Assembly (NCBI GenBank): GCA_021018815.1
Contig: JAITYX010000054.1
Location: 2,790,001-2,854,000, forward strand
Source: Talinum fruticosum
Lineage: Eukaryota > Streptophyta > Magnoliopsida > Caryophyllales > Talinaceae
Direction of reading: 5' to 3'
Length of the DNA stretch: 64,000 nt
Shown: positions 1 through 64,000 of the stretch, one piece after another
How positions within the stretch are numbered: the first letter of the stretch is position 1
Layout of the letters: every line of letters starts with the position of its first letter
Notes under the pieces: generated by a model
The model's input: only the letters and a program-made list of their open reading frames with translations
Database searches by the model: none
What the model was told of the DNA's origin: nothing
Program-made: the position numbers and the translations under genes

Positions 1-60
1 CGGCACGATAGTGACCTCAAAGAAGGCTATTTTGTGGATTTTGTGAGGCGAGGTAGTGTA

Positions 61-120
61 TAACGGTATAGTAGCTAACTTAAATTTCTGTGTTGGTATA
101 GTAGCTAACTTAAATTTCTG
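61..120. repeat. 30-bp tandem duplication
   Basis: Two adjacent 30-base units differ only in their first few bases and share the core GGTATAGTAGCTAACTTAAA. The other LTR copy near 9700 has a single degenerate unit, so the duplication arose in this copy only. Confidence 0.85.
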
Positions 121-680
121 CAACATATATCTTAGGAATCAGCCATGCCGGAATGAGGGGTTCGGCCTTATATTTATAGAAACGAGTTATGGTAGAAAAT
201 CAACCCAACAATGCTTTCAGTCACGGAAATCAACCGAACCGGGCCAAGATTTGCTAGTGTTGATAAAGGGGATGAACCGGATAAAATCTTCCGAACCGGG
301 AATCTTGCCTGGGAGCCGGTGTGCTTAGTCCGAAGCTTGACCGTGTGCTTAGTCCGAAGCTTGGCGGGGAGCTTGAACTTGACTTGGGTAATAAAGTCTA
401 AAGTCCAGTGGGGTGTGCCTAAACTTGACCACTTCTTGGATCCGAAGTTCGGCGGAGTATCCCGAGCTTGGCTTGGTTATCATCTTAAAGCTCGGAAGAG
501 GGGACTAAACTTAACCGCTTCTTGGTCTAAAGCTTGGCTGAAATTTTCTACACTAATAGTTTTTTAGGCGATAGTCGAATGTCAATAGTTTCAAGTGTTA
601 TTTGAAAATGATTTGTAAGCTGGATCACATTTCAAACGTGCTTTCTTAACTTGGTGAAGGGGAGGTCCTGAAGTCATGGC

Positions 681-1300
681 ATGGTGTCCGATCTTGACTA
701 CTCGTTGGGCTTGAAGCTCGATTGAGATGTCCGAAACTTGACCGTTGTTGGGCTTGAAGCTCGACGGAGGTGTCCGAACATTGGACCGATGTTGGGCATG
801 AAGCTCGATGGGGATGTCTAAACCTTGACCGCTATTAGGCCCGAAGCTCAACGGGGTTGTCCGATTCTTGACCACTGTTAGGCTTGAAGCTCTACGGGTT
901 TGTCCGAACCTTGACCGCTATTGTGCTTGAAGCTCGACGGGTTTGTCCGAACCTTGATCGCTATTGGGCCCGAAGCTCGACGGGGTTGTCCAAACCTTTA
1001 CCATTGTAGGGTCTAAGACTCAACTAGGGATGTCCGAACCTTGACCACTATTCGGCCTAAAGCTCAATAGGGTTGTTCGAACCTTGATCACGGTCGGGCC
1101 TAAAGCTCGACCGGATTTGGTTGAACCTTGACCGGTCCCGGGTCCGAGACTCGAATGAGGTGTCCGAATTTTGACGACTGTTGGGTGTGGAGCTCGACTA
1201 GGGGTTCTCTCGAACCTTGACCACTGTTAGGCCTAAAGCTCGACGAAGATGTGTGAACCTTGACCATTGTTGAGCCCGAAGCTCGACGTCTATCCACTTT
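681..1300. repeat. 43-bp minisatellite, about 14 units
   Basis: Degenerate head-to-tail units of about 43 bp, each carrying GGGCTTGAAGCTCGACGGGG-like and TGTCCGAACCTTGACC-like blocks. Related but scrambled units extend back to about 300-520. The array lies in the presumed U3 of the gypsy LTR. Units differ by several substitutions, so the array is old. Confidence 0.85.
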
Positions 1301-2025
1301 CGCCGGAATAGGGACGAATGAACCGCACTTGTTTGAAAATTTGAAGTTCCATGAGGCGATGTTCCTCATTCTAATTTTGAGCCTTTTAGTTTATGTGGTA
1401 TTAGCTCCTTCGTTTGCACGGTAGATGATTTGTGTCTCATCTTGAGTGTTGTTGGAATTGTTGTACAATCCTTTTGATCATGAGCCCTCACGTTCTCCTT
1501 GGCTGCTTGTGTCTAGCTCTTCTCAAATATTGAAGAGTTGGTCAGCTTGGATTGGTTAACGGTGTGGGAGATTCCCTTTGCGAGTAGCAATGTTGTTGAC
1601 CTTCTTGATGGTGACATGATTGATGATGCTTGATTGAATAATTCCTTATAGGGTGCTTTGTTATTAATTTTTGAATTTTAGGAGTTTAACTCATGTAAAG
1701 GACATGAATGTAAGACTCTATTCTAAGAAAAATACATTCTTTTATTAAGATGATGCAAAAAAAAAAAAAATCTAAAAAGACAAAAACAAAATTGCACTTT
1801 AGCCCTCACTCCCCAATGTAGAGCCTAATGAAAAGCAGTGTGCTTGAACTACGATGTATTGTTGCTAAATGGTGAACAAGTGAACCGTAAACTTGATGGT
1901 TAGGTGTCGAATTTGCATGACATGCTTCTTGATTGATTCGTTACCTTTTCCCGATTGATTCCCGCACCTCTTAGTATGGCAAAGTGGTTTTGAATTTGGG
2001 AATTGGAAATGAGAATATGGAACAA
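1301..2025. other. No gene; gypsy LTR end or non-coding remnant
   Basis: No coding sequence can be supported. There is an A-run at 1757-1770. The junction between the gypsy LTR and the internal region is probably here, but I could not place the polypurine tract or the LTR terminus. Confidence 0.4.
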
Positions 2026-2094
2026 GATTAGGATTGGAGCTGGACCTCATGGGCTTCCTACGTATCCGCTTGAGGTCCAGCTCCAATCCTAATC
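2026..2094. repeat. Perfect hairpin: 24-bp arms, 21-base loop
   Basis: The arm at 2026-2049 (beginning GATTAGGATTGGAGCTGG) is the exact reverse complement of 2071-2094, with a 21-base spacer. No mismatch was found in 24 bp, which stands out in a region where all other repeats are degenerate. It could be a recent inverted duplication or a structured RNA; nothing in the sequence decides this. Confidence 0.9.
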
Positions 2095-2471
2095 GCGGAA
2101 ATCAGGCCTTTATAGTTTAAAAAGGAAGTCCTAATTTTTTTTGAAAACAAGAAAAGGAAATAGATCTAAGATGAATCGAAAGAAAAGGGAAATGCACACA
2201 TTATTGGCATCTTAAATGAGTGGTGGGCTCATTGGATGATCTTCAAGTTGGTTGAAGCTTTTGTGGATTCCTACTCCTCTTCTATAAGCATACTAGCATC
2301 TCGAGTACTTTGAAGTCTATGAAAGGCAAGAACTTCAAGTGTTACCGATAGCGAAGTTTCAGATTTTTATGATTAATCTAACATGATCTTTTTTAGAGGG
2401 TCGATCATTCATGTGGGCGGCTTTTGCCCTCCAGAGTGAGTGAGGAAGTCGGTGAAGCTCTCCTTATCTCC
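2095..2471. other. No gene; gypsy internal remnant
   Basis: Non-coding between the hairpin and the gag remnant. On the minus strand it would be downstream of gag, where protease and pol should follow, but no protease, reverse transcriptase or integrase motif is present. The element has lost pol or never had it. Confidence 0.4.
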
Positions 2472-3071
2472 CTACTTAATTAGATCTATGTCTCGAAGAG
2501 TGATTGGTAGATCAGTATTGTAGGAGTATTGATGTAAGAACTCTCGGCAAAGATCCTTCCGGTTTGTGGCCTTGTGTGGGTCGATAGCATTGTACCACTT
2601 CATGACGTCTTTGTCAAACGTCCATGGGAAGATGACATGGTAGGTGTACTCTGGTACATTCTTTAAGGTCATTGCCCCTATAAAGTTCCTCATGTGGTGG
2701 TGAGGGTTTTCGATCCCGTGGAATTTGATGTCGGGTATAGTGAATTTTAGGGGCAATTTCCCTTTATGGATTGAAGTGAATCCTCGGGCCGGATAGTAGT
2801 CATTGAACATGGAAGACTCACGCAATAGCTTCTCTATTTGATCTATTAGTGGATCAAATTAAGGTTTGGAGTTGAGGCTGAGGTTTAGGTTCTTCTTCTT
2901 TTTCTTTCCCTTTGGACTTTGGTTTCTTCTCAAGTTCTTTGGGTATGAGGTTAAGGGTTTCGCGATTGACTCAATCTTTTTATTCGACCCTCAATCTCAG
3001 CTTCTACTTTTGGCAGCAGACTCTCTAAACAAGGTCATGTGGGGGTCCGCTCCGGCTTGTTAGCCATTTTT
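2472..3071 (-). pseudogene. gag: Ty3/gypsy gag remnant
   Basis: A minus-strand frame from 2825 to 2472 reads as the conserved core of plant gypsy Gag (retrotrans_gag family): a PDIKFHG-like block, a hydrophobic block ending in KWYNAIDPH, and REFLHQYSYNTDLP, in the family's order. Upstream on the same strand a likely start lies at 3071 (MANKPERTP), with stops between it and the core, so the gene is broken. Gag normally assembles the virus-like particle. No CCHC knuckle follows, and neither protease nor pol is adjacent. Family assignment rests on motif order and spacing recognised by eye; the lineage within Ty3/gypsy (possibly Tat/Ogre-like) is uncertain. Confidence 0.75.
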
Positions 3072-3429
3072 GGAGGAAAGTTGTGTTCTATTCGCGGGCG
3101 ACGCATGCAGCGTTACTAGTAAAGGTGTTGAACGTATTGGTGGGGTACGTATGGGTTCCGACCGTGTTGGTGTTGAAGTACTCTTTTTACTTCCTAGTGG
3201 CTTCATGCTAGGATTCCCTATTTAAGTCAGATTCCCTCTCCTGTGTTCCCAAAGAGTAAGTCCTCGGGATTGGTTCTGAAAAATTTTATGGGAGATAGGG
3301 CTTAAGTGTTTGACCCGAGGAACGAATGATCCCGAGAGAAAAGAAAACGATATGCTCTTATATTTGATGCACATAAATAATACAAATTGGACCAAAATGA
3401 AATACAATGAGGCACATGGAGTCCCTTAG
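3072..3429. other. No gene; presumed gypsy leader
   Basis: Immediately upstream of the gag remnant on the minus strand, so the presumed untranslated leader of the gypsy element. Nothing further is recognisable. Confidence 0.35.
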
Positions 3430-4215
3430 ATTGGGATGAATTTGATTTAGCTAAATGTAAATAGAGACTTACCTAATTTGAGATGAATTTTAATTTGGCT
3501 AATGCAAACAAAGACAAACCTAATTAGAGATGAATTTTAATTTGGTTAAATCAAAATAAAAGACTCAACTATTTAAGATGAATTTTAAATTAGGATAATG
3601 CAAATAAAAGACTCACCTATTTTGAGATGAATTTGAAATTTGGCTAATGCAAAGAAAAGACTCACCTATTTTGAGATGAATTTGAAATTTGGCTGATACA
3701 AAAATGACTTAGCTATTTGAGATTAATTTAAAACTTAGCTAATGCAAAAATGGACTCACCTATTTGAGATAAACTTAAAATTTGGTTGATGTAAAGTGGA
3801 CTCACCTATTTGAGATGAATTTAAGATTTGATTAATATAAATTGGACTCACCTATTTGAGATGAATTTAAAATTTCGCTAATGTAAAAATGGACTCACCT
3901 ATTTGAGATGAATTTATAATTTTCTTGTATGAAAAAATGGACTCACTTATTTTTGATGAATTTTAATTTGGCTAATGTAAATAAAAGACTCACCTATTGG
4001 AGATGAATTTTACTTTGACCAAATGCAATAAAAAATACTTACTTATTTGAGATGAATTTTAAATTGGGCTAATGCAAATAAAAGACTCACTTATTTTGAA
4101 ACGAAAATAAAAGACTTACGTATTTTGAGATGAATCTAAAATTTGGCTAATGCAAAATGGACTCACCTATTTGAGATGAATTTAAAAATTTGGCTAAATT
4201 CAAAAATGGACCGAC
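3430..4215. repeat. 49-bp AT-rich tandem array, about 16 units
   Basis: Successive units of roughly 47-51 bp contain GACTCACCTATTTGAGATGA, then an AATTTAAAATTTGGCTAATG-like block and an A-rich linker. Units vary by indels in the linker and by substitutions. There is no coding potential. The array lies between gag and the upstream LTR piece, so in the leader of the gypsy element, a place where plant gypsy elements often carry tandem repeats. Confidence 0.85.
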
Positions 4216-4561
4216 TCAAGAAAGTTCATTATTTTATTTTATTTTTGCACCCGTTCAAGATTATTTAGCAAACTTAACCTAAACTGCTAGGCTCACAAGA
4301 AAAAGGTTAAATACTCAAAGCATGCACATTCGTTTCAAGCATGGAAATGAAGAGAAAAGGTACGACCTAGACAACCAAGGATCTATGGTCAAAAGACGAG
4401 ATAAATTCTAGGCTGGATACATGGTGTCTCATAGTTTGAGAATTTAGTCCTTCATGGGGTACACAGTAGAAAATAGCATGAATTCTCGATGCCTCTCTGC
4501 AAAAAACCAAGAAGGCGTGCTATGAGTGGAGAGTAACCACCTTCCCAATAATCAAGCCTAA
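4216..4561. other. No gene
   Basis: Non-coding sequence left of the 3.0-kb solo LTR. It should be continuous with 7604 onwards in the ancestral sequence. No further signal seen. Confidence 0.4.
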
Positions 4562-4566
4562 GTGGG

Positions 4567-7500
4567 TGTAACACCCTACCCCGACCTTGGTCGGTGTATT
4601 ACATGCCGGGGTTCCCGAGAAGAACCCCTAAGGCTATTTAGGAACTCAAATAAGGTTTTCTAGCTTTTCTCTTAGAATGGAAGAAGTGTATTTTTATATT
4701 TTCAAAGGTTTTCCGAAAACTTTTCGTAGAGTTTTGTCCGTAATTTGGCTAATCCCATAGGTTCAAAGTCTCAACCCTGCACAAAATACAATCATAAACT
4801 CAACGAGTCATACGCTCGGAATATTCATAACACAAACTCGAGTGAGCCATACGCTCGGAGTAAACACACTAGTCTTTATATACATAATCAAAATAATTGT
4901 TCAACATACGACTAATTCTTACAAACATGAAAACATAAAAACATATAGTAAGTTTTGGAGTCTCCTATCCGTTAGTCGACTTCTTCTAAAAACCATGAAT
5001 CACGCACGGGAGTCCAACTTTTGTATCTGAAAATGTTGGTGAGGTCATGAGCTTTACAAGCCCAATGAATAACCCAAACCCAACCCCTTGTTTCACTTTG
5101 CATATTAATTCATTAACAATCACACATAAATTCAATATTCATTCATAACATGTGATTCGAGTATACATGCTCGAGATACGCAAGATACTAAACTTAACAA
5201 ACTTACCGAGCGTCACATATAACATCAATCACTCATGAATTCAATCAAAATATACTTCATTCGTTCCGTCTATTCGTATTCGTCATACACTCATTCAGCT
5301 TTCTTCTATTCAAATCATCATATAATCATTCATCACGTAAATCATTCATCATGTAATCTCATATCACAGTTCTTGACTTACATCATATAAGTTTCATGTG
5401 AAAACAAGATTCATTTTTGTTCTTGAGTTCATTCATATATTCAATCATTATATAAATTATTTATTCTTTCTTTCTTGTTCATCACGCACAATCATTTATT
5501 TCTTCATATCATAACTCTTAGTTTAAGTCACATTAATTCGAATCGAAAGAAGATTAATGTCTTGCTCTAGAGACCCAGTTCTTTAATTCTTGGAGCCAAA
5601 ATAAGTTGTGGCCTCAACTCTAAAGGACACGTCATCGTTAAGAATTCGTGGAAGCAATTCAATTCGTGGCTTCGGTTTCATAGACACTTCTATGGCCACG
5701 ACTTAAGAGGTTCTATAATTCGTGTGATCTTAGATCAATAACACAATCCTTTTTCCTTTCTTTAGTTGTTTATAATTCTTATTTTCTTATTATTTATTAT
5801 TTATTACATCTACCAACAAGATACACTTATTCCATATAAATCATGTTTGATCACTTTGTAAATAACAACTTCACAACTAACAATGCACATAAAATGTTTC
5901 CATTTAACATAACTCATATAACATGTTTCTATTACCTATAACCAATATATTTCAAGATGAACACATCTTAGAATAAACATATCAATTAGGATTTCTAATC
6001 AACGAACTTATTGTCTCATGATCTGCGTATTATTGCACATAGGTTATTTATGGTTCGTAACTTTCGTTAATCATCACATATGTCTTAAACTATCAACATA
6101 ACTTCTTAAATTTTAGTTCTTAGGCCAATTACTCAATCTGCTCCAATTTTTCCCAAAACAAGACATTTTCTCTCAAAAATTCATATCTTCATATATACTC
6201 ATCCAAAATTTATCAAACGTTATAAGAAATTGTCATAAATTATCCTAAAGGTACAATAACATTTTCACAAATTTTGGGCTATTCATGAACTCACAATAAT
6301 TCGGACAACGAGCAAAAACGTGGCAAAAATCTGCACTTTACATCAAAATTTCAGATTCTGAATTTCTTTCCATCTATCTAGTTCAAGCTAAACTTGTTAT
6401 ATTCTAACCATACAACTTTATATCGCATCTTTAATAATACTTAATTACTCATAAAATTCACAAATCAATAATCATCAATTGAATAATACATTAGAAAATT
6501 ATTGATTTCGATTTGCTAATTTAGTATTTTAGGTATCTATCTTCTTCTATTAAACTTAGAACTTCAAATTCATGCATCAATTTCCCCAATTGGTTGACAT
6601 AATTTGTTTTTACATTTAGGAGAAGAGTTTGAATTGGGGATTTTCAGTTTGAATTGGGTTTTGAATTGGGGGTTTGCTTCGCTTCTTCTTCCTCCTTTTA
6701 CTATTCTCGGTCTCGGCTTCTTGCTTCCTCTGCTCCATTTCTGTTTCTCTGTCCTCGTTGTCTTTCGCTCCCCTTCTCTTCTCCCCTCTACTCTCTTTTT
6801 TTCCCTTTCTTCTTCCTCTCTGTTCGTCACAGTCTCGCTCTCTTTGCTCTGTCATTGTCACGGTCTTACTATGATTGCTCTTTTCTATCTCGCCTCTAAC
6901 ATTCTTGCCCTATTCCTTTCTCTTATGCTTCTCCACTTGTCTCTTCTTCTGTTTTTGCTTCTGGTTTTTCCTCTCCCTCTCTTGCTTTTCGCCTCTCTTC
7001 TTCTCTTTGTTTCGTTTCCTCTCCTTCTTTGATTTCTTTCCCCTCTTGCTCCCGTTCGTTTACGCTTCGATTTCCCTCTCTTGCTTCCTTGTTTCTCTCT
7101 CTCCTTTTGTTTTCCTCTCGCTTCGTTTAGGCTCTCGTTTCCTTTGCTTCCTCAAACTTTCATTTCCTCTCGTTTTCCTCTTCTGTTTATGTTCCCAATC
7201 TCACTTTCTCTCTCTTCATTTCCTAATTCCACCTAATGGGTTTAGTGGGAGATGATTATTGGACCCCTTTTTTCCCTTGCTACTTTCTTTGCCAGACAAA
7301 CTAGCCATCGATCCGTCCTTCCTACTTTATTTTCTTTTTCTTTTTAATTCCAATTTTTGTATTTATCCTCCTTTTCCGTATTTTCTTTATTTTTAAGTTC
7401 ATTTTATATTTTGGGTTTTCATATAAATTGGGATCAAAAATATTTTATAAGGCACATTTAATTATTTTATGCTCGGGTTTCAACTTTTGGGTTTTTAGTT

Positions 7501-7598
7501 TGACTCGAAAAAATTATAATTCACTAATTTAAAGTTATCTTAACTTTTAATAATTTAATTCTTTATCAAGCAAGCACCTTAAATTTTCGGATATTATA
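4567..7598. mobile_element. 3032-bp solo LTR of a second family
   Basis: Starts TGTAACACCC and ends GGATATTATA, which resembles a decayed complement of that start (expected ending ...TTACA). It is flanked by the direct repeat GTGGG at 4562-4566 and 7599-7603, as for a 5-bp integrase duplication. There is no gag or pol inside, so it reads as a solo LTR. The length and the TGTAACACC start are typical of Tekay/Del-type chromoviruses; that assignment is from memory of the families and not proven. A strongly pyrimidine-rich block fills 6670-7255. Confidence 0.65.
6670..7255. repeat. Pyrimidine-rich tract with strand asymmetry
   Basis: The plus strand is dominated by CT runs (CTTCTTCCTCC-type) for nearly 600 bp. 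This yields overlapping open frames on both strands of low-complexity Leu/Ser/Phe or Arg/Glu/Lys composition; I regard those as compositional artefacts. It lies inside the solo LTR. Confidence 0.7.
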
Positions 7599-7603
7599 GT
7601 GGG

Positions 7604-8685
7604 CCCATTAGGTCGAGTAGTTCGGCCTCTCCAAAAAATGTTCCTTAGGGTATACCCTATAGTTCAAATCAAAAGTAACTATGTCCAAGACTGCCTAAAT
7701 GCAACATGCTTAACACAAAATACATTAAGAAAACTCACAACTCAAATTTTCAACTCTCACCCTCTTAATAAGTGATATATCCCCAGTGGAGTCCACTTGT
7801 AAGAACTAGCGGCCCGTCTCCCCGAAGGGAACTAGCGGGACCAAGTTTCCCCACGAATATCTCGCTCTTTTGATTTTTGAAGATTCTTTTTGAAAGTTAA
7901 GTTTTGAAATTTCATTCGGAAAGTGGAGGTGTGTCTCTTATTGAGATTATTTCTTAGAATATGATTCTGAAATAGTTTAAGTGAAAAGATGATTGAAAAA
8001 TTTTATTAATTATTTTATTTTAGAAATTGATTATAAAAGGTCTCGGGATATATTTAATAATTTAAGAAAAGAGAAAAAATACAATTTACATTTTGCCATT
8101 AGGCTTTTGGGCCAAAAGGTGAATAACACAGGTTTGGACCAAGAGGCAAGCCCGATCATCGGCCGGCGCCGACAAGAGCTGGCTCCGGTGAGAGCCGGCG
8201 TCGTCCGGTCACTGGCGCCGGCTACAAGTGGAGATTGAGGAGTCGGTCTCGGTCTATAGGCTTGGCTATCAGAAAATAAAATAGATTTTTTCCCATTTTT
8301 AAATCAGCAATGGGGAGATGCGATTAAGAGGAATAAAAATAAAAAGACAGACTCACTAGTTAGATTTAGGAATAAAAACTAATAAAAATAAAAATAATAC
8401 TCTTCCAATCTTATTATGGGAAAACTAATAAGCTTGAAAGGGGTTTAAAAGGTGATTCCATTGGTTTAGAATTGAGAATCTAGGGTTCGAGGGGTAAAGG
8501 TACGAAATGTAGGGATAAGCCCTTCATTCTCCCGTCAACAGACAACCCTTACTAATTCGAGTTGCAAGTAAAAAAATGTGTTTATCAGTCAAACATACAA
8601 CATGTGAAGTACTGAAATGAAAGCAAATAAGGCATGTTAGAAAAGCAGTAAATAAGCAAATAGGAAAGCGATAAAGAAACCACTA
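7604..8685. other. No supportable gene; GC-rich patch at 8150-8230
   Basis: Continues the sequence interrupted by the solo LTR. It has the block CCCCAGTGGAGTCCACTTGT near 7780, a motif I associate with non-coding parts of plant gypsy elements. The 81-codon frame at 7993-8238 has no recognisable domain, and its GC-rich end (8150-8230) is compositionally foreign to its surroundings. I call no gene. Confidence 0.4.
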
Positions 8686-9378
8686 AGGCTCCATTTGATT
8701 CTAAGAAAATTAGAAGGAAAGAAAAAAATGTGGAAAATGAATTTCGTTCCCTTGTTTGAATTGAAGAAAAAGGAGAGAAAAAAGTTTGATGGAAAAACAC
8801 ATGAAAAATTTTGTCAATTTGGTCAATAATATTTTTGTTCGAAATTGAGAGAAAAATGGAAAAAAAAATTCACAAAGAGAGAGAAATGGAGAAAAGATAG
8901 AGACTTCTATTAATAAAGTTCATTAAGAATGTTCTCTCTTCTCTCAATTAATCTATGTTATTGAGTATTTTCCCTCTCCTCTTTATGACAATATGCTTGG
9001 ATGGATAAGAGGTTCGAAAATAATTATAATTTTTTCCCTCTATTTTTCCTTGAACCAAACACAATGAAAAAAATTAATTTCCCTTAACCTTTTTTCCATT
9101 TAAATTTTCATTCAGACCTATTTTCTTAGAATCAAATAGAGCTTAAGAATTTTCTCTCTCCTCTCAATTAATCAGTGGTATTGAATATTTTCTCCCTCCT
9201 CTCCATGACAATGTGGTGGATGGGTAAGAGGTTAAAAAATGATTATAATTTTTTCCCTCTATTTTTCTTGAACCAAACACAATGAAAAAATTATTTTCCC
9301 CTTAACTTTTTTTCCTCATCACTTTTTTTCCATTTAAATTTTCTTTCCAACTTATTTTCATAGAATCAAATAGAGCCT
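8686..9378. mobile_element. Small inverted-repeat (MITE-like) element with internal duplication
   Basis: The left end AGGCTCCATTTGATTCTAAG recurs inverted at the right end (9353-9378, ...ATAGAATCAAATAGAGCCT). A third copy of that inverted terminus sits in the middle at about 9122-9144. The two segments before and after it (about 8920-9146 and 9147-9378) share ordered blocks, so the right half is a tandem copy. There is no coding capacity. No clear target duplication was found, so the superfamily is open. Confidence 0.6.
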
Positions 9379-9539
9379 CAAGGAAAGCAAAAAGAAAGCG
9401 AGAAATTAAAAGTTACAGCGGGCGTCGAGGAATTCCAAGCGATTACATCTTGATCCACAATACGAACGCATTAAAAAGCATAAATAAATAAACTGTAAAG
9501 GACAGCAAAAGTTGACCTAATGCCTTCGAGGTTGTCCCA

Positions 9540-9815
9540 CCTGCTGAGCTTGGATCACGATCCGAACTCAAAAGTGTAAATGGTTGGGTAGTGAGCTCAA
9601 AGAAGGCTATTTTGTAGATTTTATAAGGTGAGGTAGTGTATAACGTATGTTGAAAATAAAGGGAGTAGGAAATGGAAGAGAGTAATGTTAGTGTCTCTAG
9701 TTGATATAGTAGCTAGCTTAAAATTTGGTAGCGTATATCTTAGGAATCGAAATACCAAAATGAGGGGTTAGGCCCTATATATTTATAGGAGACAATTAAG
9801 GTAGAAAATCAACCC
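9540..9815 (-). mobile_element. Second gypsy LTR fragment, truncated
   Basis: Matches the first 210 bases of the window in the same orientation, including the TATA-like run at 9764-9784 (minus strand CTATAAATATATAG). Similarity stops at about 9815 after GTAGAAAATCAACCC, where copia sequence begins without an LTR end, polypurine tract or target repeat. The rest of this LTR has been lost at the junction. Confidence 0.7.
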
Positions 9816-9819
9816 GGAA

Positions 9820-10550
9820 AGGCTTGCAGCAACACCTATGAGTAGCGAGTTTAAAACTAGACTCACATGAGAAAGGTAAAGTTGTAGATAAGAAACTCTA
9901 CAGAGGTGTGATTGGATCTCTACTTTATCTCACATTTAGTAGGCCAGATATCATGTTTAGTGTCCGCCTTTGTGAAAGATTTTAAGTTAATCCTAAGGAA
10001 TCACATCTTCCTGTGGTGAAAAGAATTTTTAGATATCTTGCGGGGACTCGGAATCTTGGTCTATGATTTTCAAAGGACTCGAACCGACTCTCACTTGGAT
10101 ACTCGGATACTAACTATGCTTGAATATTAGGTTATAACAAGATCTTATCAGGAGCATGCCAATTTCTAGGTTAATCACCCATCTCCTGGCACTCAAAGAA
10201 TCAAAACTCGGTTTCTCTATCAACTACGAGGCTGAGTACATTGCAGTTGGAGTCCCTGTTCTCAGATTCTCTGGATCAAGTAACACTTGAAGGATCTTGG
10301 ATTATCATTCACATTTATTCCAATCAAGTGTGACAATAAGTGCAATCAACATCACTAAGAATCCAACTCAATACTCAAAGACAAAGCACATTGAGGTCGG
10401 GTATCATTTTCGAGAGACCATTACGAGACAGGTGATATTGATCTTGAGTTTATTACTACAAAATTTCAATTAGCTGATATTTTCACTAAGCCTCCGAGTG
10501 AAGATTAGTTTTGCTTTATTAGGAATGAGCTTGGCATATTAAATGCATGA
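9820..10550 (+). pseudogene. pol: Copia pol 3' end (A): RT end and RNase H
   Basis: Begins within the segment that in D, J and H reads TPM-x-S after the reverse transcriptase palm. It then has a Y-x-x-x-IGSLLYLT-like block, the RPDIMFSV block, the FRYLAGTRNLGL block and the RNase H region with ISWHSK and SLST-like motifs, and ends at a TGA in ...LNA (10548-10550). These are the normal closing blocks of a copia polyprotein. Several stops and frameshifts interrupt it. RNase H would remove the RNA strand during reverse transcription. Clearly non-functional. Confidence 0.85.
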
Positions 10551-11097
10551 TTATTTGAGTTATTGCATGAATTATTCTACTATGATTGATTGTTATATGC
10601 TTAAGTAAATAACAAATGGATGAGTTGACTCAAAATGAGACTAAGCTATGAGTTATAAATTTTCCGAGTGTGTTACGAGCCAAACTCAAATTTTTAGCAA
10701 AATGGACATTAAAATTTTAGGATCATCTCTAGATAAATGGAGAATCTTAGAAATGTTTTCGAAAACTCTTTCTTCTGTCTCTACGTGTCACGCGAACGAT
10801 CAGCGAGAACTAGCCATTGGAAGAAAGTCTGTTGGAGAAACTAGCCGTTATGCTGCTGAGAGAGACAATGGTTTGATAACCGCTGCTTAGTAACCGAGTC
10901 GGAAAGTTGGTTGGAAGCCTTTTCTCATTATAAATAACAACTGCTTCACTTTCTTTCTACTACTTATTGCCTACTCTCTCGCTCTCTTTGTTGTCAATGT
11001 TCATTACGTCTCGCACTCACTCTTTCTCTCTAATTCTCGATCTTCCGTGTTCTCTACTCTTTCTTTCCTTTCTCTTAAACACTCGTACTCTATGAAT
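10551..11097 (+). promoter_or_regulatory. A: pol-ORF3 spacer with TATA-like box (10929-10937)
   Basis: Non-coding between the pol stop and the ORF3 start. TATAAATAA at 10929-10937 is followed by a CT-rich leader, and the first ATG of ORF3 lies about 160 bp downstream. The same arrangement recurs in J, K, D and E, which argues for function in the ancestor. Core-promoter role is inferred. Confidence 0.55.
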
Positions 11098-12640
11098 ATG
11101 CATAAGAGAGAATCTGCTTGTGGAAGGCGGTTTGGCCACCAAGAAGGCCGGAACCAAGTCCACTCGACCTAAGGCTGCACAAGGCAAAGGAAAAGGGCTC
11201 GCCTTAGAAGACTCAAAGCGTAATGTCACCCAACACTTCATTACGGACGATAAATTCTTCCCAAAAACATCCTTCTCCTAGTTGAGACATATCCTCAAAA
11301 CTGGTCTATACACCTATCTTTGTTTATGTGAGTATATTTACCAAGACCTTGTGTCTAAGTTCTATACTAACATGAAGGTAAGCAACAACATTATTTCTTC
11401 TATTGTTCAAGGTAAGACCGTTCGAATCAATCTCACTTTACTTCACAAAACTTTTCAATGTGAATTCCCTCTTTCTCAACTCCAATCCAATTCCTTTCAC
11501 TGAAATCTCTAATGACTTCTTTGAAAAATATGCTAAAAAACCTCCTCGAGTCCGGAAAGAACTTTTACGTGACTCGGATGAGCTCGAAGCCAAGCTTCGT
11601 GTTTCATTTTGATGAGGACATTCTTCTCTTAGTACTCGTCTAAGGAGAACCTTAACTTTAAAGTTTTGAAGGTTCTCTATGACATTCTCGAGGGCTACGA
11701 AGCGGAACTTTTTCATTTATCTTGGAGTAGATAGCCTCTGTTCCTTCGACACTAAGAAGACTTCATATCCTTTCGAGCTCTTCTCATTGTTGTTTTGAAT
11801 CGGTTTGGGGTCCGTCTACCTTCTGACCCAAACTCTATCTTGGAACTTGCCATTTGTCTTGGCAGGAGTGAGCTTATTGCTCTTGGATACTAGGAAGTCA
11901 TACCTCATGTCCGGGTTCGGTCGTCCGAGTTACCATCCTCTCCTTCTCCACCTCGGACTCGGACTACTCAAGAGGTCCTACTCCTAACTCGCTGGACCTT
12001 CTACTTCTTTGCCTGCCCCTTCGTTGAGCTTCTTGATAAGGTGGCTAACAAACTTGCTTTTCTAGCTATAGAGTTGAAATCAACTCTAAGCTCTTTCTAG
12101 GCTTTCATCCCAACTCTAACTCGATGCAAAGGCAGGCTCGGACTCAGCTCAAGTAGAGTCGGGATCTAATTGCTGAGCTCAAGAAGGTGATCAAGCAACA
12201 ACGTGATCAAATGCGAGCGCCTCCAAGAGAGACGATCAAAGGTCGCCACGGACATAGAATCGTCCGAGCATGAATCATAAGATGCCAAAGAAGCGAGTAG
12301 AGGAGGGACAAGGAGAGGCTGAAGGAGGAGAAAAAGAAAGAGAAAAGGAGAATGTTGTTGTCCAACACTGGGGACCAAGGTAACAAATAAGCTAAAGTGA
12401 TCTCTTCGATCACACTCGAGTGCCTTAGAAGAGGCTGGTGAAGTTGGCCGGTCTAAGGCCCCTGCCTGAGAACCTCGGCCAGCAGCAATCTTTGAGGAAG
12501 AAGAAGAAGAGGAAGATCTCACTCTGGCTCAAAGAACCCATAGCCCTCCATTACCAGATTTACCTATTCTAACGCCTGACTCACGCAGCTAGTTCCACTC
12601 AAGCATACAGGCGCGAGACGCACAACTCGATCTTCAACCT
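11098..12640 (+). pseudogene. ORF3 of A (envelope-position ORF), degraded
   Basis: Aligned by eye to ORF3 of J, K, D and E: a basic ATKKxGTK-like segment, HFIT-x-DDKFF-like block, a YxYLCLCEYIYQDLV-like block, an EFPL-x-Q-LQSNSFH-like block, and a C-terminal acidic and Lys/Glu-rich tail (about 12180-12530). The reading frame shifts several times, beginning within the first 20 codons. No function is known to me; the middle resembles the plant domain described as 'putative plant transposon protein'. The end is approximate. Confidence 0.6.
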
Positions 12641-13135
12641 CACGCAACACTACCCCTCTTTCCCGATTTTAAACTCGGTTTTCTTTAGTTTTTTTGTCTA
12701 ACATCTTATGTATTTAATTGTTCTTTCCTCCCTCATTTTGTTATTTCTTTGAAATGCATAGGGTGAGAGAAAAGACGAGAAAAATAGATGTTTGGTTTAG
12801 GGGAGTTTATCCCTTAGTTGTTTTATAAGTTTATCTTACTTTGTTCTTGTATAAAAGTTTCTTGTAATGAATGAAATTCGTTTATTTATGAGCATATCTA
12901 TTTACGAGTATATGTTTTGTATTTAGTCCGATGTTATCTCTTGACTCTTTAACAACTTTGCTCCGATTACTTCAAGAAACATGTTCTCGGTTATGTTTGA
13001 TATGAGTTGAATTGATAAATACTCATCATTAGTTTTCTTGCTCTAATTAGTACTTTGTGCTATGATCAATTCTCTATGTAAAATTAACTATCTCAACTGA
13101 TTAGTGTCTATCTTAAGTATGGAATGCCTTTCATC
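12641..13135 (+). other. A: 3' non-coding with internal purine block
   Basis: Holds the conserved block around 12751-12800 (GCATAGGGTGAGAGAAAAG, then TTGGTTTAGGGGAG) that in other copies is a good polypurine tract. No gene. Confidence 0.55.
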
Positions 13136-13147
13136 AAAAAGGGGAGA
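13136..13147 (+). promoter_or_regulatory. Polypurine tract of A
   Basis: AAAAAGGGGAGA directly before the LTR start; primes plus-strand DNA synthesis in LTR elements. Confidence 0.85.
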
Positions 13148-13148
13148 T

Positions 13149-14575
13149 TGAAGAGTTAAGTGTAACTCTCTATCTCTCTCGGGTTTTGATTCTAAGTCAT
13201 TCCGAGCTTTATAGAAACTCATATCTAAGTTTTCATCCTGTTCTAATCCACTCAAAAACCAGTCATTTAGCATAACATTCTTAACTCTGTTTCTAACCCA
13301 CTCGAGACAATCACATGAGTAAATAATTTATCTAACACTTTTATTCAGGCACTGATTTTGTGTTTCAAGTAAAATTGAATTACTTGCGTTAGTTCTAATT
13401 TCTAAGTCTGTTTATTTATTGAGAATTATTTATTTGATGAAGTTTATATATTCTAACATTTTATTCATTCTAACTTGATCATTTTAAGGATTTACTCAAG
13501 ATGGAATCTGAACCTAATGAATATTAGACTCAGAAAATTCCATTCTTTTAGAGTCGAAGATAATTAAGTGCTTAATTACTTTGATTTAATTATTATCTTT
13601 GCCTAATTTTGGACAAAAGTATTTTTATACTTTAAGTACCATTTTGATTTGCTTTTGTAGGTTGATTAAATAAGCCTAATCTATTTTTGAAATACAAAAG
13701 CAGCTAGGTTTCTAATCTGTTAAACACCAGCGAGATAGAAATCAACCATTTACGGACATAGCTTAGACATCGTGTCGGGGTTGTTTGTTTCTAAAGCTGG
13801 AAAACTTCAACTTTGAGTCTAACGCTTGTTTTCACCCAGATTTCAATCACCACCGAGAGGGATGGACAATCTTTTAAGCCAAGAATCACTACACAACATT
13901 CACATCTCAACGGTGCTTTTTCGAGTGACTTAGACTAGCCTTTAAAACGGCTATTGAGGCTCACCAGTCTAGAACAAATCTAAACGGTCATTTTGCCTTG
14001 GTGCTTATAAATAGAAGCCACTTCACAAGACTTGAAAATTGTTGAACACATTGCTTAACACTTAGTGCATTCTTATTCAATCTTCAAGTTACAACTCCTA
14101 ATCTATATTTTCTTACTTTCCGAGTTGTAAAGAAAGTCATGTAATCACTCATACTCTTTCTAATTTCTTTGTAAGTCCTTGACATAGCTATAAGGGTTAA
14201 CTCAGCTCGGTTGTCCCTTACTTGTAAGCGTTATCTCGGTGAGGAAGTACTAGATCGGATAAGGGAACTTCGAGTCTAGGAAAACTTGTAAAGGAATTGT
14301 CTAAGGGTGCAATTCTGGTTAGAGTCGAGTCCTTTGTAATTGAGGATTCAATTAGTGGATTTGACTTGTGCTTAGATTAGCATTGTCCGTGGTTTTCTGC
14401 CTCGGGAGGGTTTCCACGTACTTTTTGTGTATTTCACTTTCTACGTCTAATCTAGACTCATAATCTCTTTCTTAATATGTTACGTGCAAAGCAGTTTGAT
14501 TTTTCTCAAAAATCTTCCATCTCCCTATTCACCCTCCCTCTAACGTGACTTAACCTCTCCAAGAGCAAACCTTCA
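13149..14575 (+). repeat. 3' LTR of A (1427 bp)
   Basis: Begins TGAAGAG after the polypurine tract and ends ...AACCTTCA, the same termini as the other LTRs of this family, and then passes directly into H protease coding sequence. It is co-linear with the LTRs of J. Includes a TATA-like region upstream of AATAGAAGCCACTTCACAAG near 14005. Confidence 0.9.
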
Positions 14576-15575
14576 CTAGGCTCTTCTCCGAGCTAGAGAA
14601 GATTAAAGGAGGAAAGGTTAAATTTAGATATAACAACAAGGTAAGATTGTTGGTGTTTGAAGAGTTGGTCATGGTGACAGCTCGGTTAGCTCGATCTAAA
14701 TTGTCAACTCAAGTAGAATCTTTTAGTATCTCCCAGTTATATGATAAAGGACAAGAGGTAATACTCGGACCAATTGCTTCGAGTCCTAATGCAACTTTGA
14801 ATGAGACAAAACTCTCGAGTCCGAGATAAGGTAACACCTATACATTCTTTTTTTTTTTATTCTAATATAAATTGTCATGTTTAAAAGCTTTTGTTAATTA
14901 TGAATTCTGGACATGACATTGTAGATTAGGTCATATTAGTATGCATACCTTTAAGAAGCTTACTTCACAAGGGTTAGTCCGAGGACTACCTAAATGTAAT
15001 TTTAAGAGAGATAAAATTTCGATGCATGCACAAAAGGGAAACAAGTCGGATCTTCATTTAAGCCACTTAAAATTGTTTCCACCTCGAAAGTGCTTGAATA
15101 AATTTATATGGATTTATGTGGTGAAATTCTGTCAAAAGCCTAGGAGGTAAATCATATGTGCTTGTGATTGTTGATGATTTCTCACGATTTACCTGGGTTT
15201 GTTTTCTAAAGAACAAGAATGAAACCTTTAATGAGTTCACCAAGGTTAGCCGGTAATTCAATGGAGTTTGAGACCGAGATCAGAAGGATACGAACTTACC
15301 ATAGAAAGTAGTTCGATTACTCGAATTACGGACTTCTACGATAAGAATGGTACCTCCCACAACTTCGAGCACCAAGAACTGTTGAATAGAATGGAGTAGG
15401 GGAGAGAAAAAAGAACTCTTAAACAAATAGGAAGGACAATGATAATTGAAAACGATCTTTCTTGCTATTTCTAGGTTGAGGTAGTGAACACGGTAAATTA
15501 CACACTCAATAGATGAATCGTTCGACCCATATTGAAGAAAACACCTTACACAAGGGAAAAAAGCTCAACATCTCA
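14576..15575 (+). pseudogene. pol: H pol piece 1: protease end, GAG-pre-integrase, integrase
   Basis: Starts in the segment after the protease active site (RLFSELEK, then GGKVKF), goes through an ISQLYDKGQEV block, a GAG-pre-integrase zinc region (LGHISMHTFKKL, GLVRGLPK) and integrase blocks (a YDKNGTSHNF-like piece, NRMEYGRE-like, GRTMIIENDL). Ends at NIS where J is inserted. Frameshifts and stops are frequent, so only short pieces are open. Integrase would insert the cDNA in the nucleus; this copy cannot be active. Confidence 0.85.
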
Positions 15576-17018
15576 TGAAGACTCAAGTATAACTCTCTAT
15601 CTCTCATAGGTATTGATTCCAACTCATTTAAAGCTTTATAAAAACTAGTATCTAAGTTTTCATTATGTTATGACTGACTCAAAAGCACTTTATTACATAT
15701 CTCTTACTTACGTTTCGACTCACTCAAACATCACTCGGAACCATCGCATGTTCAAATAATTTTTCTAACACATTTATTCTGAGCACTAACTTTGTAATTC
15801 AAGTTAAAATGAATTACGAGTTAATTCTTCATTCTAAGTCATTTTATATGGACAATTATTTGAGTGGATCAAGTCATGTATCCTTATATATTTTCTCTCT
15901 AAGTTGATCATTTGAGGATTGACTCAGGATGGAATCTAATCCTAATGGATATTAGACTCGAGAAAATTCCATTCTTATCGGACAAAGATACTTAAGCACA
16001 TAGTTACTCCGATTTAATTATTTTATGTGCATAATCTTGGACCAAAGTATTTTATCATTTGAGAACCAATGTAGTTTCCTTTTGTAAGTTATTCAAACAA
16101 TTCTAATCTACTTTTGAATTACAAAAGCAACCTACTTCTAGCCCGTTAAACACCAACGAGACAAGAATTAGCTACTTCGGATAAGGCTTGGACACCGTGT
16201 CGAGGTTGTTTGTTTCAAAAACTAGAAAACTCCAACTATAGGTCTAACAGTTGTTTCCACCTCATTTTTGAGTCACCACCACTTGATTGGACCATCTTTT
16301 GGAGCCAAGAGCCGTTGCACAACGTTCACATCCCAACAGATCTTTTACGAGTGACACATAATAGCTTTTACAACAGCTAGTGAAGATTTAAGTACAGAAA
16401 CAAGGCTCACCGGTCATTCCGCTTGGATGCTTGATAAATAGAAGACACTCCACAAGACTAGAAGATGGCTAGAATTATTGCTGAACATATTGTCTAAAAC
16501 TTACTTAGTGTATTCTTACTCAATCTTATAATTACAACTCCTAATCTGTATTTCATATTTTCCGAGTTGTAAAGAAAGTCTTGTAATCAGTTACATTCTT
16601 TTTATAATTTCTTTGTAAGTCCCTTTACTGAGTTGTAAGGTTTAACCCAGCTCAATTGTCTCTAATTGTAAAGGTTAACTAAGTCGGGAAGTATTAGATT
16701 AGATGAAAGAACTTCCGAGTCTAGGAAAATCTTGTAAGGAATTGTTTAAGGGAGCAATTCGGTTAGAGTCGATCCTTTGTAATTGAGGATTCAATTAGTG
16801 GATTTGACTTGGTGCTTGGATTAGCATTGTTTATGGTTTTCTCGCCCTAGGAGGGTTTCCACGTACTTACGTGTGTTTATCTTTCCGAGTTCAATCTAGA
16901 CTCAGAATCCGCTCTAGCTATGTTCACGTGTAAAAAGTGTTCAATTTTATTTCAATTTCTTCATCACCCTATTCACCCTCCTCTAGGATGACTTAGACTC
17001 TCCAAGAGCAAATCTTCA
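15576..17018 (+). repeat. 5' LTR of J (1443 bp)
   Basis: TGAAGACTC...AATCTTCA. Pairs with 37353-38794; the two are co-linear along their length with scattered differences. A degraded TATA-like GATAAATAGAAG lies near 16434. Confidence 0.92.
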
Positions 17019-17020
17019 AT

Positions 17021-17033
17021 TGGTATCAAAGCC
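17021..17033 (+). promoter_or_regulatory. Primer binding site of J
   Basis: TGGTATCAAAGCC, two bases after the LTR end. It resembles the complement of the 3' end of initiator methionine tRNA, the usual copia primer. Confidence 0.85.
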
Positions 17034-17077
17034 TAGCCTTTGAAGAGGATCTCACAATCCAAAAGTCTAAAGATCAG

Positions 17078-18426
17078 ATGGCTAAAAATAATGGAGAGTT
17101 CGATGAAGGAAGATCATCTACCAGGCCACCTATGTTCAAGGGGTTAAACTTTACACATTGGAAGAAGATGATTGAATGCTTTTTGATGGACAACGATGAA
17201 GATGTTTGGAACATCATTCAAGAAGGTAACTACATTCCAAATAAGATGGATGGTGCAAGATCTATGCCTAAAGAGAAATTTGAGTTCACCATGGAAGAGA
17301 TTGAGGAGTTTAGAAAGAACTTCAAAGGTATGAACATTAAGTTGAAGGCCATTGGGAAGCTTCCTACTCATTAGATTCATCCGGAAGAAGAGGATGCCGA
17401 GGTCATCACCAAAAAATACATTAAGCTGAAGGCCTTAGAAAGAAAAAGTCAAAGTTTGAGCTCCTCGGAATTAGAAGAAGATCCTATGATGCTCATTGCA
17501 TGAGGCTTCAAGAGAATGATGAAGTACAAAAAGTGGGAAAAGAGGTCAAAGGAAGAGTTCTATAAGAAAGATAAGAAGGACAGAAAAGGTAAATACTCAT
17601 CTCCTTTAAAGTTATCTTTAACTAAGAACTTTAGTCAAAGATTGTCCCAAAAGAAAGAAGGATAGAAAGAAGAAAGCTATGATGGCTACATAGAGTGATG
17701 ATGACTCATCTAAAGAAGATGATTCCGATGACTTAAAGCGTCTTATGGCACTAACATACTCCGAAGCTAAATCCGAGTTAAAGAATGAGAACTCGGATAT
17801 TGAGGAGGTAATTGAATACTTTCTCAAGTTCTCCAAAGTTGATTAAGCCAGATATATTTATAATTTGGAAGAAAAGTCCAATTCTAACTCTTCATAGTTT
17901 AAAGAATAACTTAAGTCTCTTACTCTTGAGAGCAATGTCATGAAAAATGAGTTAGAAAACATTAGACAAAATCTGAAGCTACTTAAGACCGAGTGCTCAA
18001 GAAAATGAGACCGAGTTTGAGTCACTCAGAACAGAGAATGAGCAATTGAAAAGAAAGCTCAATGGGTCTCAAGAGCTTGTTTTGAAACTCACTTAAGGTT
18101 AGAACAACCTTGATCTTTTACTTGGCTCTTAGTGTGTCTCATTCGGGAAAGAAGGACTTGGTTACAATGTCTGAAGAGGAATCTAATTCGTATTCCAATC
18201 TTTTCAAAACTGATTCCAGAACTATAAAGGAAGGTTGAGCATTGTCCAATTCATAAGAATGAAAAGAGGACTGAGCCCATACCAGTTTACAGGAAAAAGC
18301 CGTCTCCACTGTTTACAAAAGCAAGGATTTTCTAAAGAAAGAGACACGGACTCGGTTTTCTAGAAGGAAGACTCGAGAATCAAACCAGACCTAAAATCAT
18401 TCAAATCTAGGTTCCCAAGAGTGCTC
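17078..18426 (+). pseudogene. gag: Gag of J, broken (continues at 29090)
   Basis: ATG at 17078 opens MAKNNGEFDEG, then a PPMFKG-x-NFTHWKKMIECFL block typical of plant copia Gag (UBN2/retrotran_gag_2 type). After codon 98 it has a stop near an apparent 0.35-kb deletion: compared with D, the sequence jumps at a short shared ATTGG/ATCGG from KAIG into GKL. Later a small deletion removes the first CxxC of the zinc knuckle (around 17625-17645). The C-terminal part with Lys-rich KEEFYKKDKKDRKGKY is still visible. Interrupted at 18426 by K; the last codons (after IQ-x-W-VPKS) resume at 29090. It would form the particle shell; this copy is inactive. Confidence 0.9.
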
Positions 18427-19917
18427 TGAAGGTTTGCTCTTAGAGAGTCTTAGTCACCATAGAGGGGTGAATAGAGTGATGAGGAAATTTTCATAAACTT
18501 AGAAGATTTAAGCTTGAAAAGAATACACAAGACAATTTGAGTCTAAATTGGACTAAGAAAAGTGTAAACTCATAAACACGTGGAAACCCTCCTGGGGCGA
18601 GAAAAACACGGTCGGTGCTAGTCTAAGCACAAGGTCAAATCCACTATTTTGAATCCACAAAATACAACCGACTAACTTAACTAGAATTTCTCCCTTAGAC
18701 AATTCCTTATAGAGTTTTCCTAAACTCATAAATTCCCTTAATCTGATCTAGTACTTCCTAACCGAGGTAACCATTACAGCTAGGGACAACCGAGCTGAGT
18801 TAACCCTTACAACTCAGTCAAGGGACCTTACTCGGAAAGTAAGAAGAGTATGTTACCGATTACAAGACTTTACAACTCGGAAAGTATGAATTACAAGTTG
18901 GGAGTTGTAAATAGAAGATAGAATATAAAAACAATGACTTTTGCTTAAGTAATGTGTTTCAACAATAATTCCAGACAATCTTCAAGTCTTGTGAGGTGGC
19001 TTCTATTTATAGGTGACCCAGCAGATTAGCCGTTGTGACTGATTTCGAACATAAGTCCTTCCCGACCCTTGTAACGGTTCTTCTAAGTTGCTAAAAATAA
19101 ATTCGTTGAGATGTGAATGTTGTGCAACGGCTCTTTGCTCCTAAAGGTTCTCCGATCAGCCAGGTGATGTCCGAAAAGTAAGGTGGAAACCACTTGTTGA
19201 GCTTAGCGTTGAAGTTTTCCAGCTTTGGAAACAGACAACCACGACACAACGTCCGAGCCTTGTTCGAAGTAGAAAAGCCTTCTCTGCTGGTGATTGACGA
19301 GGTTGAAGCCGGTTACTTTTGTAAGTCAAAAAATGAGATAACCTCGTTTGGATAACTTACAAAAGTAAACCACTTTGGTTCTCTAAGTATAAAATACTTT
19401 GGTCCAAGATTAGGCAAAGATAATAATTTAATTAAGACAGTTAAGCGCATAATTATCTTAGGCCTCAAAGAGTGGAATTTTCTGCCTCTAATATTCATTA
19501 TACTCAAATTCCAATAGAGTCGAGTCCTAAGGAAGGTCAAGTTATAAGAGTGAAAACATCGAGTATAGGTGCTTGATCCGGACAAATAATTCTCAAACAA
19601 ACAAGCTGACATAGAAAGATGAATTAACACTGTAATGCACTTTGCTTTGAAATATGCGGTTAAAACTCGGATAGTAAGTGTTAGATAGATTATTTGCACA
19701 TGCGATAGATATGATGATATATGAGTGACGCTGAAACATCATTGTGAGAAGATAAATAAGAGTGTGTTTTCCGATTCGGTTAGAAACGAATGAAAACTTA
19801 TATAAGAGTTTCTATAACACTCGGAATGACTTGTAATCAAAACTTAGGAGGGATGAGGTTTGTACCGAGTCTTTATGTAGTACTCGGAATGATATAGTTT
19901 CGTAGTCCGAGTCTTCA
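18427..19917 (-). repeat. 3' LTR of K (1491 bp)
   Basis: On the plus strand it runs TGAAGGTTTGCTC...GAGTCTTCA. TATA box on the minus strand at 19003-19011 (TATAAATAG followed by AAGCCACC). Pairs with 27600-29089. Confidence 0.95.
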
Positions 19918-19918
19918 A

Positions 19919-19930
19919 TCTACCCCTTTT
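19919..19930 (-). promoter_or_regulatory. Polypurine tract of K
   Basis: Minus strand AAAAGGGGTAGA directly before the 3' LTR; the G-to-T change in the tract is unusual for the family. Confidence 0.8.
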
Positions 19931-20379
19931 ATGAAAGGCATTCCACACTTAGATAGAAACTTTGTTAGTAAAACAAACATGAGTTTTCATTCTTACTCGG
20001 TGGAATATAACAGAATAAGAAGTAGTGAGTGAAGTGATTCGTACTTGGAACATTTCGGACACTATCGCTACTTAGAATATTTTTGCGGATAACTCATCTA
20101 TATCAAAGTGAAAGAAAGAACATAAAGTGAACAGATATATCGAGTAAAAAAAAAAAGAAAAGAGAGATCGAACTCGGAAAGAATGAACTCAAAAAGAATT
20201 GTGCTCTAAGAAGGAAAATTCATTCATATATTCATAAAACAAAAAAAAACACAAGAAAAGAGGGTCGGAGAACTCGCCTCTAAATAAGACAACAACAAAT
20301 TTTTCTATTGTTCTCCCCCTTGTCTTTGAGCAAAAAAAATTGAATAAACACAGGGAAGAACGTATCAAGTTGATATAGT
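19931..20379 (-). other. K: 3' non-coding with second purine block (20311-20330)
   Basis: No gene. Minus strand CTCAAAGACAAGGGGGAGAA at 20311-20330 is a good polypurine tract about 0.4 kb inside the 3' LTR; the same block is present in D and E and, less well, in A and J. Confidence 0.6.
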
Positions 20380-21996
20380 TGATGTCCGGACAAAAAAAAA
20401 ACAAAAGAAAAGAAATCGGGATGGGGGTAATGGGGGTGCGGTGTGAGCTGAGGAGGACGAGCGGGCGGTGCGGTGGTGCTGGTAAGCTTGGGAGGACGTT
20501 AAAGAGCGGGGTGCCAGCACTGGGATCTCTGGTAGCGGCTCGGCTCCGAGTGGTTCACCGAGAACTAAGTCATCCGGAGGCTCATCCTCTTAGAAGATCA
20601 AGGAGGGGGTGCTACTTCGGCTTGACCGCGTGGACCGCCCAACGTCCGCAGGGTCTTCGACCCACTCGGACTGCATGTCCGAGCTAATAAGTTCAGAGTT
20701 GAGGAACTGCAGCACCTTGTCCCTCGGCTTCCTCCTTCTTCTCTCATTCTTCCTTCTTTTCTTCTTCCTTCTCTTCCTTCTTTTTTCCTCCTTCTCCTTA
20801 AAAAGAGTTGCTTCACCGCAGACTTCCACTTCTTCTTCCGCCTCTCCCAAGGGAGACTTGGCGAGGGCTTGAGGACTCCTCGGAGGTATCTAAGCTCTCT
20901 AGGTCGGGAGTAGCCTTGGTTCGCCTTTCTTGGAGGAGCTCAAGTTGCTCTTGTTGCTCCTTGACCGGGCTCTTCATTTCGAGGAGCAAGTCCCGATGCT
21001 CCCGAATCCGAGATTGGACTGTCTTACGGTTGATGACCATATTCGAAGGACGGTTTTGTAGGAGCGAAAGGTTTCCCAAATTTCTACGAACACAAAGGTG
21101 AGCTTGTCTATCGTGGCTGTAGACAAGGCGATAGTGGCCTGGGAAGAGGACTTGAGGTGGAAGCACCGCCGGGTGGAGGAGGGAGAGACACTTGAGTCCG
21201 AGGAGGGGGTGAAGGGGGCCTCGGTTCGACCCGTGGAACCAAACACTAGGCTTGGTTTCCTGGCGAGAAGTTCCTTCCTGCCAACAACGATGGCAGCCTC
21301 GGACACTTGCATTTGGAGTCCGAGGGGAGGGAACCTTAAACCGCTTGAAAACCACGGTTAAAAGGGCTCGAACGGAAGAGGAGTGGTTTTTTATTGAGTC
21401 GGCACAATGACCATCCGCTCGATAACGGTTGGGAAGAGGTCTACATCGCAACCCTCAAGGATATCAAACAAAGCTTTGAGATGATGAGAGAAGAAAGTTA
21501 TCATTAAAAGGAAACAGAGAAGTCCGGCCTCGGTCTTCATTTGAGTCACCGAGAAATTCTTTCATGACTCGGGGGCTTTCTTGGCGTATTTTTCAAAGAA
21601 CTCATCCACAATCTCATTGAAAGGGATAAGATTGTAGTTGAGAAAGAGAGAGGAAACTTTGAAAAGATGAAGGAGGAGGGAAAGGTTGATTTGCACAACG
21701 GTGTTGTGAACTCTAGAGGAGAGTACTCTCTCGGAGCAAGCATAGATTAGAGTAGAACTTCGGCAATGAGTTACGGGTATATAAACTCACCGAAGTAAAG
21801 GAAGTTGTAAACTCTAGTGGTTTTGATATGATTCAACCATGGAAAGGATGTGGTTGGGAAAAAACTTGTCATCTAACGTGAGGTGTTGGGTGACGAAGAT
21901 TTTGGGAGGGATAGAAGTGCCCTCTTTGGTTTGCTTGGTTCTAGGGTTCTTGGTTGCAAACCCTAGAAAATCTTGGGCTGAACATCTTTTAGGCAT
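20380..21996 (-). pseudogene. ORF3 of K (envelope-position ORF)
   Basis: ATG at 21996 opens MPKRCSAQDFLGFATKNPRT, then the VTQHLTLDDKFFP block. After a frameshift the conserved middle follows (ALLTVVFKRFKVP at about 21350, with GRKELLARKPS near 21260), then a helical charged segment (NRKTVQSRIREHRDLLLEMK, about 21040-20960) and a Lys/Arg/Glu-rich tail. The middle resembles the domain named 'putative plant transposon protein' in plant annotations. I see no signal peptide and no clear membrane span, so an envelope glycoprotein is not supported. The basic start suggests nuclear targeting (inference). The end is approximate. Confidence 0.7.
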
Positions 21997-22559
21997 GGCT
22001 GAAGTTTTTGAGGTGAAAGAGAGTGAACTCGAAAGAAAGAGTGAGAGAGAGAGAGTAAGAGAGTAATGAAGGCTTTGAATACGAGAGTAAGTAAGCGAGA
22101 GATTAGGTTAGTAGAGAGTAAAGTAGTGAAATGAAGGTGAAGGGATGCTATTTATAGCAAAAGGAATGTCCTTCGAGTATTTGGTCTAACCTAAACCCGC
22201 AACGGTCGCCTCAAATAGGTGTGACGTTTTTGCTCTCCAACGGTTAGAATTCTAGTGTCTTTCTTCCAACGGCTAGTTCACTTATCGATGCACGCCGTAG
22301 AGAGCGAGAAAAGAGAAATTTTAAAAGAAAATTTTGAAATTCTCCACTAATCTAGAGATGATTTTAGAAGTTTGAAATCCATTTTTCTCAAAAATTGAGT
22401 CCGACTCGAGTATGGTTTCGAGTGACTCGGAAAGGCCAAAGATATAATAACTCCTTGCTCGGTCTCACTGGGTCAACTTAACCAATTGTTATTAAGACAA
22501 AGAAAGGAAACATATAACACATAATCATGCAAGACAATTTCACTATGAAAATCACATAA
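21997..22559 (-). promoter_or_regulatory. K: pol-ORF3 spacer with TATA box (22148-22156)
   Basis: Minus strand TATAAATAG at 22148-22156, with GCATCCCTTCACC after it as in J, a pyrimidine-rich leader, and the ORF3 ATG 152 bp downstream. This is a plant-type core promoter layout; activity is inferred. Confidence 0.65.
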
Positions 22560-25500
22560 TCATGCATTAATCATTCCAAGCTCATTCCTAATAAAGCAAA
22601 ACTAATCTTCACTAAGTGGCTTAGTTAAAATATCAGCTAACTGAAATTTTGTAGGAATAAATTCAAGTTCAATATCGCCTTTCTCAGAATGGTCTCTCGG
22701 AAAATGATATCTTACCTCAATATGCTTTGTCTTTGAATGCTTGAACTAGATTCTTGGTGATGCTGATTGCACCACGATTATCACACTTGATTGGAATTGA
22801 TTGGAATGAAAGTTCAAGATCTTTCAAGTGTTGCTTGATCCATTGAATCCGAGCACGAGCAAGCTCCAACCGCAATGTACTCGGCTTCGGTAGTTGATAG
22901 AGCAACCGAGTTATGCTTCTTTGAGTGCCAAGATATAAGGGATTGACCCGAAACCGGCATGCTCCTAATGTGCTCTTTCTATCAACCTTGTATTCAGCAT
23001 AGTCGGCATCCGAGTATCCGGTGAGGGTCGGTTCCGAGTCTTTTGAGAACTATAGACCTAGATTCCGATTCCGTGCAAGATATCTAAAAATTCTCTTCAC
23101 CGCGAGTGAGATGTGATTCTTTTGGATTAGCTTGGAATCTTGCAAGCTGACATACACTAAAAATAATGTCCGGTCTAGTGGATGTGAGATATAGCAGAGA
23201 TCCAATCATACCTGGATAGAGTTTCGATCTACTTGCTTTACCTTTTCGTCCGAGTCCAATTTCATGCTTGTTGCTCATTGGTATTGCTGCATATTTTGCA
23301 TTTTGAAGCTTGTACTTCTTCAGCAACTCCTTGGTATACCTAGATTGATGGACATAGATGCCATCTTTATCTTGTCCGATTTGTAGATCAAGAAAGAAAT
23401 TGAGGTCTCCCATCATGCTCATTTGGAATACCTGTCTCATCAACTCAAAAAATCTCGATAGAGATTTTCATTAGTAACTCCAAAAATTATATCATCAACA
23501 TAAATCCGAGTAATAAGAAATTCTTTCCCCTTGGTTTTTATGAAAAGAGTTTTGTCAATCTGACCTCTTTTGAAATCATTTTCAACCAAGAAACTGCTAA
23601 GTCTTTCATACCAAGCTTTGGGAGCTTGTTTAAGACCATAAGGAGCCTTTTGCAACTTGAAAACATGATTTAGAAATTCTGAGTTTTCAAATCCAGGGGT
23701 TGCTCAACATAGACTTCCTCTTGAATGAAACCATTCAGAAAAGCACATTTGACATACATTTGATACAATTTAATATTCATGCTTGATGCAAATGCTAAGA
23801 GGATTCTTATTGCTTCAATCCTAGCAACTGGTGCAAAGGTTTCCCCACAATCAATCCCTTCTTCTTGATTGTAACCTCTAGCAACAAGTCTAGCCTTATT
23901 TCGACTACCAACCCATCCTCATCCAATTTGTTCTTTAAAACCCATTTGGTTCCTGTGATCGGGTGGTCGGAAGGTCATTTGGTTAAAGTCAAGACTTGGG
24001 TTTCTCTCAAATTGATTAAGTTCCTCTTATATGGCCTCTACCCATTTAGGTTCATTTAGGGCCTCTAGTCCATTTCTGGGTTCAATTCTTGATATGAATG
24101 TAGTGAATGCACATAGATTTTGTAAAGAAGAACGAGTTCCTACCCCACTTGTTGATGTTAGACAAAATGTTCTCGAGTGGGTGGCTCGAAGCATATTTGA
24201 ATGCTCTACCTGTTCTCTAGGTCACCAGATTTGTTGGTTGAGCTGGATGATCTTCGATGATTTGATCCGACTGAGTTTGCTCATATGCTTCACCTTCGAC
24301 ATTCCGAGCCGCCTCTTGAGTTGGTTCGGTTTAAGTCATTTTCTTTTGACTCTATCTCGAGCTCGGCTTCAGCAAGATCATCTACATCTCGGATGAGTTT
24401 CAAATCTAAGAAGGTTGACTCACTTAGTTTTCCCTTATCAATCTCATCAAACACAACGTGGATGCTTTCTTCCAGTTTGTTAATCCTTTTTGGAAAACAC
24501 GATCTTGTTTACTATGTGATGAATAACCCGGAAAGATACCTTCATCCGACCGAGTATCAAACTTGGTCAGGTAATCCTTACCATTATTGTGAACATAGCA
24601 TTTACAACCAAAGGGTTTGAAGTATGAGATGTTAGGTTTCTTTCCCTTGTAGAGTTCATATGGAGTTTTCTTCAAGATGGGTCCGATGAGGCATACTGTT
24701 CGGTGTGTAGTTTCTTTGTGTTGACTACCTTAGCCAGAAATAGTAAGGTAGATCATGTTCAATCATCATCGTGCTTCCTAGTTCTTCAAAAGTTAGGTTC
24801 TTTCTCTCCACTACCCCATTCTATTGAGGGGTTTTGGGTGCTGAGAAGTCTAGAGAGATACCATTCTTATTTCGAACTCTGCAAATTATGAGTAATCGAA
24901 CTCCCTTCCATGGTCAATTCGAATTCTTTGGATATGAGTCCGAGACTCTACTTGAATTTTCCTGCAGAGCTTGCTGAACTCTTTGAAGGCTTCATTTTTG
25001 TGCTTAAGAAAACTGCTGAACTCTTTGAAGACTTCATTTTTGTGCTTAAGAAAACAAACCCAGGTAAATCTTGAGTAGTCATCAACAATCACAAGTACAT
25101 AGGATTTACCTCCGAGACTCTTTACAGACGATTTCACCACATCAATCCATATGCAACATTTCAAGCACCTTGGATGTGGAAACGAGTTTTGAGAGATTTG
25201 AAGGATGATCCGACCTATTTCCCTTTTGTGCATGCTTCACAAATGTTATCTTTCTTATATGCACGATTAGGTAAACCTCTTACTAAACCATGAGATGCAA
25301 GCTTTTTGGTAGTATGCATGCTAACATGACCTAGTCTACGATGCCATGTCCAAGAATCATCATGCAATGATTCTTGACAACAAGATAAATTTTGACTTGG
25401 ATCGAAAGAGCAATAGTGTAGGTATTACCTTATCTCTTACCCGAGAGCTTAGTCTCTTTGCTATTTGCATTAGAAATATAGCAATTTGTCCGAGTGAATC

Positions 25501-25850
25501 TTACCTCTTGACCCTTGTCACATAATTGAGAGATGTTGAGTAGATTGTACTTTAATCCCTTGATAAGATAGATTGGCCTAACCAGGTTATCTCCTTTCCC
25601 AATCTTGCCTATCCCAACTATCTTGCCCTTACTTGTCATCTCCAAAAGTGACTTTGCCTCCTTTGTAATTTTACAACTTAAAAAGAGTCTTGAATCTCCT
25701 AACATGTGGCATGAGCATCCACTATCTAAGTACTAATGACCTTTTGTCTCTTCGAGTTACTTGTAAGTCGAAACACACTAACCCTTCTCACTTCCTCTAA
25801 CGAACCCAAGTAACTCCCTTTACTCGTGGTTTTTTTTCGAGGAAGAAGAC
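22560..25850 (-). pseudogene. pol: Pol of K: protease, integrase, RT, RNase H
   Basis: Minus strand order: protease with YLDSGCSCHM (about 25720, catalytic DSG present), ISQLCDKGQEV, GAG-pre-integrase zinc region (LGH-x-SMHT, about 25330), integrase with the VDDYSRFTWVCF block (about 25080) and HGREF (about 24900), the C-terminal KPNISYFKPFGCKCY (about 24620), RT with IYVDDIIFG (about 23490) and MMGDLNFFLDLQI, RNase H ending LGMINA-TGA at 22560. A tandem copy of an 18-codon piece (FLKHKNE-x-FKEFS, about 24960-25060) adds residues within integrase. Several frameshifts and stops: non-functional. This polyprotein would carry out cleavage, reverse transcription and integration. Confidence 0.92.
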
Positions 25851-27540
25851 TCTTGGGAACCCAGATTTGGTTAACTTTGGGTTTGGTTTGATTCCGAGTC
25901 TTCCTTTAAAAAACTAAGTCTCGTGTTTCTTTCTTTTGAAAATATTTTCTTTTATAAACCGGTGGAGAAGCTTTTCTCCTGTAAGCTGTTGCAGGCTCGA
26001 GTCCTCCTTTAATTTTTATGAATAGGACCATGGTCGGCCTTCCCGAACTTCATAGTTCTGGAATCCTTTTTGAAAAGACTTGAGTAGGAATTAGATTCCT
26101 CCTCTTCGTTAAAACCAAGTCCTTCTTTCCTGAAGGAGACACATTGAGAGCCTAAAAGCATGTCAAGGTTTTCTAACCTTGAGTTAAATTTCAAAACCAG
26201 CTTTTGAGAGTCATTGAGCTTTCTTTTCAAATGCTTATTTTCTCTTCTGCGTGCTCGGACTCCGTCTCATTTGCTTGAGTACTAGTCTTGAGTTCTTTCG
26301 GAGTTAGTCTCGGTTTTCCAATTCATTTTTCAAACCATTGCTCTCGAAGTAAGAAACTCAAGTTATTCTTTGAGCCGAGAAGAATCGGAATTGGACTTTT
26401 CTTCCAAAGTATAAATATATTTAGCCAAATCAACTTTGGAGAACATGAGAAAGTATTCAATTACCTCATGAGGATTTGTCTCCTCATTGTCCGAGTTATC
26501 AGAATCTAATTCGATTCGACTTACGAGTCTATTAGTGCCATTGGACACTTTAAGTCATCAAAATCTTCATCCTTTTCATATGAGTCTTCATCACTCCATG
26601 TGGCCATCATAGCCTTCATCTTCTTTCTCTCCCTCTTTCTCCTTGGACAGTCTTTGACTATGTGATCTTTACTTGCCACATTCAAAGCAACCAGAATTCT
26701 TAGTTAAAGATAACATTGAAGGAGAGGAGTATTTACCTTTTCTGTCCTTCTTATCTTTCTTTTAGAACTCTTCCGTTGGCCTCTTCATCATTCTTTTGAA
26801 GCCTCGAGCAATGAGTGCCATGGGGTCTTCTTCCGAGTCCGAGGAACTTAGATTTTCTCCTGTACTTTCGAGGATTTCAACGCAATGTTCTTTCTAGTGC
26901 TAACCTTAGCATCCCCTTCTTCTAGATTGATTTCATGGGTAAGTAGCTTCCCAATCGGTTTGTCCGGCTTTACATCGGAGAGTTTGTGAGCTTCCTCAAT
27001 GGCTGTCACCTTGGGACCCAATCTTCTCTATTTGGTCGGCGTCTTAGAATTTTTCTGCACATTTATTCATAGGAAATCTTTCTACCTAGAGATTTGAGAT
27101 TGTTTGTAATCTTAGTGAAGCGTATAAACATCCGAGGGATGTTTTCTTCGGCTCCATCTTGAACAGCTCATATTTGTGAAGATATTAACTTATTTTCGCC
27201 TGTTTCACTTGGCTTGTTCCTCCATATGTGTTGACAAGAGAGTCCCACACATATTTAGCCGTGTCACGGCTGACACTCTGTTGTACTCTTACGAGCTGAT
27301 AGCACACAGTAGGATGTTTATCGCTTCGAAGTTCTTTCCGAACTTTTCCGACTCTTCATTGCAGTACTTCAACTTTGCTTTAGGCATTGGTCTTGTATCT
27401 TCCATCTTCATTGGAATGTAATTGCCTTCTTGTATGATGTTCCATTAGCTTCTTCCGAGTGCACAAAGTTTGATCCTTTGAACTTTGGTGGTTTCTTTGG
27501 AAGATCTTCCTTCATCAAACTCTTCGTTGTTCTAAGCTAT
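25851..27540 (-). pseudogene. gag: Gag of K
   Basis: Reads from 27540 on the minus strand; the expected start ATG is ATA. Recognisable blocks: NNEEFDEGR, the FKMEPKENIPRMFIRF-like block near 27150, the KEEFYKKDKKD region near 26770, a knuckle CFECGK...HIVKDC near 26690 interrupted by one extra base, then the acidic stretch and the leucine-rich region (LNDSQKLVLKFNSRLENLDM, about 26200) ending in GLGFNEEEES, which is typical of SIRE-type Gag. Broken by frameshifts. Confidence 0.85.
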
Positions 27541-27585
27541 CCGATCTTTAGACCTTTGGATTGTTAGATCCTTTACGAAAGGCTA

Positions 27586-27597
27586 GGCTCGATACTA
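27586..27597 (-). promoter_or_regulatory. Primer binding site of K
   Basis: Minus strand TAGTATCGAGCC, two bases from the 5' LTR; differs from the E and D site TGGTATCGAGCC by one base. Confidence 0.75.
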
Positions 27598-27599
27598 GT

Positions 27600-29089
27600 T
27601 GAAGGTCTTCTCTTTGAGAGTCTTAGTCACCCTAGAGGTAGGGGGTGAATAGGGTGATGAGGAAATTTTAACAAACTTAGAAGATTTAAGCTTGAAAAGA
27701 ATGAACAAGACAATCCGAGTCTAGATTGGACTCGGAAAAGGTGTAAACTTAGAGATACGTGGAAACCCTCCTAGGGCAGAAAACCGCGGACAGTGCTAGT
27801 CCAAGCACCAAGTCAAATCCACTATTTTGAATCCACAAAATACAATGGACTGACTCAACCAAAATTGCTCCCTTAGACAATTCCTTACGAGTTTTCCTAG
27901 ACTCATAAATTCCCTTATCCGATCTAGTACGTCCTAACTGAGGTAACCTTTACATCTAGGGACAAATGAGCTGAGTTAACCCTTACAGCTCAGTCAAGGG
28001 ACCTTACTCAGAAAGTAAGAAGAGTATGTTACTGATTACAAGACTTTACAACTCGGAAAGTATGAATTACAAGTCGGGAGTTGTAAATAGAAGATTGAAT
28101 ATAAAAACAATGACTTTTGCTTAAGTAATGTGTTTCAACAATAATTCCAACAATCTTCAAGTCTTGTGAGGTGGCTTATATTTATAGGTGACCAAGCAGA
28201 TTAGCCGTTGTGAATGATTTACGAACGAAGTCCTTCTTGACCCTTGTAACGGTTCTTCTAAGTTGCTTAAAAAAATTTCATTGAGATGTGAATGTTGTGC
28301 AATGGCTCTTGGCTCCTAAAGGTTCTCCAGTCAGCTGGTGATGTCCGAAAAGTAAGGTGGAAACCATCGTTGAGCTTAACATTGAAGTTTTCCAGCTTTG
28401 GAAACAGACAACCACGACACGGTGTCGAGCCTTGTTCGAAGTAGAAAAGCCTTGTACTGTTGGTGATTGACGAGCTTGAAGTCGGTTACTTTTGTAATTT
28501 AAAAAATGAGATAATCTCGTTTGGATAACCTACAATAGTAAACCACTTTGGTTCTCAAAGTATAAAATACTTTCGTCTAAGATTAGGCACATATAATAAT
28601 TTAATTAAGACAATTAAGTGCATAATTATCTTAGGCCTAGAAGAGTGGAATTTTCTTAGTCTAATATTCATTATACTCAAATTCCATCGGAATCTGTCCT
28701 AAGGAAGATCAAGTTATAAGAGTGAAAACATCATAGTATAGGTACTTGATCTAGACAAATAATTCTCAAACAAATAAACCGACTTAGAAAGATGATCAAC
28801 GAGTGTAATGCACTTTAATTTGAAATATGCAGTCGGAACTCGGATAAAAAGCGTTAGAGAGATTATTTGAACATATAATAGATCCGAGTGATATCCGAGT
28901 GACTCGAAACATCATTGTGAGAAGATAAATAAGAGTGTGTTTTACGAGTCGGTCGAAACGAATGAAAACTTATATAAGAGTTTCTATAACACTCGGAATG
29001 ACTTGTAATCAAAACTTAGGAGGGATGAGGTTTGTACATGAGTCTTTATGTAGTACTCGGAATGATCTAGTTTCGAGTCCGAGTCTTCA
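27600..29089 (-). repeat. 5' LTR of K (1490 bp)
   Basis: Plus-strand TGAAGGTCTTC...GAGTCTTCA. Co-linear with 18427-19917, differing by scattered substitutions. Its TATA region near 28170 is altered (minus strand TATAAATATAAG). Confidence 0.95.
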
Positions 29090-31458
29090 TGCTCTTCCTT
29101 AGAAAAGGACCAAAATAAAGAGAATTATTGCGTTAGTAAGTGGAAGTGAGAAGGATTTGTTTGTTTCTATTTTGCGGTGGCTGAGAAAAAGAAGGGTCAT
29201 CGGTACTTGGACAGGTGGATGCTCACACCACTTGTCGGGTGATTCAAGACTCTTTTCTAAGTTAGAAGATCCGAAAGGAGGCAAAGTCACATTTAGAGAC
29301 AATAATAAAGGCAAGATAGTAGGGATTCACAAGATTGGTGAAGGAAATAATTCGGTTAGTCCAGTCTACCTTGTCAAAGGGTGAAGTACAATCCGCTCAA
29401 CATCTCTCGGCTATGTGACAAAGGTCAAGAGGTAAGAATCACTCGGACCAATTGCTACATTTATAATTTAGTTACTTGAAGAGACTAAGCTCTCGGGTAT
29501 GAGGTCGGGTAACACTTATACTATCCCTCTCTCGGATTCAAGTAAAAATCTATCTTGCTTGAAAGCATCTTTGAATGATGATTCATGGACTTGGCATCGT
29601 ACACTAGGTCATATTAGCGTGCATACTATCAAGAAACTTGCATCTCATGGATTGGTTAGAGGATTACCTAACTATGCATTGAAGAAAGATAAAATCTACG
29701 ATGCATGTACGAAAGGAAAACAAGTCGGATCATCTTTCACACCACTCAAAACTATGTTTACATCCAAAGTACTTGAATTAGTTCATATGGATGTATGTGG
29801 TGAAATTCTGTGAAAAGCCTTGGAGGTAAATCATATGCTATTGTCATTGCTGATGATTTCTCACGATTTACAATGGGGTAAGAACTCGATCTTCTTTGCA
29901 TAATCTGTGTGCATTTTCTACATTCATATCATTAACGGAACCCAAAAATGCACTAGAGGCCCTAAATGAATCTGAATGGGTAGAGGCCATACAAGAAGAG
30001 CTTAATCAATTTGAAAGAAACCAAGTCCGGACTCGACCAAACTACCTTTTGGACCACCCAGTCATAGGAACTAATCGGGTCTTCAAGAACAAACTAGATG
30101 AGGAAGGGTTGGTAGTTAGAAATAAGGCTAGACTTTTTGCTCGGGGTTACAATCAAGAGGAAGGAATTAATTGTGGGGAAACCTTTGCACCTATTGCTAG
30201 GATTGAGGTAATCAGAATTTTGTTAGCATTTGCATCTAGAATGAATATTAAGCTATGTCACATGGATGTCAAATGTGCTTTTCTCAATGGTTTTATTCAA
30301 GAAGTTATGTTGAGCAATCCCCGAATTTGAAAACTCGGAATTTTCAAATCATGTTTTCAAATTGCAAAAGGCATTATATGGTCTTAAACAAGCTCCTCGA
30401 GCTTGGTATGAGAGACTTAGCAATTTCTTGGTTGAAAATGATTTCAAAAGAAGTCAGATTGACAAAACTCCTTTCACAAAAACCAAGGGGAATGATTTTC
30501 TTATCATTTAGATTTATGTTGATGACATCATTTTTGGAGCTACTAATGAAACTCTATGCCAAGAGTTTTCTAAATTAAAGAGACAGGAGTTCCAAATTAG
30601 TATGATGAGAGAACTCAATTTCTTTCTTGGTTTGTAAATAAAAAAAGATAAGGAGGGCATTTATATTCATCAATCTAAGTATACCAAGGAGTTATTGAAG
30701 AAGTACAAGCTACAAGATGTGAAGCATGCGAGCAACACCTATGAGTATCGGTTTGAAACTGGACTTAGATGAGAAAGGTAAAGTCTGTAGATCAAAAACT
30801 CTACAGAGGTATGATTGGATCTCTGTATCTCACATCAAGTAGGCCATATATCATGTTCATTGTCTTCCTTTTTACAAGATTTTAATCTAATCCAAATGAA
30901 TCACATCTCACTGCGGTGAAGAGAATTTTTAGATATCTTATAGGGACTCGGAATCTTGGTCTATGGTTCTCAAACGACTCGAGAACTAACTCTCACTTGG
31001 ATACTCTTATGCTGATTATCCTGGATACACAGTTGATAGAAAGAGCACATCAGTAGCATGCCAATTTCTAGGTCAATCCCTTATCTCTTGGCATTTAAAG
31101 AAACAGAACTTAGTTGCTCTATCAATTGCCGAGGCTGAGTACATTACAGCTGGAGCTTGCTGTGCTCAGCTTCTATAGATCAAACAACACTTGAAGGATC
31201 TTGGATTATCATTCACTTCCATCCCAATCAAGTGTGATAATTAGAGTGCAATCGGTATCACTAAAAATCCGGTTCGAGCACTCAAAGACAAAGCATATTG
31301 AGGTCGGGTATCATTTTCTTAGAGACCATTTTGTGAAAGACGATATTGAGCTTGAATTTATTCCTACTAAGTTTCAATTAGCTTATATTATTACTAAGCC
31401 TCTTAGTGAGGATCAATTTTACTTTATTAGGAATGAGCATCGCATGATTAATGCATAA
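29090..31458 (+). pseudogene. pol: J gag end and pol, with integrase deletion
   Basis: Continues J after K. Protease is degraded (WTGGCSHHLSGDSRLFSKLE near 29210; the catalytic Asp is gone). GAG-pre-integrase zinc region LGHISVHTIKKLASHGLVRG (29600). Integrase is cut short: right after DDFSRFT (29870) the sequence jumps to the hinge before RT (VRTRSSLHNLCAFSTF), losing about 0.9 kb including the rest of the catalytic core. RT is the best preserved part: PKNALEALNESEWVEAIQEE (29943), [13 protein letters not shown] (30256), IYVDDIIFGATNE (30510, preceded by a TAG), then RNase H to a TAA at 31458 (FIRNEHRMINA). Non-functional. Confidence 0.92.
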
Positions 31459-32036
31459 TTAAGTGATTTACTTGCCTGAATTATATTTGCATGATTATGC
31501 GTTATATATATCTTGATAACGAAGGGATCAACTAACTTAGAGTGAGACTAAGTTCTAAGTTATTAGTTTTTCTAAGTGTTCTTAGTCACTTAGAAAAGAT
31601 ACTTGAGTTAGGCGAGTTTATAAGCAAAATAGCCATCAAAATTACGAGGTCGATACTGTAGATAAATGGGAGAATGTCATAAATGTTTTCAAAAACTCTT
31701 TTTCTCTTTCTCTACCACGCATTTCAATAAGAAGAAAGTAGCCATTAGAAGAAAGTTGTTGGAATACTAGCCGTTAGAGTGCAGAACGACACAATGGTCT
31801 AAGAGCGTTGCTTGGTATTTGGGTCAGAATGAAGGTTAAAAGTCATTCTTTTTGCTATAAATAGCACCCCTTCACCTTCTTTTCTTCACTTTACCCACTG
31901 CTTACATACTCTCTTTGCTCTCGACTTCTCTACTTACTCTTGCATTCTCTCTCTCTCTTTCGAATTCTCAATTATCTTTGCGCTCATCTCTTTACTTTCT
32001 TTACTTTCTTCTTCTCTCTTTCTCCAATTTTTCATC
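31459..32036 (+). promoter_or_regulatory. J: pol-ORF3 spacer with TATA box (31856-31864)
   Basis: TATAAATAG at 31856-31864 followed by CACCCCTTCACCTTC and a long CT-rich leader; the ORF3 ATG is at 32037, 172-173 bp further on. There is no such box in front of gag apart from the one in the LTR. The pattern suggests that ORF3 has its own promoter (inference). Confidence 0.65.
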
Positions 32037-33586
32037 ATGCCAAAGGGAGGAACCGGTCAAGAAATGGGTTCGGCTACGAAGAAGGCTCGAACCAAAGCTA
32101 CTCAAGGAGATACTGTAGATCCTCCTAAACATTTCATTGCCCAACATCTAACATTGGACGACAAATTCTTCTCCTCTACTTCTTTTTCATGGTTGCACAA
32201 CGTCAATGATAATGGTGTGTACAACTACTTGGTCTTCTGTGAGTACATATATAACGAACTCGTTTATGAGTTCTATTCCAATATGACTTGTCTCTTAACG
32301 CGTCATATCTTCCGTTGTTCAAGAGAAGGTGGTTCGCATCAATCTCGCTCTTCTCCATTGACTCTTCAATGTCAAATCTCTCTTTCTCTACTCCAACCCC
32401 GTACCCTTCACGGAAATCACTGACGATTTCTTTGATAAGTACGCTAAAGAGGTGCCTGAGTCATACAAAAACTTCTCTCGTGACTCATATGAGGTCGAAG
32501 CAAGGTCGCTTTACTTCATCTTGATGAGAACTTTCTTTTCTCATCACTCTAACAAGGAGAATCCCAATTCTAAGATTCTCAAAGCTTTGTTTCACATTCT
32601 AGAGGGCTATGATGTACACCTCTTCCCAGCTATTCTCGAGCAAATAGCATCCGTGCCAGCTCACTCTAAGAAATCCATTCCTTTTCCTTTTGGAGCCCTT
32701 ATGACTCGCTGTCTTCAAGTAGTTCAAGGTCCCCATTCCTTCATACCCTAACACTTGCTCGGAAGGCGGCGATTGTGCGGGCGAAAAGAGCTATCAGTGT
32801 CTAGAATACTAGGAACTACGGCCTGGTGTTTGGGTTCACGGGTATGAGTTTTCACCTCCTCCTCCTCCTTAGAGTCCACCAATAACTCCACACTAGACTG
32901 TTGATCCATTAACTTCTCAACCTCCTCCTTCTGCTGCAGTGTTTACTTGAAATGGTAAACAAATTTGCTTCTTTGATTGAGGATTTCCAATCCACTATGA
33001 AAATCTTAAAATCTTTTATTCCCAATATAGTTACGCTCTAGAAAATCGCACGAGTCTCATATTCGGGAGAACCAAGAGTTGATGTCCGAGCTCAAAGGGA
33101 TTATCCAAGAACAGCATGATCAGATCCGCCTCCTTCAAGAGCATAGATCAAAAGCTGCTAAGGACTCAGAAACATCTAATACTTCTTAGGAGTCCTCCAG
33201 CTCAGCTAAGTCGGCTTCAATTGAAGTTGAAAAGGAAGTTATAGAAGCGAGATGAGGAAGAAGCCAAAGGTGAAGAAGGAAAAGTTGAGAAGAAGGAAGA
33301 AGAACAACAAGGAGAAGTGGTTGCTCAATCTAAGGGCTAAGGCGACAAAGAACTAGAACCGATCTCTTCGGATCATGTTTCGAGCGACTCAAAAGAGGTC
33401 GGCGATATAGGTCGATCAACCACCCCCATCTTAGAAGCACAGCCAGCGGTTGTCTTCGAGGAAGAAGAAAAGGCTGAGGATGATATTGCCTTGGTTCACA
33501 TAACCAAGACCGACCAGATTCCGACATCCCGGTTCCGCGGCCCCTTTGCTCATCTCGGTTAACGAAGTTGCTCCTACTTCTTAGTT
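32037..33586 (+). pseudogene. ORF3 of J (envelope-position ORF), best start
   Basis: ATG at 32037 opens MPKGGTGQEMGSATKKARTK, then PPKHFIAQHLTLDDKFF, SFSWLHNVNDNGVYNYLVF and CEYIYNELVYEFYSNM; the frame shifts just after (about 32290). The conserved middle resumes in another frame near 32400-32750 (EITDDFFDKYAKEVPESYKN, FPFGALMTRCLQVVQ), then a coiled-coil-like charged segment (about 33060-33180) and a Glu/Lys-rich tail. About 515 codons in total. The middle resembles the 'putative plant transposon protein' domain; the biochemical role is unknown. The KKARTK start is nuclear-signal-like. No membrane segment is evident. The 3' limit is uncertain. Confidence 0.7.
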
Positions 33587-33897
33587 TTTTTTTAACTCGA
33601 GATTTTACTTTGTCTTGTCGATATCCGATGTATTTTTACGTTACTTTCTCCCTCCTTTTAATGAAATGCATAGGGGAGAAAATTAGAAACTTGGATGTTT
33701 GGTTTAGGGGTAGTTCTTTTCCCTTCATGCTGAGTTTATCTAGTTTTTGTCCGAAAATATTTATTTTCCGAGCAATGAATGAATTTATTTTCTCCGAGCA
33801 TATTCGTTTTTAAGTTACATACTTTTTTGTCCGATACTTGACTCTTTAACATATCTCGCTCTGGTTATAATCTTTCTTTACTTTGATTCTTTAACCG
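33587..33897 (+). other. J: 3' non-coding with internal purine block
   Basis: Non-coding tail of J, with GCATAGGGGAGAAAATTAG at about 33668-33686 (the second purine block of the family). It is cut at 33898 by the CACTA-like element and resumes at 37177-37339. Confidence 0.6.
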
Positions 33898-34729
33898 CAC
33901 TAATACGAAACCACTTTTAACTACGGTTAAAAATAACCTTTAACGATGGTTAGCGGGCATCGTGTATTTGGGCGTCGTTGTATGTACCACCTTTCACTAG
34001 GGTTCAAAACCCATAGTCAAAGAGCACCTATAACTATAGTTCTAGAAAAAGAATCGTAGTTATAGGTACCCTATAACTACGGTTTTGGAGAAAGAAGCTG
34101 TAGTTATAGGTACCCAAAACCGTAGTTAAAGAGCACTTGTGGAGAAAGAACCATCGTTATAGGTAAAATTATTTTTAAAAAAATTCAGGGAGGGAAGTTT
34201 AAAACTCTATCCTCAAATTGTTCAAATTATACAACTGAAAATTACTTAAACAACATAAACAACCCAAGATTCCAACACTAGAGTAGATTTAAATACTAGA
34301 AAATCAAATGAACCAAAGCGAGCCGGATTTGGATCTCCAAGGTAGACGTTTTACCAATTGAATCATCCCCTTATTTAGGACTATCTTCACCGGATCGTGA
34401 ACACTTGTTCAAGGAAGTTCTTTCACTTCTCAAATCATTCTTCTTCCTCTCTCTAAAATGAGAAATTCACAAACATAAAAGGTTTCCTCGTCTCGCACAT
34501 GAGAAGAAAGTTATAATAGGGCAATTTTAAATACAAAGATTGAAAAAATTAGTTAAAATTATGCCATAATCATCGAGTAAATACTATTAAATTTTAATGT
34601 AGTATAAAGTACTTGGAATCAACCTCCAATGTACGCCTACTCAACGAGGACAACAACATTCTTCACAACAAGTCAAAATTCTTGCTTCCATACTCATTTC
34701 CTTCACTCGAACACTAATCCAAAAATTAC

Positions 34730-34792
34730 ATGTCCTTTTCATCCGCATAATTTTGACGAAGAAGAGAAACGTGAGGCATAATAGGCACCATA
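34730..34792 (-). pseudogene. Ferritin fragment, part 2
   Basis: On the minus strand continues the ferritin frame across the solo LTR: after one copy of CCATA is removed, KKELSM joins VPIMPHVSLLRQNYADE without a frame change, matching the order VP-x-x-P-x-VSL-x-RQ-x-Y in plant ferritins. At 34730 the sequence passes into GTAATTTTT, a possible splice donor, after which no ferritin sequence is visible. This suggests that the captured piece is genomic exon 1 plus some intron. Confidence 0.75.
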
Positions 34793-36376
34793 TGAAGGTT
34801 TGCTCGGGAGAGTCCGAGTCACCCTAGTGGGGGGTGAATAGGGTGATGGAGGATTTTCTTAGAAATTCAAACTCTTTTGCCAAAGAAGAGATAGAAAGCA
34901 GTTACGAGTCCAAAGCTTAGTCGAAAAGTATGGACTCGTAAATGCTTGTAATGAGTACGAAGCAAATTAAGCTAAAGCTTTGAGGTCGTGTGAGTCTAGA
35001 ATGAACTCGGAAAGTAAACACTCGGAGATTACGTGGAAACCCTCCTAGGGCAGAAAACCACGAGACCGTGCTAGTCTAAGCACGAAGTCAAATCCACTAT
35101 TTTGAGTCCACAAAATACCGTACACTGACCGAACCTGAGTTGCTCCCTTAGACAACTCTTTACAAGTTTTCCTAGACTCGAAATTCCCTTATTTGATCTA
35201 GTACTTCCTAGCTGAGATAACCCTTAAAGTTAGGGACAACTAAGCTGAGTTCACCCTTACAGCTTAGTCAAGGGACCTTACTCATAAAGTAAGAAAGTGT
35301 TTGTAACTAAGTACAAGACCTTACAACTCGAAAGTAATGAATTACGAGTGGGAGTTGTAAGTAGAAGATTGAGCGTAAATACAATGCCTTTGCTCAAGTA
35401 CGTGTATTAACAATAGGTTCGGCAATCTTCAAGTCTTAAAAGTTGGCTTCTATTTATAGATGACCAAGCGAGTAGCCGTAATCTCAAACTTCTAACGGGA
35501 AGTCCTTTGTGACCGTTGATAATGGCTTTCTAAGTCACTCGGAAAGTATCCGTTGTGATATGAATGTTGGACAACGGTTTAATTCTCTTGGAAGTCCCAA
35601 AACCACTCGGCGGTGTCTTGAAGGATAAGGTAGAAACCACGGTTAAGCTTGGCGTTTCAATTTTCCAGATTTGGAAACAGGTAGCCTTGACACACGCTTA
35701 CGGGAATGAAACGAGAGAAGGTGAGAAGCCATGTCTGGCTGGTGATTTGACGTTTTGAAGCCGGTTACTTATGTATTTCGAAAAGTATATCCTCGTTTGA
35801 ATAACCTACAAAAGTAAATCAAATTTTAGTTCTCAAAGTATAAAGTACTTTGGTCCAAGATTAGACACGAGATAATAAAGTAATTAAGATGGTTAAGCAA
35901 CTAATTATCCGAGTCGAAAGCGAGTGGAAAATTCCGAGTCTAATATCCATGAAACTCAAAATTCCATCGACTTAGTCTAAGCGAAGAATCAAGTTACCTA
36001 AAGAATATCGAGTGAGATAACTTGATATAGAATAAGCGATAGAAGTACTGACTCCAACAAAATAGAACTCATATCATGAAGTCGGTTACGAGTGCGATAA
36101 ATCAAAATACTAGTCTATTCGAGCATGCGATATATCTAAGTGATGAGGGACTCGGAAGCTGCGTGAGACAAGCATATTTGTTTTACGAGTCACACAGAGA
36201 CAAGCAAGAATACGAGAAGTAAATGCTATATCACTTAGAAAAAATACTATATCACTCGGAAAAGTTTCTAAAGTACGAGAGAATGCCTTGGAATCAAAAC
36301 TCTATAAGTAAGAAATTGTTATACTCGATTCCTTCAATACAACTCGAAATGTGTTGAGCGAGTGTACGAGTCTTCA
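34793..36376 (-). mobile_element. Solo copia LTR inside the ferritin fragment (1584 bp)
   Basis: TGAAGGTTTGCTCGG...GAGTCTTCA on the plus strand, flanked by CCATA at 34788-34792 and 36377-36381. TATA box on the minus strand at 35450-35458. Same family as the E and D LTRs. No internal region; formed by recombination between two LTRs. Confidence 0.95.
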
Positions 36377-36600
36377 CCATAGAAAGCTCTTTCTTCACCT
36401 CCTCGAAGGGCTCAAAAATGACGCCGGTCAAAGGCTGATTGTGTTACTCCGATAACGTTGCTGACACCACAAATCCATTGGAATGCTTTGTAGATGACAA
36501 AGATCGGAGGCCGAAGGAAGGAGCGAAACTTAGAGAATTTGCCAATTGGAGAGACGAAAGTGAGTTGTTATCATTGTTAACGCTATCACCATTGTTGGCA
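36377..36600 (-). pseudogene. Plastid ferritin fragment, part 1 (transit and extension peptide)
   Basis: The minus-strand frame reads a Ser-rich plastid-transit-like stretch (SLSFAPSFGLRSLSSTK), then an in-frame TAA at 36444-36446, and then PLTGVIFEPFEEVKKELSM, the highly characteristic extension peptide of plant ferritins. Ferritin stores iron in plastids as a 24-subunit shell. Only the N-terminal exon region is present; the four-helix core with the ferroxidase site is missing. The upstream limit is uncertain; the frame remains open to about 36863 with Pro/Ser-rich codons that I do not recognise. The fragment lies within the inverted ends of the CACTA-like element, so it looks like a captured host exon. 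Confidence 0.82.
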
Positions 36601-37176
36601 ACGACAAAGAAAGTTGGAAAAGCTCCGAGATCTTTTCTATTCCAAAGGAAATGGCCAGAGAGTGGTGGGATGGGAGACCGAGAGAGGGAGAGTGGGGGCG
36701 TTTGATGAGAGACCGAGAGAGAGGCAGCGGCGGATTCCGGAGGAAAAAGAGAGCGAGAGAGGTTATTAGGGTTTCCGGAAAGTTGTGGGATGGGAGACCA
36801 CGAGACAGGGGAGAGTGTGGGGGCATTTGATGGGAGACCGAGAGAGAGGCAACGAAACCCCATAGGAGAGAGGGAGTGAGAGAGGTTATTAGGGTTTGCT
36901 AAAATTTAAAAGACTTGGGCCGAAAAATTTGGGTTTTTTAAAGATATTTAATAATGGTTCTTTAATTAAACCGTCGTTAAATATAACTTATAACTACAGT
37001 TTTTTCCAGAACCATAGTTAAAAGTTGACAACTCCATCTATAACGACAGTTCTTTTAATGAACCGTCGTCATTAGTGGTATAAAAGGTCGATTATTTACA
37101 AAAATGCCACCGAGTCCATTTTTAATAACGGTTTGTTCTTTTAACCTTCATTACGAGACTTGTGGTTTGTGTAGTA

Positions 37177-37339
37177 ATGCCACGAGACTTGTTATGAGTT
37201 ATGTCATGATCCGAGTTGTACTTTATAAGTATCTTAAGTCTCACTTAAGAGAATTTTGTTTCTTGCTCTTATCAATTCGTGATGAAAACTCATTTTTGAA
37301 CTAACAAGTTTCTATCTTAAGTATGGAATGCCTTTCATC
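37177..37339 (+). other. J: rest of 3' non-coding region
   Basis: Continues J up to its polypurine tract; ends CTATCTTAAGTATGGAATGC, the same block as before the tract of A. Confidence 0.7.
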
Positions 37340-37351
37340 AAAAAGGGGAGA
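37340..37351 (+). promoter_or_regulatory. Polypurine tract of J
   Basis: AAAAAGGGGAGA directly before the 3' LTR; identical to that of A. Confidence 0.88.
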
Positions 37352-37352
37352 T

Positions 37353-38794
37353 TGAAGACTTAGGTATATCTCTCAATCTCTCTTAGGTTTTTATTCCAAG
37401 TCATTATGAGCTTTATAGAAACTAGTATCTAAGTTTTCATTACGTTACGATCGACTCGAAAGCACTTTATCGCATATCTCTTACTTGCTTTTCGACTCAC
37501 TCGGACATCACTTAGAACCATGGCATGTTTAAATAATTTCTCTAACACATTTACTTTGAGCACTGACTTTGTAATTCATGTTAAAATGAATTAAAGTGTT
37601 AATTCTTTATTCTAAGTAAGTTTATCCGGAGAATTATTTGAGTGGATCAAGTTCATGTATCCCGATATATTTTCTCTCTAACTTGATCATTTAAGGATTG
37701 ACTCAGGATAGAACCTGATCCTAATGGATATTAGACTTAGAAAATTCCATTCTTTTAGACTAAAGATAATTAAGCACTTAATTACTCCGATTTAATTATT
37801 ATCTTTGCCTAATGTTGGACCAAAGTGTTTTATACTTTGGGAACTAACATGGTTTGCTTTTGTAGGTTGTACAAACAAGTTTAATCTACTTTTCAATTAC
37901 AAAAGCAACCGACTTCTAACCGTTAAATACTAGCAGAAAAGAATTAGTTACTTCGGACAAGGCTCGGACACCGTGGCAAGGTTGTTTGTTTCCAAAGCCG
38001 AAAAACTCTAACTCTAGGTCTAACGATGGTTTCCACCTCGGTTTTCAATTGCCACCATTTGATTGGACCATCTTTTGGAGGCAAGAGCCATTGCACAACG
38101 TTCACATCCCAACGGATCATTTCTAAGTGACTTAGAATAGGCTGTTACAACGGCTAGTGAAGATTTTAGTCTAGAAACAAGGCGCAGCAGTCATTACGCT
38201 TGGATGCTTGATAAATAGAAGCCACTCCACAAGACTAGAATATGTCTAGAATTATCGCTGTGAACATATTGCCTCACACTTGCTTAGTGCATTCTTACTC
38301 AATCTTCTAATTACAACTCCTAATTTGTATTTCATATTTTCGAGTTATAAAGAAAGTCTTGTAATCGGTTACATTCTTTTCGTACTTTCTTTGTAAGTCC
38401 CTTTACTGAGCTGTAAGGGTTAACTCAACTCAATTGTCGCTAATTATAAAGGTTAACTCAGTCAGGAAGTACTAGATCGAGATAAGGGAACTTCGAGTCT
38501 AGGAAAATTCTTCAAGGAATTATTTAAGGGAGCAATTTTGGTTTGAGTGAGTCCTTTGTATTTTGTCAATTAAAAATAGTGGATTTGACTTGATGCTTAG
38601 ATTAGCATTATCTCGTGGTTTTCGGCCCCGGGAGGGTTTCCACTTACATCTGTGTATTTGTCTTTCCGAGTCCACTCTAGACTCGGAATCCGCTTTATTT
38701 AAGGGTTTGTTAAAAAGTGTTTAACTTTCTTCATCACCCTATTCACCCCTTCCCCCACTAGGGTGACTTAGACTCGTCCAAGAGCAAACCTTCA
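37353..38794 (+). repeat. 3' LTR of J (1442 bp)
   Basis: TGAAGACTTAGG...AACCTTCA, followed by TTTCA and H integrase sequence. Co-linear with 15576-17018. Confidence 0.92.
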
Positions 38795-39495
38795 TTTCAT
38801 ACTTTAAACCTTTCAGGCGTAAATACTTTATGCATAACAATAGTAAGGATTATTTGACTAAGTTTGATGCTAGGTCAAATCAAGGTATATTTCTAGAATA
38901 TTCTTTACATAGCAAAGCTTACCGCATTTTCAACAAAAGGATTAACAAAGTGATAGAAACTATCGTGTTATTTTTCGTGAAGTTGATAATGGCGAGGTTA
39001 ATCAAATTTCTCACATTTCAAACCAAATGGAAATGATGATGAAAAAGTTGAAGCCGAGCTCGGAATGATGGAAAACTAGAGAACCGAGCCACCTCAAAAT
39101 GACCCGGTTCAAGAACCAGCTCGAGGCTAATGAAGCACAAGAAGAAGTCGAGACACAACCAGTTCAAACAATTGAGTAAACAAGTGCTTAACCTCCTAAC
39201 CTAGTACAGCAAAGGTCAGGTAAATTTTTAAGTATGCTTATAGTCATCAACTTAAAAATATCATTTCGACATCAAATCAGCGGTAAGAACTCGATCTTCT
39301 TTGCATAAATCTATGTGCATTTTCAACATTCATATCATTAATTGAACCTGAAACATAATACAAGACCTACTTGAACCTAAATGGGTAGAGGCCATGCAAG
39401 AAAATCTCTCACAATTTAAAAGAAACTAAGTTTGCACCTTGACCAAATGATCTTCGACCACCCATTCATAGGAACTAAATGGGTATTTAAAAACA
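38795..39495 (+). pseudogene. pol: H pol piece 2: integrase C-terminus and hinge to RT
   Basis: Reads TTTCA then YFKPF-x-x-KYFMHNNSKDYLTKFDAR, GIFLEYSLHSKAYRIFNKR (the copia integrase C-terminal block), an acidic linker, SLHKSMCIFNIHIIN-like and the block before RT (LNEPEWVEAMQEN-like, then HPFIGTKWVFKN) at its right end. Stops and frameshifts throughout. Broken at the target repeat AAACA by the solo LTR S1. Confidence 0.85.
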
Positions 39496-40616
39496 TGAAA
39501 GTTTTCACGTTAGAGAGTCTAAGTCACCCTATAAGGGGGTTGAATAAGGTGATAAAGAAAATTAAACACTTTTTCATAAACACTTAAATAAAGCGATTCC
39601 GAGTCTAGAGTGGACTCGAGAAAGACACATACACGAGATATACATGGAAACCCTCCTGGGCCGAAAACCACGGAGAGTGCTAATCCAAGAACCAAGTCAA
39701 ATCCATTATTTTGAATCCACATAATACAAAGGACTAACTTAACCAAAATTGCTCCCTTAAACAATTCCTTGAAAAGCCTTCATAGATTTAAAAGTTCCCT
39801 TATCGGATCTAGTACTTCCTGACCGAGGTAACCCTTGCAATCGGGGACAACCGAGATGACTTAACCCTTACGAGGTTAGTCGAGAGACTTACAAAGAAAG
39901 TAAGAAAAGACTGTAATTGATTACAAGACTTTCTTTACAACTCGAAAATATGAAATACTGATTAGGAGTTGTAAGTAGAAGATTGAGTAAGAATGTAGTA
40001 AGTAAGTGTTAGGAAATAAAGTCAGCAATAATTCAAGCCACAACAATCTTCAAGTCCTGCGGAGTGGCTTCTATATATAGACAACCGGGAAGAATGGTCG
40101 TTGAGTCTTGTTTCCGGACTAAAATCTTCACTAGCCGTTGTAACAGCTATTCCGAGTCACTCGAAAAGATCCATTGGTATGTGAACATTGTGCAACGACT
40201 CTTGGCTCCAAAAGATAGTCCAATCAACTGGTGGTGACTGAAACCGAGGTGAAAACAACCATTAGGCTTAGAGTTGGAGTTTTCCAGTTTTAGAAACAAA
40301 CAATCCTGCCACGGTGTCGGAGCCATGTCCGAAGTAGCTAAAACTTGTCTGCTGGTGTTTAACGGTTAGAAGCTCGGTTGCTTTTGCAATTCAAAAATAA
40401 TAGACTAGCCTTGTTTGAATAACCTACAAAAGCAAACCACATTGGTTCTCAAAGTATAAAATACTTTGGTCCAAGATTAGACACGAGATAATAATTAAAT
40501 CGAGTAATTAAGTGCTTAATTATCTTTGGTCTAAAAGAATGGAATTTTCGAGTCTAATATGCACTAGGTTCATATTCCATCTAGAGTCAATCCTAAAAGT
40601 AATCAAGTTAGGTAGT

Positions 40617-42174
40617 TGAAGACTCGGACTTTACATCTCACCTCTCCGAGTTCTATCAAGGGAATCGGGTATAAGACTTTCTCACTTATAAAGTTTTGAT
40701 TCCAAGTTATTCCCGTGTCTTAGAAACTTTTCGAGTGATATGGTATTTTCTCTAAGTGTTATAGAAATTATCTCGTGCATTTATACATGACTTTGTATGA
40801 CTCGGAAAGCATATATGCTCTTATCATGTTTCACTTAGTTACGAGTCACTCAACACTAAGAAAGTATCGCATGATTCAAACACTATCTTTTCGCACTCTA
40901 ACTATGGTATCTTAGTTTGAATTCATGCTCGATCTAGATCAAGTTTATCTCCTCCGATATTCCTTAGTTAACTTGATTCTCTGTTAGGCTGACTTAGATT
41001 GAATTTTGAGTATCATGGATATTAGACTTAGAAAATTCCATTCCTTTTCGACCCGATCAATTGGTCACTTAATTATCTTAATCATATTATTATCCGTGTC
41101 TAATCTTGGACCAAAGTATTTTATACTTTGAGAACCAAATTGATTTACTTTTGTAGGTGATTCAAACGAGGCTATTCTAAATTTGAAATACAAAAGTAAG
41201 CGGCTTCAAAACGTCAAATCACCAGCGAGACAAAGCTTTTTCCACCTCCGACCTAGCCTTAAACACCGTGTCGGGGTTGTCCGTTTCCGAAATGGAAATC
41301 TGCAACACTAAGCTCAACGGTGGTTTCCACCTTACTTTTGAAGACACCGCCGGTGGTTTTAGGCACTTCCAAGGAAGTCAAGAGCCGTTGTCTAATGCTC
41401 ATATTTCAACGGATATTTTACGAGTGACTCGGAAAATCCTACACATCGGTCGTAAAGGAATTTCCAGTCGGAAGATGGACACAACGGCTAAGTCTGCTTG
41501 GTCATCTATAAATAGAAGCCAACTCTCAAGACTTGAAGATGGTCGAATCTATTGTTAATACACATACTTGATCAAAAGTCATTGTATTCATTCTCAATCT
41601 TCTACTTACAACTCCAATTTTGTAATTCATTATATTCCGAGTTGTAAGGTCTTGTAATCGATTACAAACACTCTCTTTCTTACTCTCTAAGTAAGGTCCC
41701 TTGACTGAGCTGTAAGGGTTAACTCGGCTCGGTTGTCCCTAGCTGTAAGGGTTATCTCGGCTAGGAAGTACTAGATCGAGATAAGGGAATTTATGAGTCT
41801 AGGAAAAACATGTAAGGAGTTGTCTAAGGGAGCAACTCGGGGTTGAATCAGTCTACTGTATTTTGTGGACTTGAAATAGTGGATTTGACTTCGTGCTTGG
41901 ATTAGCACGGTCCGTGGTTTTACGCCCAGGAGGGTTTCTACGTACTTTCGAGTTATTACTTTTGTGAGTCCATTCTAGACTCAAACAGTTTCGAATTACT
42001 GTTTAACTTGTTTCTTCAATTATCCGTGAATTCCGAGTTAGCTCATTTTCTAAGTTCATCTTTGACTCTCACTCTCCATAGAGTCATATCTATTTCAAAT
42101 TTCACGTAAGTTTCATCATCACCCTATTTTCTCCTCCTCTAGGGTGACTTAGCCTCTCCCCGAGCAAACCTTCA
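40617..42174 (+). repeat. 5' LTR of D (1558 bp)
   Basis: TGAAGACTCGG...AACCTTCA. TATA box TATAAATAG at 41507-41515 before AAGCCAACTCTC; transcription would start shortly downstream. Confidence 0.96.
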
Positions 42175-42176
42175 AT

Positions 42177-42188
42177 TGGTATCGAGCC
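42177..42188 (+). promoter_or_regulatory. Primer binding site of D
   Basis: TGGTATCGAGCC, two bases after the LTR; close to the initiator-Met tRNA complement. Confidence 0.85.
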
Positions 42189-42234
42189 TAGCCTTTCGGA
42201 AAAGGATCTAACCATCCAAATGTCTAAAGATCAA

Positions 42235-43990
42235 ATGGCTCGGAACAACGGAGAGTTTAATGAAGGAAGTTGTTCTAGCGAGACCACCAAAGTTCAAAGG
42301 ATTCAACTTCGTGTACTTGGAAGAAACTCATGGAATGTTTCCTCCTGGATCATGATGAAGATGTCCGAAACATCATACAACAAGGAAACTACATCCCATG
42401 AAGACGGAAGAAACAAGAATCGTGCCCAAAACAAAGGTTGAGTTCACAGCCGATGAAGCTGAAAAGTTCGGAAAGAACTTCGAGGCTATGAACATTCTTA
42501 TGTGCGCCATCGGCTCGAGAAGAATACAACCGAAGTGTCCGCTCTGTGACGCAGCCAAAAAGTGTGGGACACTCGGTCAACACTTATGAAGGTACAAGCC
42601 AGGTCGGACAAGCGAAGATAAGCCAATATCTTCATAAATATGAGTTGTTCAAGATGGAGCCAGAAGAAAACATCACTCGGATGTTCATTCGATTTACAGA
42701 GATTACCAATAATCTCAAATCTCCGGATAAAAAGATGCGCCACGAAGAAATGTGCAAAAAGATACTCGAAGCCTACCCAAGAAAAGATGGGGTCCCAAGC
42801 TGATAGCTATCGAAGAGGCTCAGAACTTATCTCTACTAAAGCCGGACGAACTCATTGGGAAGCTTCTCACCCATGACATCCATCTGGATGAGGAGGATGC
42901 AGAGGTCGGCACCAAAAGAACATTGTGCTTGAAGGCCTCGAAACCGAGAGAAGAAGGTCCGAGTTCCTCCGACTCGGAAGAGGATCCCATGGCACTAATT
43001 GCTAGAGGCTTCAAGAGAATGATGAAGCACAAGAGATCGGATAAGAAGCCAAAAGAAGAGTTCTACAAGAAAGACAAGAAGGATAGAAAAGGTAAATACT
43101 CTTCTCCTTCAAAGTTATCTTTGACTAAGAACTCTGGATGCTTTGAATGTGGCGGTAAGGAACATATAGTCAAGGACTTTCCCAAGAGAAAAAGGGACAG
43201 AAGGAAGAAAAAGGCTATGATGGCCACATGGAGTGACGAGGACTCATCGAGAAGATGACGAGGACTCGAGATGACTCAAAGTGTCCGATGGCACTTTTTG
43301 ACTCGAAAGCTGAAGTAGAGTCGGACTCGGATCAATCGGACAATGAGGAATCCGATCCTCAAGAGGTGATTGAGTACTTTCTAAAATTCTCCAAAGTTGA
43401 TTTGGCTAAGTATATTTTCACTTTGGAAGAAAAGTCCAATTCGATTCTTCTCACTTTAAAGAACAACTTGAGTGAATTTCCTCCGAGAGCATCTCTTTAA
43501 AAAATGAGTTGGAAAAGCTGAGACTCACACTCGAGAGAACTCAAGACTAGTTCTCAAATCAATGAGGCCGAGTAGTTACTCGAAGAGAAAATGAACAGCT
43601 AAAGCAAAAGGTCATTCGAGTCTCAAGATCTTGTTTTAAAATTTACTTAAGGTCGGAAAAACCTTGACATGCTCTTGGGATCTCAATGTGTCTCCTTCAG
43701 AAAGGAAGGTCTTGGTTTTAACAAAGAGGAGGAATCCAATTCCTACTCGGAACTTTTCAAAAAGATTCCAAAGCTGTAATGTTCAGGAAAGCTGAGCACG
43801 AGTCCTATTCATAAGAAAGAAAAAGGACTAAGCCCGGACCGGTTTACAAAAGAAAACTATTTCCCCAGTTTTTAAAAGGAAAGCTTTTCAAGAAAAAGAG
43901 ACACGGACTCGGTTTCTAAGCGAAGACTCGGAATCGAGACTAAACCCAAAGTCATTCAAATCTGGGTTCGAAAAACCTTCTTCCTCGAAA
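42235..43990 (+). pseudogene. gag: Gag of D
   Basis: ATG at 42235 (MARNNGEFNEG), with a frameshift near 42325 in the HWKKLMECFL-type block. The second half is well preserved: TYEGTSQVGQAKISQYLHKY (42580), NITRMFIRFTEITNNLKS (42672), AIEEAQNLSLLKPDELIGKL (42808), KEEFYKKDKKDRKGKYSSPS (43045), then a knuckle CFECGGKEHIVKDF at 43139-43180, in which the last cysteine is phenylalanine (TTT at 43178). After that come an acidic stretch (SDSDQSDNEESDPQEVIEYF, about 43320) and GLGF-like sequence near 43715. Gag binds RNA and builds the particle; loss of the fourth zinc ligand would impair this. Further frameshifts near 43255 and 43490. Confidence 0.92.
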
Positions 43991-46900
43991 AGGACCACGA
44001 GTAAAGAGTGTTATTGGGTTCATTAGAGGAAGTGAGAAGGGTTAGTTTGTCTCTGTTTTGCGGGTTACTCGGAAGAGATCGGAAGGACATTGGTACCTTG
44101 ACGGTGGATGCTCACGCCACATGTCGGGAGACTCAAGACTCTTTTCTAAGTTAGAAGAGTACAAAGAAGGAAAAGTCACATTTGGAGATGACAGCAAAGG
44201 TAAGGTAATTGGGATAGGCAAGATTGGAAAGGGAAGCAATCTGGTCGGCCCGGTTTACCTTGTCAAAGGATTAAAGTACAATCTGCTCAGCATATCTCAA
44301 TTATGTGATAAAGGTCAAGAGGTAAGATTCACTCAAACCAAATGTTACATTTTTTATGACACTACCAATGAGATCAAACTCTCGGGTAAGAGATTAGGTA
44401 ACACTTACATTATTCCTCTCTCGATCCTAGTCAAAATCTATCATGTTTAAAAGCATCACTTCATGATGACTCATGGAAATGGAATCCTAGATTAGGCCAT
44501 GTTAGCATGCATACTATTAAGAAATTGGCATCTCATGGTTTAGTTAGAGGTTTGCCTAAGCTGTGCTTTTAAGAAAGACAAAGTTTGTGAAGCTTGCACA
44601 AGAGGGAAACAAGTCGAGATCATCATTCAAATCACTGAAGACAGTTTCCGCATCCAAAGTGCTTAAGCTGCTGCATATGGATTTATGTAGTGAAATCCCT
44701 GTTAAGAGCCTCGGAGGTAAACATATGTACTTGTTATTATTTTTGATTATTCACGATTTACCGGGTGTGTTTTCTCAAGCACAAAATGAAGCATTCAAGG
44801 AGTTCAGCAAGCTCTGCGAGAAAAATTCAAGTTGAGTCTCGAGACTTAGATCCGAGAGAATTCAAGCCGACCATGGAAGGGAGTTTGACTACTCGAGAAT
44901 TCTCGAGTTTTTGACAAGAATGGTATCTCTCACAACTTCTCAGCACCAAGAACCCCTCAACAGAATGGAGTAGTGGAGAGAAAGAACAGGACTCTTGAAG
45001 AAATAGCTAGGACAATGATGATTGAGCACAATCTACCCTACTATTTCTAGGTCGAGGCGATCAACACGACCAACTACACGTTGAACGGATGCCTCATCGG
45101 ACCCATTCTAAAGAAAATACCATACCAGCTCTACAAAGGGAAGAAACCCAATATTTCCTATTTCAAACCCTTTAGATGTAAGTGTTTCGTTCACAACAAT
45201 GGTAAGGATCACCTGATCAAGTTTGATGCTCGATCGGATGAAAGGTAATTTTACAGGGTTACTCATCTCATAGTAAAGCTTATCGCATTTTCAATAAGAG
45301 AACTAACAAAGTGGAAGAAAGTATCCACGTTGTGTTTGATGAGATTGAACAGGAAAAACCCAGCGAGTCATCATTCTCGGATCCGAAGCTCGGTAGAGAT
45401 GATGATCTTGACAAAAGCCAATCTATCGGGAATCAAACCCAACCAACTCGGAATGAAATGACTTAGAATAAAGTGACTCGAGAATGAGACAACTCAAGAG
45501 GATGCTCGGAATGTTGAAGAAAAATCTGATGAACAAGATCACTCGGAACAAGCTTCGAAGATCAAGCGGTTCAGCCTACGGATCTGGTGAATTAGAGAAC
45601 AGGTAGAGCATTCAAGTATGCTTCTAGTCATCCACTAGAAAACATATTATCTTATATCAACAGTGGGGTAAGAACTTCGTTCCTCTCTTAAGAATCTATG
45701 TGCATTCACTACATTCATTTCATTAACTCGAACCCAAAAATGCACTAGAGGCCCTAAATGAACCTGAATGGGTAGAGGCCATGCAAGAGGAACTCAATCA
45801 ATTCGGAAGAAACCAAGTCTAGACTTTGACAAAACGACCTTCGATTACCCAGTCATAGGAACCAAATGGGTTTTCAAGAACAAAGCTGGATGAAGGTGGG
45901 TTGCTAGTCGAAACAAGGCTAGACTTGTGGCTCAAGGTTACAATAAGGAAGAAGGGATTGATTGTGGGGAAACCTTTGCACTTGTTGCGAATTGAAGCCA
46001 TTAGAATCCTGTTGGCATTTGCATCTAGCATGAATATCAAGTTATATCAAATGGATGTTAAGTGTGCCTTTCTCAATGGTTTTATTGAAAAGAAGTCTAT
46101 GTTGGGCAACCTCTTGGTTTTGAAAACTCAGAATTTCCAAATCATGTTTTCAAACTTCAAAAAGCTCTTTATGGTTTTAAACAAGCTCCCGGAGCTTGGT
46201 ACGAAAAGACTGAGCAATTTCTTAGTTCAAAATGATTTTAGAAGAGGTCGGATCGACAAGACTCTCTTTATAAAAACCAAGGGGAAAGATATTCTTATCG
46301 CTCGGATTTATGTTGATGATATAATTTTTGGAGCTACTAATTAAAATATGTGTCGAGACTTTTACGAGTTAATGAGTCGGGAATTTCAAATGAGTATGAT
46401 GGGAGAACTCAATTTCTTCCTTGGTCTACAAATCAAGTAAGACAAAGATGGAATCTATGTCCATCAATCAAACTACACCAAGGAGCTGCTCAAAAAATAT
46501 AATCTCCAAGATGCAAAGCACGTAGCTACACCTATGAGCAGCGACATAAAACTTGACTCGGACGAGAAAGGTAAATCAATAGATCGAAACTCTATCGAGG
46601 TATGATTGGATCTTTGCTCTATCTTACTTCAAGTGGACCAGACATAATGTTTAGTGTCTGTCTATGTGCAAGATTTCAAGCTAATCCTAAAGAATCACAT
46701 CTCATCTGCGGTGAAGAGAATATTTAGATATCTTGCGGGAACTCGGAATCTAGGTCCGTAGTACTCAAGAGACTCGAAGCCGACTCTCACTGGATACTCA
46801 AATGCTGATTATGCTTGGATATAAAGTTGATAGAAAGAGCACTTCGAGGAGCATGCCAATTTCTGGGTCAATCCTTAATATCTTGGCACTCAAAGAAGCA

Positions 46901-47256
46901 AAACTCAGTAGCTCTATCAACTGTAGAGGCTAAGTATATTGCAGTTTGGAGCATGCTTTGCGCTCGAGATCTTATGGATAAAGCAACACTCGAGAGATCT
47001 TGGACTTTCTTTCAAATCGGTTCCAATCAAGTGTGACAATCGGAGTGTAATTAGCATCACCAAAAATCCAATTCAGCACTCAAAGACAAAACATATTGAG
47101 ATCAGGTATCATTTCTTAAGAGACCATTACGAGAAAGGTGATATTGAACTAAATTTCATTCCTACTAATCTTCAATTAGCTGATATCTTTACTAAGCCTC
47201 TTGGTGAGGATCGGTTTTGTTTTATTAGGAATGAACTTGGTATGTTAAATGCATAA
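43991..47256 (+). pseudogene. pol: Pol of D: protease, integrase, RT, RNase H
   Basis: Protease: HWYLDGGCSRHMSGDSRLF (44090), where the usual catalytic DSG reads DGG. Then VYLVKGLKYNLLSISQLCDK (44265), GAG-pre-integrase LGHVSMHTIKKLASHGLVRG (44495) with CEACTRGKQ, integrase HMDLCSEIPVKSLGG (44675), a tail from KKPNISYFKPF (45140), KFDAR-like and FNKRTNKVEESIHV (45290). [15 protein letters not shown] (46046), RIDKTLFIKTKGK (46250), YVDD at 46309-46320. RNase H: LISWHSKKQNSVALSTVEAK (46877), QLADIFTKPLGEDRF (47176), ending LGMLNA-TAA at 47256. Frameshifts occur about every 200-400 bp. The polyprotein would do processing, reverse transcription and integration; this copy cannot. Confidence 0.94.
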
Positions 47257-47891
47257 TTATGTGCTTTCTATGTGAAAACTTCTTTCCATGATTATGTGTT
47301 ATGTGTTTAGAATCCTTTAGTAACCATCGGTTCGGTTGACTTAGTGATACTGAGCCGATAGTTATTATTTGCTTCCAGTTTCGAGTCACTCGAAGCCGAG
47401 CTGAGTCGAACTCAGACGTTGAGAAAAATGGTCATCAATCTTCTTAAATCATCTCTAGATAAGTGGAGAATTTCAGAATTTATTTTCAAAATCTTTTTCT
47501 CTCTCTTGCGCGCCGTGATCATACGATTAGCCGTTGGAAGGCAACCGCTAGAATTCTAACCGTTGAAGGAGAGAACCGTCACACCGGTCTAAGGTGACTG
47601 TTGAAAGAGCTGAGTCGGAATGGATACTGAAGGATGCCTTTTTTTAAATAGCAACTATTCTCCTTCATTTCGTTACTTTACTTTTCACTTACTCTCTCTC
47701 TTGAAATCCAAACTTCGCGCACAAAGCTCTCGCGTCTACGGCGATTTCGGTTATTTCAAGTTTCGTGAAGATCATCTCAAGTAAGCTAAGCTGCTCTCAA
47801 CTCTTTCTTACTGCTCTTTTATTTTTACTCTCTTCGAATTCCTCTTCCCTCATCCTTCTCAAGCCTTCCTACTCTCTCTTTTTCTTCAAAA
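47257..47891 (+). promoter_or_regulatory. D: pol-ORF3 spacer with TATA-like box (47643-47651)
   Basis: TTTAAATAG at 47643-47651, in the place of TATAAATAG of J and K, followed by CTCCTTCATTTCGTTAC and a CT-rich leader; ORF3 begins about 245 bp on. The spacer is longer than in J and K, as in E. The weaker box may mark decay or a subfamily difference. Confidence 0.5.
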
Positions 47892-49507
47892 ATAACAAAA
47901 AGAGGTACTCACCGGACTTTCTTGGCTCTGCTACAAAGAAACCCCGAACTAAAAGCCAAGAAGGCCCTTCAAATTCTAAACCTATTGTCACCCCGCATCT
48001 TGCGTCTGGATGATAAGTTCTTCCCAACCACCAAATTTTCGTGGTTGCCTCACATTCAATCAACAGGGGTGTATAATTTTGTTTGTTTCGGTGAGTTCAT
48101 ATACCACTGAACTCCTATATGAGTTTTATACTCATTTCACCGGCTATGAAGGTGTTCTAACCTCCGGGGTTCGGAACATCATAGTTCGCATTAACACCTC
48201 TCTTCTCCATCGTCTGTTCAAGGTCTCTTCTCTCTTGTTAAACAGCAATCCAATTCCTTTCACTGAGGTCGCTGATGACTTCTTTGAAAAGTATGCAAAA
48301 GAGTTCCACTAGGTCACGCAAAAATTTCTCCGTGACTCGGTGAGGTCGAAGTACGTCTTACGTGCTTCTTGCTGATGAGAACCTTCTTCTCTCGGCACTC
48401 CAGTAGAGAGAACCCAAATTCCAAACACCTCAAAGCTCTCTTTGACATTCTCGAGGGCTACGAAGTAGACCTCTTTCCCTCCATCATTGAGTAAATGGCA
48501 GGTGTGCCAGCTCAACTCCAAAACAAGAAGAACACTCCTCTTCCTTTCGGTGCTCTTCTCACCCTTGTTTTCAAACAATTCAAAGTTCCTTTTCCCTCAT
48601 ATCCAAACGCTGTTTATGAGGCTGCCGTTGTTGTCGGCAAAAAGGAGCTTCGGGGTATGGGTACCGGAAGCCGAACACGGTATGCGGGTACATAGCTCGA
48701 GCCGAGGCCCTCTCGGACTCGGAAAGATGCCCCCTTTCTCTTCCTGCCCCACCTGGTGGTGCTTCCACCTCAAGTGCTTCTAAGTCTCTTACTTCCATTT
48801 TGTCCTCCACCTTCATGGACAAAATCAACTCTGTGTCCTTAGAATTCAAGGACATACTCCGGTCATTTAAGATTGTCCGTCGATCTATGACCATAAACCG
48901 AAAAATTGCCCGAGTCTTAAATCCGAGAGCAGCGAGAACCTGCTCATTGAGATGAAGGCCTTGGTGAAGGAGCGAGAGGAGCTGATAGAGCTCCTACAAG
49001 AGAGACTGTCCAAGGCGGCTCGGGACCAAGGCGACTCGGACACATCCGAAGAGTCCTCGAGCCCGGCCAAGACCTCCTCGAGATAGAGGCGAGGGGAAGA
49101 AGAAGATCAAGAAGAAGCAGGAGTCGAGGAACCTATGGCTAAGGCGGCTCCCTCCGGCCAAGGGGAGGAACAAAAGGAAGAACAAGGAGCAACAGGTGAG
49201 GGTACAAGTGCTCCTAAAGCTCACCTGGAAGTGCTCGGCTCGGACGGCGAGTCCGAGTGGGTCGGAAGACCTTGCTGCACAAGGACAATCAACGGCGGGT
49301 CAGCTCGAGCGGTCCCCTCCAGCTGCTGAGTTACAAGAGGAAGAACCTCTGGATCCCCTCGTTTTGGGTCGGCCGCTCGGAGCCGAGCCTCGCCGGAGAT
49401 CCCTGTCCTCCCTCCACCGCGCTCAAGCACATAGTCAAGATCCTATCGGCGCCGACGCTCCACTCGTCCTTCTTCTTCCACTCGAGACAAACCCATCCCC
49501 CTCTTAA
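47892..49507 (+). pseudogene. ORF3 of D (envelope-position ORF), start lost
   Basis: The position of the E start codon reads ATA (47892-47894), and one base is missing a few codons on. Recognisable blocks: PDFLGSATKKPRTKSQEGPS, then DDKFFPTTKFSWLPHIQSTG (about 48010), YNFVCFGEFIYH, SGVRNIIVRINTSLLHRLF (48156), EVADDFFEKYAKEF (48267), PFGALLTLVFKQFKVPFPSY (48547), NAVYEAAVVVGKKELRG, then a coiled-coil-like segment (about 48900-49020) and an acidic C-terminal tail ending LPLETNPSPS-TAA at 49507. Middle resembles the 'putative plant transposon protein' domain. No membrane span seen. Function unknown. Confidence 0.72.
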
Positions 49508-49937
49508 TTTCTTCATCTTTTATGTTCGTTTATTTTTTGTTTTGTGCGGACATCAAACTTGTATTTCTTGTGTTCTTCCCATTTTTTTTATTCTCGAAAG
49601 GCAAGGGGAGAATAATTAGAAAATTTGTTGTCTTGTCTAGGGGGTCTCTCTTTCACACATTTGTTGTCTTGTCTTGGGGAGTCTCTCTCTCTCACTCTGT
49701 ACATATCTTTCAATTCAATGAAATTATGCATTTAGTTCCAATTCTCTGAGTACAATGGTAAATGCAAGCATTTATGAATTTCCATCTTATATGCTTTTCA
49801 TCGATAATTGCTTGAGTATCTATTTTGTTGCTTCATGTTCAAATACTTCGAGTATGTTCTTATTTTACGTACAAGTATGCAAAAATAAGCTGATATCACT
49901 AACAAAGTTTCTGTCTAACTATGGAATGCCTTTCATC
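49508..49937 (+). other. D: 3' non-coding with second purine block (49597-49612)
   Basis: No gene. AAAGGCAAGGGGAGAA at 49597-49612, about 0.34 kb inside the true polypurine tract, matches the equivalent block in K and E. Confidence 0.65.
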
Positions 49938-49949
49938 AAACAGGGGAGA
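49938..49949 (+). promoter_or_regulatory. Polypurine tract of D
   Basis: AAACAGGGGAGA directly before the 3' LTR; one A-to-C change from the family form. Confidence 0.88.
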
Positions 49950-49950
49950 T

Positions 49951-51516
49951 TGAAGACTCGGACTTTACATCTCACCTCTACGAGTTCTATCAAGGGAATC
50001 GGGTATAAGACTTTCTCACTTAAAAAGTTTTTACTCCAAGTCATTCCCAGTATCTTAGAAACTTTTCTAAGTGATATGGTATTTTCTCTAAGTGTTATAG
50101 AAATTATCTCGTGCATTTATACATGACTTTGTATGACTCGGAAAGCATATCTACTCTTATCATGTTTCACTCGGTTACGAGTCACTCAACACTAAGAAAG
50201 TATCGCATGATTCAAACACTATCTTTTACGCGCTCTAACTCTGGTATCTTAGTTTGAGTTCATGCTCGATCTAGATCAAGTTTATTTCCTCTAATATTCG
50301 TTAGTTAACTTGATTCTCTGTTAGACTAACTCGGATGGAATTTTGAGTATCATGGATATTAGACTCGGAAAATTCCATTCCTTTTCTAACCCAGATCAAT
50401 TAGTCACTTAATTATCTTAATCATATTATTATCTGTGTCTAATCTTGGACCAAAGTATTTTATACTTTGAGAACCAAATTGATTTATTTTTGTAGGTGAT
50501 TCAAACGAGGCTATTCTAAATTTGAAATACAAAAGTAACCAGACTTCAAAACGTCAAATCACCGGCGGACCGAGGCTTTTCCACCTCGACCTAGCCTCGG
50601 ACACTCGTGTCGGGGTTGTCTATTTCCAGAAATGGAAATCCGCAACACTAAGCTCAACGGTGGTATCCACCTTACTTTTGAAGACACCGCCGGTGGTTTC
50701 GGGCACTTCCAAGGAAGTCAAGAGCCGTTGTCTAACGCTCATATTTCAACGGATATTTTACGAGTGACTCGGAAAATCCTACACAATGGTCATAAAGGAA
50801 CTTCCAGTCGGAAGATGGACATAACAGACTAAGCTGCTTGGTCATCTATAAATAGAAGCCAGCTCTCAAGACTTGAAGATGGCTGAATCTATTGTTAATA
50901 CACATACTTGATCAAAAGTCATTGTATTGATTCTCAATCTTCTACTTACAACTCCAATTTTGTAATTCATTATATTCGAGTTGTAAGGTCTTGTAATCGA
51001 TTACAAACATTTTCTTTCTTACTCTCTAAGTAAGGTCCCTTGACTAAGCTATAAGGGTTAACTCAGCTCGGTTGTCCCTAGCTGTAAGGGTTATCTCGGG
51101 TAGGAAGTACTAGATCGAGATAAGGGAATTTATGAGTCTAGGAAAAACCTGTAAGAAGTTGTCTAAGGAAGCAACTCGGGGTTGAGTCAATCTACTGTAT
51201 TTTGTGGGCTCAAAATAGTTAATTTGACTTCGTGCTTGGACTAGCACGGTGCAGTGGTTTTCTGCCCAGGAGGGTTTCCATGTACTTTACGAGTTATTAT
51301 TTTTACGAGTCCATTCTAGACTCGGACAGGTTTTAGAATTACTGTTTAACTTGTTTCTTCAATCATCTCCGAATTACGAGTTAGCTCATTTTACGAGTTC
51401 ATCTTTGACTCTCACTCTCCATAGAGTCATATCTATTTCAAATTTCAAGCAAGTTTCATCATCACCCTATTCAACCCCTCTAGGGTGACTTAGCCTGTCC
51501 ACTGAGCAAACCTTTA
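49951..51516 (+). repeat. 3' LTR of D (1566 bp)
   Basis: TGAAGACTCGG...AACCTTTA; the terminal TTCA has become TTTA. TATAAATAG at 50847-50855. Followed by the target repeat GTAGT. Co-linear with 40617-42174. Confidence 0.96.
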
Positions 51517-51879
51517 GTAGTAAAACATTAATAAACATGAACTTGATTCAATCAAATAATCTTCCAAGAAATAAACTAACATTTTTTTTTGAAGGAAGAA
51601 ATAAACTAACTTAGAGTAAAGAATTAACGTTGTAATTCATTTTACTTTCAAATACAAAGTTAGTGCTCGAGAATAAATATGTTCGAAAAGTTATTTGAGC
51701 ATGCATTGGTTACGAGTGATGTCTTAGTGAGTCGAAACATGAGTAAGAGATATGTAGTGAAGCGCTTTTGAGTCGGTTAGAACAGAATGAAAACTTATAT
51801 ATGAGTTTTTATAATGCCCAAAATGACTTTGAATCAAAACCTAAGAGAGATAGAGAGTTATACCTGAGTGTTCAAAACA

Positions 51880-52042
51880 AACTTGGATGAGGAAGGGTTT
51901 ATAGTCGAAATAAGCCCATACTTGCCGATTAAGGGTATAACTAAGAAAAAGTAATAGATTATGGAGAAACCTTTGGACCTATTATTAGGATTGAAGCAAT
52001 CATAACTTTTAGCATTTATATCTATCATGAACATTAAGTTAT
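51880..52042 (+). pseudogene. pol: H pol piece 3: RT fragment
   Basis: Short stretch of copia reverse transcriptase between S1 and E: KLDEEG-like start, then YGETFGPIIRIEAI and a MNIKL-like end (frameshifted). It joins 39495 on the left and 62432 on the right when the insertions are removed. Confidence 0.85.
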
Positions 52043-53586
52043 TGAAGGTTTTCTCAGGGAGAGGCTAAGTCACCCTAGAGGGGGTGAATATGGTGATGAT
52101 GAAATTTGCTTGAAATTTAAAATAGATGTGAATATGAGGTGAGCAAGAGTCGAGGATAAGCTCGGAAAAGCACTAACTTAGAATTCGGTGAAGAGTGAAG
52201 AAACAAATTAAACAGAAGCTGTGTGAGTCTAGAGTGGACTCGGAAAATTAATAACATAGAAAGTATGTGGAAACCCTCCTAGGGCAGAAAACCACGGACC
52301 GTGCTAATCCAAGCACAAAGTCAAATCCACTATTTTGAGTCCACAAAATATAGTAGGCTGACTTGACTGCGTTGCTCCCTTAGACAACCCCTTACAAGTT
52401 TTCCTAGACTTAGAAATTCCCTTTTCGATCTAGTACTTCCGACTAAGATAGCCCTTATAGTCGGGGACAAGCGAGTTGAGTTAACCCTTACGGCTCGGTC
52501 AAGAGACCTTACTTAGAGAGTAAGAAAGAAATTATTTGTAGCGAGTACAAGACCTTACAACTCGAAAGTTATGAAATACGAGTTGGAGTTGTAAGTAGAA
52601 GATTGAGAATGAATACAATGACTTTTAATCAAGTACGTATATTAACAATAGATTCGGCAATCTTCAAGTCTTGAAAGTTGGCTTCTATTTATAGATAGCC
52701 AAGCGGCTTAGCCGTTGTGTCCATCTTACATGCTGGAAGTCCTTTGTTACCGTTGTAAAGGATTTTCTAAGCCACTCAGAAAATATCCGTTGAGATATGA
52801 ACGTTGACCAATGGTTCTTGACTCCTTTGGAAGTCCCAAAACCACTGGTGGTGGCTTGAAAAATAAGGTGGAAACCATCGTTGAGCTTGGTGTTGCAGAT
52901 TTCCGGTTTTGAAACGGACAACCACGACACGATGTCTGCAGGGCTAGGTCGAGGTGGAAAAAGCCTTGTCTGCCGGTGATTTGACGTTTTGAAGTCGGTA
53001 ACTTTTGTAATTCAAATTTAGGATAGCCTCATTTGAATAACCTACAAAAGCAAATCAATTTTCCAAGATTAGACACGGATAATATTATAATTAAGTGACT
53101 AATTATCCGAGTCCGAAAAGAAAAGGAATTTTACGAGTATAATATCCATGAAACTCAAATTCCATCTTAGTTAGTCTAGAAGGCAATCAAGTTAGATAAA
53201 GAATATCGGAGTAAATAGACTTGATCTAGACTAAACAAAATTCAAACTAAAATATGCTGACTTGGAACAAAGTAATTTCCGAATCACGAAGTCGGACCTA
53301 AGTTTATTCAGTGAAAAGATAGTGTTTGAATCATGCGATATATCCGAGTGTTGGGTGACTCGGAACTAAGTGAGAAGTAGCATATAGAATTATACTTTTG
53401 AGTCAATCGAGTCGAGCAAGAACAGACATAATAGATACTATAACACTCGGAAGAATTGTTATATCACTCGGAAAAGTTTCTAAGATGCATGGAATATCTT
53501 GAAGTCAAAACCTTATAAGAGATGAAGTCTTATACCTGATTCCTTGATGGAACTCAGAAGCGAGTACGTGAAAGTCCGAGCCTTCA
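52043..53586 (-). repeat. 3' LTR of E (1544 bp)
   Basis: Plus strand TGAAGGTTTTCTCAGGGAG...GAGCCTTCA. TATA box on the minus strand at 52685-52693. About 30 bp shorter than its partner; a block near 53058 lacks the TTGGTTCTCAAAACATAAAA present at 61870. Confidence 0.95.
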
Positions 53587-53587
53587 A

Positions 53588-53599
53588 TCTCCCCTTTTT
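53588..53599 (-). promoter_or_regulatory. Polypurine tract of E
   Basis: Minus strand AAAAAGGGGAGA directly before the 3' LTR. Confidence 0.88.
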
Positions 53600-54023
53600 G
53601 ATGAAAGACATTCCATACTTAGACAGAAACTTTGTTAGTGATAAAAGTTTGAATTTGTAAACTTGCTCGGAAAAGAAACATAGTTCACGGAGCAAGAGAA
53701 GACATAAGTCCGAGATACACAAAAATTATTAATGAAATGCATTGATTTTAATGACAATGCTTGAGCAATAAAATATATTGGATGGAAACTCGAAATACTT
53801 GCATTAAGCAACGAACTCGAAACTTTGGAGCGAAATGCATTCTTATTGACTTCACATAAAATATTTACAAAGGGTGAGAGAGACTCCCCTAAACAAGACA
53901 TCTAATTTTCTATCTATTCTCCCCCTTGCCTTTCAGCAAAAACAACAAAAAAAAGGGGAAGAATACAACACAAAGTACATGATGTCCGGAATAAAACAAG
54001 AAATTAAAAAAAAGACTACGAAA
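53600..54023 (-). other. E: 3' non-coding with second purine block (53917-53935)
   Basis: No gene. Minus strand AAAGGCAAGGGGGAGAATA at 53917-53935 lies about 0.33 kb inside the polypurine tract. Confidence 0.65.
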
Positions 54024-55644
54024 TTAAGGAGGGGATAGGTTTGTCCGAGTTGAGGAGGAAGGACGAGTGGAGCGCCGGCGCGGATAAGATCTTGACGATG
54101 TGCTTGAGCGTGGCGGAGGGAGGACGAGGATCTTTGGGAAAGGCTCGGTTACGAGTGGCTGACCCGGAACTATTTCGTCCGAGGCTCGTCTTGAATGACT
54201 AGAGGGTGTGCTCGGAGTTGACCAGCTGCAGATTGTCCTTGTTCGGCAAGGTCTTCGACCCACTCGAGCTGTCATGCGAGTCGATCACTTCCGGTTGAGC
54301 TTTAGGAGCACTTGGACCCTCAGCTGTTGCTCCTTGTCCTTCTTGGTCTTCCTGGCCTTCGGCTCACCGAGGCTCGAAAAGAGCTGCATCGGCCGTAGGC
54401 TCTTACGCTTCTTCTTGTTCTTCTTCTTCACCCTCTCCTCTGTTTGAGAAGGACTTGGCGGGGCTCGAGGATTCCTCGAAGTGTCTTAGTCTTCTTGATC
54501 CTGAGCTGCTTTGGATCGTCTCTCCTAAAGAAGCTCGATCGGCTCCCTCTGCTCCTTCACCAGAGCCTTCATCTCGAGGAGCACGTCCTGTTACTCTAGG
54601 AGTTGAGATTGGACGGTTTTACGGTTGATGGTCATAGGTCGAAAGACGAGTCTTCAATGACTGGAGGAGGTCCTTGAGTTCCAAGGCCACGAGAGGACAT
54701 TTTGTCTATGAAAGTTATGGACAAAACGGAAGAGAGTGTTTTAGAAGCACTGAGGTGGAAGCACCACCAGGTGGAGCGAGGAAGCGAAATAGGGGCATCT
54801 TTACGAGTCCGAGGTGGAGAAGGTGGCCTCGGCTACGAGTTGTGAACCCGGACACCGGGTTCGGTTTCCTAGTATCTATACCCCAGAAGTTCCTTTTTCC
54901 CACTACAATGGCGGCCTCGAAGCTGCGGTCGGATCCGAGGGAAGAGGAACCTTGAATTGTTTGAGTATAAGGGTGAGAAGAGCACCGAAGGGAAGAGGGG
55001 TGTTCTTCTTGGTCCGAGTTTGAGCTGGCACAGCTACCATTTGCTCAATAATAGGAGGAAAGAGGTCTACTTTGTAGCCCTTTAGAATGTCAAAATGTTC
55101 TTTGAGGTGCTTAGAGTTGGGGTTCTCCTTACTAGAGTGCTTGCGAGAAAAAAGTTCTCATCGGCAAGAAACACGGAAGACGTGCTTCGACTTTAGGCTG
55201 AGTCACGAGAAAATTTTTGCGTGACCCGGGGAACTCTTTTGCATACTTTTCAAAGAAGTCATCAGCGACCTCATTGAAAGGAATAGGGTTGCTATTCAAG
55301 AAGAGGAAAGAGACCTTGAATAGACGATGGAGGAGGGAAGTAGTGATGCGAACAATTATGTTACGAACCCTGGAGGTGAGACTACCTTCGGAGCTGGAAA
55401 GATGAGTGTAAAACTCGAAACGAGTTCGAGGATAGATGAACTTGCTAAAGCAAAGAAAGTTATAAACCCGGTCGATTATATGTGAGGCAACCACGAAAAT
55501 TTGGTGGTTGGAAAGAATTTATCATCCAGGGCAAGGTCTTTGGGTAACAAGAGGTTTGGAATTTGAGGGGCCTTCTTGGCTCTTGGTGCGAGGTTTCTTA
55601 GTAGCATAACCAAGAAAGTCGGGGTGAGAACCTCTTTTCGACAT
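54024..55644 (-). pseudogene. ORF3 of E (envelope-position ORF)
   Basis: ATG at 55644 opens MSKRGSHPDFLGYATKKPRT, followed by GPSNSKPLVTQ, and after a frameshift IIDRVYNFLCFSKFIYPRTR (55480), SRVRNIIVRITTSLLHRLF (55380), EVADDFFEKYAKEFPGSRKN (55275). The frame shifts again into the valine-rich middle and the charged C-terminal half (about 54700-54300), ending near 54024 with a Ser/Arg/Thr-rich tail. Length about 1.62 kb, equal to D. Same domain assignment and same absence of membrane spans as in the other copies. This copy has the clearest intact start codon together with the KK-P-RTK motif. Confidence 0.72.
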
Positions 55645-56304
55645 TTTGGTGAGAAAGAGAGAGGATAAACTTTGAGAGAGAGAGTAGAAGCGAAGAAGAC
55701 TTTAAGAGAGTGAAGGATAAAAGAAAAAGGTAGAAGAGAAATGAGTTTGAGAGCGACGGAGCTTACTTGAGATGATCTTCACAAAGCTTGAGAGCACGGG
55801 GTGTCGCTTTAATCACGAGTGCTTGTTCACGAGGATTTGATTTCGAGAGAGACAGAGAGAGTTAGTACGCGAGGAGTAAAGTAAAGAAATGAAGGAGCAT
55901 AGGCGCTATTTAAGAAAATAAACGACCTTCGATATCCGTTCGACTCGGCTCTTTCAGCGAGTCACTTCGACCGGTGTGACGATTCTCTCCTAACGGTTAG
56001 AATTCTAGCGGTTTGTCTCTCAACGGCTAGTTATCTTATCAAGGCTCGTAGGAGAGAAAAAGAAAGAAAAAAATTTGAAAAAAATTCGAAATTCTCCACT
56101 TATCTAGAGATGATTTCAGAAGTTTGATGTCCATTTTCTCAGTCTAAGTCTGACTCGGCTCGGTTTACGAGTGACTCGAAGCTGGAAGCAAATAATAACT
56201 ATCGGCTCGAGTATCACTATGTCAACAAAACTAATGGTTATCAACGAATTGTAAACACATAACACATAATCATGCAATGAGATTTTCACATAGAAAGCAC
56301 ATAA
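55645..56304 (-). promoter_or_regulatory. E: pol-ORF3 spacer with TATA-like box (55906-55914)
   Basis: Minus strand CTTAAATAG at 55906-55914, then CGCCTATGCTCCTTC and a pyrimidine-rich leader; ORF3 starts about 260 bp downstream. Layout equals D. Confidence 0.5.
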
Positions 56305-59300
56305 TTATGCATTTAACATACCAAGCTTATTCCTAATGAAGCAAAACCGATCCTCACTAAGTGGTTTAGTAAAGATATCAGCTAGTTGAAGATTTATAGG
56401 AATGAATTCGAGTACAATGTCACCTTTCTCATAATGGTCTCTTAAGAAATGATACCGACCTCAATGTGTTTCGTCTTTGAGTGCTGAACTTGATTTTTAG
56501 TGATGCTAATTGCACTCCGATTATGAAACTTGATTGGCACTGATTTGAAAGAAAGTCCAAGGTCCTTCAAGTGTTGTTTTATCCATAGAATCCGAGAACA
56601 ACATGCTCCGGTTGCAATATACTCAGCTTCGGCAATTGATAGAGCTACTGAATTTTACTTCTTTGAGTGCTAAGATATTAGGGATTGACCCAAAAATTGG
56701 CATGCCCCTGAAGTGCTCTTTCTATCAACTTTGTATCCAGCGTAATCGGCATCCGAGTATCCGGTGAGAGTCATTTCGAGTCTCTCGAGTACCATAGACC
56801 TAGATTACGAGTCCCTGCAAGATATCCGAATATTCTCTTCACCGCAGTGACATGTGATTCTTTTGGATTAGCTTGAAATCTTGCGCATAGCGAGACACTA
56901 AACATTATATACTGGTCTACTAGAAGTAAGATATAGCAAAGATCCAATCATACCTCAATAGAGTTTCGATCTATTGCTTTACATTTATCATCCGAGTCCG
57001 GTTTCAAGCTACTTGCTCATAGGGGTTCTTTGCATGCTTCACATCTTGAAGTTTATACTTTTCAGCGACTCCTTGGTGTACTTTGATTGATGGACATAGA
57101 TTCCATTTTTGTCTTGCTTGATTTGTAGGCCGAGGAAGAAATTGAGTTCTTCCATCATACTCATTTGAAATTCTGTCTCATTAACTCGGAAAAATCTCGA
57201 CACGGAATTTCATAAGTAGCTCCAAAAATTATGTCATCGACATATATACGAGTGATAAGGAAATCTTTCCCCTTGGTTTTTATAAAGAGAGTCTTGTCGA
57301 TCTGACCTCTTCTAAAATCATTTTGAACCAAGAAATTGCTCGAGTCTTTCACACCATGCTCTGGGAGCTTGTTTAAGACCATAAAGAGCTTTTGAAGTTT
57401 GAAAATATGATTTGGAAATTCTGAGTTTTCAAATCCGAGGGCTGCTCAACATAGACTTCCTCTTCGATAAAACCATTGAGAAAAGCACAATTAACCTCCA
57501 TTTGATATAATTTGATATTCATGCTAGATGCAAATGCTAACGAGATTTTAATGGCTTCGATTACGGCAAGAGGTGCAAAGGTTTCCCCACAATCAATCCC
57601 TTCTTCCTGATTATAACCTTAAGCTACAAGTCTAGCCTTATTTCGACTACGACCCCACATTCATCCAGTTTGTTCTTGAAAACCCATTTGGTTCCTATGA
57701 CTAGGTGGTCGGAAGGTCGTTTGGTTAGGGTCCGAGACTTGGTTTCTTTCGAACTGATTGAGTTCCTCTTGCATGGCCTCTACCCATTCAGGTTCATTTA
57801 GGGCCTCTAGTGCATTTTTGGGTTCGAGTTAATGAAATGAATGCGGTGAATGCACATAGATTCGAAGAGAGGAACGAGTTCTTACCTCACTTGTTGATAT
57901 CGAGATAATATGTTTTTAGTGGATGACTAGAAGCATATTTGAATGCTTTACCTGTTCTCTGTTTCACCAAATCTGTAGGCTGAATTGGTTGATCTTCGAA
58001 GTTTGTTACGAGTGGACTTGTTCATCGGTTTGTCCTTCATCATTCTGAGCTGGTTCTTGAGTTGATTCATTATGAGTCACTTCGTTACGAGTGACTTCAT
58101 TACGAGCTTATTGGGTTTGATTCCTGGTAGGCTCACTTTTTCAAGGTCATTATCTCTGTTGAGCTTTAGATCTTAGAATGATGATTTACTTGGCTTTTCC
58201 TATTCAAGCTCATCAAACACAACGTGGATACTTTCTTCCACTTTGTTAGTTCTCTTATTAAAAATGCGATAAGCTTTACTATGAGAGGAATAACCCGGAA
58301 AAATACCTTCATCGACCGAGCATCAAACTTGGTCGAGGTGATCCTTACTATTGTTGTGAACAAAACACTTACATCCAAAGGGTTTGAAATATGAGATATT
58401 GGGTTTCTTCCCTTTATAGAGCTCGTAAGGTGTTTTCTTCAGAATGGGTCCGATGAGGCATCTGTTCAAAGTGTAGTTAGGCTGTGTTGATTGCCTCGGC
58501 CTAGAAATAGTAGGGTAGATTGTGCTCAATCATCATTGTCCTAGCTATTTCTTCAAGAGTTCTATTATTTCTCTCCACTACTCCATTCCGTTGAGGAGTT
58601 CTTGGTGCTGAGAAGTTGTGAGAGATACCATTCTTGTCACAAAACTCGAGAATTCTAAATAGTCGAATTCCCTTCTATGGTCGAGTTCGAATTCTCCGGA
58701 TCCGAGTGCTGGGACTCAACTTGGATTTTTCTGCGAGCTTCCTAAACTCCTTGAATGCTTCATTTTGTGCTTGAGAAAACACACCCAAGTAAATCATGAG
58801 TAATCATCAATAATAATAAGTACATATGATTTACCTTCGAGGCTCTTAACGAGGATTTCACCACATAAGTCCATATGTAGCGAGTTCAAGCACCTTGGAT
58901 GTGGAAGGCTGTCTTAAGGGATTTGAATGATGATATGACTTGTTTCCATCTTATGCAAGCTTCACAAACTTTGTCTTTCTTGAAAGCACAATTGGGCAAT
59001 CCTCCGACTAAACCATGAGATGCCAATTTCTTAATAGTATGCATGCTAACATGGCCTAATCTACGATGCCATTTCCATGAGTCATCATGAAGTGATGCTT
59101 TTAAATAAGATAGGTTATGACTAGGGTCGAAAGAGGAATAATGTAAGTGTTACCTGTTCTCTTACCCGAGAGTTTGATCTCCTTGTTAGTTTCATCGAAA
59201 TGTAACAGTTGGTTTAAGTGAATCTTACCTCTTGACCTTTATCGCACATTTGAGAGATGCTAAGCGAGTTATACTTTAACCCCTTGACAAGGTAAACTGG

Positions 59301-59580
59301 ACTGACCAGGTTACTTCCTTTTCCAATCTTGCCAATCCCGAGTATCTTACCTTTGTTGTCATCTCCAAATGTGAATTTTCCTCCGTTGTACTTTTTTAAC
59401 TCAGCGAAGAGTCCCGAGTCTCTCGACATATGTCGTGAGCATCCACTTGTCAAGGTACCAATGCCCTTTTGATCTTTTCTGAGTAGCACTGCAAAACGAA
59501 ACAAACTAACCATTCTCACTTCCTCTAATGAACCTAGTAACACTCTTTACTGTGGTCCTTTTCGAGGAAGAAGGTTTTTC
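56305..59580 (-). pseudogene. pol: Pol of E: protease, integrase, RT, RNase H
   Basis: Minus strand order: protease TLTSGCSRHMSRDSGLF (about 59450; Asp of DSG is Thr), VYLVKGLKYNSLSISQMCDK (59290), GAG-pre-integrase near 59050, integrase (a YDLPGVFSQAQ-like piece near 58780, YNGIP/NRME-like blocks near 58600), TLNRCLIGPILKKTPYELYK (58480), KKPNISYFKPFGCKCF (58420), RT with QIDKTLFIKTKGKDF (57290) and IYVDDIIFGATYE (57240), RNase H ending LGMLNA-TAA at 56305-56307. Stops and frameshifts throughout. Confidence 0.92.
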
Positions 59581-60791
59581 GGAACCCATATTTGAATGAC
59601 TTTAGGTTTAGTCTGATTCCGAGTCTTCCGTTTAGAGAAGCTGAGTCCGTGTCTCTTTCTTTTGAAAGGATTTTCTTTTGGAAAACGGTGGAGATGGTTT
59701 TCTCCTAAAACTTTATCCAGGCTCGAGTCCTTCTTACATTTTTATGAATGGGACCGTGCTCGGCTTTCCTGAACATTACGGTTCTTACATTTTTATGAAT
59801 AGTTTTCTCCTAAAAATTTGTGCAGGCTCAGTCCCATTTTCTCTTTGGACAGTCATTGACTATGTGTTCCTTGCTACCACATTCAAAACACCCAGAGTTC
59901 TTAATCAAAGATAACTTTGAAGGAGAAGAATATTTACCTTTTCTATCCTTCTTGTCTTTCTTATAGAACTCTTCTTTTGGCTTCTTATCCCATCTCTTGT
60001 GCTTCATCATTCTCTTGAAGCCTCTAGCAATAAGTGCTATGGGATCCTCTTCGAGTCGGATGAACTCGGATCCGCTTCTCCGGTTTCTAAGGCTTTCAGC
60101 GCAATGTTCTTCTTGGTGCTGACTTCGCTTCCTCCTCTTCCAGGTGGATCTCATGGGTGAGAAGCTTCCCAATGAGTTCGTCCGGCTTTAGTAGAGACAA
60201 GTTCTGAGCCTCTTCGATAGCTGTCACCTTGGAACCCCATCTTTTCTTAGGTAGGCTTACGAGTATCTTTCCGCACATTTCCTCGTGTGAGATCTTTTTA
60301 CCCAGAGATTTGAGATTATTGGTAATCTCTGTAAATCGAATAAACATCCGAGTGATGTTTTCTTCGGCTCCATCTTGAATAGCTCATATTTATGAAGATA
60401 TTGGCTTATCTTTGCTTGTCGACCTGGCTTGTACCTTCATAAGTGTTGACCAGGGTATCCCACACTTCTTTGGCTGTATCACTGGCGGACATTCGGTTGT
60501 ATTCTTACGAGTTGATGGCTCACGTAAGAATGTCCATTGCCTTGAACTTCTTTATGAACTTTTCAGCTTCATCAGCTGTGAACTCAGCCTTTGTTTTGGG
60601 CATAATTCTTGTTTCTTCTGTCTTCATGGGAAGGTAGTTTCCTTCTTGTATGATGTTCCGGACATCTTCATCATGATCCAGGAGGAAACATTCCATGAGT
60701 TTCTTCCGAGTGCACGAAGTTGGATCCTTTGAACTTTGGTGGTCTACTTGGAAGATCTTCCTTCATCGAATTCTCCGTTGTTACGAACCAT
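59581..60791 (-). pseudogene. gag: Gag of E, with deletion and filler
   Basis: ATG at 60791 opens MVRNNGEFDEG. Well preserved: MFIRFTEITNNLKSLGKKIS (60345), AIEEAQNLSLLKPDELIGKL (60230), KEEFYKKDKKDRKGKYSSPS (59990) and an intact knuckle CFECGSKEHIVNDC near 59880. Right after PKRKWD (59828) the acidic and leucine-rich half present in D and K (about 0.6 kb) is missing and is replaced by about 60 bp made of pieces copied from just downstream. The gag end (IQIWVPK-like) is near 59590. With its knuckle intact this is the best RNA-binding part in the window, but the protein is truncated. Confidence 0.9.
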
Positions 60792-60837
60792 TTGATCTTT
60801 AGACCTTTGGATGGTTAGATCCTTTTACGAAAGGCTA

Positions 60838-60849
60838 GGCTCGATACCA
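60838..60849 (-). promoter_or_regulatory. Primer binding site of E
   Basis: Minus strand TGGTATCGAGCC, two bases from the 5' LTR; same as D. Confidence 0.85.
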
Positions 60850-60851
60850 AT

Positions 60852-62426
60852 TGAAGGTTTGCTCAGGGAGAGGCTAAGTCACCCTAGAGGGGGTGAATAG
60901 GGTAATGATGAAATTAGCTTGAAATTTAATATAGATGTGAATGCGAGGTGAGCAAGAGTCGGGGATGTGCTCGGAAAAGCACTAATTCGGAATTCGGTGA
61001 AGAGTGAAGAAACAGATTAAACGAAACTGTTTGAGTCTAGAGTGCAGTTAGAAAATTAATAACACAGAAAGTACGTGGAAACCCTCCTGAGGCGAGAAAA
61101 CCACGAGATCGTGCTAATCGAAGCACGAAGTCAAATCCACTATTTCGAGTCCACAAAATATAGTAGGCTGACTTGACCTGAGTTGCTCCCTTAGAAAACC
61201 CCTTACATGGTTTCCTAGACTCGAAATTCCCTTATCTTATCTAGTACTTCCTAACGAAGATAGCCCTTACAGATCGGGGACAAGCGAGTTGAGTTAACCC
61301 TTACAGCTCGGTCAAGAGACCTTACTTAGAGAGTAAGAAAGAAATTGTTTGTAGCGAGTACAAGACCTTACAACTCGGAAAGTTATGAAATACGAGTTGG
61401 AGTTGTAAGTAGAAGATTGAGAATGAATACAATGACTTTTAATCAAGTACGTATATTAACAATAGATTCGGCAATCTTCAAGTCTTGAAAGTTGGCTTCT
61501 ATTTATAGATGACCAAGCAGCTTAGTCGTTGTGTCCATCTTCGATTGGAAGTCCTTTGTTACCGTTGTAAAGGATTTTTGAGTCACTCGGAAAATATCCG
61601 TTGAAATATGAACGTTGACCAACGGTTCTTGACTCTTTTAGAAGTCCCAAAACCACTTGGTGGTGTCTTGAAAAATAAGGTGGAAACCACCGTTGAGCTT
61701 GGTGTTGCGGATTTCCAGTTTTGGAAACAGACAACCACGACATGGTGTGCTGGGGCTAGGTCGGAGGTGAAAAAAGCCTTGTCTGCTTGGTGATTTGACG
61801 TTTTAAAGCCGGTTACTTTTGTAATTCAAATTTAGGATAACCTCGTTTGAATAACCTACAAAAGCAAATCAATTTGGTTCTCAAAACATAAAATACTTTG
61901 ATCCAAGATTAGACACGAGATAATATTATAATTAAGTGACTAATCATCCGAGTCGAAAAGAAAAGGAATTTTACGAGTCTAATATCCATGAAACTCAAAT
62001 TCCATCTTAGTCGAGTCTAGAAGGCAATCAAGTTAGATAAAGAATATCGGAGTAAACAGACTTGATCTAGACTAAACAAAATTCAAACTAAAATATGCTG
62101 ACTTGGAACAAAGTAATTTCTGAATCACGAAGTCGGACTCGAGTTTATTCCGCAAAAAGATAGTGTTTGAATCATGCGATATATCCGAGTGTTGGGTGAC
62201 TCGGAGCCGAGTGAGAAGTAGCATATAGACTTATGCTTTCCGAGTCAATCGAGTGAGGCGAGAACAACATAATAGATACTATAACACTCGGAAGAATTGT
62301 TATATCACTCGGAAAAGTTTCTAAGATGCAATAAATGTCTTGAAGTCAAAACCTTATAACGGATGAAGTCTTATACCCGATTCCTTGATGGAACTCGAAA
62401 CGAGTACGTTAAAGTCTAAGTCTTCG
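60852..62426 (-). repeat. 5' LTR of E (1575 bp)
   Basis: Plus strand TGAAGGTTTGCTCAGGG...AAGTCTTCG (last base A to G). TATA box on the minus strand at 61499-61507. Followed by GTTAT. Co-linear with 52043-53586. Confidence 0.95.
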
Positions 62427-62431
62427 GTTAT

Positions 62432-63640
62432 ATCAAATGGATGTTAAATGTGCCTTTTTTAATGGTTCTATTCAAGATAAAGTATATGTAAAGCAACCCC
62501 TGGATTAGAAAACATTCAATTTCCCAATCATGTTTTGAAATTAAAAAAAGCTTTGTATGGTTTAAAACAAGCTCGAAGAGCTTAGTACAAAAGGTTACCT
62601 AGTTTCTTGGTTAAAAATGGATTTAAAAGAGGTTTGATTGATAAAACCTTATGTACAAAAACCAAGGGTAAACACTTTCTTATAGTCCAAATCTACATTG
62701 ATGATATAATTTTTGGTGCTACTAATGAGATTTTATGTCAAGAATTTTCCGAGCTTATGAGACAGGAATTCCAAATGAGCATGATGGGAGAATTCAATCT
62801 CTTCCTTGGACTACAAATCAAGCAAGACAAAGATAGAGTCTACGTTCATCAGTCCAAGTATTTGAAGGAGTTAATCAAGAAGCACATGCTACAAGATGCT
62901 AAACCAGCAGTAACTCCAATGCATAGCGAGTAGCAAACTAGACTCATACGAGAAGGGTAAGTCGGTAGATCAAAAACTCTACAGAGGTATGATGTGATCT
63001 CTGCTTTACCTTATGTTTAGTGGACCGAGATATAATTTTCAGTGTCTATTTATGTGCAAGATTCCAAGTTAATAAAAAAGAATCACATCTTACTACGGCA
63101 AAAAGAATCTTTAGATATCTTGTAGGAACTCAAACACTATGTCTCTAGTACTAAAAAGACTCAAGTATGACTCTTAGTGGCTACTCATATGTTGACTATG
63201 CTAGGTACAAGGTTGATAGGAAGAGCATTTCATGAGAAAGCCAATTTTTGGGTCAATCACTCATCTCCTCGCACTCAAAGAAGCAAAATTCGGTCTCCTT
63301 GTCAACGATTGAGCCTAAGTACATAGCAATAGGAGCTTATTGTGCTGAGTTACTCTAGATTAAGCAACATCTCAAGGATTTGGGATTGACCTTCTCAATA
63401 AATTCTATCAAGTGTGATAATAAAAGTGTTATCGGGATTACTAAGAACCCAGTTAAGCATTTTCAAAGACTAAGCACATTGAGGTCGGATATCACTTTCG
63501 GAGAGATCATTTTGAAAAAGGTGTTATAAAGCTTGAATTTATTCTTAATAAGCTCCAATTGACAGATATTTTCACTAAACCACTAAGTGATGATTAGTTT
63601 TGCTCTATTAGAAATGAGCTTGGTATGTTGAATGTAAGAT
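62432..63640 (+). pseudogene. pol: H pol piece 4: RT and RNase H
   Basis: Starts QMDVKCAF right after the GTTAT repeat, then a frameshifted hinge, LIDKTLCTKTKGKHFL (62634), YIDD at 62694-62705 (the family usually has YVDD), FQMSMMGEFNLFLGLQIKQD (62770), a DAKPAVTPMHSE block (62897), and, more degraded, the RNase H blocks GYSYVDYARYKVDRKS-like, LISSHSKKQN-like and ILTDIFTKPLSDD-like, ending near 63636. The longest open stretch is 108 codons (62607-62933). Non-functional. Confidence 0.9.
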
Positions 63641-64000
63641 TACATGTTTTATTGCATGATTTACTATGTATTTACATTGCTCAAACATGTTTTCATTGAA
63701 TATAGTCCGATGACTGGTAGTTTAACTGAAAGTTCATGAAACCGAGCTCCAGTTGTTAGTAACTAAGATGTTTCGAGCATTCGGACGGATAAGCTGAGTC
63801 GGACTCGGTGAAGAGAAAATGGACGATAAACATCTCGGATTATCTCTAATTTAATAGTGAATCATAGAAAATGTTTCAAAATTTCTCTCTCTCTATCGCA
63901 CGCAATCAATCTGGAAACTAACCGTTGGAAAAGAGTTTTATAAAGCAACCGTTGAGAGACGCTAGAATAGCAATCGTTTCAAGTAGCCGTTCCATTGATA
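63641..64000 (+). other. H: spacer after pol
   Basis: Equivalent to the pol-ORF3 spacer of the other copies, with the AACCGTTGGAA / CCGTTGAGAG motifs that precede the TATA box there. The window ends just before the expected box and ORF3 of H. Confidence 0.6.

What the first reader, a model, noticed from the sequence alone, without database searches (positions are those of the whole stretch)
32037..33586. A third ORF in envelope position, kept in five copia copies
A, J, K, D and E each carry an ORF of about 1.5-1.6 kb between RNase H and the 3' LTR. It has the same block order: basic KK-x-RTK start, DDKFF block, Y-x-F...EFIY block, a leucine-rich middle, a charged helical region and an acidic tail. 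SIRE-type copia elements are known for an envelope-like ORF here, but I see no signal peptide or membrane span. The middle looks like the plant domain called 'putative plant transposon protein'. A nuclear or particle-associated protein is as likely as an envelope.
Basis: partly seen in the sequence, partly recalled or inferred. Interest (0 to 1): 0.8.

Follow-up and report, generated by a model that had tools for sequence, protein, structure and literature searches.

The report
Retrotransposon third gene with own promoter
Old copies of a plant jumping gene carry a third protein gene where a virus would keep its envelope gene, and a conserved promoter-like box just in front of it suggests that it is switched on separately and makes an accessory protein rather than an envelope.

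Summary
Five copia elements with SIRE-lineage signatures (A, J, K, D, E) share a homologous third coding region between RNase H and the 3' LTR, but every copy is broken by stops and frameshifts. Codon-position bias and dN/dS (0.20-0.32 in the window, median 0.15 in natural open pieces elsewhere) show past purifying selection. The N-terminus is basic; a charged helix and an acidic stretch follow. No clear membrane span was seen, but no dedicated predictor was run. An extra ORF here is already known for the SIRE lineage.

The unexpected part lies upstream. About 400 nt after the pol stop (378-422 nt in 22 of 23 copies) sits a box, CTATAAATAGC, like the LTR promoter's TATA box. It is intact in 22 of 27 copies recognised by their flanks. 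A C/T-rich leader of 160-291 nt follows, nearly free of upstream ATGs and poor in splice-acceptor YAG. This fits an internal promoter, which earlier authors hypothesised but did not identify, and argues against SIRE1-style stop suppression and against splicing into the leader. Transcription and function are inferred. Homology to the Athila (gypsy) env-position protein is undecided.

The parts
31402..31458 (+). Element K: C-terminal end of pol (RNase H tail) and its stop codon (31456-31458)
31856..31865 (+). Element K: TATA-type box TATAAATAGC of the proposed internal promoter, 397 nt after the pol stop
31866..32036 (+). Element K: C/T-rich leader (proposed 5' UTR), no upstream ATG, no YAG
32037..33562 (+). 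Element K: third coding region (ORF3), broken, pieces in three frames
32362..32748 (+). Element K: open piece with the C-terminal part of the PF20167 domain
   Evidence: E=6.4e-4, 20.1 bits (cut-off 45)
37343..37354 (+). Element K: PPT and start of the 3' LTR (AAGGGGAG-AT/TG)
10929..10938 (+). Element A: TATA-type box (TATAAATAAC)
11098..12528 (+). Element A: ORF3 remnant (start 11098; end approximate)
22147..22156 (-). Element E: TATA-type box (TATAAATAGC)
20816..21996 (-). Element E: ORF3 remnant (start 21996; end approximate)
47643..47652 (+). Element J: altered box (TTTAAATAGC)
47892..49504 (+). Element J: ORF3 remnant (start position reads ATA in this copy; end approximate)
55904..55916 (-). 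Element D: altered box (TTCTTAAATAGCG)
54059..55644 (-). Element D: ORF3 remnant (start 55644; end approximate)

Best explanation
ORF3 is the third gene (eORF-3'F, 'env-like') of a SIRE-lineage Ty1/copia retrotransposon. It codes for a protein of roughly 500 residues: a short basic, NLS-like N-terminus, a PF20167 domain that is probably helical, a charged helix that may form a coiled coil, and an acidic stretch. It is most likely transcribed from its own internal TATA promoter, about 400 nt after the pol stop, as a separate mRNA with a C/T-rich leader nearly free of ATGs. The protein most likely acts inside the cell, in the nucleus or on the particle, as an accessory factor rather than as an envelope. 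Shown here: homology, domain, coding constraint, box and spacing conservation, leader composition. Inferred: transcription from the box, localisation, function.
For: Domain: PF20167 matches 10 of 10 natural open pieces at E<=4.5e-4, 3 of 10 over the curated cut-off. Constraint. Box: 18 of 26 loci have TATAAATA upstream against 0.39 expected, maximum 3 in 200 shuffles; 22 of 27 copies recognised by both flanks hold TATAAAT and the other five hold altered boxes; pol stop to box is 378-422 nt in 22 of 23 copies and 325 in one, with stops in all three frames between. In the window, of 14 places within one mismatch of TATAAATAGC seven are LTR boxes, four are ORF3 leaders, three are others (placed). 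Leader: 2 ATGs in 20 leaders against 28.2 by mononucleotide shuffle (minimum 14 of 500) and 7.8 by dinucleotide shuffle (minimum 2 of 300); YAG 12 against 73.7 (minimum 60 of 300). Basic N-termini: KKPRTK in 4 and [KR]K-P-x-TK in 5 more of the 13 loci that one search printed.
Against: No transcript data. The ATG depletion is weak against dinucleotide shuffles, and copies are related, so counts are not independent events. The flank profiles were built from rows that hold the box. All five window copies are broken. Two leaders (L017, E) do have CAG two bases before the ATG. The second PF20167 group lacks the box in the stretch held, so it is not universal. The structure model is poor (pLDDT 49). 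The NLS reading is a recalled motif type, not a prediction run here.
Confidence: 0.6

Rival explanations
1. ORF3 is translated from a spliced mRNA that starts at the LTR, as predicted for Athila and BAGY2 env-like genes; the C/T-rich leader is a polypyrimidine tract and the box is incidental.
For: The leaders are C/T-rich. ATHILA loci L042, L043, L044, L046 and L047 of this genome also have C/T-rich stretches in front of their ORF. PMC2829016 section 20 cites predicted acceptors in BAGY2 and Athila. E and L017 have CAG two bases before the ATG.
Against: 9 of 20 leaders hold no YAG at all, no YAG place is shared, and YAG is strongly depleted (12 against 73.7 in shuffles). It does not explain the conserved box and its fixed spacing. 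An acceptor upstream of the box was not examined.
Confidence: 0.17
2. ORF3 is a true envelope or movement protein: membrane-bound, with the particle leaving the cell or passing plasmodesmata.
For: Position between pol and the 3' LTR; PMC3414828 (passages) says that Sirevirus ENV-like genes share transmembrane and coiled-coil parts; two window pieces reach a 19-residue hydropathy of 1.73 (E piece starting at 21561, K piece starting at 32913).
Against: Nine of the ten natural pieces of A2 have maxima of 1.12-1.53; the tenth (L018, 1.93) has its maximum upstream of the start codon. Basic start and acidic stretch look soluble. No dedicated predictor of signal peptides or membrane spans was run.
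Confidence: 0.1
3. The ORF has no function of its own; it is a captured sequence that decays in every copy, and the box is a relic inherited from one recent source.
For: All five copies in the window are broken; SIRE eORFs fall into 19 groups with little mutual similarity (PMC6317226, passages).
Against: Constraint of the same order as pol and a median dN/dS of 0.15 at a median dS of 1.16; box, spacing and frame are kept across diverged copies. The breaks fit decay after insertion: LTR K2P 0.075-0.101.
Confidence: 0.1

Closest known systems
SIRE / Sirevirus (Maximus) lineage with eORF-3'F or 'env-like' gene
   Same: Ty1/copia pol, third ORF between pol and 3' LTR, PPT-AT/TG junction, extra PPT-like octamers after the ORF, tRNA-Met type PBS junction.
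   Different: No report found here of PF20167 or of a conserved TATA box for the SIRE third ORF (listings and passages only). PMC2829016 reports repeated motifs and CpG islands near ENV in some elements as support for an internal promoter, but no promoter identified.
SIRE1 of soybean
   Same: Copia element with a third ORF in envelope position.
   Different: [quoted passage not shown] here pol stop and ORF3 start are about 580 nt apart in K with stops in all frames.
Athila (Ty3/gypsy) 3' aORF with PF20167 / ATHILA PF03078
   Same: Same place at the 3' end; PF20167 reported in a sunflower Athila 3' aORF with a predicted NLS, and called related to PF03078 (PMC11728184, passages); C/T-rich stretch before the ORF in this genome's ATHILA loci.
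   Different: Gypsy pol instead of copia; none of the eight ATHILA loci shows the box just before its ORF; similarity of the two domains is not significant here.
Foamy virus internal promoter (recalled, from no call)
   Same: Works like it: a second TATA promoter between pol and the 3' LTR for an accessory gene.
   Different: The foamy promoter lies inside env; no sequence relation is claimed and none was tested.

Membership tests
[quoted passage not shown]
   5 of 5 ORF3 elements, one mismatch each (two in J) to AGGGGGAGATTG, at the LTR start; 12 matches in the window against 4.5 expected
SIRE / Sirevirus lineage | Several PPTs in the linker, mostly after the ENV-like gene | tested here: met
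   5 of 5 elements have at least one further octamer within one mismatch after ORF3; no shuffle control for this count; only E and D hold an exact extra copy
SIRE / Sirevirus lineage | PBS junction CA/ATTGG/TATCAGAGC | tested here: inconclusive
   J and D read CAATTGGTATCGAGCC (one base shorter), E has further changes, the LTR ending at about 17018 has one mismatch; ungapped search gave one hit, seen in 37 of 100 shuffles
SIRE / Sirevirus lineage | Position in the SIRE clade of an RT tree | not tested
   No reference plant RT sequences in the collections used; only RVT_2, rve and Pol_BBD matches
PF20167 Transposase_32 | Match over the curated cut-off | tested here: inconclusive
   Window pieces: 2 of 10 match at E<=1, 20.1 and 17.1 bits against 45. 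Genome relatives: 9 of 89 listed places are over the cut-off, 3 of 10 natural pieces
Retroviral-type envelope | Signal peptide and transmembrane span | tested here: inconclusive
   Kyte-Doolittle only: no clear span in natural pieces, two borderline window pieces
SIRE1-type ENV expression | pol and ENV separated by one stop codon | tested here: not met
   325-422 nt from pol stop to box in 23 copies with stops in all frames
Internally promoted gene | Mapped transcription start downstream of the box | not testable with these tools
   No transcript data available
ATHILA PF03078 | Significant similarity to the ATHILA ORF | tested here: not met
   hhalign E 0.15 and 0.048, probability 0.4 and 1.1%; L040, one of four ATHILA ORFs, matches PF20167 at E=0.012

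The most novel reading that the evidence does not exclude
A two-promoter retrotransposon: the LTR drives gag-pol while an internal TATA promoter of the same type separately drives a nuclear regulatory protein (for example an anti-silencing factor or transactivator), and a protein of the same fold was taken up in the same place by copia (SIRE) and gypsy (Athila) elements.
Probability: 0.2. Interest if true: 0.82.

Novelty: new variant of a known kind. Interest (0 to 1): 0.58.

Why it matters
How plants' env-like retrotransposon genes are expressed, and what they do, is described as unproven and controversial in the papers read here (PMC2829016 section 20; PMC3414828 passages). An internal promoter was hypothesised but not identified. 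A conserved box at a fixed distance from the pol stop, and a leader nearly free of ATGs and splice acceptors, turn this into a directly testable claim by 5' end mapping or a reporter. If the gene is made from its own promoter as a soluble protein, the 'plant endogenous retrovirus' label loses its main support, and the gene becomes a candidate regulator of silencing or assembly. The PF20167 link gives this third gene a recognisable domain, one also reported for a gypsy 3' aORF in sunflower.

Tried and rejected
Stop-codon suppression as in SIRE1: rejected. Splice acceptor inside the leader: unlikely for most copies. Internal box as a copied piece of LTR: the window's self-BLAST shows no match between a leader and an LTR and the flanks of the boxes differ. 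Protein database search with the natural L028 N-terminal piece: 606 candidates, none at E<=1e-3. Structure prediction of K's piece aligned with seven other window pieces: all-helical but pLDDT 49 and pTM 0.32, so no fold search was made. Athila-SIRE domain homology: not decided. More genomic copies by protein query: not completed, so all genome counts of ORF3 rest on L009-L039 and the window. tRNA and Rfam scans of the window found nothing.

Full report
What is there. The window is a nest of LTR retrotransposons in a 620-Mb unnamed assembly. Three elements show both LTRs and matching 5-bp flanking repeats: E 18427-29089 (-), J about 40617-51516 (+), D about 52043-62426 (-), with LTR K2P of 0.101, 0.075 and 0.082, about 3-4 million years at a recalled rate of 1.3e-8 per site and year. 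A and K are partial or interrupted. Pol pieces match RVT_2, rve and Pol_BBD. All five ORF3 elements have a near-sirevirus PPT-AT/TG junction at the 3' LTR and at least one further PPT-like octamer after ORF3 (no shuffle control). J and D read the sirevirus PBS junction one base short and E with further changes. I place them in the SIRE lineage on these signatures; no RT tree was made.

The third gene. Between pol and the 3' LTR lies a coding remnant in all five elements, mutually homologous. No copy is open. Constraint is nonetheless plain: differences by codon position 0.30/0.25/0.51 over ten pairs, counted on nucleotide alignments where both copies are in the same assigned frame; dN/dS 0.20-0.32 in the 8 of 10 pairs with finite dS. 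Natural open pieces from elsewhere in the genome give a median of 0.15 (0.10-0.44) in 27 of 28 pairs of the main group; over all ten pieces 30 of 45 pairs have finite dS, median 0.15.

The domain. PF20167 'Putative plant transposon protein' matches 2 of 10 window pieces, weakly. In the genome it finds 89 places at E<=1e-5 among 150 scored of 1639 first-look candidates, 9 of them over the curated cut-off. In natural pieces it covers nearly the whole profile (for example residues 62-233 of the L028 piece to profile 7-177), over the cut-off in 3 of 10. Copia RT or RNase H lies in the 1.5-kb flank of 24 of 30 of these loci; the other six are L009, L010, L013, L015, L016 and L029. Of 13 loci printed, four read KKPRTK near the start and five more [KR]K-P-x-TK; the rest differ or are shifted. 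A charged helix was picked up by pattern in six loci; the stretch after it is acidic in L025 and L028, near neutral in others, and basic in the frame read for L022. Hydropathy gives no clear membrane span in natural pieces; two window pieces are borderline. Hydrophobic stretches just upstream of the start lie in the C/T-rich leader.

The internal promoter. Aligning the stretch upstream of ORF3 in the five copies showed a shared TATAAATAGC-type box. In the whole window 14 places match this 10-mer within one mismatch (4.6 expected): seven are the LTRs' own box TATAAATAGA, four are ORF3 leaders (D's leader has more changes), three are others. PMC2829016 (passages) gives cTATAAATAg-type as the sirevirus LTR TATA motif. 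Over genome loci, 18 of 26 have TATAAATA in the 900 nt upstream against 0.39 expected; five of 31 loci (L009, L010, L015, L016, L026) were dropped first as the second PF20167 group or lacking the leader. Columns of the box are 97% identical against 72% on either side in 24 rows, but these rows were chosen for having the box. To lessen that, 36 sequences were searched with profiles of the two flanks only: 27 show both, 22 of these hold TATAAAT, and five (L013, L019, L035, J, D) hold altered boxes; the profiles themselves came from rows with the box. The box lies 378-422 nt after the pol stop in 22 of 23 copies where both could be placed, 325 nt in one, with stops in all three frames between. 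From box to ATG it is 160-291 nt, median 248, in the 20 of 36 sequences where both were found by pattern. These leaders hold 2 ATGs in 4,484 nt, against 54 in 7,000 nt just upstream of the box; shuffles expect 28.2 (mononucleotide) or 7.8 (dinucleotide). They hold 12 YAG against 73.7 in dinucleotide shuffles, and 9 of 20 have none. TAG is low as well, while other permutations of A, T, G are not.

Controls against generality. The second PF20167 group shows no TATAAATA in the stretch held; L010 has a TTTAAATAG and L016 a TATAAATGA upstream. Of eight ATHILA loci, L042, L044, L046 and L047 have no TATAWAWA in the 1,450 nt upstream; L040, L041, L043 and L045 have some at scattered places, two of them (L043, L045) LTR-like TATAAATAGA far from the ORF. 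So the box belongs to the main copia ORF3 group of this genome; other species could not be looked at.

Relation to what is known. Extra ORFs here are characteristic of SIRE elements: 74% carry one, in 19 groups without similarity (PMC6317226, abstract and passages). MASiVEdb calls their origin unknown and mentions transmembrane and coiled-coil parts (PMC3414828, passages). PMC2829016 (sections 5, 6 and 20 read, other passages) says that an internal promoter was hypothesised and not identified, reports motifs and CpG islands near ENV as support for it, and says that SIRE1 uses stop suppression. PF20167 is reported for the 3' aORF of a gypsy Athila element of sunflower with a predicted NLS (PMC11728184, passages; the word SIRE does not occur in it). 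Searches for 'putative plant transposon protein', Transposase_32 and PF20167 gave 2, 4 and 1 papers; of these only PMC11728184 was opened. Searches for an internal promoter of env-like genes gave 5 papers and 24, of which 12 were listed, judged from listings except those named here. Also seen: PMC3599292 and PMC1142308 (passages), PMC7264820 (first of three parts).

Athila. PF03078 finds 92 places in this genome. In three of eight fetched loci (L042, L046, L047) the upstream stretch reads by eye like a gypsy integrase C-terminus; the one piece tested (L047) gave no Pfam match. Homology of the two domains is hinted at by one block that both profile comparisons align and by a weak PF20167 match of L040, but it is not significant.

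Conclusion. A known kind of gene in a known kind of element, with two additions: a domain assignment, and sequence evidence for an internal promoter. Envelope is the less likely reading; a nuclear or particle-associated accessory protein the more likely. Expression and function remain inferred.

Noticed in passing
window 34790-36350: An LTR in minus orientation lies between K's ORF3 and K's own 3' LTR (37353 on); it looks like a later solo-LTR insertion.
   Followed up: partly
L009, L011, L015, L016, L026: A second, diverged group of PF20167 ORFs (about 28-33% identity to the main group for L011 and L009) with C/T-rich stretches upstream but no TATAAATA; L011 and L026 have copia pol upstream.
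   Followed up: partly
L042, L046, L047: ATHILA ORFs with a C/T-rich stretch upstream, C-terminal repeats of the HSEQASLRDYVHSE type and a proline-run end.
   Followed up: partly
L001-L047 region just upstream of the box, e.g. L014, L018, L037: A GGTCCGAGGTGACC-like inverted motif lies roughly 40-60 nt upstream of the internal box in many copies, and a CGGCTAAGCCG palindrome lies upstream of the LTR box of D; these may be regulatory boxes like the repeated motifs reported for sireviruses.
   Followed up: no
window 685-1288 and 3416-4211: Two stretches of diverged tandem repeats (about 70-78% identity between units in the self-BLAST).
   Followed up: no
window 2475-2858 (-): A 128-aa open piece that by eye resembles a retrotransposon gag; untested.
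   Followed up: no
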